Assembly: GCA_025929425.1 (NCBI GenBank)
Contig: JAICME010000002.1
Span: 1-58,621 of the forward strand
Reading direction: 5' to 3'
From: Thermoleophilia bacterium
GTDB taxonomy: Bacteria > Actinomycetota > Thermoleophilia > Gaiellales > Gaiellaceae
Length of the DNA: 58,621 nt
Part shown: one piece after another, positions 1 through 58,621 of the stretch
Layout: every line of letters begins with the position of its first letter
Position numbering within the stretch: position 1 is the stretch's first letter
Notes under the pieces: model-generated
Database searches by the model: none
The model's input: only the letters and a program-made list of their open reading frames with translations
Told to the model about the DNA's origin: nothing
Translations under genes and position numbers: made by a program

Positions 1-1
1 G

Positions 2-775
2 CTCTTGAATCACACGAGCGGCCTGGACGACTTCATGGGAGATCCGATCGCGTTCTTCGAGCCGTATCGCCGCGACCCCGGCCGCCGGTGGGAGCTCGCT
101 GCGCAAGACGAGCTGGAGCTCGTGCTGGCGAAGCCGCGCCTTCACCCGCCCGGAGAAGGCTGGGCGTATCACGGCAGCAACTACCTCGTCCTCCGCCTCC
201 TCGTCGAGGAGGCGACGGGCACGTCCCTCCGCGACGCGCTGCGAGAACGCATCCTGGGTCCGCTCGGCCTCGACCGGACCGATCTCGTCGAGGAACCGCT
301 CCTTGGCGACTGCGCGCGCGGCTATCTCCCGCCGGACAACCCGATCCTGCCGGGCGGGCCCGGCCCCATCGACGTGACCGAGCTGGACCTCCCCTTCTAC
401 CGCGCCGGAGGCGGGATCGTCTCGACCGCCGGCGACGTCGCGGCACTGCTGCGTGCGCTGCTCGGAGGCGACCTGCTCTCCGACCGTCTGCGCGCGGAGA
501 TGCTCGACGCGGTCGATTCGGACTGGGCCGAAACCGACCGCTACGGGCTCGGGATCGGCGAGATCACTGCGCTGATGGGACGGAAGCGGTCGACCTGCGG
601 AGCCGCCTGGGGCCATCTCGGCTTCTCGCTCGGCTATGTCGCGGTCGCACTCTCGAGCGAGGACGGCGAACGGCAGGTCGTGATCTGCGCGAACGGCCAG
701 CCGGCGAGCGAGGCTGCAGAGGAGTCGTTCTTCGACGCCGCCGGCGAGCTCGCGTGGCGCCTCTACTGCACCTGA
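2..775 (+). CDS. Serine hydrolase of the beta-lactamase/class C family, 5' truncated
   Basis: The reading frame is open from the window edge and enters at 'LLNHTSGL', a conserved stretch that normally lies just after the catalytic SxxK region of class C-type serine hydrolases, so the N-terminal third including the nucleophile is outside the window. Visible hallmarks are the Tyr-containing second motif region (WAYHGSNY) and 'GHLGFSLGY', matching the HxG third motif. Such proteins (beta-lactamase-related, Pfam PF00144) act as esterases, D-amino peptidases or penicillin-binding-like hydrolases; the substrate cannot be told here. The TTG at base 5 that opens the ORF-track entry is an internal Leu codon, not the start. 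Family call is firm, specific function unknown. Confidence 0.85.
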   Translation, partial: LLNHTSGLDDFMGDPIAFFEPYRRDPGRRWELAAQDELELVLAKPRLHPPGEGWAYHGSNYLVLRLLVEEATGTSLRDALRERILGPLGLDRTDLVEEPLLGDCARGYLPPDNPILPGGPGPIDVTELDLPFYRAGGGIVSTAGDVAALLRALLGGDLLSDRLRAEMLDAVDSDWAETDRYGLGIGEITALMGRKRSTCGAAWGHLGFSLGYVAVALSSEDGERQVVICANGQPASEAAEESFFDAAGELAWRLYCT

Positions 776-949
776 CCGGGCCCGCGGTCACCCCAACGGG
801 TGAACTTGCCCCGGGAGCTTGCGGCAGGTTTCGAGAGAAAGGCCTCGTCCTCCCTCCCGGTTCCCGTCGGTCGGCTCTTTCACGCCGTTTCCGGTTCCTG
901 CCGAGAGACCTCAGCAATGAGTCAGCGAGCCCGAGGGGGTCTGAACGAG

Positions 950-2008
950 ATGGGTCGAACACGTCGTGTGCTCGTAATCGACGACGACGAGCTCCTGTGC
1001 GAGCTCATCCGGACGACCTTCGAGCTGGAGGGGTTCGAGGTCGCCACCGCGCGCGACGTGATCGAGGCGGAGCGTGCACTCACGAAGACGCGGCCCGATG
1101 CGATTCTGCTCGACATCGGGCTGCCGGGAATCGACGGGGTGTTCTATCTCGAGCGGCTGCGCGAGACGCCGCACACGAGCAAGATCCCGATCGTCGCGAT
1201 CAGCGGCTCGGAGGAGGCCGGCCGCGCGGCGTCTGCCGCGGGGGCCCAGGCGTTCCTGCGCAAGCCGTTCAGCCCGCTCGAGCTGCTCGGGCTGGTTGCG
1301 CCGATGGTGAAACGGGTCGTTCCCGAGGCGGACGAGGGGAGCGGCGTCGTCGACGTCGCCGACCTGAACAGGCTGATCGAGATCGGCCGCCGCCAACACG
1401 AGCTCCTGACGGAGGCGTACACGCAGACGGTCGCCGTGCTCGCCTCGGCGCTCGAGTCTCGAGACTTCGGCACGAGCCGGCACTCGCGCCGGGTGACGGC
1501 CTACGCGACCCGGCTCACGCTCGAGGTCGCGCCTTCGCTCCTCGACGACCCGAGCCTGGAGTGGGGTTTCCTGCTGCACGACGTCGGCAAGATCGGCGTC
1601 CCCGACGAGATCCTGCTCAAGACCGGCCCGCTCACGGCACGTGAGCGCTGTCGGATGGAGAAGCACGCCGAGCTCGGCGAGCGCCTGCTCGCCCATATCC
1701 CCCTCCTGAACAAGGAGGGCGCGCGCGTCGTCCGCTCCCATCACGAACGGTGGGACGGCAACGGGTACCCAGACAGGCTCTCCGAGGAGAGCATCCCGTT
1801 GGGCGCGCGTATCTTCGCCGTCGTCGACTCGCTCGACGCCATGACCGACAAGCGTCCGTACCGCGAGCCGATCAGCTGGGACGAGGCCACCGCGGAGATC
1901 CACCGCTGTGCGGGCAGCCAGTTCGACCCGGACGTCGTCGACGGCTTCGAGGCCTGCGAGCCCGACCTCTACCGGCTCCACACGAAGCCGGAGGAGATCG
2001 CGGCCTGA
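950..2008 (+). CDS. Response regulator with HD-GYP phosphodiesterase domain
   Basis: About 352 residues. The N-terminal receiver domain (roughly 1-125) has the acidic pocket 'VIDDDE', the phospho-acceptor Asp in 'LLDIGLPG' and a conserved Lys in 'LRKPF'. After a linker comes an HD-GYP domain with 'HDVGK' and 'GNGYP', the signature of cyclic-di-GMP phosphodiesterases related to RpfG. It probably lowers c-di-GMP in response to a sensor kinase that is not encoded next to it. I chose ATG 950 because a purine-rich GAGGGGG lies about 10 nt upstream; ATG 917 in the same frame is an alternative. The opposing activity, a GGDEF protein, is encoded at 25.8-26.6 kb. Confidence 0.88.
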   Translation: MGRTRRVLVIDDDELLCELIRTTFELEGFEVATARDVIEAERALTKTRPDAILLDIGLPGIDGVFYLERLRETPHTSKIPIVAISGSEEAGRAASAAGAQAFLRKPFSPLELLGLVAPMVKRVVPEADEGSGVVDVADLNRLIEIGRRQHELLTEAYTQTVAVLASALESRDFGTSRHSRRVTAYATRLTLEVAPSLLDDPSLEWGFLLHDVGKIGVPDEILLKTGPLTARERCRMEKHAELGERLLAHIPLLNKEGARVVRSHHERWDGNGYPDRLSEESIPLGARIFAVVDSLDAMTDKRPYREPISWDEATAEIHRCAGSQFDPDVVDGFEACEPDLYRLHTKPEEIAA

Positions 2009-2067
2009 ACCAGCCGGGAGGGCGGCCCAGACCGGCCGCCTCCCGGCGACGCGGTTAGGCTGGTCGA

Positions 2068-2544
2068 ATGAGCGTCGCGATCCGGCCGATGCGGGACGAC
2101 GAGTTCACCGCGTGGCTGCCGAAGATGCGCGAGGACTACGGGCAGGCGATGGTCGACGACGCCGGCGTCACGCCCGAAGGCGCGGAGGCCAAAGCGGCGG
2201 CCGACACCGAGCAGCTCTTTCCCGGGCTCCAACCGTCGTCCGACCAGCTCGTCTTCGTCGTCGAGGCCGACGGAGAACCGGTCGGAGAGCTATGGCTGGC
2301 CGAGCGCGACGACTTCGGCCGGCGCACGCTCTTCATCTACGACATCCACATGGACGAAGCACAGCGCGGCCGCGGCTATGCGAAGGCGGCGATGCTACTC
2401 GCCGAGGAAGAGGCGCGGCGGCGCGGCATCGGTCGCCTGGCGCTCAACGTCTTCGGGCGAAACACGGTCGCGCGCCGCCTGTACCAGTCGCTCGGCTACG
2501 AAGAGAACGCCGTCGCCATGAGCAAGTCGCTCGACCAGGACTAG
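2068..2544 (+). CDS. GNAT-family N-acetyltransferase
   Basis: This 158-residue protein spans a single GNAT domain. The acetyl-CoA pyrophosphate-binding motif A is visible as 'QRGRGYA' (Q/RxxGxG/A) at about residue 97, preceded by the beta-4 strand 'LFIYDIHMDEA' and followed by 'NVFGRNTVARRLYQSLGY', the usual motif B with the conserved Tyr. It would transfer acetyl from acetyl-CoA to an amine on an unknown small molecule or protein. It stands alone, 59 bp after the HD-GYP gene. Its stop codon shares a CTAG with a short reverse-strand frame that I do not consider a gene. Confidence 0.85.
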   Translation: MSVAIRPMRDDEFTAWLPKMREDYGQAMVDDAGVTPEGAEAKAAADTEQLFPGLQPSSDQLVFVVEADGEPVGELWLAERDDFGRRTLFIYDIHMDEAQRGRGYAKAAMLLAEEEARRRGIGRLALNVFGRNTVARRLYQSLGYEENAVAMSKSLDQD

Positions 2545-2641
2545 CGCGTCTTCTTCTTCGCCGCGCTGCGGGCCTTGCCGGCAGCCTGCTGAGCCGGGCT
2601 CGCGACTCGAGCCACTAGCGCAGAGGCCCGTCTCGCGATCG

Positions 2642-3292
2642 CTACGCGGTCTTGATCCCGACGGGACAGGCAACGCCCGTGCCGCCGAGGCCGCAGTAGC
2701 CGTTCGGGTTCTTCGCGAGGTATTGCTGGTGGTACGGCTCCGCGTAGTAGAACGGCCCGGCTTCCGCGATCTCCGTCGTGATCTCGCCGTAGCCCTCACG
2801 CGCGAGCTCGCCCTGGTACATGGCGCGTGACGCTTCCACCGCCGCGCGCTGCACATCGCCCGTCCAGTAGATCGCGGAGCGGTACTGCGTGCCGCGATCG
2901 TTGCCCTGCCGCATCCCCTGCGTGGGGTCGTGGCCTTCCCAGAAGAGGCGGAGGATGCCGTCGAGCGTGATCACGGCTGGGTCGAAGACGACGAGCACGG
3001 CTTCGGTGTGGCCGGTGCGGCCGCTGCAGACTTCCTCGTAGGTCGGGTTCGGCGTGTAGCCGCCCGCGTAGCCGACCGCCGTCGTGTAGACGCCGTCCGC
3101 CTGCCAGAAGACGCGCTCGGCGCCCCAGAAGCAGCCCAGGCCGACGACGAGCTGCTCCATCCCGTCCGGGAACGGAGCCTGGAGCGGAGTCCCGAGCACG
3201 TCGTGCCGCCCGGGCACCTGCATCGCTGTGTCACGCCCGGGAAGCGCGTTCTCGGGCGTCACCATCTCGACGTTCTTCGTGAAAAGGAACAT
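2642..3292 (-). CDS. msrA: Peptide methionine sulfoxide reductase MsrA
   Basis: 216 residues. The catalytic motif 'GCFWG' follows 'VVGLG' at about residue 52, and the downstream family blocks 'VGYAGG', '[17 protein letters not shown]', '[21 protein letters not shown]' and '[20 protein letters not shown]' are all intact. It reduces the S-epimer of methionine sulfoxide in proteins, using thioredoxin, and repairs oxidative damage in the cytoplasm. The C-terminal GYCGLGGTG carries the likely resolving Cys. The start '[11 protein letters not shown]' matches the long N-terminus of the family. It is transcribed divergently from the ABC exporter, with 64 bp between the starts. Confidence 0.96.
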
Positions 3293-3356
3293 GACCCCAG
3301 CTTACGTAGGGGGCAATCCTCACCGCAGACTTACGCACGGCCACTACGTTCGACAG

Positions 3357-4277
3357 ATGATCCGGGCCCAGGATCTCACGAAGGACTACGGATCGAAGCG
3401 CGCGGTGGACGGGCTCAGCTTCACGGTGCAGCCCGGCATCGTGACGGGATTCCTCGGCCCGAATGGATCCGGCAAATCGACGACGATGCGCCTGATCCTC
3501 GGTCTCGACGCCCCGACGCGCGGCGACGTGACGGTGAACGAACGCCGGTACCGCGACCACCCCTCGCCGTTGCACGAGGTCGGTGCCCTGCTGGAGGCTC
3601 GCTCCGTCCACACCGGCCGGTCGGCGTACAACCATCTGCTCGCGCTCGCGCAGACGCACGGGATCCCGAAACGCCGGGTCTCGGAGCTCATCGACCTCGT
3701 CGGCCTGCACGAGGTGGCCAGCAAACGGACCGGCGGGTTCTCGCTCGGCATGGGGCAGCGGCTCGGCATCGCGCAAGCGCTCCTCGGCGACCCGAAGACG
3801 GTGATGCTGGACGAGCCCGTCAACGGTCTCGATCCGGAGGGAATCCACTGGGTGCGCAACCTGCTCAGGGGCCTCGCGGCCGAGGGGCGAACCGTGTTCG
3901 TCTCGTCCCACCTCATGACCGAGATGGCTCTCACTGCCGATCATCTGATCGTGATCGGCAAGGGGAAGCTGATCGCGGACACGAGCGTCGACGACTTCGT
4001 CGCCCGGGCCTCTCAGAAGGTCGTGCTCGTCCGCTCACCCGAGCTCGAGCGGTTGCGGGCGACGCTCGAAGGGCCGGGCGTTTCGTTCGCCCCGGCCGAG
4101 CGCGACGCCCTCGAGGTGCACGGCCTCACCGTCGAGCAGGTCGGCGAAGCGGCGGCCGACGCCTCGATCGTGCTCCACGGGCTGACGCCGCAGCAGGCGT
4201 CGCTCGAGGAGGCGTTCATGAACCTCACTCGAGACGAGCTCGAGTTCGCAACCGAGACGGAGAAGGCGGTCGCGTGA
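3357..4277 (+). CDS. ABC-2 type exporter, ATP-binding subunit
   Basis: 306 residues starting at ATG 3357; the longer track ORF runs back into the msrA region without support. It has a Walker A 'GPNGSGKST', a Q-loop region, a signature 'FSLGMGQRLGIAQAL' in place of the canonical LSGGQ, Walker B 'TVMLDEP' followed by 'VNGLDPEG', and the switch His in 'VSSHLMTEM'. This variant signature is typical of ABC-2/bacitracin-type (BcrA-like) exporters. The C-terminal 80 residues resemble the extra domain of that group. Its partner is the next gene, which overlaps it by 4 nt (GTGA), so the two are translationally coupled. The substrate is unknown; drug or lantibiotic efflux is common for the family. Confidence 0.9.
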   Translation: MIRAQDLTKDYGSKRAVDGLSFTVQPGIVTGFLGPNGSGKSTTMRLILGLDAPTRGDVTVNERRYRDHPSPLHEVGALLEARSVHTGRSAYNHLLALAQTHGIPKRRVSELIDLVGLHEVASKRTGGFSLGMGQRLGIAQALLGDPKTVMLDEPVNGLDPEGIHWVRNLLRGLAAEGRTVFVSSHLMTEMALTADHLIVIGKGKLIADTSVDDFVARASQKVVLVRSPELERLRATLEGPGVSFAPAERDALEVHGLTVEQVGEAAADASIVLHGLTPQQASLEEAFMNLTRDELEFATETEKAVA

Positions 4278-5104
4278 GCTCCCTCGCTCCCCCGGTCCGG
4301 ATCCCGCACCTCGACGTCACCGGACGAGTTGCCTTCCATCGCATCCTGCTGTCGGAGTGGACGAAGCTCCGGTCGGTGCGATCGACGAAGTGGTCGCTCG
4401 TCGTCGGCTTCCTGCTCACGATCGCGTTCCCCGTCATCTTCTCCCTCGTCACGCGGTCTCACTGGCACTCGATGTCGGCGCGGGAGCGCTCCGGTCGCCA
4501 TCCACTCGACATCGCCCTCGCCGGCGTCAACGTCGCGCAGCTCGCCATCGCCGTCCTCGGTGTCCTTCTGGTCAGCGCGGAGTACTCGACCGGTTCGATC
4601 CGCTCGACCTTCACCGCCGCGCCCAAGCGCCTGCCCGTGCTCTGGGCGAAGGTCCTCGACTACGCGGTCGTCTCGCTCGTCCTCATCGTTCCGGCCGTGC
4701 TCGTGAGCTTCTTCGCGAGCCAGGCGATCCTCCACACCATTCACCCGCTGCACATCTCGTTCACGCAATCGGGAGTCGCGCGGTCGGTGCTCGGCGGCGC
4801 GCTGTACGTGATGCTCGTCGGGACCTTCGCGCTCGCAATCGGCGCGATCGTGCGGAACACCGCAGGCGGTATCGCCGCCTTCGCCGCGATCTTCTTCGTG
4901 CTCCCACCTCTGATGTTCGTGCTCCCGCAGAGCTGGAACAACGCGATCAGCCAGTACCTTCCGAGCGAGGCGGGACGGCAGGTCTTCGCGCTGCACCATG
5001 CAGCGCACACGCTCCGGCCGCTCACCGGTGGACTGCTCTTCGCCGGGTACTGCGCCCTCGCGCTCGCAATCGCGGCCGTGCTGCTCGTCCGTCGCGACGT
5101 CTAG
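4274..5104 (+). CDS. ABC-2 type exporter, permease subunit
   Basis: Starts at GTG 4274 inside the stop of the ATPase gene and gives 276 residues. Six hydrophobic segments are visible, the first around 'WSLVVGFLLTIAFPVIFSLV' and the last around 'LLFAGYCALALAIAAVLLV'. The N-terminal 'LLSEWTKLRSVRST' is the cytoplasmic coupling helix typical of ABC-2 permeases (ABC2_membrane family). It sits in the cytoplasmic membrane and works with the preceding ATP-binding protein. The track ORF of 724 residues starts far upstream in a shadow frame and should not be used. Substrate unknown. Confidence 0.88.
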   Translation: MSSLAPPVRIPHLDVTGRVAFHRILLSEWTKLRSVRSTKWSLVVGFLLTIAFPVIFSLVTRSHWHSMSARERSGRHPLDIALAGVNVAQLAIAVLGVLLVSAEYSTGSIRSTFTAAPKRLPVLWAKVLDYAVVSLVLIVPAVLVSFFASQAILHTIHPLHISFTQSGVARSVLGGALYVMLVGTFALAIGAIVRNTAGGIAAFAAIFFVLPPLMFVLPQSWNNAISQYLPSEAGRQVFALHHAAHTLRPLTGGLLFAGYCALALAIAAVLLVRRDV

Positions 5105-5144
5105 GGCGGACCCGCCCGCGACGCAAGCGGCCGCTGCTGCGACC

Positions 5145-6656
5145 ATGGGGGCCGTGAGCAGCGAAGAGTCGCGGACCGCGCGCGTCCTCACCGACGCCGC
5201 GGCGCTCGGGTCCGCCGCGGCGGGCGCGTTCGCTCGCCGGCTGACGGTCGCTCTCGGCGGCGAGGAACGCACGCGGGTCATCGTCATCCTCGCGGCGATC
5301 CTCGGGCTGAGTGGGGCCGACGCCGCGACGGTCGGCGCGTCGGCTTCGGAGCTGCGTCACAGCCTGCACATCTCGAACACGGACATCGGCCTCCTCGTCG
5401 CGGTGAGCTCCCTCGTCGGCGCACTGGCGACGCTGCCGTTCGGAGTCCTGGCCGACCGCGTGCGCCGCACGCGCGTGCTCGGGGGAACGATCGTCCTCTG
5501 GGGTGCTGCGATGCTCTGGAGCGCCACCGCCACGAACTTCACCGAGCTCCTCTGGACGCGGCTCTTCCTCGGCGCCGTCACGGCCTCGGCCGGGCCGATG
5601 GTCGCGTCACTCGTCGGCGACTGGTTCGGGAGCTGGGAGCGTGGCCGGATCTACGGCGTCATCCTGGCGGGGGAGTATCTCGGCGCCGGCGTCGGCTTCG
5701 GCGTGACCGGGAACATCTCGGCGCTCTCGTGGCGCGCGGCGTTCGTCATCCTCGCGCTGCCGGCCTTCGCTCTGGCAGCCGTCGTCTGGCGACTCCGCGA
5801 GCCCGAACGCGGAGGCAAGGGCGTGCTCGCCTCGGATCACGGGCCTCCCCCCGAGGTGACGGAGGAAGATGCAGGGGCCCAGGAGACGGACGCGCAGCGG
5901 CTGGCGCGAGAGCGGGGCCTCGAGGTGGATCCCGAGCTAGTCGTCGACCCCCGCCGGGCCCGGCGCATGAGCCTCATCGACGCCACTCGCTACGTCCTGC
6001 GAGTCCGCACGAACGTCGTGCTCATCGCCGCCAGCGCCTGCGGCTACTACTTCCTTGCCGGCCTGCAGACGTTCGGCCTGGAGTTCTCCAAGGATCAGTA
6101 CGGGATCAGCCAGGCCCTGGCCAGCACGCTGCTGCTCGTGGTCGGCGCCGGAGCGCTGACGGGTGTCCTCTTCGGCGGCGCGGTCGGTGACTGGCTGCTG
6201 AAGCGGGGGCACCTGAACTCGCGCGTGTTGACTCCGGCCGTCGCGGCCGTGCTCACGACGATCCTGTTCGTCCCCGCGATCTTCACGCGCGACGCGGTCA
6301 CCGCGGTGCCGTACCTCACGGCGGCGGCGTTCTTCCTCGGCGCCCAGAACCCGCCGCTCGACGCCGCGCGGCTCGACATCATGCCGCCGCTCCTCTGGGG
6401 CCGCGCCGAGGCGGTGCGGACGCTGCTGCGGTCGCTCGCCGTTGCGCTGGCACCCGTCCTCTTCGGAGCCGTCTCGGATCACGTCTTCGGCGGAGGACGT
6501 ACGGGCCTGCAGTGGACGTTCGCCGTCATGATCCTGCCGCTCGGCGCCAGCGCCTGGCTCCTGTTCAAGGGCCTGCGGACGTATCCCGCCGACGTCGCCG
6601 CCGCGGCCGCGAGCGGCGACATGCCCGGCTACCCTCGGTCGCGGGATCTCCGCTGA
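5145..6656 (+). CDS. MFS transporter
   Basis: 503 residues from ATG 5145 (GTG 5154 is an alternative). The first transmembrane block begins near residue 45 ('VIVILAAILGLSGADAATVGA'), and the conserved MFS loop 2-3 signature is present as 'LPFGVLADRVRRTRVLG'. A long acidic cytoplasmic loop near residues 225-275 ('EVTEEDAGAQETDAQRLARERGLE') separates the two six-helix halves. The family moves small solutes by uniport, symport or antiport; nothing here identifies the substrate. The gene ends at the TGA that overlaps the apparent CTG start of the next gene, suggesting a shared transcript with the two small membrane genes that follow. Confidence 0.85.
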   Translation: MGAVSSEESRTARVLTDAAALGSAAAGAFARRLTVALGGEERTRVIVILAAILGLSGADAATVGASASELRHSLHISNTDIGLLVAVSSLVGALATLPFGVLADRVRRTRVLGGTIVLWGAAMLWSATATNFTELLWTRLFLGAVTASAGPMVASLVGDWFGSWERGRIYGVILAGEYLGAGVGFGVTGNISALSWRAAFVILALPAFALAAVVWRLREPERGGKGVLASDHGPPPEVTEEDAGAQETDAQRLARERGLEVDPELVVDPRRARRMSLIDATRYVLRVRTNVVLIAASACGYYFLAGLQTFGLEFSKDQYGISQALASTLLLVVGAGALTGVLFGGAVGDWLLKRGHLNSRVLTPAVAAVLTTILFVPAIFTRDAVTAVPYLTAAAFFLGAQNPPLDAARLDIMPPLLWGRAEAVRTLLRSLAVALAPVLFGAVSDHVFGGGRTGLQWTFAVMILPLGASAWLLFKGLRTYPADVAAAAASGDMPGYPRSRDLR

Positions 6657-7414
6657 ACACCGGCAACACATTTCTCGTCCTCTCCGCGTTCCTCGCCAGC
6701 GCGGTCGAGATGGTGGAGGCGCTCACGATCGTCCTCGCCGCCGGTGTCGCCCGCGGCTGGCGCTCCGCGCTCGCGGGCCTCGGCGCGGCAGCGCTCGCGC
6801 TCGCGGTCGCCGTCGCGGCCCTCGGGCCGGCGCTCACCGTGATCCCGATCGACGCGCTGCGTCTGGTCGTCGGCGCGCTCCTGCTCGTCTTCGGCCTGCA
6901 ATGGCTGCGGAAGGCGATCCTCCGCGCGAGCGGTTACAGGTCACTCCACGACGAGGACGCGATCTTCACGCGGGAGCTCGCGGAAGCGCGCGGCGCGGCG
7001 CGGATCGAGCACGCGGGCCTCGACTGGTACGGCTTCACGCTCGCCTTCAAGGGCGTCCTGCTCGAGGGGCTCGAGGTCGTGTTCATCGTCCTCACGTTCG
7101 GCAGCGCCCAGGGCTCGATCTCGCTCGCCGCGGCCGGCGCCGCCGGAGCGGTAGTGCTCGTCGCGGCGGTCGGCATCGCAGTGCGTGCGCCGCTCGCCCG
7201 CGTTCCCGAGAACACGTTGAAGTTTGCGGTCGGCGTGATGCTGACCACATTCGGGATCTTCTGGGCGGCCGAGGGCGCGGGGGCGCACTGGCCGGGCTCG
7301 GACGCCTCGATCGCCGGTGTGCTCGGCTTCGTCGTCCTCGCGTCGTTCATCCTCGTGCGCCTCCTGCGGCGCGAGCGGCGGACACAGCTCCGCACCGCCG
7401 AGCTGCGGGCATGA
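6653..7414 (+). CDS. COG4280-type membrane protein with two ExxE helices
   Basis: About 253 residues with roughly seven hydrophobic segments and little else. Two segments carry glutamates in the same pattern, 'AVEMVEALTIVLAAG' near the N-terminus and 'LLEGLEVVFIVLTFG' in the middle, resembling the (R)ExxE iron-binding helices of FTR1/EfeU permeases. I believe it belongs to the uncharacterised COG4280 family; a link to iron or other cation transport is inference. No ATG, GTG or TTG lies in frame near the hydrophobic start. The best placed codon is CTG 6653, which overlaps the upstream TGA (CTGA). The next gene overlaps it by 4 nt. Confidence 0.7.
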   Translation: MNTGNTFLVLSAFLASAVEMVEALTIVLAAGVARGWRSALAGLGAAALALAVAVAALGPALTVIPIDALRLVVGALLLVFGLQWLRKAILRASGYRSLHDEDAIFTRELAEARGAARIEHAGLDWYGFTLAFKGVLLEGLEVVFIVLTFGSAQGSISLAAAGAAGAVVLVAAVGIAVRAPLARVPENTLKFAVGVMLTTFGIFWAAEGAGAHWPGSDASIAGVLGFVVLASFILVRLLRRERRTQLRTAELRA

Positions 7415-7611
7415 GCCGCCTCGCAGCCTTCGGCCGGTTCTGGTGGGATTTCGTGATCGGCGACGACTGGCTCGTCGCGGTTCTCGTCGCCGCGGCGATC
7501 GGAGCGACGGCGGCGTTCGCCCACTCGGGCGTGACGGCCTGGTGGCTGCTGCCGCTCGCCGTTCTGCTCGTACTCTGGCTTTCGCTGCGGCGGGCGATAC
7601 GCTCGGCCTGA
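7411..7611 (+). CDS. Small two-helix membrane protein
   Basis: 66 residues with two hydrophobic helices, 'WLVAVLVAAAIGATAAFAH' and 'WWLLPLAVLLVLWLSLRRA', and a conserved-looking aromatic N-terminus 'FGRFWWDFVIGDDW'. The ATG lies inside the stop of the COG4280-type gene (ATGA), so the two are coupled and probably function together in the membrane. I know of no assigned function. The tRNA gene follows only 8 bp after its stop. Confidence 0.7.
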   Translation: MSRLAAFGRFWWDFVIGDDWLVAVLVAAAIGATAAFAHSGVTAWWLLPLAVLLVLWLSLRRAIRSA

Positions 7612-7619
7612 ACAAGGCG

Positions 7620-7693
<74 letters not shown>

Positions 7694-7703
7694 TGTCATC
7701 TAC

Positions 7704-7734
7704 GAGATTTGGAGGCACTTCCTCCGCAAATCTC
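7704..7734 (+). terminator. Stem-loop just downstream of the tRNA
   Basis: GAGATTTG pairs with CAAATCTC over 8 bp, with an inner GAGG/CCTC extension and a CACTT loop. It begins 10 nt after the tRNA 3' end and is followed by TTGTGG rather than a clean U-tract. It could end the tRNA transcript or protect its 3' end. The structure is seen; its role is inferred. Confidence 0.5.
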
Positions 7735-8111
7735 TTGTGGAAGGGCCTGTTGGCCCTGGGGGTAACCCCGCTCGGGGATCCAAGCGCCGAACCTGGTCAG
7801 ATGAGCCCGTCCGACCCCCTTCTGAGATCCCGGACGGGCTCCACCTCTTAATCGGAATCGATGTGGGATCCCTGTAGCGGCTCGAAGAGGCATCGAGGGA
7901 ACTTTCTCGAATTCGAGGGGAGGGGCGGACCCTGCGGTGACCCCCTTCCCCGAGGTTCGCCCCGATTTCTCCAGGCGGGTTCCTGTCCGGTAGCCGGCAA
8001 ATGGGCTTCCGAACCCGCCGGCACATGATCCCGCAGCCTGATACCTCCGGTGGCTCCGAGCTAACCGATCGGGTGTGGGTCACCGGGCGGGATCGACCTA
8101 CGTATCGGTAC
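7735..8111. other. Stretch downstream of tRNA without a convincing gene
   Basis: No ORF here shows a recognisable domain, a good ribosome-binding site or the strong third-position GC bias of the neighbours. Several short frames overlap on both strands. Position immediately 3' of a tRNA makes a decayed integrated element possible, but I see no integrase and no repeat of the tRNA 3' end. Confidence 0.4.
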
Positions 8112-8351
8112 ATGGGTGGTACTGCGGCACGGGCGCACGTCTATTGGGTTGGGAAGGATGCCAAGAGCCGGGCGCGCGTTCAGAATTGGCCGATCGGCCC
8201 TGCGCTCCTTGAGGTCTTGGGAGATCTCAACGCGGAGGTTCGCGAGGCGCTCGCGGACGAGCGCGCTCGGCTCAGGGAGGACGGCTACGCGGAAGACCTC
8301 CCGTTGCCTGCTCTCTGGCAAGCGCCGGACAGCCCTTTCAGAGCCGCCTAG
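8112..8351 (+). CDS. Hypothetical protein, about 79 aa
   Basis: The frame is open from 8001; ATG 8112 begins a plausible soluble protein with a helical acidic and basic stretch 'LNAEVREALADERARLRED'. No family is recognised. Its 3' end overlaps the convergent DUF1361 gene by 14 bp. With no clear ribosome-binding site and poor context this is a weak call, possibly a remnant in the post-tRNA region. Confidence 0.35.
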   Translation: MGGTAARAHVYWVGKDAKSRARVQNWPIGPALLEVLGDLNAEVREALADERARLREDGYAEDLPLPALWQAPDSPFRAA

Positions 8352-9021
8352 GCTGCGAGCCGTCCCTCCTGGCCGTCGCGATCCGATCCTGGAACGCGGC
8401 GAAGCTGCAGACGACCGCGTAGCTGATCGACATGAACGCGGTCAGCAGTCCCAGAACGCCGATCAGGCGCGGCTCGTGAAACGGATTCTCGAGCTGGGTC
8501 GCGATGATGTGCGCCACGCTGCGCGGATGGAGCAGCGCATCCCAGCTGTTCAGGCGCACGAAACGGCCGAGATAGACACCGAAGCTCCCCAGTGCTAGGG
8601 CGAGGGTGGCGAGGAGCCAGGAGACGGACCGGCCGAAATGGGCTCTCCAGACGTCCTGCATGAGATAGAGCGAGAAGAAGCCGAGCATGAGCGACGTCCA
8701 GACGAACGACGAGAGCATCAGGGCGTCCCACCACAGCGGGCTCGGCGCCTCACCGAGGTGGATGTAGTCGGTCAGCATGTACGGGGCATTCGGGAAGAAC
8801 AGAAGCCAGATCACCCCCGCTCCCACGGCGAACGCGTAGCCCCGGCGGCGGGCCAGTGCGTGGCAGGCGAGCGCCGCGGCGAGAGGCACCCACGCGAGGA
8901 AGAGATTCCAGACGAGAAAACGGTAGAAGGAACTGCCCGTCTCGTGGATCTCCACGAGAAGAGCGGCCACCGACAGAGCAGATGCGGCGGCGAGCGCCGC
9001 GATCAGCCTCAGGGTCGCCAT
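8338..9021 (-). CDS. DUF1361 integral membrane protein
   Basis: 227 residues from ATG 9021. Seven hydrophobic segments surround the family hallmark 'FFPNAPYMLTDYIHL' near residue 75 and the later 'GVYLGRFVRLNSWD', both diagnostic of DUF1361 as I recall it. The function of the family is unknown. The track ORF begins 222 nt further upstream without support, and the chosen start places the first membrane segment directly at the N-terminus. It is divergent from the YjbQ gene with 88 bp between starts. Confidence 0.85.
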   Translation of the reverse strand: MATLRLIAALAAASALSVAALLVEIHETGSSFYRFLVWNLFLAWVPLAAALACHALARRRGYAFAVGAGVIWLLFFPNAPYMLTDYIHLGEAPSPLWWDALMLSSFVWTSLMLGFFSLYLMQDVWRAHFGRSVSWLLATLALALGSFGVYLGRFVRLNSWDALLHPRSVAHIIATQLENPFHEPRLIGVLGLLTAFMSISYAVVCSFAAFQDRIATARRDGSQPRRL

Positions 9022-9109
9022 CGCCACGATCGTAGGGAACGCCGTGTCCTGCAGGATCCACTGAGGCTGTTGTGATTCACGTGCCGCATCGGGTAGGGAT
9101 TCCCGCACA

Positions 9110-9574
9110 ATGGCGACGGCGATGAAGGTCTTCCAGCACGAAACGCGCCTGCGCACCGCGGGGGGCCTTGCCGTCGAGGACATCACCGAGGCCGTCCAGA
9201 ACGCGGTTCGCGAAAGCGGCGTCACCGACGGGATCGCCTGCATCTACTCCCCGCACACGACCTGTTGCGTGCGCGTGAACGAGATGGAGACAGGGTTCCT
9301 CGAGGACTTCTGCGACCTCCTCCGCCGGCTCGTGCCGAGCGACAGCTACTACGCGCACGACGACTTCGACCGGCGCACCGAGAACATCTGCCCCGAGGAC
9401 ATGGATCAGGGGAACGGCCACTCGCACTGCATGGCGATGCTGCTCGGCACCGCCGGCGAGTCGGTGCCCGTGCGCGACGGCGAGCTTCAGCTCGGGACCT
9501 GGCAGCGCGTGCTCTTCATCGAGCTCGACCGCGAGCGCGACCGGCGCTGGCTCGTCCAGGTCGTCGGGACGTAG
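9110..9574 (+). CDS. YjbQ/UPF0047 family protein
   Basis: 154 residues, standard for the family. Conserved blocks are present: 'GIACIYSPHTTCCVRVNE' (usually xxSPHTTxxxxINE), 'GHSHCMAMLLGTAGESVPVRDGELQLGTWQ' and the C-terminal 'IELDRERDRRWLVQVVG'. Members have been reported to show weak thiamine-phosphate synthase activity, and the true role is unsettled. The conserved His and Glu residues would bind a metal. Stand-alone gene, convergent with the following minus-strand operon. Confidence 0.92.
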   Translation: MATAMKVFQHETRLRTAGGLAVEDITEAVQNAVRESGVTDGIACIYSPHTTCCVRVNEMETGFLEDFCDLLRRLVPSDSYYAHDDFDRRTENICPEDMDQGNGHSHCMAMLLGTAGESVPVRDGELQLGTWQRVLFIELDRERDRRWLVQVVGT

Positions 9575-9578
9575 CTCC

Positions 9579-10766
9579 TCAGCCGGCGACGCCGGCGTCC
9601 AGGTGCGTCGCCGCCGCCTGGGCAAGGCTCTGCACGTCCGACGCCTGCAACGGCGACGTGCTCGTGAAGAGGGCGAAGTCGCTCGCCTGGCCCCGCGCGA
9701 GACCGACCATCCCGACATAGACCGACTGCGCATTCGCGGAGAACTGGAGGATCTCGCCCGTCGCGTTGTCGCCGATGCTGCTCACGTCGACCGGCGTCAT
9801 GGTGGGCGTGACGCCCAGAAGGGCTCCCAGCTCACTTCCCACGATCGCCTCGTCCAACGAGGTGATGACCATCGCCTCGTTCGCAGTGGCATACCACGCG
9901 ATCTCCTGGGTCAGGTCCTCGAACTGGCCCGCGGGCTTCATGTCCAGCACGTACGCGGAAAGAGCCGCCGAATCGACGAGGTAGGTCTGATCGAGGACGG
10001 TCGCGGTGCCGGTCAGGTCGGAGGTGGTGAGCGTGAGGGTCGACAAATCGGGCCCGCCGGCCGGAGGGCCCGCTTTCAGCGGCGGGAGCAGCTTGACGGG
10101 CTTGCCGCGCAAACGTCCCTTCCCCGCGAGCTGCAAGCGTCGGTCGAGCGTCCGCAACAGCTTCGAGGCCAGGTGCGACGCGGCGGAGAGGGAACCTCCG
10201 GACACACTCACATCGAGTACGTACCTGCCGTCGACGGCCTGCTCGTCCACGCCGACCATTGGCGCAAGGTTCGGGAAGGTGAAAGTCGTCCCGTACCCGA
10301 ACCGGCCCGTCCCGATCGCCGGCACCTTTACCACCTTAAGCGTCACTCCGACTCCGTACTGATGGAGCGACCTGACCTGCGCGGCGTCGTCCTTGCGCCA
10401 GAAGGCGAGCCCCTTCTTCGCGGCCGCCGAGGTCTTGTACTGCTCGACGCCGCTCGCGATCTGCGTGACGCCGGCGCCCCCTGTGAACGGATCGCCGAAC
10501 GTGAGGTCGTAGCCCGTGACGCGTCCGAGGTTCTTGAACGTGGCCGTCGTCCCCGAGGTCGAGTTGCTCGCCGCGGCCGCGTTCGAGACCACGCCCGAGT
10601 CGTGCGTGAGCGCCAGCGACTTGCCGGCCCCGCCGAGAGCGGACTTCGGCAGCGGCACGAGCGGAAGCTCGATGCGGTGCGGGCTACTCGCCAACGCGGC
10701 CGGCACGAGGATCGCGGCGGCGAGCGTCGCGCTGAGCAGAGCAGTCCGGAGCGTCCTAGTGACCAT
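9579..10766 (-). CDS. Secreted protein of unknown function
   Basis: 395 residues with a clear Sec signal peptide ('TALLSATLAAAILVPAALASS', cleavage probably near ALA-SS). The mature part is Gly/Ala/Ser/Thr-rich with few Cys and no transmembrane segment after the signal, so it is likely exported and free or wall-associated. I recognise no domain. It overlaps the preceding M15 peptidase gene by 11 bp in the same orientation, which points to a two-gene operon at the cell surface. Its role is not known. Confidence 0.7.
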   Translation of the reverse strand: MVTRTLRTALLSATLAAAILVPAALASSPHRIELPLVPLPKSALGGAGKSLALTHDSGVVSNAAAASNSTSGTTATFKNLGRVTGYDLTFGDPFTGGAGVTQIASGVEQYKTSAAAKKGLAFWRKDDAAQVRSLHQYGVGVTLKVVKVPAIGTGRFGYGTTFTFPNLAPMVGVDEQAVDGRYVLDVSVSGGSLSAASHLASKLLRTLDRRLQLAGKGRLRGKPVKLLPPLKAGPPAGGPDLSTLTLTTSDLTGTATVLDQTYLVDSAALSAYVLDMKPAGQFEDLTQEIAWYATANEAMVITSLDEAIVGSELGALLGVTPTMTPVDVSSIGDNATGEILQFSANAQSVYVGMVGLARGQASDFALFTSTSPLQASDVQSLAQAAATHLDAGVAG

Positions 10767-11412
10767 TGACAGAGAAGTGCATGTAGTCCTTCGTGGAGCC
10801 GAACCAGGAGCCTCCCCAGCCCCAGCCGACCGCGGCGAATGCGCTGCGGACGGCGGACGTCACCATCCCCGGTCGGTGCCACGAGCGCTTCATGTACGAG
10901 ACCGCGGTCTTGTCGCGGGTCATGCCGCACCCGACGTACGGGTTCTCACGCGGGTCGAGGTCGATCGCCTCGCCGAACGCGTGATTCGACCAGTGATGCG
11001 TCGTCGTGGAGCTGCTGCACGGAGAAGCCCCCGCGTTCCGGCACTCGAAGGAGGCCGTGACGTCACCGCTCTTCCACGGGTGCGGGCCGTACGCGGAGGA
11101 GAACGCCCCGTCCCGGATCGGGAACCGCATACGGTAGAGCTTGGCGAAGACCTTCTCGACCGCATACGCGACCTTCTGATTCACGACGATCTGGCCGAAG
11201 TGCGTCTTCCCGTCGAAGCCGTGGTAGCGGTAGCCGACTACGCGGAGCTGCGACATCCAGACGGGGCAGCCGCGATGCCATTCCCGCGCCGCGACGATCG
11301 CCCGCTGTTGGGCGTGCGTGAGCCGCGCGACGCCGGTCTGCGGGGTCGCGCGAGCGGTCGCCGCGCTGACGGCGAAGGCGGCGGTGAGGACGACGACTGC
11401 GGCAATCTTCAT
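10756..11412 (-). CDS. Secreted M15-family (VanY/D,D-carboxypeptidase-like) peptidase
   Basis: 218 residues starting with a signal peptide ('AAVVVLTAAFAVSAATARA'). The C-terminal half carries the M15 zinc-site pattern: 'SNHAFGEAIDLDP' (HxxxxxxD) at about residue 147 and 'DYMHFSV' close to the C-terminus, which supplies the third ligand. Four Cys residues could form disulfides outside the cell. Such enzymes trim D-Ala from peptidoglycan stem peptides or cleave crosslinks. It leads a two-gene operon with the secreted protein of unknown function. Family assignment is good; the exact cleavage specificity is not known. Confidence 0.82.
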   Translation of the reverse strand: MKIAAVVVLTAAFAVSAATARATPQTGVARLTHAQQRAIVAAREWHRGCPVWMSQLRVVGYRYHGFDGKTHFGQIVVNQKVAYAVEKVFAKLYRMRFPIRDGAFSSAYGPHPWKSGDVTASFECRNAGASPCSSSTTTHHWSNHAFGEAIDLDPRENPYVGCGMTRDKTAVSYMKRSWHRPGMVTSAVRSAFAAVGWGWGGSWFGSTKDYMHFSVNGH

Positions 11413-11449
11413 CCGCCGCCCATGGTGCCAGCGATCGGCCCGGGTCGCT

Positions 11450-12052
11450 CTAGCGCCGCCGCATCGCCGCGAAGGAGTAGCCGCCTTCGAGCATCGCGGG
11501 CGCGCGGGCTGCGAGCCTGTCCGGGCTCGGGATCTCCCAGCCCAGCGAGTCCGCCAGCCGCGTGATCATGTTGAACAAAGCGCAGACGGTCGTCGCGTCG
11601 CGCAGTGCCTCTTTCGAGACACCTGCGGCATACGCGACCTCGGCATCCGCCTCGGTCAGCTCGTCGGGACGCAGCGTCAACACCTCGATGAAGGCGAGCG
11701 CGGCGCGCAGCTCGGGCCGTAGGGGTGCCGTCCGCCAGTCCTCGACGACCGCGTCCCAGACCTCCTTTCCGAGTGCATACGACGCGACCGCGCCGTGGGA
11801 CCCGGCTCAGAACGGACACTGCCGGAGCAGCGACGTGAAGCCCGCGAACAGCTCGCGCTCCCCGGGGCTCCACTCGGAGGGCCCGCGCATCGCGTGGTCC
11901 AGGGCCTCCGAGAACGGTTCGCCGAAGAGCTCCGGCCGGTAGAGCAGCGTCTTGATCACGCCGAGCGGCTCGGCGCCGGTGCCTTCCCGGATGGCTGCGA
12001 GCATCGCGGCCTCCGGGGGCGCATGACCGTCGTCGACGACCGTAAGCCTCAT
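11450..12052 (-). CDS. AhpD-like peroxidase-related protein, probable selenoprotein (Sec82)
   Basis: The ORF track splits this gene at a TGA (11807-11809), but the same frame continues without shift to a TAG at 11450, giving 200 residues. The TGA falls in 'RQCPF-TGA-AGSHGAVAS', where the alkylhydroperoxidase AhpD/carboxymuconolactone decarboxylase family has CxxC. The residues fit the AhpD active-site spacing E-x11-C-x2-C-x3-H exactly: Glu67, Cys79, TGA82, His86. The downstream part reads as normal family sequence. Reading TGA as selenocysteine gives CxxU, as described for AhpD-like selenoproteins in marine metagenomes. A SECIS-like hairpin follows. The ATG overlaps the upstream stop (ATGA). 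No sel genes are in the window. A nonsense mutation is the alternative. Confidence 0.8.
11779..11796 (-). promoter_or_regulatory. Candidate bacterial SECIS element
   Basis: On the coding strand, 11 nt after the in-frame TGA, ACGGCGC and GCGUCGU form a 7-bp stem (one G-U pair) closed by a GGUC tetraloop. The loop guanines are 18-19 nt past the TGA, inside the range I recall for SelB-binding SECIS hairpins, and GGUC recalls the loop of the E. coli fdhF element. The structure is seen; SelB recognition is inferred. Confidence 0.65.
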
Positions 12053-12285
12053 CCGATCACCTCGTTGGCGCGGTCGAGTCTCCGCAGGCCCTCGCTGATC
12101 GCCACCGCGACCGTCTGCTCGAAGATCACGTCCTGGGCGAATCCGGCCTCCTCCAGTTCCTCGATGTCCCGGTCGACGACCGCGTACGCCCGGTCGCGTA
12201 CCTTCTCCAGGTACGAGGCCATCTTTGGCGAAGCGGGCGAGGTCGCCGCGACGACGTCTTTCAGCTCTGTCAGGGGATCGGCCAT
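12049..12285 (-). CDS. Small helical partner of the AhpD-like protein
   Basis: 78 residues, all predicted helical, with an acidic centre ('VVDRDIEELEEAGFAQDVIFEQTV'). The pattern 'AGF-x2-D-x-IFE-x2-V' followed by 'EGLRRLDRA' resembles the second helical half of carboxymuconolactone decarboxylase folds but has no Cys. Its stop overlaps the ATG of the AhpD-like gene, so the two are translationally coupled and may form one complex or a split CMD fold. Role otherwise unknown. Confidence 0.65.
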   Translation of the reverse strand: MADPLTELKDVVAATSPASPKMASYLEKVRDRAYAVVDRDIEELEEAGFAQDVIFEQTVAVAISEGLRRLDRANEVIG

Positions 12286-12295
12286 GCGCCCGATG

Positions 12296-13399
12296 CTAGA
12301 CGCGGTAGGAGACCGTCTCGCGCCGACCCGTCACGCCGGAGCGGACGATCGCGTCGGAGACCTCCGCTGCGCGGTAGCCGTCCTCGAAGTCGGCGCCGTA
12401 CGGCGCCACATCGTGCTCCCCGGCGACCGCCTCCAGGAAGTGGTGGAGCTCGTGGACGAACGTGTCGCCCCAACCGATGATGTGGCCCGGCGGCCACCAG
12501 TGCTCCCAGAACGGATGGTCTCCTTCGGACACGAGCACAGTTTTGAAGCCGCGCGCGCGGTCGCCGTCGCTGCGGAAGACGTGTAACTCGTTCAGCCGTT
12601 CCATGTCGAACGCGAGCGAGCCCTTCGTGCCGTTGATCTCCCACTGGAACGCGTTGCGGCGTCCGTGCGCGAAGCGCGTCGCCTCGAGCGTTCCGACCGA
12701 CCCGTTCGCGAACCCGACCGCCGCCTCGACCGCGTCGTCGACCTCCCGGTCGGGCAGGAAGGTATGTGCGAAGCCGGCGACAGTCTCGATCTCCCCGTTG
12801 AGGTAACGCGCGAGGTCGACCACGTGCGTCATCAGGTCGCCGAGGGCCCCGCTGCCGGCGGCGTTCGCGTCGAAGCGCCAGGTGTCGAGCGAGGGATCGT
12901 CGCCCCAGTCCTGCAGGTAGCGGCCGCGGAAGTGGCGCACCTCCCCGAGCTCGCCCGCGTCAATCATCTCTCGCGCGAGCCGCACCGCCGGGACGAACCG
13001 GTAGTTGAAGGCGCACATGTGCCGGACGCCGGTCGCCGCCACCGCCTGCCAGATCTCGTAGCTTTCGTCCGCGTCGCGGCCGAGCGGTTTCTCGCAGACG
13101 ACGTGCTTGCCCGCTCGCGCCGCGGCGATCGTCGGCTCCGCGTGCAGCGAGTTCGGGCCGCCGTTGTCGAACAGGCCGATGCGGTCGTCCGCGATCAGAT
13201 CTCGCCAGTCGGTGGTCGCGTACTCCCACCCGTAGCGGCGCGCGGCCTCGCCGACGGCCTCTTCGTTCCGGCCTGCGATGCCGATCAGCTCGGGCTCGAG
13301 CGGCGGCGGCCAGGTGATGTAGGAGATCTTCCGGAACGCGTTCGAGTGGGCCTTGCCCATGAAGGCGTAGCCGAGCATCCCCACACCGATCGTCGCCAC
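12296..13399 (-). CDS. Gfo/Idh/MocA family NAD(P)-dependent oxidoreductase
   Basis: 367 residues starting at GTG 13399. The N-terminal Rossmann fold begins 'IGVGMLGYAFMGKAHS', and the family motif is 'GKHVVCEKPLGRDADE' near residue 95. The C-terminal alpha/beta domain has the long open sheet expected for sugar or cyclitol dehydrogenases, with 'GDLMTHVVDLARYL' carrying the conserved His/Asp region. It probably oxidises or reduces a sugar or inositol-type substrate using NAD(P). It is divergent from a second family member, with only 18 bp between the two starts. The track ORF extension upstream of 13399 is antisense to that gene. Confidence 0.88.
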   Translation of the reverse strand: MATIGVGMLGYAFMGKAHSNAFRKISYITWPPPLEPELIGIAGRNEEAVGEAARRYGWEYATTDWRDLIADDRIGLFDNGGPNSLHAEPTIAAARAGKHVVCEKPLGRDADESYEIWQAVAATGVRHMCAFNYRFVPAVRLAREMIDAGELGEVRHFRGRYLQDWGDDPSLDTWRFDANAAGSGALGDLMTHVVDLARYLNGEIETVAGFAHTFLPDREVDDAVEAAVGFANGSVGTLEATRFAHGRRNAFQWEINGTKGSLAFDMERLNELHVFRSDGDRARGFKTVLVSEGDHPFWEHWWPPGHIIGWGDTFVHELHHFLEAVAGEHDVAPYGADFEDGYRAAEVSDAIVRSGVTGRRETVSYRV

Positions 13400-13417
13400 G
13401 TGCGAGATAGTAGGGGC

Positions 13418-14392
13418 GTGGCTCTTCCGGTGAAATGGGGCATCGTCTCCACCGCCGACATCAACCGGAAGGTGATCCCCGGCGCGCACGCGTCGGACAA
13501 GGTCGAGCTCGTCGCGGTCGCCAGTCGCGACCAGGCGCGGGCCGAGGCCTACGCGCGTGAGTGGGAGATCCCACGCGCGTACGGCTCCTACGAGGACCTG
13601 CTCGCCGACCCGGAGATCGAGGCGGTCTACATCTCGCTGCCGAACACGCTGCATGCCGAGTGGTCGATCAAGGCGCTCGATGCGGGCAAGCACGTCCTCT
13701 GCGAGAAGCCGTTCACGCGCCATCCAGAGGAGGTCGAGGCGGCCTTCGACGCGGCCGAGCGAAACGACCGGCTGCTGAGCGAGGCTTTCATGTACCGCCA
13801 CAACCCGCAGACGGCGAAGCTCGTCGAGCTCCTGGGGCTCGGCACGATCGGCGAGCTCCGTTTGATCCGCTCCGCCTTCTCGTACGGACTGTACGACGAG
13901 GAGAACATCCGTCTTCGCACCGACGTCGAGGGCGGCGCTCTGATGGACGTCGGCTGTTACAACGTCTCCGGCTCGCGGTTGCTCGGAGGAGAGGCGGAAC
14001 GGGTCTGGGGCGATGCGTGGTACGGGCCGTCCGGAACGGACTGGGTCTTCACGGGGACGCTGCGCTTCCCCGGCGACGTGCTCGCCACCTTCGACTGTGG
14101 GACGGCCCTCACCGAGCGCGACGAGCTAGAGGCGATCGGCAGCGAGGGCTCTCTCTTCCTCGACGACCCGTGGCATTGCGACGTCCCCGTCATCGAGCAC
14201 CGCCGCGGCGACGGCGTGGAGCGGATCGAGCTCGCGCCCGTCGACTCCTACCGACTCGAGCTCGAGAACCTGAGCGACGGGATCCGTGGCGAGGCCGAGC
14301 TGCTGCTCGGACGAGACGACGCCACCGCGCAGGCGAGAACGCTCGAAGCGCTGCATCGCTCGGCGACAACCAGCGCCGCGGTCGATCTCTGA
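13418..14392 (+). CDS. Gfo/Idh/MocA family oxidoreductase (second copy)
   Basis: 324 residues from GTG 13418 (GTG 13430 also fits). 'WGIVSTADINRKVIPG' opens the nucleotide-binding fold and 'GKHVLCEKPFTRHPEE' provides the EKP motif near residue 90; the catalytic region includes 'GGALMDVGCYNVSGSRLL'. The GALMDVGCY segment is typical of the trans-1,2-dihydrobenzene-1,2-diol/xylose dehydrogenase-like branch. It is clearly diverged from the neighbouring minus-strand copy rather than a recent duplicate. Substrate unknown; a sugar role would fit the xylose-type locus 4 kb downstream. Confidence 0.88.
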   Translation: MALPVKWGIVSTADINRKVIPGAHASDKVELVAVASRDQARAEAYAREWEIPRAYGSYEDLLADPEIEAVYISLPNTLHAEWSIKALDAGKHVLCEKPFTRHPEEVEAAFDAAERNDRLLSEAFMYRHNPQTAKLVELLGLGTIGELRLIRSAFSYGLYDEENIRLRTDVEGGALMDVGCYNVSGSRLLGGEAERVWGDAWYGPSGTDWVFTGTLRFPGDVLATFDCGTALTERDELEAIGSEGSLFLDDPWHCDVPVIEHRRGDGVERIELAPVDSYRLELENLSDGIRGEAELLLGRDDATAQARTLEALHRSATTSAAVDL

Positions 14393-14438
14393 ACCACATT
14401 TTCAATCCGTCTCGAGGGCAATACCATGGGGCGGGCGA

Positions 14439-17400
14439 ATGAGCGCGCATGCCGCACCGGCGCCTTCAGGCCTCACCTTCACGATCCGCGGCACGCCGTA
14501 CCCGGTGCTGCTTCCGAGCCTTCGCGACCCGCGGCTCCATCTGGCCGCGACCATCATCTCTCTTCAGGCGATCGGGCAGGTCGGCTTCAACTTCGAGGTC
14601 TCGATCGCTCAGATCCTGCTGGCACTCGGCACCTGCGCCCTCCTCGAGGTCGCCATCGCGATGCGCGCCCAGCGCGTCATCCTTTGGCCGGCCAGCGCGA
14701 TGCTGACGGGGAACGGCGTCGCGTTCGTGCTGCGCGTCCCCGGAACTGCGCATGGCGACTGGTGGAGCCTCAAGGGCTGGTGGATCTTCGTCGGAACGGC
14801 CGCAGCCGCGTTGCTCTCGAAGTACGTCATCCGCCGGCGCGGTGAGCACGTCTTCAACCCGTCGAACATCGGGCTCGTCATCTGCTTTCTCGCGCTCGGC
14901 CGGAACCGCGCGGCGCCGCTCGACTTCTGGTGGGGTCCGACGTCGGTCTGGCTCGCGCTCGCGCTCGCGGTCATCGTTACGGGCGGCTTCGCCATCCTCG
15001 GGCGGCTGAAGCTCCTGCGAGTGGCGGTCGGCTTCTGGGTCTCGTTCGCCGCCGCGATCGGAGTGCTCGCGCTCGCCGGACACACGATGACCGCGCGCTG
15101 GCACCTCGGCCCGATCTCCGGCTTCCACCTGTGGTGGGTGCTTGTGAGCTCGCCCGAGGTTCTCGTGTTCCTCTTCTTCATGATCACCGACCCGAAGACC
15201 GCACCGCGCTCCTCGACCGGCCGGCTCGCCTATGCGATCTCGCTCGGGCTGCTAGCCGGTGTGCTGATCGCGCCTACGACGTCCGAGTTCGCCGCCAAGG
15301 TAGCCCTCCTCGGAGCGCTGGCTCTCGTCTGCCTCGCGCTGCCGCTGCTGCGGCTGATCCCGGTTCCGCTCGAGCGGCGGCTCGTTGTCGGCCTCGCCTC
15401 GGCTGCCGTCGCAGTGGCCGCGGCGGCGATCGTGATCGGCAACGCGCCGGCCGTCGCGACTGCCTCACCCACGCTGCACTCAGGGCGTCTCCCGCCGATC
15501 ACGATCCTCCCGGGGCAGGGCGTCCAGACGAAGCTGGATCTCGGCACGGCGCAACTCATCGTCCAAGACCTGATCGCAGCGAGCCCTTCCGCGGGCTCCG
15601 GAGCGCTCCGGATCTGGCTCGTCCAGGGCGCGGAGCAGGGCCCGCCGACCGCAACAGTGCAGCGGGCGGGGCTCTCGTATCACCTTCACCAGATCCCGGA
15701 CGGGCACTGGGCGCTCCCCTCGGCGACACCCACGATCGCCCTCCGGCCGACGCCGTTGAGCACGGCGCTACGCGGCACGCACCTGACCGACGTGGCACCG
15801 GCCGTCGGTCTGGACTTCCGGCAGGACTCGTTCCGCTACGGGGTCTCGAACGAGTACACGGCAATGATGGGCGGCGGAGTCTGCTGGCTGGACTACAACG
15901 GCGACGGCTGGGAGGACCTGTTCGCCGTCAACTCGTACGCGAGTGCCGACGCGGCACGGTGGAAAGGGCACGGCGGCCTCCCGCGCTCACAGCTGTTCGA
16001 GAACGTGCACGGGCACTTTCGCGACGTCACCGCGAGAGCCCATGCCGGTCTGCAGGCACAGGGCGACGGCTGCGCCGCGGCCGATCTCGATGGCGACGGC
16101 CGGCCGGAGCTGATCGTGACGACGACGACCGGGATCAAGCTGCTCTGGAACGACGGCAACGACACCTTCACCGAGGGCGCCCGGCGGGCCGGCCTGGTCG
16201 CAGCGGGCTGGTACACCGGAGTCGCGGTGGCGGACGTCAACGGCGACGGTCGCCCGGACGTCTTCGTCGCCGGCTATGCGCGCCCGTACGACTCGGTGCC
16301 GAACTCGCTCGCCGGTTTCCCTACGAACCTCGTCGGGGTTCGCGACCTCCTCTACCTGAACGAGGGGAACGGCCCGAACGGCCGCGCCCGCTTCCGTGAA
16401 GTGGGAGTGCAGGCCGGTCTCGAGGCATCCGGGTTCTCGCACGGTCTCGGCGCAACCTTCCTCGACGTGAACGGCGACGGTCGTCCCGACCTCTACGTCG
16501 CGAACGACGAGGATCCGAACCAGCTTTACGTCAACGTTCCCTGGCCGGGCGGGGCGAAGGCCGACCCGGCGGGTCTCGGGTTCCGCTTCGAGAACCGCGC
16601 CGCGATTTCGGGAGTGGCCGATCCCTATGCCGGCATGGGCGTCGCCGTCGACGGCGCCGCGGACTCGCAACGACTGTTCGTCACGAACTCCCGGAACGAG
16701 CCATCGGCGGCGTTCAGCAAGACGATCTCGTCCTCGTTCTCGAACGCGCGACCGGACTTCGACCCGGCGCTCGGAGCGACTTTCGCCGGCTGGGGCGACT
16801 CCTTCGTAGACCTCGCCAACTCGGGGCGATCCGACCTCGTGGTCGCGACGGGCGGCATCCCCGTGACGAGCCTGCAGACGGACGCAGGGCCGGTGAAGGT
16901 CGTCGCCCCGCTCTCCGACCGGCGCGGCACCGACTACGGCCTCGCGCGGGGCATCGCACCAGGTGGCCTGCGCGTCAACGGGCGCGGTCTCGCGGCTGCC
17001 GATGTCGACAACGACGGCCGCATGGAGATCGCGGTCAACTCGATCGGCGGGAAGCTCCTCCTCCTGAAGGCGGCCGGGCCGAGCGGCCACTGGCTCGACG
17101 TGGAGCTCTCGCGCTTCACTCCGGGGGCGACGGTGACGGTCGATGTGGGCAGGAAGCGGCTTTCGCAGGAGGTTCGCGCCGGGAGCAGCTACCTCTCGTC
17201 CGAGGACGAGCGCGTGCATTTCGGACTGGGCGTCGACGCGAGGGTCTCGCGCCTGACGGTGCGCTATCCGTGGGGCGCTTGGAGCGTCCTGCACGACGTC
17301 CACGCCGACCGGATCGTCGAAGTGGCGGTTCCGCCGTTTCGTGCTCGGCACGCCACGCCCCCCTCCCGTCTGTGCCGTCGGCCGACCGCCCATGGCACGG

Positions 17401-18641
17401 TCGCGACAATCTGGGACAGGACAGCGGTCGAGATGCTCCGCTCGGGAGCGGCGAGCGAGCCGGTTCAGGCGCGCGATCTCTTCGACCTGTCCAGCGCGAT
17501 GTGGAAGGCCTGGAACGCGACCGGGCCAAAGACCGCCTCTGCTGCGATCAGCTATGCCGCGTATCGCCTGCTTCTCTGGCAGGCGTCGTTCAATTCGAAC
17601 CTGAGCAGGACGTTCGCGCTGCTCACGAACGAGATGCGCGCCCTCTGCTATTCGCCGGACTTCACCGCCACGGGAGGAAGCTCGCCCGCCGCGCTGGGCA
17701 ACCGGATCGCAGCCGCCGCGATCGCGGCGGGCGCACACGACGGCTCGAACGAGGCGCTCCACTACGCCGATCCGACTTTCACGCCGCGCAACCAACCGCT
17801 GATCGTCCCCGCAGCCGGCTCTACGGTCCATGACGCGACGTTCTGGCAGCCCCTCGCGCTCGGCACAGTCCAGCCGCACAGCCTGACCGCCACTCCGTCG
17901 AAGGTTCAGGCGTTCGTCGGTGCGCAGTGGGGTCATGTCCGCAGCTTCGCGCTCCCCCACTCGAAACGCGGGCTTCCCCTGGGCCCCGGTGTGCTGCCGC
18001 TCGGCGATCCTTCCGGCCCCGGGTACAAGCAAGCCGCCCTTGCCGTACTTCGGGCGACGTCCGGGCGAGGCGCGGGACCGCGGTCGTGGACTCCGCTCGA
18101 CTGGAACTCACTCGCTACGCGCGACGCGTCCGGCGATCTCGCCCGAGACGTTCGTCTCTACCTCGGCCTCGACGCGGCACTGAACGACGCTGCCGTAGCC
18201 ACGTGGGGAGCGAAACGGATCTACGACGGACCGAGGCCGATCTCGATGATCCGCTATCTCGCGTTCCAGGGCCAGTCCAGCCACCCCGACGAGGCGCACT
18301 GGAGCGCCGACGGCCTGCCGACCGTTCCGGGGCTGGTCGTGCTGCGCGGCGGCACGATCCAGGTGCTCTCGAACGGCCACTGGATCGAGGGCGCAAGGTG
18401 GTCACCTCCCGCAGCCACGCCCGCCTCGCCCGGCAGCGTCGCCGAGAGCAGCGCATTCGCCTACGCCGCGGGAAAGGTGTTGACCGCACTCACGGGACAC
18501 GCCTACACAGGGAAGATGCGAGCGGCGAGCGCGGCTCCGCTCGCAGCCGGAATCGATCTCCCAGCGGATGTGACGGCAGGACGCAAAATCGGCGAGCGCG
18601 TCGCGGAGCTCGTGCTCCGCAAGCTCCGCGCATACCGCTAG
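14439..18641 (+). CDS. Giant fusion: NqrB/RnfD-like membrane domain, FG-GAP/CRTAC1, ASPIC/UnbV and haloperoxidase-like domain
   Basis: 1400 residues from ATG 14439 without interruption. Residues ~30-390 are about ten membrane helices with 'VFNPSNIGLVI' and 'FFMITDPKTAP', as in NqrB/RnfD subunits. From ~480 an extracellular beta-propeller carries calcium-binding repeats: 'DYNGDGWED', 'DLDGDGRPE', 'DVNGDGRPD' (twice) and 'DNDGRME'. Residues ~895-965 look like ASPIC/UnbV ('VRAGSSYLSSEDERVHFGLG'). Residues ~985-1400 resemble vanadium-haloperoxidase/PAP2-like DUF6851 proteins ('YDGPRPISMIRYLA'). At the usual 'SGHS' catalytic-His block it reads 'VAESSAFAYAAGKVLTALTG', so the acid-base His appears lost. 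Function unknown; a membrane-anchored surface protein is likely. Confidence 0.82.
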   Translation: MSAHAAPAPSGLTFTIRGTPYPVLLPSLRDPRLHLAATIISLQAIGQVGFNFEVSIAQILLALGTCALLEVAIAMRAQRVILWPASAMLTGNGVAFVLRVPGTAHGDWWSLKGWWIFVGTAAAALLSKYVIRRRGEHVFNPSNIGLVICFLALGRNRAAPLDFWWGPTSVWLALALAVIVTGGFAILGRLKLLRVAVGFWVSFAAAIGVLALAGHTMTARWHLGPISGFHLWWVLVSSPEVLVFLFFMITDPKTAPRSSTGRLAYAISLGLLAGVLIAPTTSEFAAKVALLGALALVCLALPLLRLIPVPLERRLVVGLASAAVAVAAAAIVIGNAPAVATASPTLHSGRLPPITILPGQGVQTKLDLGTAQLIVQDLIAASPSAGSGALRIWLVQGAEQGPPTATVQRAGLSYHLHQIPDGHWALPSATPTIALRPTPLSTALRGTHLTDVAPAVGLDFRQDSFRYGVSNEYTAMMGGGVCWLDYNGDGWEDLFAVNSYASADAARWKGHGGLPRSQLFENVHGHFRDVTARAHAGLQAQGDGCAAADLDGDGRPELIVTTTTGIKLLWNDGNDTFTEGARRAGLVAAGWYTGVAVADVNGDGRPDVFVAGYARPYDSVPNSLAGFPTNLVGVRDLLYLNEGNGPNGRARFREVGVQAGLEASGFSHGLGATFLDVNGDGRPDLYVANDEDPNQLYVNVPWPGGAKADPAGLGFRFENRAAISGVADPYAGMGVAVDGAADSQRLFVTNSRNEPSAAFSKTISSSFSNARPDFDPALGATFAGWGDSFVDLANSGRSDLVVATGGIPVTSLQTDAGPVKVVAPLSDRRGTDYGLARGIAPGGLRVNGRGLAAADVDNDGRMEIAVNSIGGKLLLLKAAGPSGHWLDVELSRFTPGATVTVDVGRKRLSQEVRAGSSYLSSEDERVHFGLGVDARVSRLTVRYPWGAWSVLHDVHADRIVEVAVPPFRARHATPPSRLCRRPTAHGTVATIWDRTAVEMLRSGAASEPVQARDLFDLSSAMWKAWNATGPKTASAAISYAAYRLLLWQASFNSNLSRTFALLTNEMRALCYSPDFTATGGSSPAALGNRIAAAAIAAGAHDGSNEALHYADPTFTPRNQPLIVPAAGSTVHDATFWQPLALGTVQPHSLTATPSKVQAFVGAQWGHVRSFALPHSKRGLPLGPGVLPLGDPSGPGYKQAALAVLRATSGRGAGPRSWTPLDWNSLATRDASGDLARDVRLYLGLDAALNDAAVATWGAKRIYDGPRPISMIRYLAFQGQSSHPDEAHWSADGLPTVPGLVVLRGGTIQVLSNGHWIEGARWSPPAATPASPGSVAESSAFAYAAGKVLTALTGHAYTGKMRAASAAPLAAGIDLPADVTAGRKIGERVAELVLRKLRAYR

Positions 18642-19903
18642 CGGCCGGAGCGGGCCTGCAGACGGACGGCGACCGTGTCGAGCGTCACCGCTCCGAGGAG
18701 CACGAGCCCAGTGACGATGTAGATCCAGCCGTTCGAGATGCTCAGCGTATTGAGGCCGTTCTGCAACGTTCCGATCAGCACGGCCCCGAGCAACGCGCCG
18801 CGCACCTCGCCGCGGCCGCCGAAGAGGCTGACGCCGCCGATCACCGCGGAGGCGATGGCGTTCAGGAGCAAGTTTCCCGGCGGAAACGTCAGCGCAACCG
18901 AGTTGACCTGCGCCGCGAAGATGATGCCGCCGATCCCGGCGGTGGCGCCCGAGATCATGAACACGATGACCTTGATGCGCTTCACGCTGATACCGGAGCG
19001 ACGCGCAGCCTCCGCATTGCCTCCGACCGCATAGACGTGGCGGCCGAACGTCGTCCACTTGGCGAGGAACGTCAGCAGCACGAAGAAGAACACGATGATC
19101 AGGCCCGCCAGCGGCAGCCCTTCGGGCGTGTCGATGATCTTGCCGTTGTTCGCGATCGCCACCGACCCGAACGCCGCGATCCCGATGCCGATGGTCTTCA
19201 GGCCGGCCGAGATCCAGCTCTGCTGGCCGATCTGAGTGCCTCGCGCGACGATCTTCTTGTACAGGACGCTCGCCGGGTAGAGCGCCGTGAAGATCGCGGC
19301 GATCGGCCAACCAGCCCCGGGAGAGAAGATGTACGCGTCGGTGTAGTTGATCCAGCGGTCCTGGATGATGATCGTGCCGCGCTGCTGGAGCTCGTTGAGG
19401 ATCACGCCCTGCCAGATCAGGAAGCCGCCGAGCGTGACCACGAAGGAGGGAACACCGACGAACGCCACGATCGACCCCTGGACGCCTCCGATCACCGCGC
19501 ACACGGCGACGGCCACCAGCATCGCGAGGATGCCGTTCATCTGCCAGCTGCTTCCGGGGAGCTGGAGCTCGGCGACGACGAGCGCCCCGATGCCTGCGAG
19601 GTAGCCGATCGAAAGATCGATCTCGCCGAGGAGGAGAACGAAGACGACGCCGTAGGCGAGCATCGCCGTGCCGGCGGTCTCCGTGATCAGGTTGACGAAG
19701 TTGACCGACGTGAAGAAGTTCGTCGCCGTGAAGCCGAAGATGATGACGACGGCGATCTCGCCGACGATGATCGGGACCGGCCCGAGGTTGCCGGTGCGCA
19801 CGTTGAGCCATGCGCGCTCCCACACACCCTGGATGCCGTCGGAGATGCGCTCCTCCTCGAGCGGCGGCGCGCGATCGGGCCCGACGACGTCGGCCGAGGT
19901 CAC
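18638..19903 (-). CDS. Sugar ABC transporter permease (XylH-like)
   Basis: 421 residues beginning at GTG 19903, which overlaps the stop of the ATPase gene by 4 nt (GTGA). About ten to twelve membrane helices are visible. 'LLLGEIDLSIGYLAGIGALV' and 'RHVYAVGGNAEAARRSGISV' (the EAA-like loop) place it in the BPD_transp_2 family with XylH/RbsC. It forms the channel for a monosaccharide importer with the two upstream genes. The length matches XylH better than RbsC (about 320), supporting a pentose substrate. Its stop shares CTAG with the convergent fusion gene. Confidence 0.9.
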   Translation of the reverse strand: MTSADVVGPDRAPPLEEERISDGIQGVWERAWLNVRTGNLGPVPIIVGEIAVVIIFGFTATNFFTSVNFVNLITETAGTAMLAYGVVFVLLLGEIDLSIGYLAGIGALVVAELQLPGSSWQMNGILAMLVAVAVCAVIGGVQGSIVAFVGVPSFVVTLGGFLIWQGVILNELQQRGTIIIQDRWINYTDAYIFSPGAGWPIAAIFTALYPASVLYKKIVARGTQIGQQSWISAGLKTIGIGIAAFGSVAIANNGKIIDTPEGLPLAGLIIVFFFVLLTFLAKWTTFGRHVYAVGGNAEAARRSGISVKRIKVIVFMISGATAGIGGIIFAAQVNSVALTFPPGNLLLNAIASAVIGGVSLFGGRGEVRGALLGAVLIGTLQNGLNTLSISNGWIYIVTGLVLLGAVTLDTVAVRLQARSGR

Positions 19904-20682
19904 GCGTCGACTCCTGCAGGCGATGCGGAAATCCCGGCGACCTTCGTGGGCTTGCCGGCCGTGATCGCCTCGACCACCGCCTGCTGCGTGGTCTTTCTGC
20001 GCTCGAACACGCCGACGTTCCGTCCGAGCCGGAGCACCGTGATCCGGTCCGCCGTCTCGAAGACGTCGTGGAGGTTGTGCGAGATGAGGATCACGCCGAG
20101 CCCCTGCTCTCCGAGCCTCCGAACCAGTTCGAGCACCTGTTCGGTCTGCGCCACGCCGAGCGCGGCGGTCGGCTCGTCGAGAACGACGAGTTTCGAGTTC
20201 CACATCACTGCTCGCGCGACGGCCACGGACTGACGCTGGCCGCCGGAGAGCGTCGCCACCGTCTGGCGCACCGACTTGATCGTCGTGACCGCCAGCGACT
20301 TCAGCGTCTCGGAGGTGTGCTGCTCCATCGGCGCCTCGGAGAGGATCTGAGCGCGACTTATCTCGCGACCGAGGTACATGTTCTGGACGACGTCGAGGTT
20401 GTCGCAGAGCGCGAGATCCTGGTAGACGACCTCGATCCCGAGTCGCGCGGCGTCCTTCGGCCCGTGAATGTGCACCTCTTTGCCCTCGAACACGATCCGG
20501 CCGCTGTCGGCCGAGTGCGTGCCTGCGATGCATTTGACGAGCGTGGACTTGCCGGCCCCGTTGTCGCCCACCAGGGCCATCACCTCTCCGTCCATGACCT
20601 CGAAGTCGACGTCGGTCAGCGCCTGCACCGAGCCGAACGTCTTCGTGATGCCTTGCAGATGGAGAAGTGGCGTATCGCTCAT
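19900..20682 (-). CDS. Sugar ABC transporter ATP-binding protein, single domain
   Basis: 260 residues with Walker A 'GDNGAGKST', signature 'LSGGQRQSVAVARAV', Walker B 'LVVLDEP' followed by 'TAALGVAQ', and the switch His in 'LISHNLHDVFE'. It belongs to the monosaccharide (XylG/RbsA/FrcA) group, but unlike XylG it has one nucleotide-binding domain, so it must act as a homodimer, as in FrcA-type systems. The order is binding protein, ATPase, permease; it is coupled to the permease by a 4-nt overlap and separated from the binding-protein gene by a hairpin. Confidence 0.92.
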   Translation of the reverse strand: MSDTPLLHLQGITKTFGSVQALTDVDFEVMDGEVMALVGDNGAGKSTLVKCIAGTHSADSGRIVFEGKEVHIHGPKDAARLGIEVVYQDLALCDNLDVVQNMYLGREISRAQILSEAPMEQHTSETLKSLAVTTIKSVRQTVATLSGGQRQSVAVARAVMWNSKLVVLDEPTAALGVAQTEQVLELVRRLGEQGLGVILISHNLHDVFETADRITVLRLGRNVGVFERRKTTQQAVVEAITAGKPTKVAGISASPAGVDA

Positions 20683-20710
20683 CGAGGGTCGCTCCTGGGC
20701 GAGAAGAGCG

Positions 20711-20743
20711 TGGTGGAGGCGCCCTTCACGGACGCCTCCACCA
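20711..20743 (-). terminator. Intercistronic hairpin between binding-protein and ATPase genes
   Basis: TGGTGGAGGCG and CGCCTCCACCA form a perfect 11-bp stem with an 11-nt loop, 17 nt after the binding-protein stop. No U-tract follows, so it may be a leaky terminator or a 3' stabiliser that keeps binding-protein mRNA more abundant than the ATPase/permease part, as is common for importer operons (inference). Confidence 0.7.
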
Positions 20744-20759
20744 TCTCAGAGTGGACGAG

Positions 20760-21836
20760 CTACTTGCAGTACTTCTTGTACTGCCCGATGCAGACTTCCT
20801 TCTTCGTCAGCCACTTCTGCGTGAACAGCTGTTTGTAGTTCTTCTTCGTGATCCAGGTGACCGGCAGGGTGAGCGTGGGCTCCTTCTTCTTGCCGTTCAG
20901 GCGGAAGCCGTTCGTCTTCGGCTTCTGCCCATGGAGCAGCGCGATCGCCGCGGCCGCCGCGGCGTTCGCCTCGAGCGACACCTTCTTGTAGACCGTACCC
21001 GACTGCCAGCCGGCGAGGATGTACTGGACGCCCTGCGCCGTCGTGTCCTGGCCGGACAGGGGGATCGGCTTGAGATGCTTCGCCTTCAGGTCGGCGACCA
21101 CTGCGCCGGCGATGTTGTCGTTCGCCGCGATGACGCCCTGGATGTTGTTGTTCGTCTTGACGAGCATCTGGTTGAAGATGGTCGCGGCGTTGGTCGCGTC
21201 CCAGTCGGGAACGAACTTCTGCGGCCCCTTCTTCAGAGAGTGCTTCTTGAAGAGCGGGTTGAGGACAGCGTCGTTGCCGCTCTTGAACCAGAAGGCGTTC
21301 TGGTCGGTCTGTCCGCCCCAGAGCTCGGCGACGGTGCTCGACTTCTTGTACGTCCCCTTCGCCTTCATCGCGGCGATGATGCCGTTGGCCTGCGCCGCGC
21401 CGACCGCCTTGCCGTCGAACGTGTCGTAGACGGACGCCGTGCCGCCGATGACCTGGCGGTCGTAGTCGATCGCCTTTCCACCTTTGTCCGTGAAGAGCTT
21501 CTCGATCGACGACGCGGACCCGTTGTCGAGCGACGTCTCGATCACGACCTTGGCGCCCGCTGCGAGGCAGGCCTGCGCCTGCGCCTTCTGCTTCAGCGGA
21601 TCGTTGAGCGCGTTGTTGATCGAGGCCGTGACGCCGGCCTTGGCGAACGCGGCCTTGAGTAGCGGCGCATCGAACTGCACCCAGCGCACGGACGACTTCG
21701 TGTCCGGTAGCAGGACGCAGACCTGCACGTTGGACGATGTCTTCTTCGTGCTCGCGACGGCGGCCGCGGAGACTGCCAGTGCGACAACCCCGATGCCGAG
21801 CACGAGGATCAGACCCTTCGTACGAAACTTCTTCAC
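20760..21836 (-). CDS. Sugar ABC transporter substrate-binding protein (XylF-like)
   Basis: 358 residues. GTG 21836 is chosen because GGAGGG lies 8 nt upstream and the protein then begins directly with a lysine-rich n-region and hydrophobic signal ('LILVLGIGVVALAVSAAAVAS'). The mature part is a periplasmic-binding-protein-1/Peripla_BP_4 fold: 'VCVLLPDTKSSVRWVQFDAPLL', 'GVIAANDNIAGAVVADLKA' and 'IPLSGQDTTAQGVQYI', the last two being ligand-contact blocks of XylF-type receptors. No lipobox Cys is obvious, so anchoring is unclear. It heads the importer operon, divergent from the isomerase gene by 195 bp. Confidence 0.92.
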   Translation of the reverse strand: MKKFRTKGLILVLGIGVVALAVSAAAVASTKKTSSNVQVCVLLPDTKSSVRWVQFDAPLLKAAFAKAGVTASINNALNDPLKQKAQAQACLAAGAKVVIETSLDNGSASSIEKLFTDKGGKAIDYDRQVIGGTASVYDTFDGKAVGAAQANGIIAAMKAKGTYKKSSTVAELWGGQTDQNAFWFKSGNDAVLNPLFKKHSLKKGPQKFVPDWDATNAATIFNQMLVKTNNNIQGVIAANDNIAGAVVADLKAKHLKPIPLSGQDTTAQGVQYILAGWQSGTVYKKVSLEANAAAAAAIALLHGQKPKTNGFRLNGKKKEPTLTLPVTWITKKNYKQLFTQKWLTKKEVCIGQYKKYCK

Positions 21837-22031
21837 GCTGCTTGCCCTCCTCGCTTTCCACTTCGAGAGCGCCGTGCGGCGTCTCCTGACTGTGCCGCCC
21901 GTCACACACACGAGAAAAGCGCCCCTCACCCACCCGTGTCCCGCTCCGGTCGATCGGCGGGCCAGATACTACGCCCCCTCTTGAACTGGTGCAAAGGCGG
22001 CGACCGACCGGATCCGAGATAGTGTCGGCCC

Positions 22032-23030
22032 GTGAAGACCAGTCTCGGCATCTGGGCCTTCGGCGGAATGGCGACGCGGTTCAATCCCGGCGGATACAAG
22101 CCGGAACTGGCGAGCATCTCGACGGTAGAGAAGGTCCGCACGGCAGTCGGTGGGCTGGGCGACCTGATCGACGATTACGAATTCCACTATCCGCAGGAGA
22201 TCTCGCACGACAACCTCGAGGCAGTCCGCGACGCGCTCGACGGACACGGGATCTACTGCATCGCGAGCGGCCTCCATCTCGACCCCCGTTTCGGCAAGGG
22301 AGGGTTCTGCTCGCCGGACGACGCGACGCGCGCGGAGGCTCTGCGCCTCACCCGGGACGCGATCGACCTGGCGGCCGATGTCGGCGCGCAAATGATCATC
22401 TGGCCGGGGATCGAGGGCTACAACTACCCCTTCCAGACGCCGTACGCCGACTCGTGGACGCGTTTCGTCGACGGCGTCGAAGAGGCCGCCAGGCATGCGC
22501 GTGAGCGAGGCGTCACGGTGTTTCTCGAGCACAAGAACTCCGAGCCCGCCATGAAGATCCTCATGCGCAACGTCGGCATGACGCTGCACGTCATCCACAC
22601 CCTGCGCACCCGTGGCATCTCGAACGTCAAGGTCAACATGGACTGGCAGCACCTGATCATGAACGGCGAGAACCTCGCCGAATATGCGGCGCTTCTGGCC
22701 GCCGAAGGGCTGCTCGGCCATCAGCACGCGAACTCCGGCTGGGGCACGTTCGACGACGACAACATGGTCGGCGCGACGGCCTTCATGGAGACACTCGAGC
22801 TCGCGCTCGAACTGCGCCGCGCCGGCTACGGCGAAAACGGCGAGCGCCTCGGCTTCGACCTCTATCCGTACACCGAGGATGCGGTCGGGGCCGTGAAGCG
22901 GTCGGTGCTTCAGTGGAGATTCATCGACGAGGTCGCCGCCAGGATCGACGAGACGGAGCTGAGACGCGCCCAGCAGGCGAAGGACGCCGTCCGTGCGTAC
23001 GAGCTCGTGTACGCCGCGCTCGGCGCGTAG
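22032..23030 (+). CDS. Xylose isomerase-like TIM-barrel sugar isomerase
   Basis: 332 residues from GTG 22032. Conserved blocks 'IIWPGIEGYNYPFQTPY', 'VFLEHKNSEPAMKILMRNVG' (metal-binding Glu), 'VKVNMDWQHLIMNGENLAEY' and 'LLGHQHANSGWGTFDDDN' carry the Glu, Asp and His residues that hold two divalent metals in xylose isomerases. The sequence is shorter than classical XylA (about 390), and belongs to the AP-endonuclease-2-like branch. It likely converts xylose (or a related aldose) to the ketose used by the kinase that follows 1 nt later. The substrate assignment rests on the neighbours. Confidence 0.82.
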   Translation: MKTSLGIWAFGGMATRFNPGGYKPELASISTVEKVRTAVGGLGDLIDDYEFHYPQEISHDNLEAVRDALDGHGIYCIASGLHLDPRFGKGGFCSPDDATRAEALRLTRDAIDLAADVGAQMIIWPGIEGYNYPFQTPYADSWTRFVDGVEEAARHARERGVTVFLEHKNSEPAMKILMRNVGMTLHVIHTLRTRGISNVKVNMDWQHLIMNGENLAEYAALLAAEGLLGHQHANSGWGTFDDDNMVGATAFMETLELALELRRAGYGENGERLGFDLYPYTEDAVGAVKRSVLQWRFIDEVAARIDETELRRAQQAKDAVRAYELVYAALGA

Positions 23031-24400
23031 TGCCTCTCGTCGGCCTCGACGTCGGCACCTCCGCGGTCAAGGGCGTCGCGATCGACGAAGAAGGGCGCCT
23101 GCTCGCCACGGCGAGCGCGGGGTACCCGCTCTCGCGGCCGCAGCCGGGCTGGTCGGAGCAGGAGCCCGAGGACTGGTGGTTCGCCGCGAGAGACGTGCTG
23201 GGTCAGCTGCCCGAGGGGCCGGTTGGACTGTCCGGTCAGATGCACGGGCTCGTCGTCCTCGACGCCGAGCACCGTCTGCTGCGCCCTGCGATCCTCTGGA
23301 ACGACCAGCGCACCGCCGCCGAGTGCGCGGAGATCGAGGAGCGGATCGGGTTGCATCGGCTCCTCGAGCTGACGGGGAACCGCGCACTGCCGGGTTTCAC
23401 CGCGCCGAAGCTGTTGTGGATGCGGAGGCACGAGCCCGAGCTGTACGGACGGATCCGGCACGTTCTGCTCCCGAAGGACTACGTCCGCCTGCGGCTGACC
23501 GACGAGCTCGCGACCGACGTCGCCGATGCCTCCGGGACGCTCCTCTTCGACGTCCGCCGACGCGCCTGGTCGGAGGAGGTCTGCGCGGCGCTCGAGATCC
23601 CGCTCGAGTGGCTTCCGTCCGCCCGCGAGTCGACAGAAGTGGCCGGCGCCGGCGATCAGGCAGCAGCCGCGCTCGGCGTCGGCGTCTCGCGGCCGGGGCC
23701 AGTCTCGGTGGTGCTGGGGACCTCCGGCGTCGTCTTCGCCGCCCTCCCCGGTTACGAGCACGACCCTCAAGGCCGACTACATGCGTTCTGCCACGCGGTG
23801 CCCGACACGTGGCACGCAATGGGCGTGATGCTGAGCGCAGCAGGCTCCGCCGCCTGGCTCCGCGAAGTGCTCGCCGCAGACGTCGCTGTTCTCGAGCAGG
23901 AGGCCGAGCGCCTCCCGCCCGAAAGCGAAGGGCTGCTCTTCGCCCCGTACCTCGCAGGCGAGCGCACGCCGCATCCGGATCCCGACGCGCGCGGCGCGTT
24001 CGTCGGCCTCTCTGCCCGGCACGATCGCGGTGCGCTCTGGCGAGCGATGCTGGAGGGCGTCGCCTACGGGCTCCGGGACTCCCTCGAACTGCTCCGCGAA
24101 CTCGGCGCACGGCCCGAGAGCGGCCGCATCTCGGGCGGGGGCGCGCGGAGCGAGCTCTGGCTTCGGATCCTCGCCTCGGTGCTCGAGCTTTCGCTCGAGA
24201 CGACCGAATCCGAGGAGGGGTCCGCGTTCGGCGCCGCGCTCCTCGCCGGCGTCCGTGCAGGTGTCTTCTCGGACGCCGACGAGGCCGTCTCGCGCTGCGT
24301 CCGGACCCGGCGTCGAATCGAGCCGGAGTGGGACTACGGCCGCGGTTACCGGCGCTTCCGCCGGCTCTACCCCACCCTCAGACCCCTGGAGGAGCCTTGA
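23030..24400 (+). CDS. xylB: Xylulokinase (FGGY carbohydrate kinase)
   Basis: 456 residues; GTG 23030 overlaps the isomerase stop (TAGTG). The FGGY fold is complete: phosphate 1 'VGLDVGTSAVKGV', the xylulokinase-type 'GLSGQMHGLVVLD', 'ILWNDQRT', the catalytic Asp in 'GAGDQAAAALG' near residue 208, and the ATP-binding 'RISGGGARSELW'. The 'MHG' motif separates xylulokinases from glycerol kinases. It phosphorylates D-xylulose to xylulose 5-phosphate for the pentose phosphate pathway. Its neighbours, an isomerase and a XylF-like importer, support this. Confidence 0.9.
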   Translation: MPLVGLDVGTSAVKGVAIDEEGRLLATASAGYPLSRPQPGWSEQEPEDWWFAARDVLGQLPEGPVGLSGQMHGLVVLDAEHRLLRPAILWNDQRTAAECAEIEERIGLHRLLELTGNRALPGFTAPKLLWMRRHEPELYGRIRHVLLPKDYVRLRLTDELATDVADASGTLLFDVRRRAWSEEVCAALEIPLEWLPSARESTEVAGAGDQAAAALGVGVSRPGPVSVVLGTSGVVFAALPGYEHDPQGRLHAFCHAVPDTWHAMGVMLSAAGSAAWLREVLAADVAVLEQEAERLPPESEGLLFAPYLAGERTPHPDPDARGAFVGLSARHDRGALWRAMLEGVAYGLRDSLELLRELGARPESGRISGGGARSELWLRILASVLELSLETTESEEGSAFGAALLAGVRAGVFSDADEAVSRCVRTRRRIEPEWDYGRGYRRFRRLYPTLRPLEEP

Positions 24401-25101
24401 CCGACCTGACTGGAAAGACCGCCGTGATCACGGGAGCAAGCCGGGGCATCGGCGCCGCCGTTGCCCGGAGCCTTCACGAGCGCGGGTGCAATCTCGGCCT
24501 CGCGTCCCGCAGCGGGAGCGACCTCGGACTCGAGCGCGTCGTCGCGCGTCCCTGCGACGTCCGCGACCTCGATGCACTCGTCGAGCTCTGCGACGCCACC
24601 GCCGAACGGTTCGGCGGCATCGACATCGTCGTCCCGAACGCCGGCGTCGGCGCCTACGGGCCCTTCCTCGACCTTTCGCGTGATCACCTCGACGAGATGC
24701 TCGATGTGAACCTCAAGGGCACCGTGTACGCCGTCCGCGCGGCGCTTTCCCACATGCTCGGGCGGGAGGGAGACGTCGTCACGCTGGCCTCCGAGGCCGG
24801 CCGCCGCGGCCTTCCCTACGAAGCGGTCTACTGCGCGTCGAAGTTCGGACAGGTCGGGCTCACGCGCGCGCTCGACCACGAGCTTCGAGAGCAGGGGATC
24901 CGGTGCACCAACGTCTGCCCGGGCGGGGTCGCAACCGATTTCGCGCTCGAAGAAGGACGCGGGCGGCCACACGAGGCGCTCGCCGGAATGATGACCCCGG
25001 AGGATGTCGCTGAGATCGTCGTGTTCGCGCTCGAACGTCCTCGGCATCTGCGAATCCTGGAGACCGCGCTCCGGCCGGTGAGCGAGCCGTCATGGGGGTG
25101 A
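24397..25101 (+). CDS. Short-chain dehydrogenase/reductase
   Basis: 234 residues beginning at TTG 24397, which overlaps the kinase stop (TTGA) and has GGAGG a few nt upstream. The NAD(P) motif 'TGASRGIG', the 'NAGVG' motif and the active-site 'YCASK' with the preceding Ser in 'VTLASEAGRR' are all present; 'CPGGVATDF' follows, as in classical SDRs. It is the last gene of the isomerase-kinase operon, so it may act on a sugar or sugar-derived ketone, but SDR specificity cannot be read from sequence. A strong hairpin follows its stop. Confidence 0.9.
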   Translation: MTDLTGKTAVITGASRGIGAAVARSLHERGCNLGLASRSGSDLGLERVVARPCDVRDLDALVELCDATAERFGGIDIVVPNAGVGAYGPFLDLSRDHLDEMLDVNLKGTVYAVRAALSHMLGREGDVVTLASEAGRRGLPYEAVYCASKFGQVGLTRALDHELREQGIRCTNVCPGGVATDFALEEGRGRPHEALAGMMTPEDVAEIVVFALERPRHLRILETALRPVSEPSWG

Positions 25102-25119
25102 CCATTCAGACGTGCGCGT

Positions 25120-25173
25120 CCTCCGAGCGAGAGGGCCGTAGCCGCAGCAACGGCCCTCTCGTTCCCTCGGAGG
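25120..25173 (+). terminator. Strong stem-loop terminator after the sugar operon
   Basis: CGAGAGGGCCGT pairs with ACGGCCCTCTCG (12 bp, loop of 10). An outer CCTCCGAG/CTCGGAGG adds 8 bp, giving a long two-part hairpin 18 nt after the SDR stop. No long U-run follows, as often seen in high-GC actinobacteria. Confidence 0.85.
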
Positions 25174-25322
25174 AACGTGAAATTGCAGCGAGCCTATTAC
25201 CACCTAATCCCGAGTTCTAATCTTCAGACGCCGTTCCTAAGAGCGCCAGATAATTCTCGACCAATTTGACTGACCATTCAATCGACGCTGGCTTCTCCCA
25301 GCGCGTGATCGGATGCGAGCCG

Positions 25323-25351
25323 TTGACAGCACTTCGGCGCCAGTCCAGACT
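25323..25351 (+). promoter_or_regulatory. Candidate promoter for the small secreted protein gene
   Basis: TTGACA matches the -35 consensus perfectly. 17 bp later CAGACT is a poor -10 (3 of 6). The site lies about 40 bp upstream of ATG 25390 within an unusually AT-rich stretch (25175-25330) that holds no ORF of note. Confidence 0.4.
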
Positions 25352-25389
25352 CCCTGGCCGCGACAGGGGACTAGAGAAGGGAGTTTCGC

Positions 25390-25854
25390 ATGCGTCGTTC
25401 GGTAGTTCTCGTGGCCGCGCTCATCGCTGCGGCGGCGTTGGCAGCTGCGTTTGCCGGATCGGCTGGTGCCTACGGCGGCGGGGCGACACACGACACCTGG
25501 CAGATCGGCCTTTCCTTCAACTGCGACAGCCCCACCCTCTGCGCCGGGGGACAGGGCGGCTTCTGGGGCTGGGTCGAGCTCGACCGCTGGGCGGACGGCT
25601 CGATCACCGGCGACATCAAGGGTGCCGATTGCGGGCACACGACCGGCGGCGGTGGCGCCGGGGCCGGGCCGGTGAATGTCGATGTCTACGCAGCACACAT
25701 CGACCCGACGAACGGCGATTTCATCGTCGACTCGGCCAGTGACCCGGGCTTCCTCGGCGACTCTGGCATCCCGTCGACGGCCGGCCATTACGCGGCTCAT
25801 CCGGCGCCGGGAATCACTCAGATCATCAACGTCTCCTACCGAGCGGCCAGATAA
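25390..25854 (+). CDS. Small secreted protein of unknown function
   Basis: 154 residues with a good ribosome-binding site (GAAGGGAG) and a Sec signal peptide ending around 'AFAGSAGAYGGG'. The mature chain is Gly-rich with three Cys residues ('NCDSPTLCAGG' and 'ADCGH') and no membrane segment, so it is probably exported. No domain recognised. Its 3' end overlaps the convergent diguanylate cyclase gene by 19 bp. Confidence 0.7.
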   Translation: MRRSVVLVAALIAAAALAAAFAGSAGAYGGGATHDTWQIGLSFNCDSPTLCAGGQGGFWGWVELDRWADGSITGDIKGADCGHTTGGGGAGAGPVNVDVYAAHIDPTNGDFIVDSASDPGFLGDSGIPSTAGHYAAHPAPGITQIINVSYRAAR

Positions 25855-26594
25855 CGCTCGACCCTTCGGTCGTCCTCCCTCGGTCTTCGCGCCGGGGAGG
25901 ACGGCTGCGGGCGCTCGGAGTCGACCACCGCGGTGTTGCGGGCCAGCTTGGCCCTCTTGACGAGCCGCCCTGCACGCTCGAGTGCGGCGTCCGCAGTGCG
26001 CCCGCCGTCGAGCAACACCGCACCGACCGACGCCGTGATCGTACGAGGCTGGCCGTCGATCCAGAACGGACGACCGGCCAGCAGGAGGCGCAGCCGTTCG
26101 GCAAACTCGACGAGCTCGTCTCCTTCCACCTGCGGCGCGAGCACCACGAACTCCTCCCCACCCCAGCGGAACAGCAGGTCGCTCGCGCGCAGCTCACCGC
26201 GCAGCCGTTCGTAGACGTCGACGAGCAGAGCGTCGCCGGCCGGATAGCCGTACGTGTCGTTCACCTTCTTGAAGCGGTCTAGGTCGAGGAAGCAGATCGC
26301 GGCCGTCCGGCCGCCACGCCTGATCCGCGACTGCTCGGCGCTGAGGGCCTCGGCAAGCGCGTAACGGTTCGGCGCGTTCGTGAGCGCGTCGACGCGCGAC
26401 CGCGAGCGCTCCGCCGCGAGGGCGCGCTGGAGACGGAGCCTGTAGACGTTCGCGAGCGCCACTACGAGCAGCAGGCTTGCCCCGTACGCAAGGGCGAGCC
26501 AAGGCGTCGTCTTCGCCAGGTGGACGAGGACGACGACGAGCGGCGCAGCGACGAGGGCGGCAGCGGCGGTCCGATTGGCTCGACGCACGATCAT
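25836..26594 (-). CDS. Membrane-anchored GGDEF diguanylate cyclase
   Basis: 252 residues if ATG 26594 is used, which places two membrane helices ('AAAALVAAPLVVVLVHLA' and 'WLALAYGASLLLVVALANVY') directly at the N-terminus. ATG 26675 is possible but would overlap the -35 box of the divergent exporter gene. The GGDEF domain has 'DALTNAPNRYAL', 'FLDLDRFKKVND' and the active site 'RWGGEEF'. An inhibitory I-site RxxD ('RASD') sits exactly five residues before GGEEF, implying product feedback. It makes c-di-GMP from two GTP. The C-terminus is basic and disordered. No sensor domain is seen. Confidence 0.9.
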   Translation of the reverse strand: MIVRRANRTAAAALVAAPLVVVLVHLAKTTPWLALAYGASLLLVVALANVYRLRLQRALAAERSRSRVDALTNAPNRYALAEALSAEQSRIRRGGRTAAICFLDLDRFKKVNDTYGYPAGDALLVDVYERLRGELRASDLLFRWGGEEFVVLAPQVEGDELVEFAERLRLLLAGRPFWIDGQPRTITASVGAVLLDGGRTADAALERAGRLVKRAKLARNTAVVDSERPQPSSPARRPREDDRRVERYLAAR

Positions 26595-26668
26595 GTCGAC
26601 ATGTGCACCGCGGACGCAGGCTCTCCTGTCACCCGATCGAGTGAACGTCTCGTACATCCACCGGTCGC

Positions 26669-26700
26669 TTGACATTGGACAGCGTTGTCTGATTTATTAC
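26669..26700 (+). promoter_or_regulatory. Promoter with overlapping dyad, likely TetR operator
   Basis: TTGACA (26669-26674) is followed 18 bp later by TTTATT, a fair -10. An imperfect dyad TTGGACA-GCGT-TGTCTGA occupies the spacer, where a bound dimer would block RNA polymerase. The TetR gene at the end of the operon is the obvious candidate regulator. The elements are seen; the regulation is inferred. Confidence 0.55.
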
Positions 26701-26734
26701 CTCGGACACCGACGCCCGATTTAAGGAGCCGATC

Positions 26735-28207
26735 ATGCATCACAGGTCCAAGCACTCACACCAGGCAATCGCGAGCAGCACCGACGACTGCGCCAACGAG
26801 CCTCGCCGCTGGCTTCTCCCGGTGCTCCTCGTCGCTCAGCTCATGGTCATCCTCGACATCACGGCCGTGAACATCGCCCTGCCCCACATCGCCACCGACC
26901 TGCAACTGAGCGGCTCCCGGATCAGCTGGACGATCACGAGCTACTCGCTGATCTTCGGCAGCCTCCTGCTCTTCGGCGGCCGCGCCTCCGACCTCCTCGG
27001 ACGCCGCCGCATGTTCGTGACCGGCCTCACCGTCTTCACCGCCTCGTCATTCGCCGCGGCGATGGCCGGCACCGCGGCGGCGCTCTTCGCCGCCCGCGCC
27101 GGCCAGGGTCTCGGCGCCGCGCTCCTCTCCCCCGCGGCTCTCTCGATCATCACGTCCTCGTTCGACGGACCCCGGCGCACGAAGGCACTCGCCGCCTGGG
27201 GCGCAATCGGCGGAGCGGGCGCGGCGATCGGCGTTCTCGTCGGCGGCATGCTGACCCAGTTCACCGACTGGCGGACGATCTTCTACGTCAATCTTCCCGT
27301 CGCAGCGATGCTTCTCTTCGCGTCGCTTCGGATCGTGCCGGCCGATACCGCGAAGCCGCGCTGGCGCGGGCTCGACCTTCCGGGAGCGGCCCTCGCGACC
27401 ACCAGCCTCGGCGCGATCGTCTTCGGGATCACCCAGGCCGACTCGGCCGGATGGACGTCGATCCAGACGCACCTCTGCGGTCTCGGCGGTCTGGCCGGCC
27501 TCGCGGCGTTCGCGGTCTACGAGCTCCACATCGACACCCCGCTGCTCAACGTCCGCCGCGTGGCCGACCGGGCAGTGGGCGGCGGCCTCGTCCTCATGCT
27601 GGCCGTCGCGGGCTCGATCTTCGGGCTCTTCCTGCTCTGCTCGCTCTACCTGCAGAACGTGCTCGGGTGGGGCCCGCTCACCGCCGGCCTCGCGTTCATC
27701 CCACTCGCGCTCGCCGCCGGAATCGGCGCGCACGCCTCGGGGCACATCGTCGCCAGGCACGGTGTCCGCGGCCCGCTCGCCGGCGCCTTCGCCTTCGCAG
27801 CGGTCGGACTGTTCCTGCTCTCCCGCGTCGGCGAGGCCGGCAGCTACGCCGGCAGCGTGCTCCCCGGCATGTTGATCGCAGGTCTCGGCCTCGGCGTCGC
27901 AACGGTGACCGTTTCGATGTCGATCCTGGTCGGAACGCGTGAGGAGGAGAGCGGCATGATCTCCGGCCTCAACTCGACCGGTCACGAGATCGGCGGCACG
28001 CTCGGCATCGCGATCTTCTCGACGATCGCCGCCGGAGGCACCGGGGCGATCCTCGGCCCGCACGCGGCGTCCGGGATCGGGCACGCGTTCTTGATCGCCG
28101 CCGCCGTCGCTACGCTCGGCAGCCTCGTGGCGATTGCCGTCCTCCCCCGCGCGCAGCACTTCCTGCCCAAGCTGCGGCTGAGCCCGCAGGCGATTCCCGT
28201 CCACTGA
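26735..28207 (+). CDS. DHA2-family (EmrB/QacA-type) multidrug exporter
   Basis: 490 residues with about 14 membrane helices. Helix 1 carries the DHA2 hallmark 'ILDITAVNIALPHIATDLQLS' (motif D1), the loop 2-3 motif is 'GGRASDLLGRRRMF', and motif C is 'GGAGAAIGVLVGGMLTQFTDWRTIFYVNLP'. It would expel cationic or amphipathic drugs in exchange for protons. The first 25 residues are His/Ser-rich and cytoplasmic. Three bp after its stop lies the TetR gene, and an operator-like dyad lies in its promoter, so self-contained efflux regulation is likely. Confidence 0.92.
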   Translation: MHHRSKHSHQAIASSTDDCANEPRRWLLPVLLVAQLMVILDITAVNIALPHIATDLQLSGSRISWTITSYSLIFGSLLLFGGRASDLLGRRRMFVTGLTVFTASSFAAAMAGTAAALFAARAGQGLGAALLSPAALSIITSSFDGPRRTKALAAWGAIGGAGAAIGVLVGGMLTQFTDWRTIFYVNLPVAAMLLFASLRIVPADTAKPRWRGLDLPGAALATTSLGAIVFGITQADSAGWTSIQTHLCGLGGLAGLAAFAVYELHIDTPLLNVRRVADRAVGGGLVLMLAVAGSIFGLFLLCSLYLQNVLGWGPLTAGLAFIPLALAAGIGAHASGHIVARHGVRGPLAGAFAFAAVGLFLLSRVGEAGSYAGSVLPGMLIAGLGLGVATVTVSMSILVGTREEESGMISGLNSTGHEIGGTLGIAIFSTIAAGGTGAILGPHAASGIGHAFLIAAAVATLGSLVAIAVLPRAQHFLPKLRLSPQAIPVH

Positions 28208-28210
28208 TCG

Positions 28211-28816
28211 ATGAGCAACACGAAGACGAAGAGCCCGGCCAGAGCGTCCGCCCGGAAACGCCGAGCGGACGCCGAGCGCAGCATCGCCTCCATCATCGAC
28301 GCCGCCCTCGAAGCGCTTGCGCTCGACCCGGACGCGAGCATGGCCGAGATCGCCCGCCGCGCCGGCGTGGTGCGGGCGACGGTGTACATGCACTTCCCCA
28401 CCCGCGAGTCGCTGCTCGACGCGGTCATGGAGCATGCTGTCGGGCAGGTCGCGGAGGCGACGAGCGGCGCCGAGCCGACGCAAGGCGAGCCGGAGGAAGC
28501 ACTGGAACGCGTGCTCCGCGCTACCTGGCACAAGCTCAGCGACTTCCACACGTTGCTGGCGATCAACACGAGCCGCCTCCCGGCGAGCGAACTCCACCGC
28601 CGCCACGAGCCCGTCATGAGCCTGTTCGTGCCGCTGATCGAACGCGGCCAGGAGAAGGGCGTCTTTCGGAGCGACCTCCCCGTCGCCTGGCATCTCGCGA
28701 TGGTTCGCGCGATCGCACATGCCGCAAGCGCGGAGGTTCGCAGCGGCCGGATCGAGGAGTCGAGCGTCGAGGACGCGCTGATCGCGACCGCGCTCAACGC
28801 GCTCAGCCCGAGCTGA
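28211..28816 (+). CDS. TetR-family transcriptional regulator
   Basis: 201 residues. An N-terminal basic tail precedes a TetR HTH: 'IASIIDAALEAL', 'ASMAEIARRAGVVRATVYMHFPTRESLLDAV' at about residues 25-75. The C-terminal ligand domain is helical and diverged. It is co-transcribed with the DHA2 exporter (3-bp gap) and probably represses it until an exported compound binds. A perfect 14-bp inverted repeat follows its stop. Confidence 0.92.
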   Translation: MSNTKTKSPARASARKRRADAERSIASIIDAALEALALDPDASMAEIARRAGVVRATVYMHFPTRESLLDAVMEHAVGQVAEATSGAEPTQGEPEEALERVLRATWHKLSDFHTLLAINTSRLPASELHRRHEPVMSLFVPLIERGQEKGVFRSDLPVAWHLAMVRAIAHAASAEVRSGRIEESSVEDALIATALNALSPS

Positions 28817-28864
28817 GCAAGAAATGCGCGACGGCGGCACGGCCCGGCGCCGGCCTTCCGAGGC

Positions 28865-28892
28865 GAGGCGGGCGCCGGCCGGCGCCCGCCTC
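28865..28892. terminator. Perfect 14-bp palindrome between convergent genes
   Basis: GAGGCGGGCGCCGG is followed directly by its exact reverse complement, with no spacer. In RNA it would fold into a stem with a small forced loop. It lies between the convergent TetR and secreted-protein genes and could terminate both. Confidence 0.75.
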
Positions 28893-28903
28893 CTACGCTC
28901 TCG

Positions 28904-30121
28904 CTACTTGAGGATCGTGTCGCAGTACGTCCCGCCGGAGAAGATGCCGTCCTCCGGGCAGTCCGTGACCTGGTCGAACTGCGTCGCCATGCCGTAGTCG
29001 TTGACGGTGTCGGGGTAGTCGACGCCGTAGTTGATGGCGCCGCCCGAGTTCGTCGAGAACCACGGATAGATGCAGTACGGCCCGCCGTAGCCCGCACAAT
29101 CGGTGGGCCCGACGAACGAGTCGCCGAGAACCTCGGCGATCCCGCCTGTGTCCGAGACCGCAGCCCAGTTCTCCTGGTGCGAGCCGTCGCCGAACGTGAC
29201 GCCGGAGATCCGGATCGGCGTGAAGCCGGCCCAGCTGTCGTTGTTGAACGAGTCGCAGAACGTCTGGCCCGGCACGCAGAACTGAAGCGGATGCGCGCCG
29301 TAGAGGTCCGCGTGCCCGATCTCCCAGACGAACGACATCGGGGTATCCCAGACGGCGCCCCAGTCGAGCGCGTTGCCGATCTCGTTCGTGCTGAACGCGG
29401 GGGTCAGCGGCCCGTCGCTCGGACTGATGAGCACCATCACGCTCGAGCGCTCGTTGGTCGTGATGTCGGTGACCTGCTCCCGGTAGGCCGAATCCCCCGA
29501 GGGCGCCCAGATGTGGACGTCGACGACGTCGAGGGCGTGCATGACGAACGGGTTCTTGCCGGAGCGGTCGGTGAGCATCCCGTTGAAGGCGGCCGGCTCG
29601 GCGATGCCCTGTCCCTGCTTCCTGAGCGTCCAGACCGGCGAGCACGCCGTGTAGGTGTCCGGCGCGTGCACGAGGGAGAAGCCGCCGTTCGAGAAGCAGT
29701 TCTTGGTGAACGAGTCGGGATAGAACTGCAGCTCCAGGAAGCCTTCCTGGCCGATCTTGTGCGGGTTGGAGTCCTTGACCGCCCCGCCGAACCAGAATGT
29801 CGGCCCGACGGCCGACACCGGAACCGTCCCGTCCTTCGGCAACTGGACGTGCCACGTGACGTTCCACGCGGAGCGCGGCGCCGAGGACACGGGGTCGAGC
29901 TCGGGCTCGTCGTGTCCGGTACATCCCGAGGTGTAGTACTCGGCCAAGTTGGCATCGTCGAGACCACCGGGAATGTGCGCGAGACAGCCGGCCGTGGTCG
30001 CGCCGACGTTCCCCGCCGTGACGGTCGCCGAGCCGGTGCCTGTGCCGCCACTCGCGGACGCGCTCAGCGCGAGCACGGACGCGAAAGCGGCCGCCAGCAC
30101 GGCGAATCTCACTCGATACAT
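28904..30121 (-). CDS. Large secreted protein of unknown function
   Basis: 405 residues from ATG 30121, which has GGGGAGG four nt upstream. A signal peptide ('FAVLAAAFASVLALSASASGG') is followed by a Trp-, Asp- and Cys-containing extracellular chain with about a dozen Cys, including a C-terminal 'CPEDGIFSGGTYCDTIL'. Segments such as 'DVVDVHIWAP' and 'GAINYGVDYPDTVNDYG' look like a beta-sandwich, but I do not recognise a family. It stands alone between the palindrome and a P-type ATPase gene. Export is well supported; the role is unknown. Confidence 0.7.
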   Translation of the reverse strand: MYRVRFAVLAAAFASVLALSASASGGTGTGSATVTAGNVGATTAGCLAHIPGGLDDANLAEYYTSGCTGHDEPELDPVSSAPRSAWNVTWHVQLPKDGTVPVSAVGPTFWFGGAVKDSNPHKIGQEGFLELQFYPDSFTKNCFSNGGFSLVHAPDTYTACSPVWTLRKQGQGIAEPAAFNGMLTDRSGKNPFVMHALDVVDVHIWAPSGDSAYREQVTDITTNERSSVMVLISPSDGPLTPAFSTNEIGNALDWGAVWDTPMSFVWEIGHADLYGAHPLQFCVPGQTFCDSFNNDSWAGFTPIRISGVTFGDGSHQENWAAVSDTGGIAEVLGDSFVGPTDCAGYGGPYCIYPWFSTNSGGAINYGVDYPDTVNDYGMATQFDQVTDCPEDGIFSGGTYCDTILK

Positions 30122-30216
30122 ACGCCTCCCCTTCTCATCGCCTGGTTCCCCTGGCACCGCAGAGAATATGGAACCGCGAACGGTCTAAGCCAGTGGGACG
30201 GGTTCGAGGGCGGCGC

Positions 30217-32538
30217 CTACTCGCGCAGATGCGGGACGAACCGGGGATCGAGCGCCGCGAGCCCCAGAGCGGCGAGCGCCGCGCCGGCGACCGCGGGCAA
30301 CGCCACAGCGACGGAGAGTGGCGTGAGCAGGAAGAACTCGCGGGCGAACGGCGTGAGCAAGACGGCGACGTAGCCGGCCAGCAGCGTCGCAACGAGGAGC
30401 GCGACTGCACTGCTGCGACGGCGTCCCTCGGCCTCGAGGGCGAGAATCAGATAGAGCCCCACGAGGACGAGCGTCGTCGTCGCCACGGTGCGCGCTTCAC
30501 GAACGCCGAGGTCGAGGACGTTCAGGGCGAAGAAGTAGCTGGAGAGCACCCCGAGACCGGCGGCCGTGCCGGCCGGAAGCGAGAAACGGGCCAGCTCCCG
30601 GAGGAAACCCTGCGAGCTGTAGCCGCCGCGGCTGGGTGCGAGCGCGAGGAAGAAGCCGGGGATCCCGATCGTGAGGGAGGCGGCGAGGGTGAGGTGGCGC
30701 GGCAGCAGCGGGTAGGCGATCGGCGTGAGCCCGACGGAGAGGACGAGGAACGCGGCGAAGGCCGACTTCGTGACGAAGAGCTTCGCCACCCGCTGGACGT
30801 TCCGCAGGATCTTGCGGCCCTCGGCGACCATCGCGGGCACTGCGGAGAACTCGCTGTCGACGAGGACGACGTCCGCGACGGCGCGCGCCATCTGGGTGCC
30901 GCTGCCCTGGGCGATCGCGAGCCGTGCCGCCTTGAGCGCCGGCACGTCGTTCACGCCGTCTCCCACCATCGCCACGTAGCGCCCGGCGTCGCGGAGCGCC
31001 TCGACCACCCGTCGTTTCTCCTCCGGAGCGATGCGGCCGAAGATCGTCGTACGGAGAACGAGGCGACGTAGCTCCTCTTCGTCGCCGGGAAGCTGCGAGG
31101 CGTCGACGGCGGCGCCCTCGATCCCCGCGTCGTGCGCGATCGAGGCGACCGTTTCCGGCCGGTCGCCGGAAAGGACCTTCAGCTCGACCCCCTGGCTCTG
31201 CAGCCACGAGACCGTTGCGCGCGTCTCCGGCCGGAGGTCCTCGCTCAGCAGGACGAGCCCGCGGGCATCCGGGTGAGGATCGTCGAGCTCCGCAGCCGTG
31301 CCGAAGGCGAGCACGCGCCGTCCGTCGGCTGCTCCGCGCGCCGCATCGGCTGCGAGCTCGCCGAGGCTGAAGTGCTCGGGAGCGCCGAGCACGTAGCCGA
31401 CACCGTGGAGCCGTTGGCCGCCGAACCGGCGCCGGGACGAGAACGGCAGCTCGTCTTCGGCGGCGACCCGAGCCGCGGGATAGGCGGCGGCGATCGCCTC
31501 CAGCGTTCCGTTCCTCGTCCCGGCCGCTGCGGCGTACATCCCCAGCTCCTGCGCGAGCGAGCCCGGGCCGACGAGCTCGACGACGCGCAGGCGCGGCTGC
31601 GTCAGGGTTCCCGTCTTGTCCAGGCACACGACGTCCACCGAGGCGAGCGACTCGGTTGCGTTGAGCTGTTGGGCGAGAGCGCCGAGCCGAGCCATGCGCA
31701 GAGCCGCGACGGCGTAGGTCAGGCTCGCGAGGAGGATCAGCCCTTCCGGGATCAGCGTGACGACGGCGGCGACGGAGGTCGGGACTGCGGTGCCGACGGC
31801 GGCGTGACGGTGCCAGAGCGCGTATCCGAGGACGGCACCGAGGGGGACGAGCACCGCGACGAGGACGAAGAGGAGGCGGTTCAGTGCACGCTCGAGCGGC
31901 GAGCGAGGATGGCGGAACGATCGAGCCTGGCCGGTCAATCGCTCCGCATAGCTGTCGCGGCCGACCGCGCTGACCACGTACTCCCCCACGCCTTCGACCA
32001 CGAACGAGCCCGAGCGCACGCCGTCTCCCGCCGTCCTCTGCACCGGCCGCGACTCGCCGGTGAGGATCGACTCGTCGAGTTGGAGCCACTGCGTCCACTG
32101 AAGTGACCCGTCGGCGACGATCTGGTCTCCCGGTCCCGCGCGCACGAGATCGCCGACGACGACCTCCTCGACGGGCATCTGGTTCGCCTCCCCGTCCCTC
32201 ACGACGGTGGCGTGCGGGGCGACGAGGGCGCTGAGCCTGTCGAGCGCTCGCTTGGCCCGTACTTCCTGTCCCGTTCCGATCGTCGCGTTCGCAACCAGGA
32301 CGCCGAGGAAGAGCGCGTCCTGCCATTCCCCGAAGGCGAGCGTCGCAGCGCCCGCCACGCCGAGGATGAGGTTGAAGACGGTGAAGACGTTGGCCCGGAC
32401 GATGCTCGCGTAGGAGCGGCTGCTGCGGCGTGCGGACGGCGGATTGCTCGCGGCCAGCCGCCGCGCTGCCTCGACCCGGGAGAGCCCGCGAGAGCGCTCG
32501 GCGCTCGTCGACGGCACGAGGGATGGGGTTGCGAGCAT
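30217..32538 (-). CDS. CtpE-like cation-transporting P-type ATPase
   Basis: 773 residues from ATG 32538, preceded by GGGAGAGG. The P-ATPase core is complete: actuator 'DESILTGES', membrane 'TLIPEGLILL' (PEGL), phosphorylation 'CLDKTGTLT', hinge '[14 protein letters not shown]'. No N-terminal metal-binding domain is present. The PEGL motif in place of CPx and the overall layout resemble mycobacterial CtpE, which has been linked to calcium uptake; ion specificity here is inferred. The track ORF of 1040 residues starts in antisense of the next gene and is wrong. It is divergent from the EamA-ATPase fusion gene across 162 bp. Confidence 0.88.
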   Translation of the reverse strand: MLATPSLVPSTSAERSRGLSRVEAARRLAASNPPSARRSSRSYASIVRANVFTVFNLILGVAGAATLAFGEWQDALFLGVLVANATIGTGQEVRAKRALDRLSALVAPHATVVRDGEANQMPVEEVVVGDLVRAGPGDQIVADGSLQWTQWLQLDESILTGESRPVQRTAGDGVRSGSFVVEGVGEYVVSAVGRDSYAERLTGQARSFRHPRSPLERALNRLLFVLVAVLVPLGAVLGYALWHRHAAVGTAVPTSVAAVVTLIPEGLILLASLTYAVAALRMARLGALAQQLNATESLASVDVVCLDKTGTLTQPRLRVVELVGPGSLAQELGMYAAAAGTRNGTLEAIAAAYPAARVAAEDELPFSSRRRFGGQRLHGVGYVLGAPEHFSLGELAADAARGAADGRRVLAFGTAAELDDPHPDARGLVLLSEDLRPETRATVSWLQSQGVELKVLSGDRPETVASIAHDAGIEGAAVDASQLPGDEEELRRLVLRTTIFGRIAPEEKRRVVEALRDAGRYVAMVGDGVNDVPALKAARLAIAQGSGTQMARAVADVVLVDSEFSAVPAMVAEGRKILRNVQRVAKLFVTKSAFAAFLVLSVGLTPIAYPLLPRHLTLAASLTIGIPGFFLALAPSRGGYSSQGFLRELARFSLPAGTAAGLGVLSSYFFALNVLDLGVREARTVATTTLVLVGLYLILALEAEGRRRSSAVALLVATLLAGYVAVLLTPFAREFFLLTPLSVAVALPAVAGAALAALGLAALDPRFVPHLRE

Positions 32539-32700
32539 GACTGCGGTCCTCTCCCTCTTGTACCGCGGCGGGGGCGGCGGCGATTCGGCGGAAACCCGCT
32601 GACTGTCTGCGGCCAACTCCCGAGGCCGGCGAAGCCCCCGGAGCGGAGCATGAAGAAGATGGCTGAAGTACGTGCAGATACGGGCTGAGGCGAGGGCGTC

Positions 32701-35403
32701 GTGCAGACGGCAGTCGGACTCTCCCTCGCCCTCGTCTCCGCCATCCTCGTCAACTGGGCGTATGCGCGCGAGCATGACGCAGCGGCCGAGATGCCGCGCT
32801 TCTCGCCGCGTCGACCGGTCGAGTTCGTGCGGCTTCTGCTCGCCGACCGGTTCTGGGTGCGAGCGTTCGCCACCGAGAGCATCGGCTGGCTGATCTACGT
32901 CGCTGCCTTGCGGCTTGCGCCGCTGTCTCTCGTCCAGGCGGTCTGCGCTTCCGGAATCGCGGTCCTGGCGCTGGTCAGCGTGCAGGGGCGGCCGGGACGA
33001 CTTGCCGCGCACGAGCGACTCGCGGTGCTTCTGGCCCTCGGCGGCCTCGTTCTCCTCTCCCTGTCGATCGTCGGCACCCATCAGGCCGACCATCCTCCCC
33101 ACCCCGCCGCGGTCGCTTTGTGGCTCGGGCTCCTCCTGGCCGCCGCGGTCGGGCTCGGCCGGAGGAGATCCGGTCTCGCGGTCGGGCCGGCACTCGGCCT
33201 GACGGCAGGGCTCCTCTTCGCCGGCGGTGACATCTCGGCCAAGCTCGTCGTCTACGGCGGCCCCTGGCTCGCGGCGGCAGCGACGCTCGTCGTCTTCTAC
33301 GGCCTCGGGACGAGCGTCCTCCAGAGCTCGTTCCAGCATGCGGACGCACTCACCGGAGCCGGTCTCGCGACGCTGGCCACGAACGCGGTCCCCATCGCAG
33401 CCGGCTTCGTCGTCTTCGGCGAGCAGCTACCGCACGGCACGAAGGGCACGCTGCAGGTGGCTTCCTTCGGCCTCCTCGTGCTGAGCGGCGTACTGCTCGC
33501 GCGAGTGCCGAGGAGGAGCTCGGCCGCCGCGCGACCGCGCGGGCCGGCGATCTCCGTGGATGCGGTGCGCCGGCACGGCCGGCGCCTCGTCGCAGCCACG
33601 GCTCTGGCCGGCGTCTTGGGAGGCATCGTTCTGTTCGCGCTGGGCCAGCGGCTGGCCGCGGACTGGTTCTGGGCGGCAACGACGGCGCTGCTCCTCGGAC
33701 CGCTTGCGCTCTCCGTTCTCCGCTCGCTCCTGCGTCGGGATGTCGGCGTCGACGCGATCGCGCTCGTGGCGATGGCAGGTGCGCTCGGGCTCGGCGAGTA
33801 CCTGGCCGGAGCGGTGATCGCGCTCATGCTCGCGGGCGGCAACGCCCTCGAGGAGACGGCCAACCGGCGCGCCAAGCGCGAGCTGACAGCGTTGGTCGAT
33901 CGCGCCCCGCGGGTCGCGCTGCTACGGCGCGGGGACGAGGTGATCAAGGTCGACGTCGACCAGGTAGGCGTCGGCGACCGCATCCTCGTACGTGCGGGCG
34001 AAGTCGTTCCGGTGGACGGGATGGTCGAAAGCGAGGAGGCGATCGTCGACGAGTCGGCGCTCACCGGTGAGCCGCTGCCGGTCACGGTGCGCCGCGGCGG
34101 ACAGGTACGCAGTGGGACGACGAGCGCAGGGGCGCCGTTCGAGGTGACGGCGATCCGGCCGGCGGCCGAGAGCGCCTACGCCGCGCTCGTGCGACTCGTC
34201 GAGCATGCGGAGCAGGAGCGAGCGCCGTTCGTCCGTCTCGCCGACCGCTATGCGGCGATCTTCCTCCCCGTCACGACCGCCGTCGCGGGAATCGCCTGGG
34301 CGGTCTCGGGAGATGCCGTCCGGGCTCTCGCCGTCTTCGTCGTGGCCACTCCGTGCCCACTCATCCTCGCCGCGCCGATCGCGCTCATGTCGGGTCTCTC
34401 CCGGTGCGCGCGCGCCGGCATCGTCGTCAAGGGAGCCGCCACGATCGAACAGCTCGGCGAAGCGCACTCCGTGCTCCTCGACAAGACCGGCACCGTCACG
34501 CTCGGCCACCCGGAGCTCGAGCGCGTCGCACCGCTCGACGGCATGGATCCCGACGAGACGCTCCGCCTTGCAGCGAGTGTCGATCAGCTCTCCTCGCATC
34601 CCCTCGCCCATGCCCTCGTTGCGGGAGCCGGCGCCAGGGGACTCCACCTCGAGCTGCCGGGGCACGTCCGCGAGTCCTTCGGCCGCGGGATCTCCGGCGA
34701 GGTCGACGGCCACGAGGTGCTGGTCGGCAGCTGGAACTGGCTGAACGAGCACGGGATCGAGGCCACCGTCCCCGCGGAGCTCGACGGCGCGGCGAAGGTC
34801 CTGGTCGCCGTGGACGGCCGGCCGGTCGGCGTCGCGCTGATCGGCGACCGTCTGCGCGCCGACGCGGGCCGGCTCGTTCCGCGGCTCCGCGAGGCAGGCA
34901 TCCGACACGTCGCTCTCGTCACCGGCGACAAGGCTGCGACGGCCGACGAGGTCGGCGCAACGCTGGGAGTCGATCGCGTCTACTCCGAGCAGAGCCCTGC
35001 AGAGAAGCTCGAGATCGTGCGGGCACTCCAGTCGCAGCCCGAGCTGCACTCGATCGTGATGGTCGGAGACGGCATCAACGACGCTCCGGCGCTTGCACTC
35101 GCGGACGTGGGCGTCGCGATGGGGTCCGCCGGTGCCACCGTCTCCTCCGAGACCGCGGACGCCGTGATCCTCGTCGACCGGGTCGACCGCATCGCGGAGG
35201 CGGTTCGGTTCAGCCGCCGCGCCATGTACATCGCCCGGCAGAGCGTCCTCCTCGGACTCGGCGCCTCACTCTGCGCGATGGGCTTCGCCGCGGCCGGCTA
35301 CCTGCCGCCGGTCGCCGGCGCGCTCCTGCAGGAAGGAATCGACGTCGCCGTGATCCTCAATGCGCTACGCGCCCTCACCGATTCACCGGAGGTGAAGCCA
35401 TGA
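32701..35403 (+). CDS. Fusion of EamA/NIPA-like transporter and P1B-type heavy-metal ATPase
   Basis: 900 residues in one frame from GTG 32701. Residues 1-~272 form about nine membrane helices of the drug/metabolite (EamA/NIPA-like) superfamily, for example 'IGWLIYVAALRLAPLSLVQA' and 'DALTGAGLATLATNAVPIAAGF'. From ~285 a P1B ATPase without an N-terminal metal domain follows: 'DESALTGEPLP', 'VATPCPLILAAP', 'LLDKTGTVT', 'HPLAHALVAG', 'VMVGDGINDAPAL'. The membrane motif is TPC rather than CPC, so it is not a standard Cu or Zn/Cd pump. No stop separates the parts. GTG 33556 could in principle start the ATPase alone. It is coupled to the USP gene by ATGA. Confidence 0.88.
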   Translation: MQTAVGLSLALVSAILVNWAYAREHDAAAEMPRFSPRRPVEFVRLLLADRFWVRAFATESIGWLIYVAALRLAPLSLVQAVCASGIAVLALVSVQGRPGRLAAHERLAVLLALGGLVLLSLSIVGTHQADHPPHPAAVALWLGLLLAAAVGLGRRRSGLAVGPALGLTAGLLFAGGDISAKLVVYGGPWLAAAATLVVFYGLGTSVLQSSFQHADALTGAGLATLATNAVPIAAGFVVFGEQLPHGTKGTLQVASFGLLVLSGVLLARVPRRSSAAARPRGPAISVDAVRRHGRRLVAATALAGVLGGIVLFALGQRLAADWFWAATTALLLGPLALSVLRSLLRRDVGVDAIALVAMAGALGLGEYLAGAVIALMLAGGNALEETANRRAKRELTALVDRAPRVALLRRGDEVIKVDVDQVGVGDRILVRAGEVVPVDGMVESEEAIVDESALTGEPLPVTVRRGGQVRSGTTSAGAPFEVTAIRPAAESAYAALVRLVEHAEQERAPFVRLADRYAAIFLPVTTAVAGIAWAVSGDAVRALAVFVVATPCPLILAAPIALMSGLSRCARAGIVVKGAATIEQLGEAHSVLLDKTGTVTLGHPELERVAPLDGMDPDETLRLAASVDQLSSHPLAHALVAGAGARGLHLELPGHVRESFGRGISGEVDGHEVLVGSWNWLNEHGIEATVPAELDGAAKVLVAVDGRPVGVALIGDRLRADAGRLVPRLREAGIRHVALVTGDKAATADEVGATLGVDRVYSEQSPAEKLEIVRALQSQPELHSIVMVGDGINDAPALALADVGVAMGSAGATVSSETADAVILVDRVDRIAEAVRFSRRAMYIARQSVLLGLGASLCAMGFAAAGYLPPVAGALLQEGIDVAVILNALRALTDSPEVKP

Positions 35404-36206
35404 CCGCCACACGCACATCCAGACCCGCAACCGACCTCACGCAGCCGTCCGTCTTCGAGCGGATCCTCGTCGGCGTCGACGGCGGAAAGCTGTCCTTCGA
35501 CGCCTGTCGCCAGGCCTCTCTTCTCGCCTCCCCGGAGACGGTCATCGAGGCAGCGACGGTGACGCTGTTCCCGCCGGCCACGGCGGCCGCGCTTGGCGCG
35601 AACGAGCTCGCTGCGGATCTCGAAGAGACCGCAGGATCGGCGCTCCTCGCAGCGCGACAGATCCTCGGCCCCCACGCCGAGCTGCGCCGGCTGGAGGGCA
35701 TCACGGTCGAAGTCCTGCTCGAGGAGGTGAAGCGGACGAAGCCGACCCTGCTCGCCATCGGTGCGCCCGAGCACCCGCGGGTCGAGGAGATCGTCTTCGG
35801 AGGAGTGGGCGGCGAGCTGCTGCACCAGGCGCGATGCTCGGTGCTGCTCGCGCGGCCGACTGCGGACGAGCGGAGCTTCCCGCGCACCATCGTCGTCGGC
35901 CTCGACGGCTCGAAGCAGGCCGAGCGTGCCTACGCGGTCGCACGCGAGATCGCGGAGCGGAGGCACAGCATGGTGCAGACCGTGGTTGCGCTCGGGGGCA
36001 AGCGCGTCGCCCTCGGCGAGATCGCGAAGCGCCACCGCGGCGTCGAGACGTCGCCGGCGTGCCCCGTCCCGGCCCTCGTCGCGGCTTCGGACTGTGCCGA
36101 CCTTCTCGTCGTGGGCAGCCGTGGCCTCCACGGCCCGCGGGCGCTCGGCAGCGTGTCCGAACGCGTGGCCCACCGCGCCCCCTGCTCGGTGCTCGTCGTC
36201 CGCTAA
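35400..36206 (+). CDS. Tandem-domain universal stress protein
   Basis: 268 residues; the ATG overlaps the ATPase stop (ATGA) and GGAGGTGA precedes it. Two UspA domains are present: 'ERILVGVDGGKLSFDACRQA' opens the first and 'TIVVGLDGSKQAERAYAVA' the second. The second domain has the ATP-binding tail 'LVVGSRGLHGPRALGSVSERVAHRAPCSVLVV' (G-2x-G-9x-G-S/T pattern). The first domain's tail 'IGAPEHPRVEEIVFGGVGGELL' is degenerate, so perhaps only one nucleotide site is active. Co-transcription with a metal pump suggests a stress-induced unit. Confidence 0.92.
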   Translation: MTATRTSRPATDLTQPSVFERILVGVDGGKLSFDACRQASLLASPETVIEAATVTLFPPATAAALGANELAADLEETAGSALLAARQILGPHAELRRLEGITVEVLLEEVKRTKPTLLAIGAPEHPRVEEIVFGGVGGELLHQARCSVLLARPTADERSFPRTIVVGLDGSKQAERAYAVAREIAERRHSMVQTVVALGGKRVALGEIAKRHRGVETSPACPVPALVAASDCADLLVVGSRGLHGPRALGSVSERVAHRAPCSVLVVR

Positions 36207-36303
36207 AGCCGGTGAGCGGTCCTACGCCGTCTCCGGGGGTTCCGCGAAAGCACGGATGCGCTGCCAGCCGCGTCGTGGTTCCCTCTGAGGCAAAGGAGGT
36301 TCG

Positions 36304-36462
36304 ATGGAAACCCTTGTGACCCCCACCGACCGAGAGCGCGCCGAGCAGCACGCGGCGGAGGCAGAGCGGCTGCTCAAGGGCAAGCTCGGAATCGTGACGA
36401 ACTACGTCAAGGCACAGGTGCACGCGACGCTCGCGCTGTACTACGCCGGCCGGAACCGCTAG
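36304..36462 (+). CDS. 52-aa helical protein, absent from the ORF track
   Basis: ATG 36304 is preceded by a perfect AGGAGG with good spacing. The product is highly helical and charged, 'EQHAAEAERLLKGKLG' then 'VKAQVHATLALYYAG'. Short proteins with an 'AQVHATLAL' ending are common in actinobacteria, but I know no function. It lies 97 bp after the USP gene; its TAG overlaps the stop of the convergent aldolase gene (CTAG). Good start signal and composition make it a real gene. Confidence 0.75.
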   Translation: METLVTPTDRERAEQHAAEAERLLKGKLGIVTNYVKAQVHATLALYYAGRNR

Positions 36463-37574
36463 CTCATCGGCACCTGCCGCAGCAGGTTCGGCCTGATCCG
36501 CTCGAGAATCTCGCGGAGGCTGTCACCGGTCGCGGTGATCCCGTGATTGCGTAGCCCGACCACCGCGTGCGCCGGATCCGGCGCAGCCCTGACGAGCGCG
36601 GCGACGCTCTCGGCGAGCTCCTCGGTGCCGCACGGATAGTTCACGTCGGTCGCCTCGATTCCCTCGATCCACGCGTGCAGGTGGAGGATCGCCCCGACCG
36701 TCGGGTTCTCGCGGTAGATCATCCAGTGCTCGATCGCATCGACGGAGACCCGGCGCGGCTCCACGTCCGGCGGCACGCTGAGCACGATCCTGCCCGCCTC
36801 GGCGTCGTACCCGGAGACGAGCAGGATGTCGCGTCCCGGCTCGTCCAGCTTCGCCTTGTCGACGCCGCTCGCGCTCATCCAGAACCGCGTGGCATCGAGG
36901 CGGGCCGAGAGGTTGCCGTAGGAGAGGCCGCCGATCGCGTACAGCCGCTTGATCCGGCGCAGGTCGTCGGCGCTCACGAGATCCTCGACGGGGAACGGCG
37001 CCGGGAGAAGGTCGAGCTCGCCCAGCCGACGGCCGACGTCCGCGAGTTCCCGTGTCACCGCGTCGCCTTCCCAGAGCTCGGGCTCGAGGTCGCGGCGGAA
37101 CTCGTTGTCGATCACGAGATGCGAGGTGGCGAGCGGCTCGAGGCGCGCGACGACCTCGGCCGCGAGGCCTTCGCCCTCCGGCACGAGGTAGTTGCCGCGT
37201 TCCATCGTCGTGAAGAAGACGCCGTGGCCCGGCACGTAGCACAGGCTGATGTTCGCGAGCGCGCGCACCAGCATCGGATACGTCTCGCGCAGCGGATCCT
37301 CGGGGGCCTCCTGGAGGCTCCAGAGAGCCGCGACGAAGGTTCCTCTCGCGCGACGACGGAACGGGCGCGGCTGCTCGCGGTCGACGAGGTTGAGCACGAT
37401 TCCGGCCTCCGTCTCCTCCGAAGCGCGCACGAACCCGCGGCGCTCCAGCGCTTCGACGAGGGCCGCCGCGAGGTCGCCCAGAGCGCCGTCGGCTGCTCCT
37501 ATCGTCGCGAACCCGGTCGAGCCGCGGCGGACGTCTGCGACGGCGCCGATTTCTCTGAGGTCGCTTCCGGCCAC
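36459..37574 (-). CDS. Class II aldolase/adducin-family protein with N-terminal extension
   Basis: 371 residues if GTG 37574 is the start; the track ORF begins 43 codons earlier in low-quality sequence. The C-terminal ~190 residues are a class II aldolase/adducin fold: 'YAIGGLSYGNLSARL', 'FWMSASGVDKAKL', 'AILHLHAW' (zinc-binding HxH) and 'GLRNHGITATG' with a third His. The N-terminal ~170 residues are a separate domain that I do not recognise ('VLNLVDREQPRPFRRRARGTFV'). Related enzymes cleave sugar phosphates such as fuculose 1-phosphate; substrate unknown here. Confidence 0.8.
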   Translation of the reverse strand: MAGSDLREIGAVADVRRGSTGFATIGAADGALGDLAAALVEALERRGFVRASEETEAGIVLNLVDREQPRPFRRRARGTFVAALWSLQEAPEDPLRETYPMLVRALANISLCYVPGHGVFFTTMERGNYLVPEGEGLAAEVVARLEPLATSHLVIDNEFRRDLEPELWEGDAVTRELADVGRRLGELDLLPAPFPVEDLVSADDLRRIKRLYAIGGLSYGNLSARLDATRFWMSASGVDKAKLDEPGRDILLVSGYDAEAGRIVLSVPPDVEPRRVSVDAIEHWMIYRENPTVGAILHLHAWIEGIEATDVNYPCGTEELAESVAALVRAAPDPAHAVVGLRNHGITATGDSLREILERIRPNLLRQVPMS

Positions 37575-37762
37575 GCGACAATCTTGGTCGGGCCGTCCTC
37601 GATCCCGCCTCCGTAGATCCCCGTAACTATGAGGTTTGCGCGCGTGGACGACGACCGTGTCGCTTCCCGCCACGGTATCCGCGAGGGCCGTGACTCGACG
37701 CACGCATTTTCGCGCAGCGCGACGCGCCGAGAGACCTCATCCGCGGGCCCTGCGAGAATCTC

Positions 37763-37981
37763 TTGGTGGCCCCCTACACGTGGACAGTCCGCGAGGGATC
37801 GCTCGACGGCCCCGTGGTCATGAGGGAGTACATCTACGACGTCCCGGACAAGGAGCCGGTCGAGGGGCAGCAGCTCTACCTCTCCGACGGGTCCGGCCCC
37901 TGGCGCGTCAGCTTTCGCGAACTCGTGCCTGCGATGCCTCGCTCGCCTTACAACCTCCTCGTCGTCGAGCGAGTCGATTGA
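37763..37981 (+). CDS. Hypothetical protein, 72 aa
   Basis: Starts TTG 37763 or GTG 37766. The product 'VAPYTWTVREGSLDGPVVMR' onward is compact, beta-rich and lacks membrane or metal motifs. The codon bias matches the neighbours. Not recognised. It lies alone between the aldolase gene and a zinc-ribbon gene on the other strand. Confidence 0.5.
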   Translation: MVAPYTWTVREGSLDGPVVMREYIYDVPDKEPVEGQQLYLSDGSGPWRVSFRELVPAMPRSPYNLLVVERVD

Positions 37982-38008
37982 TCCGCACGGGTCGGTAGAG
38001 TCAGCGGG

Positions 38009-38194
38009 TCAGCTGAAACGAGGCAGTGAAGCGCTGCGGACCGAAACCCAGGCGTTCTCGGCCTGGCACATCGGACACCGTTCCGGGGGTACTGAACGCA
38101 CTACTCCATAGCCACACCTTGGACAGCTGAGATTGAGCTTGCCGCGGGTTCCGTACCCGGACGGCTCGGCCGGCGGTCGATCACGTTGTTCCAT
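38009..38194 (-). CDS. Small zinc-ribbon/rubredoxin-like protein
   Basis: 61 residues from ATG 38194. Two CPxC knuckles ('CPRCGYG' and 'CPMCQ') separated by about a dozen residues would hold one zinc or iron. The knuckle after a basic linker 'GTRGKLNLSCPRC' is like zinc ribbons of small regulators or rubredoxins, but the aromatic residues of true rubredoxin are missing. Function unknown; it sits at the end of the minus-strand DedA group. Confidence 0.65.
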   Translation of the reverse strand: MEQRDRPPAEPSGYGTRGKLNLSCPRCGYGVVRSVPPERCPMCQAENAWVSVRSASLPRFS

Positions 38195-38273
38195 CGCCTC
38201 GAGCGTGCCGACTGTCGAATCGCGCGCCAATGGGCTCCTGACTCCATTCCGTGCCGATGACGGCCGGGCGCCG

Positions 38274-38858
38274 CTAGGCACGGAGCACGCGCCGCGCGCC
38301 CTCGATCAGCAGCGCGAGCGCCGCAGCGAGCCCGAAGGCGAGCAGCAGCCCGTGCAGCGGCTCGTCCGCGAACGCCTTGCCTCCGACGAGGCCGATCACG
38401 CTCGCGTACGCCGCCCAGAGGAGGCACGCCGACAGGTCGTAGGCGGCGAAACGCCGCCACGCCAGGCCGACGAGGCCGGCGGACAGCATCGTGGCCGTCC
38501 GGCCGCCGGGGATGAACCGCGACGCCACGATGATCGTGGCCGACCGCTCACGCAGCATCCGCTCCCCACGGTCGAACCGTGCGCGCCACCTGGGCGAGTG
38601 GAGGAGGCGTCCCACCACCCGGCCCTGTCCGGCCCGCCCGATCAGGTACGCGACGTTGTCGCCGATCGCCGCGCCCCCCGCCCCGGCGATCAGCACGAGC
38701 AGAAAGACGAGGTCTCCGGCTCCTGCAAGCGCGGCCGCGGCGACCACGGTCGCCTCGCTCGGGACGAGCGGGAACACCGCGTCGAGCGCCGCGATCCCGA
38801 GGATCAGGGCATAGACCCAGCTGGACTGGGTGACGACGTCGACCAGGGACTGGAACAC
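38274..38858 (-). CDS. DedA-family membrane protein
   Basis: 194 residues with four to five membrane helices and the DedA blocks 'PLVPSEATVVAAAALAG' (E-x-x-x-P-x-P-E region), 'GDNVAYLIGRAGQGRVV' and 'VASRFIPGGRTATMLSAGL' (F/YxRFxPGxR). DedA proteins flip undecaprenyl phosphate or other phospholipids across the membrane and affect envelope stress tolerance. It follows the 86-aa gene by 4 bp, so the two form an operon. Confidence 0.9.
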   Translation of the reverse strand: MFQSLVDVVTQSSWVYALILGIAALDAVFPLVPSEATVVAAAALAGAGDLVFLLVLIAGAGGAAIGDNVAYLIGRAGQGRVVGRLLHSPRWRARFDRGERMLRERSATIIVASRFIPGGRTATMLSAGLVGLAWRRFAAYDLSACLLWAAYASVIGLVGGKAFADEPLHGLLLAFGLAAALALLIEGARRVLRA

Positions 38859-38862
38859 GCGA

Positions 38863-39123
38863 TCAGGCTGAGCCCCCGGCGAGCACCGCCTTCAGCTCGG
38901 CGATCGCGTTCTCGCCGACCGCGGCCACGATCTCAGGACGCTCGAGAAGCCGTGCACGCTCGCCCGGCGTCGACCAGGCGAGGACGTAGGGATCCTCGAG
39001 GATCTCGCCAAAGGCCCGTCCCTTTCGATGTTCGCGGAGCACGTATCGCTGCACGTACTGCTCGCGCCTCGTGGTCCCGAACAGGGACTTGAACGGACTT
39101 CTTCGCAACACAGGGGCTCGCAT
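38863..39123 (-). CDS. Hypothetical protein, 86 aa, upstream of dedA
   Basis: A basic N-terminus ('FKSLFGTTRREQYVQRYVLR') is followed by an acidic helical part ('DPYVLAWSTPGERARLLERPEIVAAVGENAIAEL'). No domain is recognised. It is 4 bp from DedA on the same strand and shares the 244-bp divergent region with a universal stress protein gene, so it is probably part of the same stress group. Confidence 0.6.
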   Translation of the reverse strand: MRAPVLRRSPFKSLFGTTRREQYVQRYVLREHRKGRAFGEILEDPYVLAWSTPGERARLLERPEIVAAVGENAIAELKAVLAGGSA

Positions 39124-39282
39124 CTTCGTCCTCCTCGTCGATCGTCTTCACCCGCCGGGACGCACGATCCGCTGTGCGCCACTGACTCCAATGGTTCCGC
39201 CTGGAGCACCCGGCGACCATGGGCTCCCCACCCGATCTGGAGCAGGTCATCGCCCCAGTCCTGGCCCCACCGCCCTCTGCAA

Positions 39283-39300
39283 ATGGGGGCAGCGCCCCAT
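39283..39300. promoter_or_regulatory. Dyad in the divergent USP/hypothetical promoter region
   Basis: ATGGGG-GCAGCG-CCCCAT is a perfect 6+6 bp inverted repeat, 68 bp upstream of the USP ATG, in a region with no ORF of its own. It could be a dimeric regulator site, for example for the NarL-type regulator encoded nearby. This is inference from position. Confidence 0.4.
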
Positions 39301-39367
39301 CGCGCAGCGAGCGTGCGCCGGTCACCCTGAGAGAGATCGTGCAGACGAACGGACCGGAGGAGGAACA

Positions 39368-39832
39368 ATGACCGGAGGGACTGTTGTATGCGGGGTGACC
39401 GAAAGCCCCGACGGCCGGGGTGCGGCCGAGCTGGCGCGCGCGCTCGGTGCGCGCCTGGGGCTACGGCTGGTGCTCGTACACGTCGTCGACGGCGTGCCCG
39501 CGGGCACCCACGAGAGCCTGTCCGCCCGGCAGCGACAGGCTGGAGCCGAGCGGACCCTCGACCAGATCGCCCACGGCATGGACGAACGCGCCGAGAAGCG
39601 GGTCATGGTCGGAGACCGCGCCGACGCCCTCGCGAGGGTCGCTGCGGAGGAGGGCGCCGACCTCATCGTGATCGGTTCGAGGCCTGCAGGCCTCGGCAAT
39701 CGCAAGCTGCGCTGCACGCTCGCGCGCGAGCTCGAGGCCGCCACGCCGATCCCTGTCGTCGTCGCACCGCCGACGACACGGGAGCGCACGAACCACCGCC
39801 TCGCGGTCGCAGCCGGCGCGTCTACGCGCTAG
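39368..39832 (+). CDS. Single-domain universal stress protein
   Basis: 154 residues; ATG 39368 has GGAGGAGG five nt upstream. UspA fold: 'VVCGVTESPDGRGAAELARAL' at the start and 'LIVIGSRPAGLGNRKLRCTLARELEAATPIPVVVAP' at the end. The glycine-rich loop (GSRPAGLGNRKLRCTLA) lacks the canonical G-9x-G-S/T, so ATP binding is uncertain. It is 26 bp upstream of the histidine kinase gene and likely in one transcript with the two-component pair. Confidence 0.85.
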   Translation: MTGGTVVCGVTESPDGRGAAELARALGARLGLRLVLVHVVDGVPAGTHESLSARQRQAGAERTLDQIAHGMDERAEKRVMVGDRADALARVAAEEGADLIVIGSRPAGLGNRKLRCTLARELEAATPIPVVVAPPTTRERTNHRLAVAAGASTR

Positions 39833-39858
39833 TACGCTCGGCAACAATTCGACGACCG

Positions 39859-40797
39859 ATGCATTTCTCTCGGCTTCCCCTGCTCTGGCGGGTCTTCGCC
39901 ATCAACGCGGCGCTGCTGGTCGCCGCGACGTTGCTGCTCGCGCTCACGCCGATCACGATCCACGCCAGGATCGCGATCGTCGAGGGCCTCGACCTCGCGG
40001 TCGCGCTGGTCGTGATGCTCGCCGCCAATCTCCTGCTGCTCCGACAAACGCTTCGTCCGATCGACCGTCTCGTGGAGCGGATGCGCAAGATCGATCTTCT
40101 CCAACCGGGCCAGCGGATCCCCGAACGCGGCGGCGTCGAGGTCGCCGAGCTGACGCACACGTTCAACGAGATGCTCGACCGGCTGGAGACCGAGCGGCGC
40201 GAGAGCGGGCAACGGGCGCTGCGCGCGCAGGAGGCAGAACGGCGCCGCATCGCCAGCGGCCTCCACGACGAGGTCGGGCAGGTTCTGACCGGGGTCCTGC
40301 TCCGTCTCGACGACGACGAGACCAAGCAGGCGGTGCGGCAGGCGCTCGAGGAGGTGCGGAGGATCGGGCGAGAGCTGCGCCCGGAGATGCTCGAACAGCT
40401 GGGGCTCGTCAGCGCGCTGACGGAGCTCTCGCGGAGGTTCGCGGACTCGAGCGGCGCCCGCGTCGACCGGCAGTTCGCCACCGACCTGCCGCCGCTCTCG
40501 GACGAGGCCGAGCTCGCCGTCTATCGCGTGGCACAGGAAAGCCTCACGAACATCGCCAGGCATGCCGACGCGTCCCGGGTCGAGATCGCCCTCCAGCCAG
40601 GAGCGGAGAGCGTCGTCCTCCGGGTCTCCGACGACGGACGCGGAATTCCCGGTCCCGATGCCTCCGCGCTCAACGGGCACAGCGGCCTGCGCGGCATGCG
40701 TGAGCGTGCACTTCTCGTCGGCGGCGCGCTCGCGATCAAGCGCGGGACTGACGGAGGCGTCGAGGTGAGGTTCGAAGTGCCGGCGGAAGAGCGCTGA
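39859..40797 (+). CDS. NarL-type sensor histidine kinase
   Basis: 312 residues. Two closely spaced N-terminal membrane helices ('LLVAATLLLALTPITIHA', 'LDLAVALVVMLAANLLLL') leave almost no extracytoplasmic sensor, followed by a HAMP-like segment ('LRPIDRLVERMRKIDL'). The HisKA_3 box has the phospho-acceptor His in 'GLHDEVGQVLTGV', then the HATPase 'SLTNIARHA' (N-box) and 'VSDDGRGIPG' (G1). It probably senses a membrane or internal cue and phosphorylates the next gene's product, with which it overlaps by 1 nt. Confidence 0.92.
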   Translation: MHFSRLPLLWRVFAINAALLVAATLLLALTPITIHARIAIVEGLDLAVALVVMLAANLLLLRQTLRPIDRLVERMRKIDLLQPGQRIPERGGVEVAELTHTFNEMLDRLETERRESGQRALRAQEAERRRIASGLHDEVGQVLTGVLLRLDDDETKQAVRQALEEVRRIGRELRPEMLEQLGLVSALTELSRRFADSSGARVDRQFATDLPPLSDEAELAVYRVAQESLTNIARHADASRVEIALQPGAESVVLRVSDDGRGIPGPDASALNGHSGLRGMRERALLVGGALAIKRGTDGGVEVRFEVPAEER

Positions 40798-41453
40798 TGC
40801 CGATCCCGCTCGTGACCCGCATCCTCGTCGCCGACGACCATCCGATCGTCCGCTCCGGACTGAAGAAGGTCATCGACGCGCAGGCCGACATGGAGGTCGT
40901 CGCGGAAGCCGCAGACGGCGCCGAGGCCGTGAAGAAGGCGCTGGCGGACGAGATCCATCTCGCGATCCTCGACGTCTCGATGCCGAAGACCACGGGCATC
41001 CAGGCCGCGGACGAGCTGCACAAGCGCAAGCCCGAGCTGAAGCTCCTCATGCTGTCGATGTACGACAGCGAGCAGTTCCTGTTCGAGTCGCTCAAGGCAG
41101 GCGCCTCCGGCTACGTGCTCAAGTCGGACGCCGACCAGGACATCGTCGAGGCGGTGCGGCGGACGATGCGCGGCCAGTCCTTCCTCTATCCGTCGGCGAT
41201 CTCCACGCTCGTCAAGGATTTCGTCGAGCGTGACCGACCGGAAGAGGAGCAGTTCGACGTCCTCACTCCCCGCGAGCTGCAGGTCCTGAAGCTGATCGCG
41301 GAGGCCTACACGTCGAAGCAGATCGCCCAGGAGCTGGTGATCAGCGTCAAGACCGTCGAGCGGCACCGGCAGAACATCCTCGACAAGCTCGGCATGAGCG
41401 ACCGCGTGGAGCTCACCCGCTACGCGATCCGGCGCGGCCTGATCCAGCCGTAA
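40797..41453 (+). CDS. NarL/FixJ-family response regulator
   Basis: 218 residues. Receiver domain with 'VADDHPIVRSGL', the phospho-Asp in 'LAILDVSMPKTTG', and a LuxR-type HTH 'LTPRELQVLKLIAEAYTSKQIAQELVISVKTVERHRQNI' near residues 150-190. The ATG overlaps the kinase stop by one nt. Together the pair could drive the surrounding stress, metal and nitrate genes (inference; only one dyad was noticed nearby). Confidence 0.94.
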   Translation: MPIPLVTRILVADDHPIVRSGLKKVIDAQADMEVVAEAADGAEAVKKALADEIHLAILDVSMPKTTGIQAADELHKRKPELKLLMLSMYDSEQFLFESLKAGASGYVLKSDADQDIVEAVRRTMRGQSFLYPSAISTLVKDFVERDRPEEEQFDVLTPRELQVLKLIAEAYTSKQIAQELVISVKTVERHRQNILDKLGMSDRVELTRYAIRRGLIQP

Positions 41454-41602
41454 GGAGGAATCTGACGGCGAATACGCCGCCGACGGAGAGGTCTCGATTC
41501 GCGCGCCACTCGGATCGGCGCTCCTCGGACGTCACGTCGGCGACAGTGGTTTCGGCGGAAGGCCCCCGGCTGGAGATCGTCGAGATCGAGGCCCGAGCCG
41601 GC

Positions 41603-42091
41603 CTACGCGGCAACCCTGCGAGCCGGAAGCTCCACCGCCAGGACTTCGAAGCCGAGCCGGCCGCGCGGAGCGTCGACCGCAGCGATCTCGCCCTTGCGCC
41701 GGCCGACGAGTGCGCGGCCGAGCGGCGAGGCGACCGAGATCCGGCCGGCCGCCAGATCCCCCTCGAGCTGTCCCACGAGCTCGAGCTCGAGCGAGTGCCC
41801 GGAGCCGAGCTCGCGCACGCGGACGCGCTCACCGACGTCGATGCGGCCGTTGGCCCGCGGCTTGACGACTCGAGCGGCGCGCAGCCTCCCCTGGATCTGG
41901 CCGATGCGCCGCTCGAGCTGGAGCTTCTCCTCCCGCGCATCCAGGTACTCCGTGTTCTGAGCCAGATTCGCCTCGGTCGAGGTCGCCCGCCGCAGCCGGT
42001 CTGCCACCCGACGCCGCTCCTCGTTCTTGAGCCGCTCGAGCTCCGCATTCAGCCGGGCGTATCCCTTGCTCGTGATCACCAACTCGTGCAT
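41603..42091 (-). CDS. GreA/GreB-family transcription elongation factor-like protein
   Basis: 162 residues from ATG 42091, which has AAAGGAG nine nt upstream. An N-terminal coiled coil ('LNAELERLKNEERRRVADRLRRA...NTEYLDAREEKLQLERRIGQIQGRL') contains the tip acidic residues, and the C-terminal FKBP-like domain has 'ISVASPLGRALVGRRKGEIA', the Gre signature. It would bind the RNA polymerase secondary channel. It is probably an accessory paralogue rather than the housekeeping GreA, given its stress-island location. Confidence 0.85.
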   Translation of the reverse strand: MHELVITSKGYARLNAELERLKNEERRRVADRLRRATSTEANLAQNTEYLDAREEKLQLERRIGQIQGRLRAARVVKPRANGRIDVGERVRVRELGSGHSLELELVGQLEGDLAAGRISVASPLGRALVGRRKGEIAAVDAPRGRLGFEVLAVELPARRVAA

Positions 42092-42265
42092 CTCGCTCTG
42101 CTCCTTTCGATCAGGATCGACTCGAAGCAGCGTCGCTGCACGAGGCGAGCACGGCGATGGGGTCGAGACACCATCTTTGACGCGTTCTCTACGCGCGGGC
42201 GCGGCCACGCGGTCGTGCACGAGCTCCACGCCCACTAGGTGCGGTCCCTCGCCGCGGCGAGTCGG

Positions 42266-44509
42266 TCAGGGGATCTCGTTCCGGACGACGTCGAAGCGGC
42301 GGAGACGCAGGCTGTTGCTGACGACGAAGACGCTCGAGAACGCCATGGCCGCTCCCGCGATGATCGGGTTGAGGTAGCCGCTGGCCGCGAGTGGCAGGGC
42401 AGCGACGTTGTAGGCGAAGGCCCAGAAGAGGTTTCCCTTGATCGTCCGGAGCGTTCGGCGGGCAAGCCGGATCGCGTCGCCTGCGGCCTGGAGGTTGCCG
42501 CTGACGAGCGTGAGGTCGCTCGCCTCGATCGCGATGTCGGTTCCGGTGCCGATGGCGAGGCCGAGATCGGCCTGTGCGAGAGCCGGTGCGTCGTTGACGC
42601 CGTCCCCGACCATCGCAACGACATGTCCCTCGTCCTGGAGGCGACTCACCACCGCAGCCTTGTCGGCGGGGAGCACCTCGGCGATCACGTCCTCGATGCC
42701 GACCTCTGCGGCGACGACGCGGGCGGTGTGCTCGTTGTCGCCGGTGAGGAGGACCGGCCGCAGGCCGAGCCGCCGCAGCTCCGCGACAGCTGCGGCGCTG
42801 GTGGGCTTCACCGTGTCGGCGACCACGAGGACGACGCGGACTCCGCCGTCCCAGGCGGCAGCGATGGCCGTCCGGCCGGCTGCCTGAGCCTCCCGCAGCG
42901 CCGTGTCCAACTCGGGCGGCAGCTCGACGCCCCACTCCTGCAACAGCGCCGGCCGGCCCGCGACGACGGCGTGCCCGTCCACGACGCCTTCGACGCCGAG
43001 GCCGTCCCGGTTCCGGAACGAATCGACGGTGGCAAGCGTCGTGCGGGCGGCTGCCGCGTCGGCGATCGCGCGCGCGATCGGATGCTCGGAGGCGTGCTCG
43101 AGCGAGCCGACGAGATGAAGGGCTCGCTCGGGATCGACACCCTCGGCAGGGACGATGTCGACGAGGCTCATCGTGCCGGTGGTGACGGTGCCGGTCTTGT
43201 CGAGCACGATGCTGTCGATCCGGCGGGTCGACTCGAGAACCTGCGGGCCTTTGATCAGGAGACCGAGCTGAGCACCTCGGCCGGCGCCGACCATCAGCGC
43301 CGTCGGGGTTGCGAGCCCCAGGGCACAGGGGCAGGCGATGATCAGGACGGCGACCGCGGCAGTGAACGCGAAGGTCGCACCCGCGCCGTTTGCGAGCCAG
43401 AAGCCGAGCGCTGCGACGGCGATCCCGATCACGATCGGCACGAACACCCCGGCGATGCGGTCGGCGAGCCGCTGCACTGGAGCCTTGCCCATCTGCGCGT
43501 TCTCGACGAGGCGCGCGATCTGGGAGAGCGCGGTATCGGCTCCGACCTTGGTCGCCCTGACGACCAGCCGGCCACCGGCGTTCACCGTGGCGCCGGCGAC
43601 CTCGGAACCGCTGCCCACCTCCACCGGGACGGACTCGCCGGTGAGCAGGCTCATGTCGACCGCCGAGAAGCCCTCCTCGACGATCCCGTCGGTCGCGATC
43701 TTCTCGCCGGGACGAACGACGAAGCGCTCCCCCACCTGGAGCTGCTCGACCGGAACCCTCCGCTCGGCGCCGTCGGCATCGAGGATCGAGACGTCCTTGG
43801 TCCCCAGCTCGAGCAGTGACTTCAAGGCGGCTCCTGCCCGGCGCTTCGCCCGCGCCTCGAAGTAGCGGCCCGCCAGGATGAAGGTCGTGACGACCGCGGC
43901 CGTCTCCAGATAGATCTCGTTCGTACCCCCGCCGACCTTGGGGACGAGCGTGAACGCCATCTTCATCCCGTCTGCGCCCGCGTCGCCGAGGAAGAGGGCG
44001 TAGAGAGACCAGGTCCAGGCGGCGAGCACCCCGAGCGAGACGAGCGTGTCCATCGTCGCGGTCGCGTGCTCGAGGTTCGCCCAGGCCGCACGGTGGAAGG
44101 GCCACGCCGCCCATGTGACGACAGGGGTGGCGAGCTGCAAGGCGAGCCACTGCCAGTGGTTGAACTGCAGGGCCGGGATCATCGAGACGAGCAGCACCGG
44201 CAGCGTGAGCACGGCCGATCCGACCAGCCGGAACCGCAGCGGACGCGTCGCGTCGGCCTCCGCTGCAGGCTCCTCCGCCTCCCCTGCGAGAGGCAAGGTC
44301 GCCGAGTAGCCTGCGGCTTCGACCGCGGCGACGAGCTCTTCCGGCACGACTGCATCCGCGTCGTAGCCCACGCTTGCCTTCTCGGTCGCGTAGTTGACCG
44401 TCGCCGTGACTCCTTCGAGTTTGTTCAGCCTGCGCTCGATCCGACTCGCGCAGGAAGCGCAGGTCATGCCCTGGATGGGCAGCTCGATGGTCGCAAGCGT
44501 GGTGCTCAC
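42266..44509 (-). CDS. copA: Copper-exporting P1B-type ATPase CopA
   Basis: 747 residues from GTG 44509. One N-terminal heavy-metal domain ('[16 protein letters not shown]'), then '[11 protein letters not shown]', the copper-type membrane motif '[12 protein letters not shown]', 'VLDKTGTVT', the HP dipeptide in '[12 protein letters not shown]', and '[15 protein letters not shown]'. C-terminal membrane residues '[17 protein letters not shown]' (N, Y) and '[15 protein letters not shown]' (M, SS) match Cu(I) ATPases. It exports Cu(I) at the cost of ATP. It is coupled to the upstream gene (GTGA overlap) in a three-gene operon with a CopZ-like chaperone. Confidence 0.95.
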
Positions 44510-45327
44510 CGGATCACCTCCAGTGTGAACGCGGCAGTGTGGACTTCGCCCGCCACCCTGAACTGCAGGAACAGGCGATAGAGGCCGGCGGTGGGAAAGG
44601 TCGCCTCGAAGAGAAGACTGTTCGCGTCCGGGTGGACGTGCAGGAACGCAAGGTCGCCCTGCCGCAGCGCCACCAGATGCCCCTTCGCGCCGAGGTAGTC
44701 CTGGAGCGGGACCGGTCGGCGGTCACGAGTGACGTCGAACGTCAGCGCGGACTCCTCGTCGGCGCGGACGGTGCCGTCGGTCAGCCGGACCCGGAAGCCG
44801 TCCGTCTCCGCAGACTTCGACGGCGGCGGCAGCTCGCGGGAGCGGACGGCACCGTCGACCTGGAGGTCGTCGGCGAGGGTGGTCGGGCTTCCGTCGACCG
44901 AGAAATCGGCGAAGACGCGGTACGTTCCTGACTCCGGGAGCGTCAGCGGCGTCGTCCAGGTGCCGTCCGACGAGAGGCGTGGGTGGAGGTGCTGGAAACC
45001 ACTGAGGTCTCGGCGCACGACGATCAGATGCATCCGCTTCGTGTGCTCCAGATCGAAGCGGCGCACCGGCCGGCCGTCCTTGCCGAGGATCCGGAAGGAG
45101 AGCTCGAAGGTCTTGTCGCGCTGTGCGGCGCGGCGGGCGAGATCGAGCGTGAAACCGTTCTCGCTGACCGAGAGGCCGCGAATCGGGTCGGCGGCCATGC
45201 TCATCTCGTCCGTCGCAGCGACGGCGGGATCGTGGATCCGGCCGACGGCGCCGCCGGCGATCGCGGCCACGCCGAAGACCAGGCCGAGGACGGCGGCGAA
45301 GGCCGCGAGCTTCGCCGCACTCGTCAT
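44506..45327 (-). CDS. Membrane-anchored protein with two HxH segments, in the copper operon
   Basis: 273 residues from ATG 45327. One N-terminal hydrophobic helix ('[20 protein letters not shown]') serves as signal or anchor. The exported part appears to hold two beta-sandwich repeats. Each has a similar histidine segment, '[12 protein letters not shown]' and '[12 protein letters not shown]', and later 'GTYRVFADF' / 'GLYRLFLQF', showing internal duplication. It overlaps both copZ (ATGA) and copA (GTGA), so an extracytoplasmic copper-binding or copper-acceptor role is likely by context. Some relatives are annotated YtkA-like. Confidence 0.72.
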
Positions 45328-45533
45328 GCGCGGGTCGCGTCGTATCCGGCCTCGTCGATCGCCGCGATGAGCGCTGCGTCGTCGAGGTTCTCGCCGGACA
45401 CGCGGACGAGCTTCGCTTCCAGATCGACGTCGACGGACTCGACGCCGTGGACACCGGTGACCTCGGCGGTGATCGCGGTCTGGCAGTGGCCGCAGCTGAC
45501 GCCGGGAACGGAGTAGGTGACGGTCTCGGTCAT
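45324..45533 (-). CDS. CopZ-like heavy-metal-associated chaperone
   Basis: 69 residues, exactly one HMA domain, from ATG 45533 with GAGGAGG just upstream. The metal site is 'GVSCGHC' (CxxC), and the beta-alpha-beta pattern ends '[12 protein letters not shown]'. It would carry Cu(I) to the HMA domain of CopA. First gene of the copper operon, divergent from narK across 93 bp. Confidence 0.93.
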   Translation of the reverse strand: MTETVTYSVPGVSCGHCQTAITAEVTGVHGVESVDVDLEAKLVRVSGENLDDAALIAAIDEAGYDATRA

Positions 45534-45626
45534 GTTCGATCCTCCTCGGGAGCTTGGGAAAGGATCGCACGCATCACGCGTCGGTTCGAGCGAGGCAACC
45601 GGCGTCGGTCTCTTATCGTCTCCCGC

Positions 45627-46832
45627 ATGAGCGCCTCTCGTCGCGCTACGGCGAATCTCGTACTCGCGACTCTCGCCTTCGCCCTCTGCTTCACCGCCTG
45701 GAGCCTGATCGCCCCATTCGCGAAGACGTTCAAGCACGACCTCGGCCTCGACTACACGGAGGCGTTGCTGCTCACCGCGATTCCGGTCGTGCTCGGGTCG
45801 CTGTTGCGCGTGCCACTCGGGATCGTCACCGACCGCTACGGCGGCCGCTTGGTCTTCACTCTGCTGCTCGCGTTCTCGGCACTGCCCGCGGTGCTGTTCG
45901 GTTACGCGCATGCCTACTGGGCGCTCCTGTGCGTGGGATTCCTGCTCGGGACAGCGGGCGCGTCGTTCGCGGTCGGTGTGCCTTTCGTTGCGGGCTGGTA
46001 CGGGCGCGAGCGACAGGGGTTCGCGCTCGGGATCTACGGGATCGGGAACATCGGCACTGCGATCGCGTTCTTTGGAGCTCCCCCGGTCTCGAATCACTGG
46101 GGACGGGCGACGGTTGGATGGATCACAGGAATCGCGCTGCTCGCCGGAGCTGCCCTCTTCTATCTCCTCGCGCGTGACGCGCCGTCCCGCGGCGCACCGG
46201 CCGACTACGGCGCGGTGCTGCGAGGTGGCTGGCGGCTGTACCGGCTCGCCTTCTTCTACTTCATCACCTTCGGCGGCTTCGTGGCGATGGGTTTCCTGCT
46301 GCCGACGCTGTTGCAGGACTGGTTCGGTTACTCGAAGAGCGTGGCTGGAGCGCGTGCCGCCGGCTTCATCATTGCGGCGACGGTGGCGCGCCCGGTGGGC
46401 GGGTGGGTCGCCGACCGAGTCGGGCCGGTGCCGGTGCTGGTGCTCGCCTTCGCCGGGATCGCGATCGATGCCGCCGTACTGGCCACGCTCGCTCCGGTGC
46501 CGCGCATCGTCCCGGTGTCGATCGCCTGTCTGACCCTCGGCTGCTTCCTCGGGGCCGGGAGCGGAGCCGTGTTCAAGATCGTTCCGGGCGAGTTCCCGGA
46601 CAACCCCGGCGCAGCCGCGGGGGTGGTCGGTGCGGCAGGGGGGCTCGGCGGTTTCTTCCCGCCTATCTACGTTGGGCTGGTGAAGGACGCGGAAGGCACC
46701 TACACCTACGGCTTCGTAGGGCTGCTCGTGTTCGTGATCGGCTGTCTGCTGCTGGCCGTGTGGCTGCTGCGCACCGCCCCGCCACAGGAGCTCAGAGGTG
46801 GGACCGCATCTTCACTCGATCGAGGTCCGTAA
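45627..46832 (+). CDS. narK: Nitrate/nitrite MFS transporter NarK
   Basis: 401 residues with 12 membrane helices. Nitrate-porter features include 'RVPLGIVTDRYGGR' (conserved TM2 Arg), the glycine-rich signature 'GFLLGTAGASFAVGVPFVAGWY' in TM5 and 'GAGSGAVFKIVPGEFPDNPGAAAGVVGAAGGLGGF' (second nitrate signature, TM11). The single-copy, 12-helix form and its place before narG indicate nitrate import or nitrate/nitrite exchange for respiration. The stop is 13 bp from narG. Confidence 0.94.
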   Translation: MSASRRATANLVLATLAFALCFTAWSLIAPFAKTFKHDLGLDYTEALLLTAIPVVLGSLLRVPLGIVTDRYGGRLVFTLLLAFSALPAVLFGYAHAYWALLCVGFLLGTAGASFAVGVPFVAGWYGRERQGFALGIYGIGNIGTAIAFFGAPPVSNHWGRATVGWITGIALLAGAALFYLLARDAPSRGAPADYGAVLRGGWRLYRLAFFYFITFGGFVAMGFLLPTLLQDWFGYSKSVAGARAAGFIIAATVARPVGGWVADRVGPVPVLVLAFAGIAIDAAVLATLAPVPRIVPVSIACLTLGCFLGAGSGAVFKIVPGEFPDNPGAAAGVVGAAGGLGGFFPPIYVGLVKDAEGTYTYGFVGLLVFVIGCLLLAVWLLRTAPPQELRGGTASSLDRGP

Positions 46833-46845
46833 GACTCGCGAAACA

Positions 46846-49800
46846 ATGGCGAAGACTCCGATCCTGGAGGCGCACGAATTCTTTCGCCGCGGCGAGTCCA
46901 ACGCGGAGGGCTGGAGCCAGCTCGTCGGCAAGGGCCGCGAGTGGGAGTCGTTCTACCGGGACCGCTGGCAGCACGACAAGGTCGTCCGCTCGACGCATGG
47001 GGTCAACTGCACCGGCTCCTGCAGCTGGAACGTCTACGTCAAGGACGGGTTGATCACCTGGGAGGCGCAGGCCGTCGACTACCCCTCGACCGGGCCGGAG
47101 ATGCCCGAGTACGAGCCGCGCGGATGTCCCAGGGGCGCCTCGTTCTCGTGGTACACGTACTCGCCGCTGCGGGTGAAGTACCCGTACGTGCGCGGCAGTC
47201 TGCTCGAGTTCTACCGCGACGCCCGCACCCGGCTCGGTGACCCCGTCGAGGCCTGGGCCTCTGTCGTCGAGGACCCCGAGAAGAAGAGGACGTATACCTC
47301 GCAGCGCGGCCGGGGCGGTTTCGTCCGCGCGACCTGGGACGAGGTGGCGGAGCTGATCGCCGCGTCGCACGTGTACACGATCCGCCGCTACGGGCCGGAC
47401 CGCGTCGCGGGCTTCACGCCGATCCCTGCGATGTCGATGGCCTCGTACGCGTCGGGGACGCGGTTCCTCTCGCTCATCGGGGGCACGATCCTCTCCTTCT
47501 ACGACTGGTACTCGGATCTGCCGCCGGCCTCGCCGCAGACGTTCGGCGACCAGACCGACGTGCCGGAGTCGGGTGACTGGTGGAACGCCGGCTATTTGCT
47601 GATCTGGGGGACGAACCTGCCGACGACCCGGACGCCGGACGCGCACTTCATGGTCGAGGCGCGCTACCGCGGCCAGAAGGTCGTGGTCGTCTCGCCCGAC
47701 TACGCCGAGCACACCAAGTTCGCCGACCACTGGCTGCCTGCGAAGCCCGGCACAGACGGCGCGCTGGCGATGGCGATGGGCCACGTGATCCTCAAGGAGT
47801 TCTGGGGGGAACGGCGGGTGCCGTACTTCGAGCGCTATGCGCGCCGATTCACCGATCTGCCCCTGCTCGTCACCCTGCGCCGGCGCGGCGACGCCTTCGT
47901 CCCCGACCGCTTCCTCCGCGCCAGCGACCTCGGCGCCGGTGAGGAGCACGCGGAGTGGAAGACGGTCGTGCTCGACGAGCGCTCCGGCAAGCCGGTGGTG
48001 CCGAACGGCTCCGTCGGCCATCGCCATCAAGCACAGGAAGGCCAATGGAACCTGCGCCTCGACGAGACCGAGCCTGCGCTGACGCTACTCGGCCGAGACG
48101 GTGCCGAGCACGTCGCTGTCGACCTGCCGCGCTTCGATGCCGAGGGCGTGCTCGCGCGCGGCGTCCCCGCACTGCGGATCGGCGACCGGTTGGTGACGAC
48201 AGTGCTCGACCTGATGCTCGCCCACTACGGCGTCGCCCGCGACGGTTTGCCCGGCGAGTGGCCGGAGGGCTACGACGACGCCAAGCCGTACACACCGGCC
48301 TGGCAGGAGCAGATCACATCCGTCGACCGCAAGCTGTGCGTGCGCGTGGCGCGTGAGTTCGCGCGCAACGCCGAGTTGACCGAGGGGCGGTCGATGATCG
48401 CGATGGGCGCGGGCACGAACCACTGGTTCCACTCGGACGCGATCTACCGCACCTTCCTTTCGCTCCTGCTGCTCACGGGCTGCGAGGGCCGGAACGGCGG
48501 TGGCTGGGCGCACTACGTCGGCCAGGAGAAGGTTCGCCCCCTCTCCGGCTGGCAGAGCATCGCCTTCGCCCTCGACTGGACTCGGCCGCCCCGGCACCAG
48601 TCCGGGACACCCTGGTTCTATCTGGCAACGGACCAGTGGCGATACGAGGGCATCAAGCCGGAGGCCCTGGCGTGGGAGGGAGCGCGTGGCCTGCTGCGGG
48701 GCAAGCACGCCGCCGACCTCAACGCGCTGGGCGCACGGCTGGGCTGGCTGCCGATGCACCCGGCCTTCGACCGCAACCCGCTCGACCTCGTCGACGACGC
48801 CGAGAAGGCAGGGCTCGAGCCGACGGACTACGTCGTACGCGAGCTACGCGAGAACCGGCTCGGCTTCGCCTGCCAGGATCCGGACGCTCCGGAGAACTGG
48901 CCGCGGGTGCTGACGGTCTGGCGAGCAAACGTGCTCGGCTCGTCGGGCAAGGGGCACGAGTACTTCCTCAAACACCTGCTCGGCTCGCCCGACCCCGGCG
49001 TGCGCGCCGACGAGGAGCCGGAAGGCGACCGTCCCGCTGATGTCGTCTGGCGTGACCCCGCGCCGACGGCGAAGCTCGACCTGCTCACGACGATCGACTT
49101 CCGCATGACCTCGAACGCGCTGTTCTCGGATGTCGTGCTCCCGGCGGCGACCTGGTACGAAAAGGTCGACCTCTCCTCGACGGATCTGCATCCGTTCGTG
49201 CACACCTTCAACGCGGCGATTCCGCCGCCGTGGGAGGCGAAGACCGATTGGGACGCGTTCCGGCTGATCGCGGCGGAGTTCTCGCGGCTTGCTGAGACCC
49301 ACCTCGGCGTCCGCCGCGACCTCGTCGCAGCGCCGTTGCTGCACGACTCCGCGGACGAGATCGCGCAGCCCATGGGCGACGTGCGGGACTGGAAGGCGGG
49401 CGAGTGCGAGGCCGTCCCCGGCCGGACGATGCCGAAGCTCATCGTCGTCGAGCGCGACTACCCGGCTGTGGCTGCGAAGCACGGCGCGCTCGGGCCGCTG
49501 CTCGAGGAGCTGGGCCTCGCGAACAAGGGAGCGAGCTGGAAGCCCGTCGAGGAGGTCCGAGAGCTCGGCCTGATGAACGGACTCGTTCGGGGTGGACCGG
49601 CCGACGGACGGCCGTCACTGGAACGGGTCGAGCATGCCTGCGAGGCGATGCTGGCGCTCTCGGGGACGACGAACGGCCGGCTCGCACTCGAGGGCTTCCG
49701 TTCGCTCGAAGGGCGTACCGGCGTACCGCTCGCCGATCTGGCCGAGTCGCGTGCGGGAGACCGGATCACGCTCGCAGACGCCCAGGTCCAGCCGCGGACC

Positions 49801-50487
49801 GTGATCACCTCCCCGGAGTGGTCGGGCATCGAGGCGCACGGCCGCCGCTACGCGCCGTTCACGATCAACGTCGAGCGTGAGAAACCCTGGCATACCCTCA
49901 CCGGCCGCCAGCAGTTCTACCTCGACCACGCCTGGATGCTCGAGCTCGGCGAGGGGCTGCCGATCTATCGCCCGCCACTCGCCTACGCGCAGATCTACGG
50001 CGACCAGGGTTCCGGCGATGCCGCTCGCAAGGAGCTGACCCTGAATTTCCTCACACCGCACTCGAAGTGGTCGATCCACTCCGAGTACCAGGACAACCTG
50101 CACATGCTCACCCTGTTCCGGGGCGGCTCGATGCTCTGGATGTCGCGCGAGGATGCGGAGGCGCTCGACATCCACGACAACGACTGGGTCGAGGCCTACA
50201 ACCGCAACGGGGTCATGGTGCTGCGTGCCGCGGTCACGCACCGGGTCCCGCAGGGTGTGTGCATGGTCTACCACTCGAAGGACCGGCACCTGAACACGCC
50301 GCGCACCGAGCTGCTCGGCAACCGCGGCGGCACCGACAACTCGCTCACCCGGATCACGATGAAGCCGACCCATCTCGTCGGCGGCTACGCCCAACTCTCG
50401 TTCGGCTTCAACTACTACGGCCCGACCGGGTCGCAGCGCGACGAGATCACCGTCATCCGCAAGCGCGCCGGTGAGGTCGAATTCTGA
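46846..50487 (+). CDS. narG: Respiratory nitrate reductase alpha subunit NarG
   Basis: 1213 residues from ATG 46846 (an upstream in-frame GTG 46798 is unlikely). The FS0 [4Fe-4S] site appears as 'HGVNCTGSCSWNVYVKDG' (His plus Cys ligands), followed by 'CPRGASFSWYTYSPLRVKYPYVRG'. 'NLPTTRTPDAHFMVEARYRG' and 'MTSNALFSDVVLPAATWYEK' belong to the bis-MGD molybdopterin domains. No twin-Arg signal is seen, consistent with a cytoplasm-facing NarG. It reduces nitrate to nitrite with electrons from NarH/NarI. The stop overlaps the narH ATG. Confidence 0.97.
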   Translation: MAKTPILEAHEFFRRGESNAEGWSQLVGKGREWESFYRDRWQHDKVVRSTHGVNCTGSCSWNVYVKDGLITWEAQAVDYPSTGPEMPEYEPRGCPRGASFSWYTYSPLRVKYPYVRGSLLEFYRDARTRLGDPVEAWASVVEDPEKKRTYTSQRGRGGFVRATWDEVAELIAASHVYTIRRYGPDRVAGFTPIPAMSMASYASGTRFLSLIGGTILSFYDWYSDLPPASPQTFGDQTDVPESGDWWNAGYLLIWGTNLPTTRTPDAHFMVEARYRGQKVVVVSPDYAEHTKFADHWLPAKPGTDGALAMAMGHVILKEFWGERRVPYFERYARRFTDLPLLVTLRRRGDAFVPDRFLRASDLGAGEEHAEWKTVVLDERSGKPVVPNGSVGHRHQAQEGQWNLRLDETEPALTLLGRDGAEHVAVDLPRFDAEGVLARGVPALRIGDRLVTTVLDLMLAHYGVARDGLPGEWPEGYDDAKPYTPAWQEQITSVDRKLCVRVAREFARNAELTEGRSMIAMGAGTNHWFHSDAIYRTFLSLLLLTGCEGRNGGGWAHYVGQEKVRPLSGWQSIAFALDWTRPPRHQSGTPWFYLATDQWRYEGIKPEALAWEGARGLLRGKHAADLNALGARLGWLPMHPAFDRNPLDLVDDAEKAGLEPTDYVVRELRENRLGFACQDPDAPENWPRVLTVWRANVLGSSGKGHEYFLKHLLGSPDPGVRADEEPEGDRPADVVWRDPAPTAKLDLLTTIDFRMTSNALFSDVVLPAATWYEKVDLSSTDLHPFVHTFNAAIPPPWEAKTDWDAFRLIAAEFSRLAETHLGVRRDLVAAPLLHDSADEIAQPMGDVRDWKAGECEAVPGRTMPKLIVVERDYPAVAAKHGALGPLLEELGLANKGASWKPVEEVRELGLMNGLVRGGPADGRPSLERVEHACEAMLALSGTTNGRLALEGFRSLEGRTGVPLADLAESRAGDRITLADAQVQPRTVITSPEWSGIEAHGRRYAPFTINVEREKPWHTLTGRQQFYLDHAWMLELGEGLPIYRPPLAYAQIYGDQGSGDAARKELTLNFLTPHSKWSIHSEYQDNLHMLTLFRGGSMLWMSREDAEALDIHDNDWVEAYNRNGVMVLRAAVTHRVPQGVCMVYHSKDRHLNTPRTELLGNRGGTDNSLTRITMKPTHLVGGYAQLSFGFNYYGPTGSQRDEITVIRKRAGEVEF

Positions 50488-52025
50488 TGCGGGTGCGCGC
50501 GCAGGTCGCGATGGTCATGAACCTCGACAAGTGCATCGGCTGCCATACGTGCTCGGTCACCTGCAAGCAGGTGTGGACGAACCGGCCGGGCACCGAGTAC
50601 GTCTGGTTCAACAACGTCGAGACCAAGCCCGGCCTCGGCTACCCGCGCACCTACGAGGACAACGAGAAATGGAAGGGTGGCTGGACGCTCAACCGACGCG
50701 GCAAGCTGGAGCTCAGGGCGGGTGGGCGCATCGAGAAGATCCTGAAGATCTTCTGGAACCCGAACCTGCCGACGATCGACGACTACTACGAGCCCTGGAC
50801 GTACGACTACCAGACGCTGATCGACGCCCCCCTGTCGGAGCGCGATCCGGTCGCACGACCGTTCTCGCAGCTGACCGGCGACCGGATCGAGGTCAAGACC
50901 GGGCCGAACTGGGACGACAACCTCGCCGGCGCGCCCGAGCACGCAATCGACGATCCGCTCCTCCGCGGGATCGAGGAGCAGGTTCGCTTCGCCTACGAGC
51001 AGGCGTTCATGTTCTACCTGCCCCGGATCTGCGAGCACTGCCTCAACCCGAGCTGCGTCGCGTCCTGTCCGTCCGGAGCGATGTACAAGCGCGTCGAGGA
51101 CGGAATCGTGCTCGTCGACCAGCACAAGTGTCGCGGCTGGCGCTTCTGCGTCTCGGGCTGCCCCTACAAGAAGGTCTACTTCAACCACAGAAGCGGCAAG
51201 GCCGAGAAGTGCACGCTCTGCTACCCGCGCATCGAGCAGGGCCAGCCCACGATCTGCTCGGAGACCTGCGTCGGCCGGATCCGCTACCTCGGCCTCGTGC
51301 TCTACGACGCCGACCGCGTCGAGGAGGCGGCCTCCGTGCCGGACGAGCACGACCTGCTCGATGCGCAGATGGGCGTCTTCCTCGACCCCGACGACCCCGA
51401 GGTACAGGCGGCCGCGCGCGCAGACGGCATCCCGGACGACTGGCTCGAGGCCGCACGCCGCTCGCCGGTCTACACCCTCGCGGTCCGCTACCGGCTGGCC
51501 CTGCCGCTCCACCCCGAGTACCGGACGCTGCCGATGGTCTGGTACGTGCCGCCGCTCTCACCGGTAGTGAACGCGCTCGAGACCGACGGCTACGAAGCCG
51601 ACCCGGACGACCTCTTCCCCGCCATCGAGACGCTCCGCATCCCGGTCGACTACCTCGCCAACCTGCTCGCCGCGGGCGACGCCGAGGTCATCCGCACGGT
51701 TCTGCGAAGGCTGGCCGCGATGCGTGCCTACATGCGCAAGCGCGAGGTGCTCGACGAGACCGACGAGACGCTGCCGGCCTCGGTCGGCCTGACGGCGCAC
51801 GATCTGGAGGCGATGTACCGGCTGCTCGCGATCGCCAAGTACGAGGAGCGCTACGTGATCCCGAAGGCGCACGGCGAGCTCGCCTCGGAACTGATGGAAC
51901 AGCAAGGTGCCTGCGGACTCGACTTCGACGGCGGCCCCGGCAACTGCGGTGCCGTCCAGCCCCGCGCGAACGAACGCTTCATGCTCAAGAAGACGCTGCC
52001 GATTCTCGGCCAGAGCGACGCATGA
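50487..52025 (+). CDS. narH: Respiratory nitrate reductase beta subunit NarH
   Basis: 512 residues. Four cysteine clusters are visible: 'CIGCHTCSVTCK', 'CEHCLNPSCVASCPSGAMY', 'CRGWRFCVSGCPYKK' and 'CTLCYPRIEQGQPTICSETC'. The Trp in CRGW replaces a Cys, giving the [3Fe-4S] cluster typical of NarH. It passes electrons from the NarI hemes to NarG. The C-terminal region ('LFPAIETLRIPVDYLANLLAAGD') is the usual NarH extension. It overlaps narG by 1 nt and narJ by 4 nt. Confidence 0.97.
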   Translation: MRVRAQVAMVMNLDKCIGCHTCSVTCKQVWTNRPGTEYVWFNNVETKPGLGYPRTYEDNEKWKGGWTLNRRGKLELRAGGRIEKILKIFWNPNLPTIDDYYEPWTYDYQTLIDAPLSERDPVARPFSQLTGDRIEVKTGPNWDDNLAGAPEHAIDDPLLRGIEEQVRFAYEQAFMFYLPRICEHCLNPSCVASCPSGAMYKRVEDGIVLVDQHKCRGWRFCVSGCPYKKVYFNHRSGKAEKCTLCYPRIEQGQPTICSETCVGRIRYLGLVLYDADRVEEAASVPDEHDLLDAQMGVFLDPDDPEVQAAARADGIPDDWLEAARRSPVYTLAVRYRLALPLHPEYRTLPMVWYVPPLSPVVNALETDGYEADPDDLFPAIETLRIPVDYLANLLAAGDAEVIRTVLRRLAAMRAYMRKREVLDETDETLPASVGLTAHDLEAMYRLLAIAKYEERYVIPKAHGELASELMEQQGACGLDFDGGPGNCGAVQPRANERFMLKKTLPILGQSDA

Positions 52026-52660
52026 TCCGCACCCGCCGAGCGAACGCCATTCCGTTCAAGCTCGTCTCGGTCCTGCTCCGCTACCCGGACCGGGGTCTCG
52101 TGGAGGCACGCGAGGAGCTCGCCGCCACGGTGGCTGCGCTGCCGCGGTCGCCGCAGCGCGAGCCACTGCAGCGCTTCGTCGCCCACCTCGCCGAGAGGAC
52201 CCAGACGGAGCTCGAGCGGCAGTACGTCGAGACGTTCGACCTGCGCCGCCGCTCAGGGCTCTACCTGAGCTACTACGTCCACGGCGACACGCGCAAGCGC
52301 GGCATGGCACTGCTGCGCCTGAAACGGCTCTACGCCGCCGCCGGACTCGAGCTCACGAGCGGTGAACTGCCCGACTACCTGCCCCTGATGCTCGAGTTCG
52401 CCGCGCTCGCCCCGCCTGGCGCGGGCGAGACCCTCCTGCGCGAGTACCGCCCCTCGCTCGAGCTCCTTCGCGCCGGCCTTCACGACGACGGTAGCCCGTA
52501 CGCCGCTGTCCTCGATGCCCTCTGCGTCGGCCTGCCGCGCCTGTCGGCGCTCGAGCGCGAGCACGTCCGCGTCCTCGGCGAACAGGGGCCGCCCGACGAG
52601 CAGGTGGGTCTGCAGCCGTTCGCGCCGCCCGAGGTGATGCCGACGGAGGCGCGCGTATGA
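52022..52660 (+). CDS. narJ: Nitrate reductase assembly chaperone NarJ
   Basis: 212 residues, all-helical TorD/NarJ fold. 'LVSVLLRYPD' at the N-terminus, 'LERQYVETFDLRRRSGLYLSYYVHGDTRKRG' in the centre and 'LPDYLPLMLEFAAL' are standard NarJ blocks. It holds apo-NarG for molybdenum cofactor insertion. ATGA overlaps on both sides enforce coupled synthesis. Confidence 0.95.
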   Translation: MIRTRRANAIPFKLVSVLLRYPDRGLVEAREELAATVAALPRSPQREPLQRFVAHLAERTQTELERQYVETFDLRRRSGLYLSYYVHGDTRKRGMALLRLKRLYAAAGLELTSGELPDYLPLMLEFAALAPPGAGETLLREYRPSLELLRAGLHDDGSPYAAVLDALCVGLPRLSALEREHVRVLGEQGPPDEQVGLQPFAPPEVMPTEARV

Positions 52661-53367
52661 GCCAGCGCGCCGAGCTCTACGTCTGGCTCGTCCTCCCCTA
52701 CGTCTCGCTGAGCGTGTTCATCGTCGGTCACTGGTGGCGCTATCGGCGCGACCAGTTCGGCTGGACGAGCCGCTCGACGCAACTGCTCGAGAGTCGGCTG
52801 CTCGCTTGGGGCTCGACGCTTTTCCACTATGGCGCGCTTGCCGTGATCGGCGGCCACGTCGTCGGGATCCTCGTTCCTGCGAGCGTCACAGGAAGGTTCG
52901 GCATCTCGGAGACGACCTACCACCATCTGTCCGGGTACGCGGGTGGCGCGGCGGGAATCGTCTGTCTGGCGGGCTTCGGCATCCTCGCCTTCCGGCGAAC
53001 GAAGGTCCGTCGCATCCGCGCCACCACCTCGATCAGCGACGTGATCGTCTTCGTCCTGCTCGGTCTCCTGATCCTGCTCGGTGACGGTCAGACGCTCGGC
53101 TACAACGTCTTCGGATCGGGCTACGACTACCGCCAGACCGTCGGCCCCTGGTTCCGCACCCTCTTCTACGACCCGCAGCCCTCGCTGATGTCGAGCGCGC
53201 CGATCGCCTACCAGGTGCACGCCGCGCTGCCCTGGCTCCTCTACGCGGTCTGGCCGTTCAGTCGGCTCGTCCACGCCTGGAGCTACCCGCTCCAGTACCT
53301 CGGCCGCCCCTACATCCTCTACCGCCGCCGCCACCCGATCCCCCGCCGCGCAGGCGCCCAGAGCTGA
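52657..53367 (+). CDS. narI: Respiratory nitrate reductase gamma subunit NarI
   Basis: 236 residues with five membrane helices. Conserved histidines for two b-type hemes appear in 'FHYGALAVIGGHVVGI', 'YHHLSGYAGGAAG' and 'YQVHAALPWLLYAVWPFSRLVHAWSYPLQYLGRPYI'. It oxidises menaquinol at the outer face and feeds NarH. Length matches the family. Nine bp after its stop starts a further membrane gene. Confidence 0.95.
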   Translation: MSQRAELYVWLVLPYVSLSVFIVGHWWRYRRDQFGWTSRSTQLLESRLLAWGSTLFHYGALAVIGGHVVGILVPASVTGRFGISETTYHHLSGYAGGAAGIVCLAGFGILAFRRTKVRRIRATTSISDVIVFVLLGLLILLGDGQTLGYNVFGSGYDYRQTVGPWFRTLFYDPQPSLMSSAPIAYQVHAALPWLLYAVWPFSRLVHAWSYPLQYLGRPYILYRRRHPIPRRAGAQS

Positions 53368-53376
53368 GCGACGGTC

Positions 53377-54687
53377 GTGGCGGAGCAACCGCTGCAGCCG
53401 GTGCGGCGTCGACTCGCCCTGCAGGACGACCGCGCCGTCGGTGGCCCGGTCGCGCTGCCGCTGCTCGTCGCCTACTTCGGGCTCTCGCTTCTGGGTTGGG
53501 TCGCAGCGGCAGTCGCACTCATCGTGGCTTCGCCGCGCCTCGCGGCCGGCGATGTCGGCGCCGCAGAACCGGTGCTCGCAGCGCACCTGCTCGCGCTCGG
53601 CTTCCTGCCGCTTGCGGTCAGCGGCGGCGCCTTCCACCTGCTCCCGGTCATGCTGCGCAACCCGCTTCGCGGCGAGCGCCGACTCGCGATCGCCTTACCG
53701 CTGCTCGCGCTCGGCGCCTGGCTCGTCGCTCCCGGCGTCGCCTACAACCTCCCCGCCGTGCTCTGGCCGGGCGCGACACTGCTCGCTACCGGATTCACGC
53801 TCGTTCTGGTCGAGCTCGGCGGACTCGTCGCCCGAGCGCCGCGGGGGCGGATGCTCGTCGCCAGCCGCACCGGAGTCTCGCTCAGCCTGTTCCACGCCCT
53901 CGCAGCGCTCACGCTCGGCGCAATCACCTTCGACCGCGGCGACGCGTCGGTCCTCGGCGTAAGTCACGGCCGCTGGCTGCTCGTGCACCTCCACCTCGCC
54001 GCAGTCGGCTGGCTCGCACTTCTCATCCTCACTGTCGGTCGCACACTCGGACCGATGCTCGCCCAAGCCCCGGCGGCCCCCGCCCGGCGGCTGCCGCTCG
54101 AGGAAATCATGCTCACGCTCGGCCTCTGGCTCCTCGTAGCCGGCATCGCCGCGGACACGAACCCGGTGGCCGATGCCGGTGGCGCGCTCATCGTCGTCGC
54201 GCTCGGTCGCTTCGGTGCCCTCATCCTCCGCATCCAACGCATGCGTCGAATCGAGCCGGAGGGGCCACTCCTCCACCTGCTCGCCGGAGCTGTTTTCCTC
54301 GCGCAGGCCGCGATTCTCGGCTTTGCCCTCCTCGCAGGGGTCGGACCGCAACATCGTGGCCTCGCCGCCTACATCCTCCTCCTGCTCCTCGGCTGGGCGG
54401 TCGGGGTCACCCTCGGCCACCTGCCGAAGCTCCTCTCACTCTCGATCTGGGTCTGGTGGCCGCCCGGACCGCGGCCGAAGCAAGACGCGCTCTACCCGCG
54501 CCGGCTGGCCCAACTCGAGGCGACCGTCTTCGCGTGCGGCGTCGAGGTCGCAGCGATCGGCATCTACATCGGAAATTCTCTTGTCACCCGTGCCGGAACC
54601 GCGCTCGTAACGGCAGCCGCGCTGCTGACTGTGGCGGTGGTCACATCCATCCGGCAGCGGCACAACCGAGCCACAGCCACAACCTGA
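53377..54687 (+). CDS. Twelve-helix membrane protein at the end of the nar operon (heme-copper oxidase/NnrS-like)
   Basis: 436 residues from GTG 53377, about twelve hydrophobic helices. Histidines recur in helices: 'HLLALGFLPLAVSGGAFHLLPVM' (~67-90), 'HGRWLLVHLHLAAVGWLALL' (~196-215), 'HLLAGAVFL' and 'GHLPKLLSLSIWVWW'. This pattern resembles a degenerate heme-copper oxidase subunit I or the NO-related protein NnrS, without a clear CuB triad. Given its place after narI, a role in NO or nitrite tolerance or heme handling is plausible. Family placement is tentative. A hairpin follows the stop. Confidence 0.6.
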   Translation: MAEQPLQPVRRRLALQDDRAVGGPVALPLLVAYFGLSLLGWVAAAVALIVASPRLAAGDVGAAEPVLAAHLLALGFLPLAVSGGAFHLLPVMLRNPLRGERRLAIALPLLALGAWLVAPGVAYNLPAVLWPGATLLATGFTLVLVELGGLVARAPRGRMLVASRTGVSLSLFHALAALTLGAITFDRGDASVLGVSHGRWLLVHLHLAAVGWLALLILTVGRTLGPMLAQAPAAPARRLPLEEIMLTLGLWLLVAGIAADTNPVADAGGALIVVALGRFGALILRIQRMRRIEPEGPLLHLLAGAVFLAQAAILGFALLAGVGPQHRGLAAYILLLLLGWAVGVTLGHLPKLLSLSIWVWWPPGPRPKQDALYPRRLAQLEATVFACGVEVAAIGIYIGNSLVTRAGTALVTAAALLTVAVVTSIRQRHNRATATT

Positions 54688-54691
54688 ACCA

Positions 54692-54708
54692 GCGGCCCTT
54701 GCGGCCGC
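54692..54708 (+). terminator. Short GC hairpin after the nar operon
   Basis: GCGGCC-CTTGC-GGCCGC is a perfect 6-bp stem, starting 5 nt after the stop of the last nar-operon gene. No U-tract is present. Likely terminator by position. Confidence 0.5.
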
Positions 54709-55122
54709 CCTCTCACCTCACGACGGTGCCGCCCGCCTGAGCCTGAACCTTGCTCCCGAAGCGTCCGTGGCCGCGCCAACCGCGTAATGGCAACCTCACA
54801 GGGTGGTGGGCGACGCGCCGGAGAGATCAGGTGCCTCCCCTCCACTCTGTTCCCGAACACCGCGCGGTTGCCGGCTTTTCGCTAGCGGCATGTGAAAGAG
54901 GAACTCGCTGTCGATCAGCCGAGCGGTCAGTATCGGGAGCCGCCCGTCAGCAATTGCTGAAGGTCGCACGCGAGCGAGTCAGCAGATCGGCCAAGAAGGA
55001 AGGCCATGATGGTGGTGGACCGCTTCCCGTAGCGCCTGGTCGGTTCATGACCTGCTTGACTTCTCGTCCCCGGGCCTAACAATGCGGTCTAACGGGGCGT
55101 CCCAATCCCGGCGGAGGAGTTC
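54709..55122. other. Intergenic region before the collagen-like gene
   Basis: I see no convincing gene. A forward ORF at 54750-55079 has Arg/Ser-rich random composition and no start signal. The last bases (GCGGAGGAGTTC) are the ribosome-binding site of the collagen-like gene. A change to lower coding quality starts here and persists to the window end. Confidence 0.5.
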
Positions 55123-55750
55123 ATGCGGAAGCGTTCCCTGCGACGGCCGAGTCCGGCTCTCGTCATCTCGCTCATCACGCTGTTCGTCGCGCTCGGCGGG
55201 ACTACATATGCGGCGACAAGCTTGCCGAGGGACAGCGTAGGAACGGCCCAAATCAAGCCCCGAGCTGTCACCAGGGTGGAAGATCGCTAAGGGGGCGCTG
55301 GCAGGGCTACGGGGCCGGCAAGGCGCCACAGGGCCTCCGGGGCCTCAAGGTGATGCCGGACCGAAGGGGGATCAAGGCATGCCAGGGATCCAGGGCATTC
55401 AGGGGCCCCCTGGGCCGAAGGGCGATCAAGGCATGCAAGGGGTCCAGGGCCCTCCAGGTGTCCAGGGTGACCCTGGGCCGACTGCTATCGCGTACATCGC
55501 ATCCCCCTTGACGAAAGTGGCGGTCGGCGAAAACGCGACCGCGTCCGCGACTTGCCCCTCCGGGATGGTTGTCACTGGCGGGGGTGTTCGACCCGAGGGT
55601 GACATCAGCGTCATCGGGTCGGATTGGCTCGCCTCTACAGCCCCCACACCCAATGTGTGGGTCGGAACGGTCGAGAACATCGGGGCGACGGACGCGTACT
55701 TTTATGTCGACGCGATCTGTGTCCCGGCGACCGACATCGTCGGTTTCTGA
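55123..55750 (+). pseudogene. Frameshifted collagen-like secreted protein
   Basis: ATG 55123 with a GGAGGAG site starts 'MRKRSLRRPSPALVISLITL', a signal-peptide type common in Thermoleophilia surface proteins, followed by '[16 protein letters not shown]'. This frame stops at TAA 55288. The +1 frame picks up at about 55277 with '[15 protein letters not shown]' and then 18 or so Gly-X-Y triplets ('[16 protein letters not shown]'), ending in a beta-rich C-terminal domain with a '[11 protein letters not shown]' segment and TGA 55748. Joined, they give about 208 residues. A single-base indel near 55270-55280 explains it: mutation, assembly error, or less likely programmed shifting. Confidence 0.8.
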
Positions 55751-55808
55751 CCCGTAGGCCGCCTCGCCGCGGATAGCAAGGGCATGGGGGTTCCGGCGAG
55801 TTCGGATC

Positions 55809-56105
55809 GTGTCCTTTGAGCAGCCCGGTCTGATTCTGCGGCGTGGGCGATCTCAGTTCACGGTTGCGTACAGCGAGATCCTGACCGTTGAGCGATTGCG
55901 CCCGATCTGGGGCATCCGCCTCCATATCCGGTCGGGCGATCCCGTAAGGGTGGCCTGCAGCGGAAAGCGCGGAGAGCGACCGAAGACGAGCTGCGGCGCC
56001 GAGAGATTCGCATCGTCGATTGCTGGGGGCGATCACCAAGGGCCCTGGCTCGGCCGTGCGCTGGTCCGTTCGGGAGGCCCCCCGGTAACTGAGCTCTACC
56101 GCTAG
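55809..56105 (+). pseudogene. Small PH-like protein gene, apparently frameshifted
   Basis: GTG 55809 starts 'SFEQPGLILRRGRSQFTVAY' then 'SEILTVERLRPIWGIRLHIRSGDPVRV', a beta-rich sequence like small bacterial PH domains. After about 55970 the annotated frame becomes nonsense-like. The next frame instead gives 'TEDELRRREIRIVDCWG', a natural C-terminal helix, and stops at TGA 56090. This suggests a one-base shift. No family is certain. It is the second broken gene in 1 kb. Confidence 0.5.
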
Positions 56106-56272
56106 CGAGCGCCTTCCAGTGCGGCACCGGTCGAGCAGCAACGAACGGCGTCTAGAGAGTGGGCCGGACGGTTAGCCGAACACCCGGGCGCTGCACCCCT
56201 GCCCGGCCCAGAGGGACGCTACGACCTGCTTTGTGCTCGCGCTAGTGACTGTTTGGGGCAGGTGCGTAGGCC
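56106..56272. other. Short non-coding stretch
   Basis: No ORF, hairpin of note or promoter was seen here. It separates the frameshifted PH-like gene from the SSB remnant. Confidence 0.4.
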
Positions 56273-56422
56273 TCAAAAGGGGATGTCGTCGTCAGCGTCC
56301 TCTGGAAAGTCGCTGGAGGGCACCGAGACACTTTCAGCCGGAGCCGGTTCCTTAACAACCTGCGGCCGCTGCAGTTCGACCTGGCGCTCGACGAGGAGGC
56401 GGATGAAGCTGCCAGACAAGTG
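56273..56422 (-). pseudogene. ssb: 3' fragment of a single-stranded DNA-binding protein gene
   Basis: The minus strand ends with 'SSDFPEDADDDIPF' and TGA, the acidic tail and DDDIPF tip by which SSB recruits partner proteins. Before it is a short linker 'LVERQVELQRPQVVKEPAPA'. Further upstream the frame loses resemblance to the OB fold and meets a TGA near 56487, with no start codon. So only the last ~45 residues remain. The tail motif is specific, but a chance or non-SSB origin is not excluded. Confidence 0.5.
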
Positions 56423-56569
56423 ACCGGCTTGGGCGAAGCCGATCAGTCCCGCCAGTGGGAGAATGCACCGCCGATTCGTCAGGGGTCATTCCTGAACTGT
56501 GAGTGTGAGGGGGTGTCCCGTCTGGGGCGCTTGTCAGGTTGGTGTCGGTGCTCTTTGTTCGTGACTCGA
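56423..56569. other. Left flank of the IS element
   Basis: Non-coding in appearance. It holds 'GAACTGTGA' near 56493, whose reverse complement recurs near the right window edge (about 58607-58615), which may mark an older element into which the IS inserted. Weak evidence. Confidence 0.3.
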
Positions 56570-56577
56570 TTCTCGAA
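56570..56577 (+). repeat. Left copy of 8-bp direct repeat (target duplication)
   Basis: TTCTCGAA abuts the left inverted repeat; the same octamer lies at 58481-58488 beyond the right one. Rejoining the flanks across one copy gives continuous sequence. Confidence 0.7.
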
Positions 56578-56601
56578 ATGGGGTATGTCGATCACGCAAC
56601 C
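56576..56601 (+). repeat. Left terminal inverted repeat
   Basis: AAATGGGGTATGTCGATCAC and six further bases (GCAACC) are identical to the reverse complement of 58456-58481. Confidence 0.85.
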
Positions 56602-56639
56602 TGCTTGAGGGTTAGCGACAGTCGGTCGATCTACCTTCG

Positions 56640-57716
56640 ATGGCGACTGTGGTCGCTCCAGCGGCAGACCTACAAGCAGGGCGCGACTATCCGCGCACGC
56701 TGACCGAGTTCCTTGAGTGGTTCCCGGACGATCACGCCTGCTGGCACTATCTGCTCAGGCTTCGTTGGCCTGACGGGTTCTCCTGTCGGCACTGCGGCAA
56801 CGACGACTACTGGCTGAGCCGTCGCCGCTTACTGATCTGCACGAAGTGCCGCAAGAGCACATCGGTGACGGCGGGAACGATCTTCCAGGACACGCACCTT
56901 CCCCTCCTGACCTGGTTCCAGGCCGGGTGGTTGATAGCGACCCAGAAGAACGGCCTGAGCGCGCTCGCGTTGAGCCGCCAGCTCGGGATCAGCTACAAGG
57001 CGGCCTGGACGCTCGAGCAGAAGTTCCGCCGCGCGATGGTCAGACCTGGCCGAGACGCGGATCGACTCTCAGGGGAAATCGAGGTCGACGAGACCTACGT
57101 CGGCGGATCGCGGCCGGGCAAGCGCGGTCGCGGCGCTGAGAACAAGCAGATCGTGATCATCGCCGTCGAGTGCCGGAAGGGCGACGAGGAGCGCGGGCTT
57201 GGGAGGACGCGGTTGCGCGTAATCCCAGACTGCACAGCCCACCAACTGCAGAGCTTCATCTGCGATACGTGCGAGCCCGGCTCGATCGTCTCGACCGACG
57301 GCCACAGCGGGTACCTCGGCATCAGCGAGCTCGGTTACCTACACGACCGGAACGTGCTCAGCAGCTCACCCGATCCCGCCCACGTAACGATGCCGGCCGT
57401 GCATATCGTCGCCAGCCTGTTCAAGCGCTGGCTGCTCGGCACGCATCAGGGCGGCCACGGCAGCCAGCACCTGGAGACGTACCTCGACGAGTTCGTCTTC
57501 CACTTCAACCGGCGGAACTCCAGGAACCGCGGCCTCCTCTTCTACCGGCTGCTCGAGCTCGCGGTCAGCGTGCCGCCGGCCGGTTACGAGCAGATCGTCT
57601 GGTCGCGCCGTCCGCACGCGACGAGCCCACGGCTACGGGGCCTGCCGCGCACATCACCAGCGTCACTCCGACGGCAGGCGCGCCACGAAGAGCCGGAGAA
57701 AGACATCCCGTTCTAG
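56640..57716 (+). CDS. IS1595-family (ISXO2-like) transposase
   Basis: 358 residues. An N-terminal zinc ribbon ('CRHCGNDDYW' and 'CTKCRKSTSVTAGTIF') is followed by an HTH-like segment ('LSRQLGISYKAAWTLEQKFRRAM') and a DDE-type catalytic core: 'GEIEVDETYVGG' (first Asp), 'STDGHSGY' (second Asp) and 'YLDEFVFHFNRRNSR' (third acidic/Asn region). These are the IS1595/ISXO2 marks. Length and motifs look intact, so the enzyme may be active. The C-terminal ~40 residues are basic and extra. Confidence 0.93.
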   Translation: MATVVAPAADLQAGRDYPRTLTEFLEWFPDDHACWHYLLRLRWPDGFSCRHCGNDDYWLSRRRLLICTKCRKSTSVTAGTIFQDTHLPLLTWFQAGWLIATQKNGLSALALSRQLGISYKAAWTLEQKFRRAMVRPGRDADRLSGEIEVDETYVGGSRPGKRGRGAENKQIVIIAVECRKGDEERGLGRTRLRVIPDCTAHQLQSFICDTCEPGSIVSTDGHSGYLGISELGYLHDRNVLSSSPDPAHVTMPAVHIVASLFKRWLLGTHQGGHGSQHLETYLDEFVFHFNRRNSRNRGLLFYRLLELAVSVPPAGYEQIVWSRRPHATSPRLRGLPRTSPASLRRQARHEEPEKDIPF

Positions 57717-57725
57717 TCAGGGACG

Positions 57726-58298
57726 CTAGCCGTGGGCAAACGGGAAAAGTGCTTCGCTGCGCGCCCACTGGCCGCCGTACCCGTTCCCGCCACGGAAAGC
57801 GTTCTCGATGACGACGAAGGGTACGCCTCGCTCGTCCTGTGCCTCAAAGAGGAACGCCTCAAAAGCCCAGCCCCTCTGGTCGTTGTGTCCCGTGTGCGGG
57901 TCAAGGGACTTCTCGATTGCGGGGATCGCTCTGGCGAGAGCGAGATCGTGATGGGTCTGAACGATGACGAGAGGCGCAACTTGCCGCGGATGGAGGAGGC
58001 GAACACTTTTCACGGTGAGGTCGTAGCGGGCGGCTGCCGCGTCCAGGCGACGCCGGAACTCCGACGCACGAAGGTTGGCGAACCGCTGCGTTGGCTCCTG
58101 ACGCCCACGGCGCACGATGTCAGCGACCCAGCGCGCTCGTATCCTCTTTGCATCGCGGCGGGCGGTTGCAGCGGTGATGGGCCGCGCCTTCTCACTACTG
58201 AGAAGGGAGTCACGCACCGAGCGACTACCGCCTGCGCAACCAGCAAGAAGCACGGCAAGGCCGAGAGCAGCAAGCAGGAGTGCGAGGTTCGCCTTCAC
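57726..58298 (-). CDS. Lipoprotein gene carried inside the IS element
   Basis: 190 residues from GTG 58298. The N-terminus 'LALLLAALGLAVLLAGCAGG' is a lipoprotein signal with lipobox LAGC, so the product is likely anchored outside the membrane. The mature part has a basic helical segment and a mixed C-terminal domain ('LVIVQTHHDLALARAIPAIE', 'WAFEAFLFEAQDERGVPFVVIE'). No family is recognised. It converges on the transposase gene, with 9 bp between the stops, and lies inside the terminal repeats, so it moves with the element. Confidence 0.72.
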   Translation of the reverse strand: MKANLALLLAALGLAVLLAGCAGGSRSVRDSLLSSEKARPITAATARRDAKRIRARWVADIVRRGRQEPTQRFANLRASEFRRRLDAAAARYDLTVKSVRLLHPRQVAPLVIVQTHHDLALARAIPAIEKSLDPHTGHNDQRGWAFEAFLFEAQDERGVPFVVIENAFRGGNGYGGQWARSEALFPFAHG

Positions 58299-58455
58299 CT
58301 CGTCTCTTTATACGTCGCGGCTCGTCCAGATGTCACGTTCCCGCTATCGGGCGAACTATCCCAGCACTCGTTCACACGTTCCCGATCAGGGTTGAAAGTC
58401 GCCCTCAACCCACTTCACACCGGGAAATGGTCACGAGCAGGCATTCCGTCCTGCT

Positions 58456-58481
58456 GGTTGCGTGATCGACATACCCCATTT
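58456..58481 (-). repeat. Right terminal inverted repeat
   Basis: Exact reverse complement of 56576-56601. It is followed directly by the second TTCTCGAA octamer. Confidence 0.85.
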
Positions 58482-58488
58482 TCTCGAA

Positions 58489-58621
58489 TGACCCGCTGTT
58501 GCGGTGTCTTTCCAGTGATGTGTCCGAGCGGAGAGTCCGATGCCGGCCTGGCGGCCGCTTGCTGGCCTGATCAGAAGCCTGTCCGCGTTCTGAGCGCGTG
58601 ACCCGTCACAGTTCTGCCGCC
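58489..58621. other. Right flank of the IS element
   Basis: No gene seen. The segment continues the left flank after removal of the IS and ends with TCACAGTTC, the reverse complement of the GAACTGTGA found left of the IS. Confidence 0.3.

Follow-up and report, generated by a model that had tools for sequence, protein, structure and literature searches.

The question raised by this locus is what a single protein could do that joins, in one chain, a membrane domain of the RnfD/NqrB type, a CRTAC1-like propeller with an ASPIC domain and a haloperoxidase-like domain. The gene lies in a window of 58,621 nucleotides (the whole stretch of DNA that was analysed) and was found to occupy one stop-free frame on the plus strand, from an ATG at 14439 to a stop at 18641, encoding 1400 amino acids. 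A GTG at 14286 offers a longer open alternative; the starts of the relatives lie at about the position of the ATG at 14439. The gene, its parts and its neighbours are as follows.

14439..18641, plus strand: whole gene, comprising an RnfD/NqrB-like membrane domain, a CRTAC1-like propeller/ASPIC part and a degenerate haloperoxidase-like domain (ORF, Pfam, eight related loci)
14529..15440, plus strand: membrane domain with 11 predicted helices, residues 31–334 (AF2, Foldseek, PF03116)
14706..14708, plus strand: Thr90, predicted equivalent of NqrB Thr162 (58 of 59 homologues, alignment through RnfD)
14841..14864, plus strand: GEHVFNPS, residues 135–142, predicted equivalent of NqrB G198-x-N200-x-x-N203-x-A205 (alignment through RnfD)
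14928..14933, plus strand: Trp164-Trp165, invariant, in the loop on the outside where RnfD/NqrB hold the flavinylated Thr; no SGAT here (homologue alignment)
15177..15191, plus strand: Phe247 to Asp251 (FMITD), predicted equivalents of NqrB Phe342 and Asp346 (58 and 59 of 59)
15474..15758, plus strand: juxtamembrane segment, residues 346–440 (comparison with stand-alone relatives, AF2)
15759..17333, plus strand: CRTAC1-like FG-GAP propeller with calcium-type DxDxDG loops, including the ASPIC domain at 17124–17318 (Pfam, phmmer, Foldseek)
17379..18638, plus strand: haloperoxidase-like helical domain with the vanadate site destroyed (9l8x match; Foldseek 9l8x/8cxl/3w35)
18213..18239, plus strand: K-x6-R-P motif (KRIYDGPRP), the sole vanadate-site motif retained (alignment with relatives)
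18638..21836, minus strand: sugar-type ABC transporter genes for a permease, an ATPase and a binding protein, converging on the fusion gene and sharing 4 bases with it (same neighbours in relatives)
22032..25101, plus strand: xylose-isomerase-like TIM barrel, FGGY sugar kinase and SDR, the last named from sequence and not by Pfam (same locus)

A single uninterrupted frame with one product had been claimed in the first-pass annotation, together with a proposal to look for the same architecture in other genomes, and both were borne out. The three-part gene is present in nine related Thermoleophilia-type genomes, the window's own included, and eight complete relatives were identified among the 80 best loci (L044, L045, L046, L048, L050, L051, L052 and L053; L052 is the same gene as L026). 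Identity to the window protein among the complete fusions is 67–85% for the membrane domain and 56–71% for the last domain. As the window is a contig of a metagenome-assembled genome (MAG; 2.7 Mb, ~86% complete), separate genes could have been wrongly joined during assembly or annotation. However, the same continuous ORF occurs in the eight other loci, in different MAGs, and mis-assembly is excluded by the conservation of the sequence across the joints, so that the chance of an artefact is already refuted to the point of being negligible.

Residues 43–276 were assigned by Pfam to NQR2_RnfD_RnfE (PF03116) with 33.4 bits against a cut-off of 27.7, just under which some of the relatives score; the window protein falls far below the cut-off of the NCBIfam rnfD subfamily. 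The AlphaFold (AF2) model of the membrane domain has a mean pLDDT of 88, and a Foldseek search of the PDB returned RnfD and NqrB entries at a probability of 1.00 and nothing else notable. The NqrB/RnfD homology noted earlier is thus upheld by both profile and fold, and structure prediction, proposed at the same time, gave agreement between AlphaFold and Foldseek on all three folds; the extent given for the membrane region (residues 30–390) was too generous, however, with the helices spanning approximately residues 31–334. Positive charges on the even loops and the N-terminus predict an N-in/C-out topology with 11 helices, and this positive-inside count also supports the proposed membrane anchoring of the outside part. 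Among 59 sequences 23 positions are invariant, including the polar positions W83, S86, R99, K128, N140, N143, E240, D251, E283 and K287. The juxtamembrane segment corresponds to a shorter version of an extracytoplasmic extension of ~110–200 residues in stand-alone relatives. The domain has in common with RnfD/NqrB (PF03116) the fold, the TG/FNP/TDP motifs and most riboflavin contacts, but the family lacks the flavinylated Thr, and the window protein possesses an extra 11th helix and outside C-terminal domains and is without RnfA/E, RnfC, RnfG and NqrF partners. Judged from sequence and modelled structure, the membrane domain is an undescribed family with the RnfD/NqrB fold.

Riboflavin in Vibrio NqrB is contacted by T162, G198, N200, N203, A205, F342 and D346 (PMC10739449, PMC9325719, PMC10643135), and mutants of Asp346 lose activity (PMC10643135). 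When these contacts were mapped onto the family by alignment through RnfD, the equivalents in the window protein were T90, G135, H137, N140, S142, F247 and D251, which are conserved in 58, 54, 51, 59, 57, 58 and 59 of the 59 homologues, respectively. Five of the seven NqrB contacts are kept, with N200 replaced by His and A205 by Ser, and a non-covalent riboflavin site is predicted on this basis. The search for a flavinylation Thr in the membrane domain, also suggested earlier, gave a negative answer, none of 93 homologues having the motif [ST]GA[ST] in the relevant loop (elsewhere it turns up twice by chance). Flavinylation as a mechanism was rejected on the absence of this motif and of any FMN_bind match in the host genome; ApbE is present in that genome, away from the locus.

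The reported lack of companion pump subunits was confirmed, as the fusion gene is the single PF03116 match in the host genome and PF02508 (RnfA/E-type) has no match either in that genome (~86% complete) or in two more complete relatives. No NAD-binding domain PF00175 was found by Pfam in the window protein, which also lacks the helices of the Nqr quinone site and the NqrF domain. With the pump partners absent, the description of the protein as membrane-powered was dropped. The nearest outside relatives by sequence are examples (L040–L042) of the two-subunit Nqr/Rnf-like flavinylation systems (Meheust et al. 2021, PMC8238504; PMC10979944), which likewise possess an NqrB/RnfD-like domain without a flavinylation site and no pump core. 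Unlike these systems, the window protein has no NqrF-type NAD-binding domain and no FMN_bind or ApbE neighbour, and the outside partner in the family here is CRTAC1-like or DM13.

In the outside part, Pfam identified FG-GAP repeats followed by UnbV_ASPIC at residues 896–960 (54.9 bits). CRTAC1 (9etn) was matched by phmmer against the PDB and was the top Foldseek match of the outside part (E 1.5e-21, TMt 0.70), in agreement with the FG-GAP/CRTAC1 repeats and ASPIC domain recognised previously. The propeller, the ASPIC domain and the 9etn fold are shared with CRTAC1/UnbV (FG-GAP plus ASPIC) proteins, which are usually secreted and separate, whereas here they are fused to a redox-type membrane domain. 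Propellers of the CRTAC1 type are mainly binding modules and, to our knowledge, CRTAC1/ASPIC proteins have no agreed biochemical role from bacteria to humans. Neither the propeller nor the ASPIC domain contains a recognisable redox centre. Redox cysteines conserved across the propeller were considered and rejected, the only pairs being lineage-specific and probably disulphides. No second ASPIC gene was found elsewhere in the 2.7-Mb MAG.

The last domain, modelled by AlphaFold at lower confidence, matched the vanadium haloperoxidase 9l8x by phmmer against the PDB, and haloperoxidases (9l8x, 8cxl and 3w35) were further Foldseek matches of the outside part; the Pfam DUF6851 match at residues 1032–1105 is under the cut-off. 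The helical fold and K-x6-RP are shared with vanadium haloperoxidases (DUF6851/VCPO type; 9l8x, 8cxl NapH3, 3w35), but the window domain lacks the second Arg and both active-site His and is shorter between the last two motifs. The vanadium haloperoxidase/PAP2-like domain of the earlier annotation therefore stands as a fold but not as a working enzyme. In each of the nine fusions K-x6-RP is kept, but the vanadate site has lost its two His and one Arg, and the (P)SGH (catalytic His) and SRx5H (vanadate-ligand His) motifs are missing; K-x6-RP, SGH and SRx5H are all intact in the non-fusion relatives that were aligned, which come from six further genomes of the phylum. Since the vanadate-site residues are lost in every fusion and kept in relatives outside, the domain is regarded as a pseudo-enzyme. 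One such relative without a membrane domain is a propeller-ASPIC-haloperoxidase fusion (genome G163, locus L144), and in another (G227, L147) ASPIC and haloperoxidase are adjacent genes. The existence of intact and unfused relatives implies that the link between ASPIC and haloperoxidase predates the membrane fusion or extends beyond it, and that the active site was lost within the membrane-fused lineage. A working redox or halogenating enzyme, with electrons or peroxide fed to this domain, would agree with the fold and the remaining K-x6-RP motif; given the motif losses, and the absence of the whole domain from the closest membrane-linked relatives, it appears highly improbable. The dead domain probably serves in ligand or carbohydrate binding instead of catalysis.

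Of 397 genomes sampled from the phylum, 13 contain strong relatives of the membrane domain; across GTDB genomes the family was located in at least 528 places, of which the 80 best loci are mostly from Actinomycetota and Chloroflexota; viral contigs yielded no relatives. The membrane domain is joined to a propeller/ASPIC part without the last domain at 10 loci of the combined set (L027 and L030 included; the double-fusion loci L049 and L056 are cut by contig ends), and stands alone at many others, a close stand-alone relative being that of Nocardioides terrigena (L064:7926–9437). The three-part genes form one Thermoleophilia-type clade, the propeller fusions fall into at least two clades and the DM13-linked genes into one, in a quick tree with some weak branches. 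With the DM13 clade left out, ASPIC is fused or adjacent at 24 of the 36 loci that have 3 kb on both sides, and where it is adjacent it may lie on either side of the membrane gene and point the same way or the opposite way (all four orientations). An ASPIC gene of any kind is present in 29 of the 397 genomes of the phylum sample, compared with 6 of the 13 that carry the membrane family (hypergeometric p ~1e-4); this co-occurrence is largely driven by the fusions, and physical linkage is therefore the stronger argument. The membrane family is thus persistently tied to CRTAC1-type genes, fused or neighbouring. Loci without any partner number 32 of 90, many on short contigs. In a sister clade of 12 loci, it is instead a DM13 gene that lies immediately upstream of the membrane gene or one gene away. 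Separately, a CMD/AhpD-like gene was seen to be adjacent in 18 loci.

Permease or binding-protein genes of the sugar ABC type are found no more than 8 kb away at 7 of 8 triple-fusion, 3 of 10 double-fusion, 7 of 28 ASPIC-adjacent, 2 of 32 unlinked and none of 12 DM13 loci; within Thermoleophilia these counts partly reflect plain synteny among relatives, and they have no random-locus baseline behind them. In other lineages, ASPIC/haloperoxidase genes that lack the membrane domain lie beside such transporters too (L144, L147), and one ASPIC gene is located inside a galK/galT ABC locus (L148). The frequency of this setting suggests a sugar, or a compound containing one, as the outside substrate.

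We tentatively favour, at somewhat less than even confidence, a redox or binding protein made in one piece and placed at the cell surface, through which electrons would move between the cytoplasmic or quinone pool and an outside partner. The membrane domain would bind one flavin near the cytoplasmic side, electrons would pass in either direction between that pool and the outside, and the outward propeller would hold the substrate or partner that exchanges them; in the sister clade the same job may be done with the DM13 protein. Consistent with such a route are the RnfD/NqrB-only fold matches, the five of seven predicted riboflavin contacts and the predicted N-in/C-out topology, as well as the ASPIC linkage (24/36), the occurrence of fusions in two or more separate clades, the neighbouring DM13 'electron transfer' gene (a redox role for which the basis is the family name only) and the sugar-transporter neighbourhood of both fusion and unfused ASPIC loci. 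Counting against it are the lack of a recognisable redox centre in the propeller or ASPIC domain, the missing Nqr quinone-site helices and NqrF domain, the 32 of 90 loci without a partner (many on short contigs) and the part of synteny in the sugar counts; as the outside FMN is gone, there is no obvious path outward from a flavin on the cytoplasmic side.

The same domain could instead have ceased to be a redox carrier and act as a transporter or channel for an ion or small solute, perhaps a sugar-breakdown product, beside the propeller and the ABC transporter. Kinship of the RnfD/NqrB fold with ammonium/urea transporters (PMC12174285), the fact that covalent FMN and every redox partner have been lost, and the transporter genes nearby would suit this role, which is nevertheless judged unlikely, as conservation of Thr90, Gly135, Asn140, Phe247 and Asp251 in 54–59 of 59 homologues is hard to explain without a flavin and the sister clade is paired with the 'electron transfer' DM13 protein. 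Eleven helices in which 23 positions, polar ones included, never vary among 59 sequences are also over-constrained for a mere anchor or secretion device of a CRTAC1-type binding protein in which the old flavin pocket was kept for stability, and many relatives have no partner fused to them. That no other redox part is recognisable, that CRTAC1-type propellers are mainly binding modules and that the haloperoxidase domain is catalytically dead would all fit an anchor, but it too seems improbable.

If the favoured electron-carrying role is correct, the RnfD/NqrB fold functions apart from multi-subunit pumps, with a single non-covalent flavin. The recurrence of the pair, fused or neighbouring, in many soil bacteria suggests an unstudied one-protein electron route across the membrane. 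It is conceivable, though rather doubtful, that the family constitutes an undescribed and widespread 'solo RnfD' class of single-protein transmembrane flavin conduits serving CRTAC1-type propellers or DM13 proteins, possibly in extracellular-sugar redox, which would be the first functional assignment of bacterial CRTAC1. The fusion, the gene pairing and the sugar-uptake loci together provide a concrete, testable lead on the role of bacterial CRTAC1/ASPIC proteins. The fusion is made of known parts, while its membrane family, with a recurrent CRTAC1 partnership, is undescribed; the earlier remark that no known system matches agrees with the literature searched, in which no paper joins UnbV and RnfD. 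The sole paper found for 'CRTAC1 family protein' places such a gene beside hydrazine-synthase-like genes (PMC12758564).

The stand-alone homologues of the RnfD/NqrB-like membrane domain (e.g., those at loci L067, L068, and L106 from other genomes) were found to possess a conserved extracytoplasmic extension of ~110-200 residues C-terminal to this domain, which gave no Pfam match and is present in shortened form in the three-part fusion. At 18 loci (L028, L064, L067, L068, L073, and 13 more), many of them from Chloroflexota, a CMD gene (PF02627, AhpD-like) adjoins the membrane gene in variable relative orientation. HbpS-like and cupin/D-lyxose-isomerase-like genes adjoin the fusion gene in relatives (L062:7904-8299, L046:7126-7581, and homologues).

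Membrane proteins of the sister clade are paired with a protein of ~290 aa having a DM13 domain at its C-terminal end (L036, L037, L038, L105, L109, L110, L113, L115, L119, L120, L122, and L123), with an MFS transporter additionally present at some of these loci.

A propeller-ASPIC-haloperoxidase fusion of 1149 aa without the membrane domain was identified at L144:3351-6797. Its vanadate motifs (K-x6-RP, SGH, and SRx5H) are intact, and a sugar-type ABC operon is located directly upstream of its gene.

Other genes of the window include:
32701-35403, heavy-metal P-type ATPase
42266-44509, heavy-metal P-type ATPase
45627-53367, NarK-type transporter, together with the narGHJI operon for a respiratory nitrate reductase

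The first of the two ATPases has ~320-350 additional N-terminal residues.

Follow-up and report, generated by a model that had tools for sequence, protein, structure and literature searches.

In the window, that is, the whole stretch of 58,621 nucleotides of Thermoleophilia DNA, from an uncultured actinobacterium, that was analysed, a NIPA-like gene situated between divergent P-type ATPase genes has probably lost its stop and reads into the gene of a P1B heavy-metal ATPase. We assign to this lineage-specific fusion a probability of about 0.7. According to the scenario proposed, the NIPA-like gene, which stands alone in relatives, would have moved into the region 5′ of a pump gene already present, and loss of its stop would have allowed the frame to run straight into the ATPase. 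The expected product is a single polypeptide crossing the membrane with about 17 helices, in which an N-out/C-in NIPA part is followed by a positively charged cytosolic linker of roughly 20–30 residues and then by a normal pump. The NIPA part may retain transport activity of its own or be a passenger. The following features describe the fused gene:

32701–35403, + strand: fused open reading frame of 900 aa, GTG start, TGA stop at 35401–35403, no internal stops
32701–33504, + strand: NIPA-like domain, residues 1–268, nine predicted helices, based on alignment and a PDB profile match
33505–33588, + strand: Arg/Ala/Pro-rich linker, residues 269–296, net positive, its end overlapping the initial turns of helix MA of the ATPase
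33556–35400, + strand: P1B heavy-metal ATPase, residues 286–900, with eight membrane helices and the A, P and N domains (TIGR01525)
34348–34356, + strand: TPC metal-site motif in M4, residues 550–552
34480–34494, + strand: DKTGT phosphorylation motif, residues 594–598

The fused frame and its two halves

A secondary transporter joined in frame to a complete heavy-metal ATPase had been described in the initial annotation, and this description is borne out by 900 stop-free codons with homology on both sides. The first start of the frame, GTG 32701, lies directly downstream of an in-frame TGA at 32686 and is preceded by GAGGG at close spacing. Taken alone, an open frame over a single gene border is weak evidence at a GC content of 72%; read in its remaining forward frames, the fused gene shows 14 and 3 stops over 900 codons. 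Since the NIPA-like half and the pump half have independent homologues, the fused frame is more than an accident of base composition. Between 33300 and 33800 there is a single out-of-frame forward stop; it is located at 33482, within the final helix of the NIPA part, and this position rules out that a one-base indel error in the linker merged two normal genes. As the NIPA frame is without its own stop, a separate NIPA protein cannot be produced from the window sequence, and any ribosome engaged on the NIPA part has to continue into the pump. As read from the sequence, the in-frame join of the two genes looks real.

The estimate of about nine helices in the transporter half agrees with hydropathy, which gives nine hydrophobic segments before residue 270 of the fused protein. 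The label “EamA/NIPA-like” held in part. A family profile made from alignment A1 (the window protein and 33 homologues, 27 invariant columns) matches the PDB NIPA2 chain 9z6n with E = 1.1e-5 over residues 3–122, while the match to Pfam NIPA (PF05653; residues 4–119, 16.1–18.9 bits) is weak and lies below the gathering cutoff of 26.2. The NIPA fold label is moderately supported for this half. With NIPA magnesium transporters it has in common the profile likeness over the first half and the nine predicted helices; the window protein differs from them in its score below the Pfam cutoff and in being bacterial and fused. The NIPA part departs at 2 of 41 near-invariant columns, with a range of 0–3 in homologues, and is apparently intact and undegraded. 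Modelled alone from the single sequence, it gave helices only, at low confidence (pLDDT 49), and in the full-length model its pLDDT is about 35–55; modelling thus did not confirm the NIPA fold, which counts against the main reading.

Most NIPA homologues terminate no more than a few dozen codons away from residue 268. In the model pLDDT is under 50 for residues 264–286, and helix MA begins at residue 286. The linker contains 8 K/R against 1 D/E, and positive residues are found mostly in loops expected inside. Such positive-inside charges fit an N-out/C-in orientation of the NIPA part with a cytosolic linker. In P1B pumps the N-terminus is cytosolic as well. With the end of the NIPA part and the beginning of the pump thus both predicted to face the cytosol, the chimera is physically plausible.

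A complete P1B ATPase occupies residues about 286–895, and the NCBIfam heavy-metal ATPase model TIGR01525 scores 509 bits against a cutoff of 346 (E 1e-152, residues 350–890). Helices MA/MB and M1–M6 are all present, and hydropathy gives the usual eight P1B segments after residue 295; two extra matches, at 696–714 and 797–815, fall in soluble domains of the model, which has pLDDT of mostly 85–97 over the pump half. Besides DKTGT, the motifs TGEP (455–458), HP (633–634) and GDGINDAP (789–796) were found. As had been claimed, the ATPase is devoid of its own N-terminal metal-binding domain, none being found in the C-terminal half. No C-terminal hemerythrin-like domain is present either, the frame ending 10 residues after NALR, and the Thermoleophilia pump orthologues read out likewise lack this tail.

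In M4 the pump carries TPC, which we take to be the mark of P1B-5, instead of the CPC of P1B-1 and P1B-2 pumps for Cu and Zn/Cd. This difference had been correctly recognized, while the idea that it hints at an unusual substrate has to be corrected here: TPC is conserved among the pump's closest relatives, including congener G007 and the Sinorhizobium (S.) meliloti ATPase L222, and judging by these sequences it is the norm in the subfamily. With the P1B-5 ATPases S. meliloti Nia and Acidothermus cellulolyticus P1B-5 the pump also shares eight helices, QExxD...NALR in M6 and the absence of an N-terminal metal domain. The most informative relative is L222, encoded on a plasmid, which is 52% identical over 575 residues, ends with a PF01814 hemerythrin domain and is probably Nia-like. 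A hemerythrin-like C-terminal domain has been described for some P1B-5 ATPases (PMC9388753), and the reported substrates of Nia are Ni2+ and Fe2+ (PMC4932525). Unlike the P1B-5 pumps with such a tail, the window pump has instead a NIPA-like transporter at its N-terminus. From its family we infer that the pump half exports a divalent transition metal, most likely Ni2+ or Fe2+, by the usual ATP-driven phosphorylation cycle.

Occurrence of the fusion and origin of the NIPA-like part

When a 213-residue junction query was compared with 103 genomes of the family, the genome of the window was the only one to span the junction. The pump match in the other family genomes does not start before residue ~265 of the frame, and the NIPA match, in many cases crossing a stop, reaches to somewhere between about residues 270 and 320. 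Across the class (399 genomes) about 68 ATPase orthologues were registered, with at least 54% identity among the matches listed; all of them are pump-only, and the earliest query residue in the class pump matches listed is 242. NIPA-like genes occur in 59 of these 399 genomes, the window's own counted, and among the other class genomes tested none is fused to a P1B pump or placed beside it. In the phylum sample the other NIPA-like genes are mostly in ~300-codon frames, a few longer frames lying outside the readout. Thus, the proposed search for the same fusion across actinobacteria, carried out in the class and in the phylum sample, gave no second case. No match covering both halves was found among the matches listed for a contig collection of 84,980 species or in plasmids, and titles and abstracts from literature searches describe no P-type ATPase fused to EamA or to a secondary transporter.

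The fusion is therefore a singleton among the genomes searched: both halves belong to known kinds, and their combination is unique in this set. A conserved fusion, or a conserved adjacency of two genes, was rejected because the halves are separate in all other genomes searched. For the same reason the event is probably a recent one-off, and the fact that the P1B gene never stands beside the other NIPA-like genes tested argues against an established functional partnership. Lacking a second example, a recent and perhaps neutral fusion is the simplest reading.

Two congeners, G012 and G002, have a NIPA-like gene from the clade of the window's NIPA part (53–55% identity); it adjoins an msrA-like gene, so named from reading the translation alone:

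L187:2451–3969: stand-alone NIPA-like gene with msrA-like gene, G012
L028:1567–3367: stand-alone NIPA-like gene with msrA-like gene, G002

A homologue of the msrA-like gene of G012 is present in the window at about 2.6–3.3 kb, at a distance of ~29 kb from the fused gene. At E 1e-30 the genome of the window contains no second NIPA-like copy. Among NIPA-like relatives the nearest, 62% identical, comes from G166, a genome of another family, with moderate tree support (86/84). Both relocation and horizontal transfer are possible as the source of the NIPA part.

Long frames at other NIPA-like loci are mostly upstream extensions without gene evidence, and four are putative esterase fusions. In these four genomes (G020, G208, G235, G265), which represent four species of one genus (g6), a related NIPA-like module is fused C-terminally to a PF00756 putative esterase; Pfam was run for three of them and L175 was assigned by sequence similarity:

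L168:1585–3291, + strand: NIPA-like/esterase fusion
L167:1098–2837, − strand: NIPA-like/esterase fusion
L181:1377–3077, − strand: NIPA-like/esterase fusion
L175: NIPA-like/esterase fusion, 3′ open

The module belongs to the same wider family as the window's NIPA part and to a different clade. Unlike the fusion in the window, the one with esterase is common to several species.

Comparison with G007 and alternative explanations

Upstream of the fused gene the window contains:

30217–32538, − strand: divergent second P-type ATPase of the cation family (PF00122/PF00702)
32539–32700: intergenic space separating the fused gene from the divergent ATPase, compared with G007 contig C94

In congener G007, a member of the same class, the divergent ATPase (75% protein identity to that of the window) and the P1B pump adjoin across a short gap. 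The pump of G007 is 71% identical to that of the window, has the same TPC and the same divergent neighbour and likewise lacks the hemerythrin tail. In contrast to the window, it has no NIPA-like part and begins approximately at the position of the window's linker. The shared flanks have ~75% DNA identity. The window thus has a single gene inserted at a clean position.

Two candidate internal starts were considered:

33556–33567, + strand: possible internal starts GTG 33556 and GTG 33565, no upstream Shine-Dalgarno sequence

It is conceivable, though rather unlikely, that initiation at one of these codons yields the pump by itself as the main product, the NIPA part being poorly translated or a fading remnant and the fused frame of little significance for the cell. 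ATPase orthologues begin at matching places, open frames extend easily at this GC content and the fusion is known from one genome, all of which would agree with such a start. A Shine-Dalgarno sequence was sought before both GTGs and not found, in contrast to GTG 32701 with its GAGGG; this, the undegraded state of the NIPA part and the lack of a stop in its frame speak against such a start. The initial annotation had named as arguments against the fusion that homologues are always encoded as two genes and that translation starts internally, for instance at 33556; the former was observed, whereas the latter finds no backing in these sequence signals. An artefact, in which a separating stop between adjacent genes was miscalled or the contig is chimeric, is improbable. 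The source assembly, the only one with the join, is fragmented and incomplete (197 contigs, 86% complete), and one substitution at a stop codon could possibly open the frame. However, single linker indels cannot yield the fused frame, and since the NIPA gene sits precisely between the neighbours known from G007, two joins, both of them matched, would be required for a chimeric contig, which synteny thus makes unlikely.

Least probable of all is a functional coupling device, in which the NIPA part would transport or exchange a divalent ion, e.g. Mg2+, in concert with metal efflux driven by the pump, or would replace the missing metal-binding domain. The compatible topology of the halves and the ties of both families to divalent cations are in line with it, but the two genes are neither fused nor side by side in any relative, and orthologous pumps exist without any N-terminal domain and thus have no need for one. 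That a NIPA/DMT-type secondary transporter and an ATP-driven metal pump act here as one machine, for instance in coupled divalent-ion exchange, also seems very doubtful. The lineage-specific fusion is preferred, and the esterase fusion of a related NIPA-like clade at the same, C-terminal end was counted in its support. Provided that the 900-aa protein is produced and active, it would be a rare fusion of a secondary transporter with a primary pump and would offer a natural test of substrate sharing by two transporters in one chain. At present it mainly illustrates the birth of gene fusions between neighbouring genes in GC-rich genomes.

Neighbouring genes of the pump

Immediately downstream of the fusion lies another gene:

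35400–36206, + strand: universal stress protein gene with two Usp stretches, its ATG overlapping the stop codon of the fusion as ATGA and preceded by GGAGGTGA

A second P-type ATPase adjoins the P1B-5-like pump both in the window (30217–32538 / 33556–35400) and in several actinobacterial loci; this pairing was seen in L185, L039, L046, L048, L054, L060, L061 and, in S. meliloti, L222, and may represent an old functional unit. Near the pump there are universal stress protein genes together with a histidine kinase of the HisKA_3 type (35400–36206, 39071–39832, 39532–40797), which suggests a stress-response cluster.
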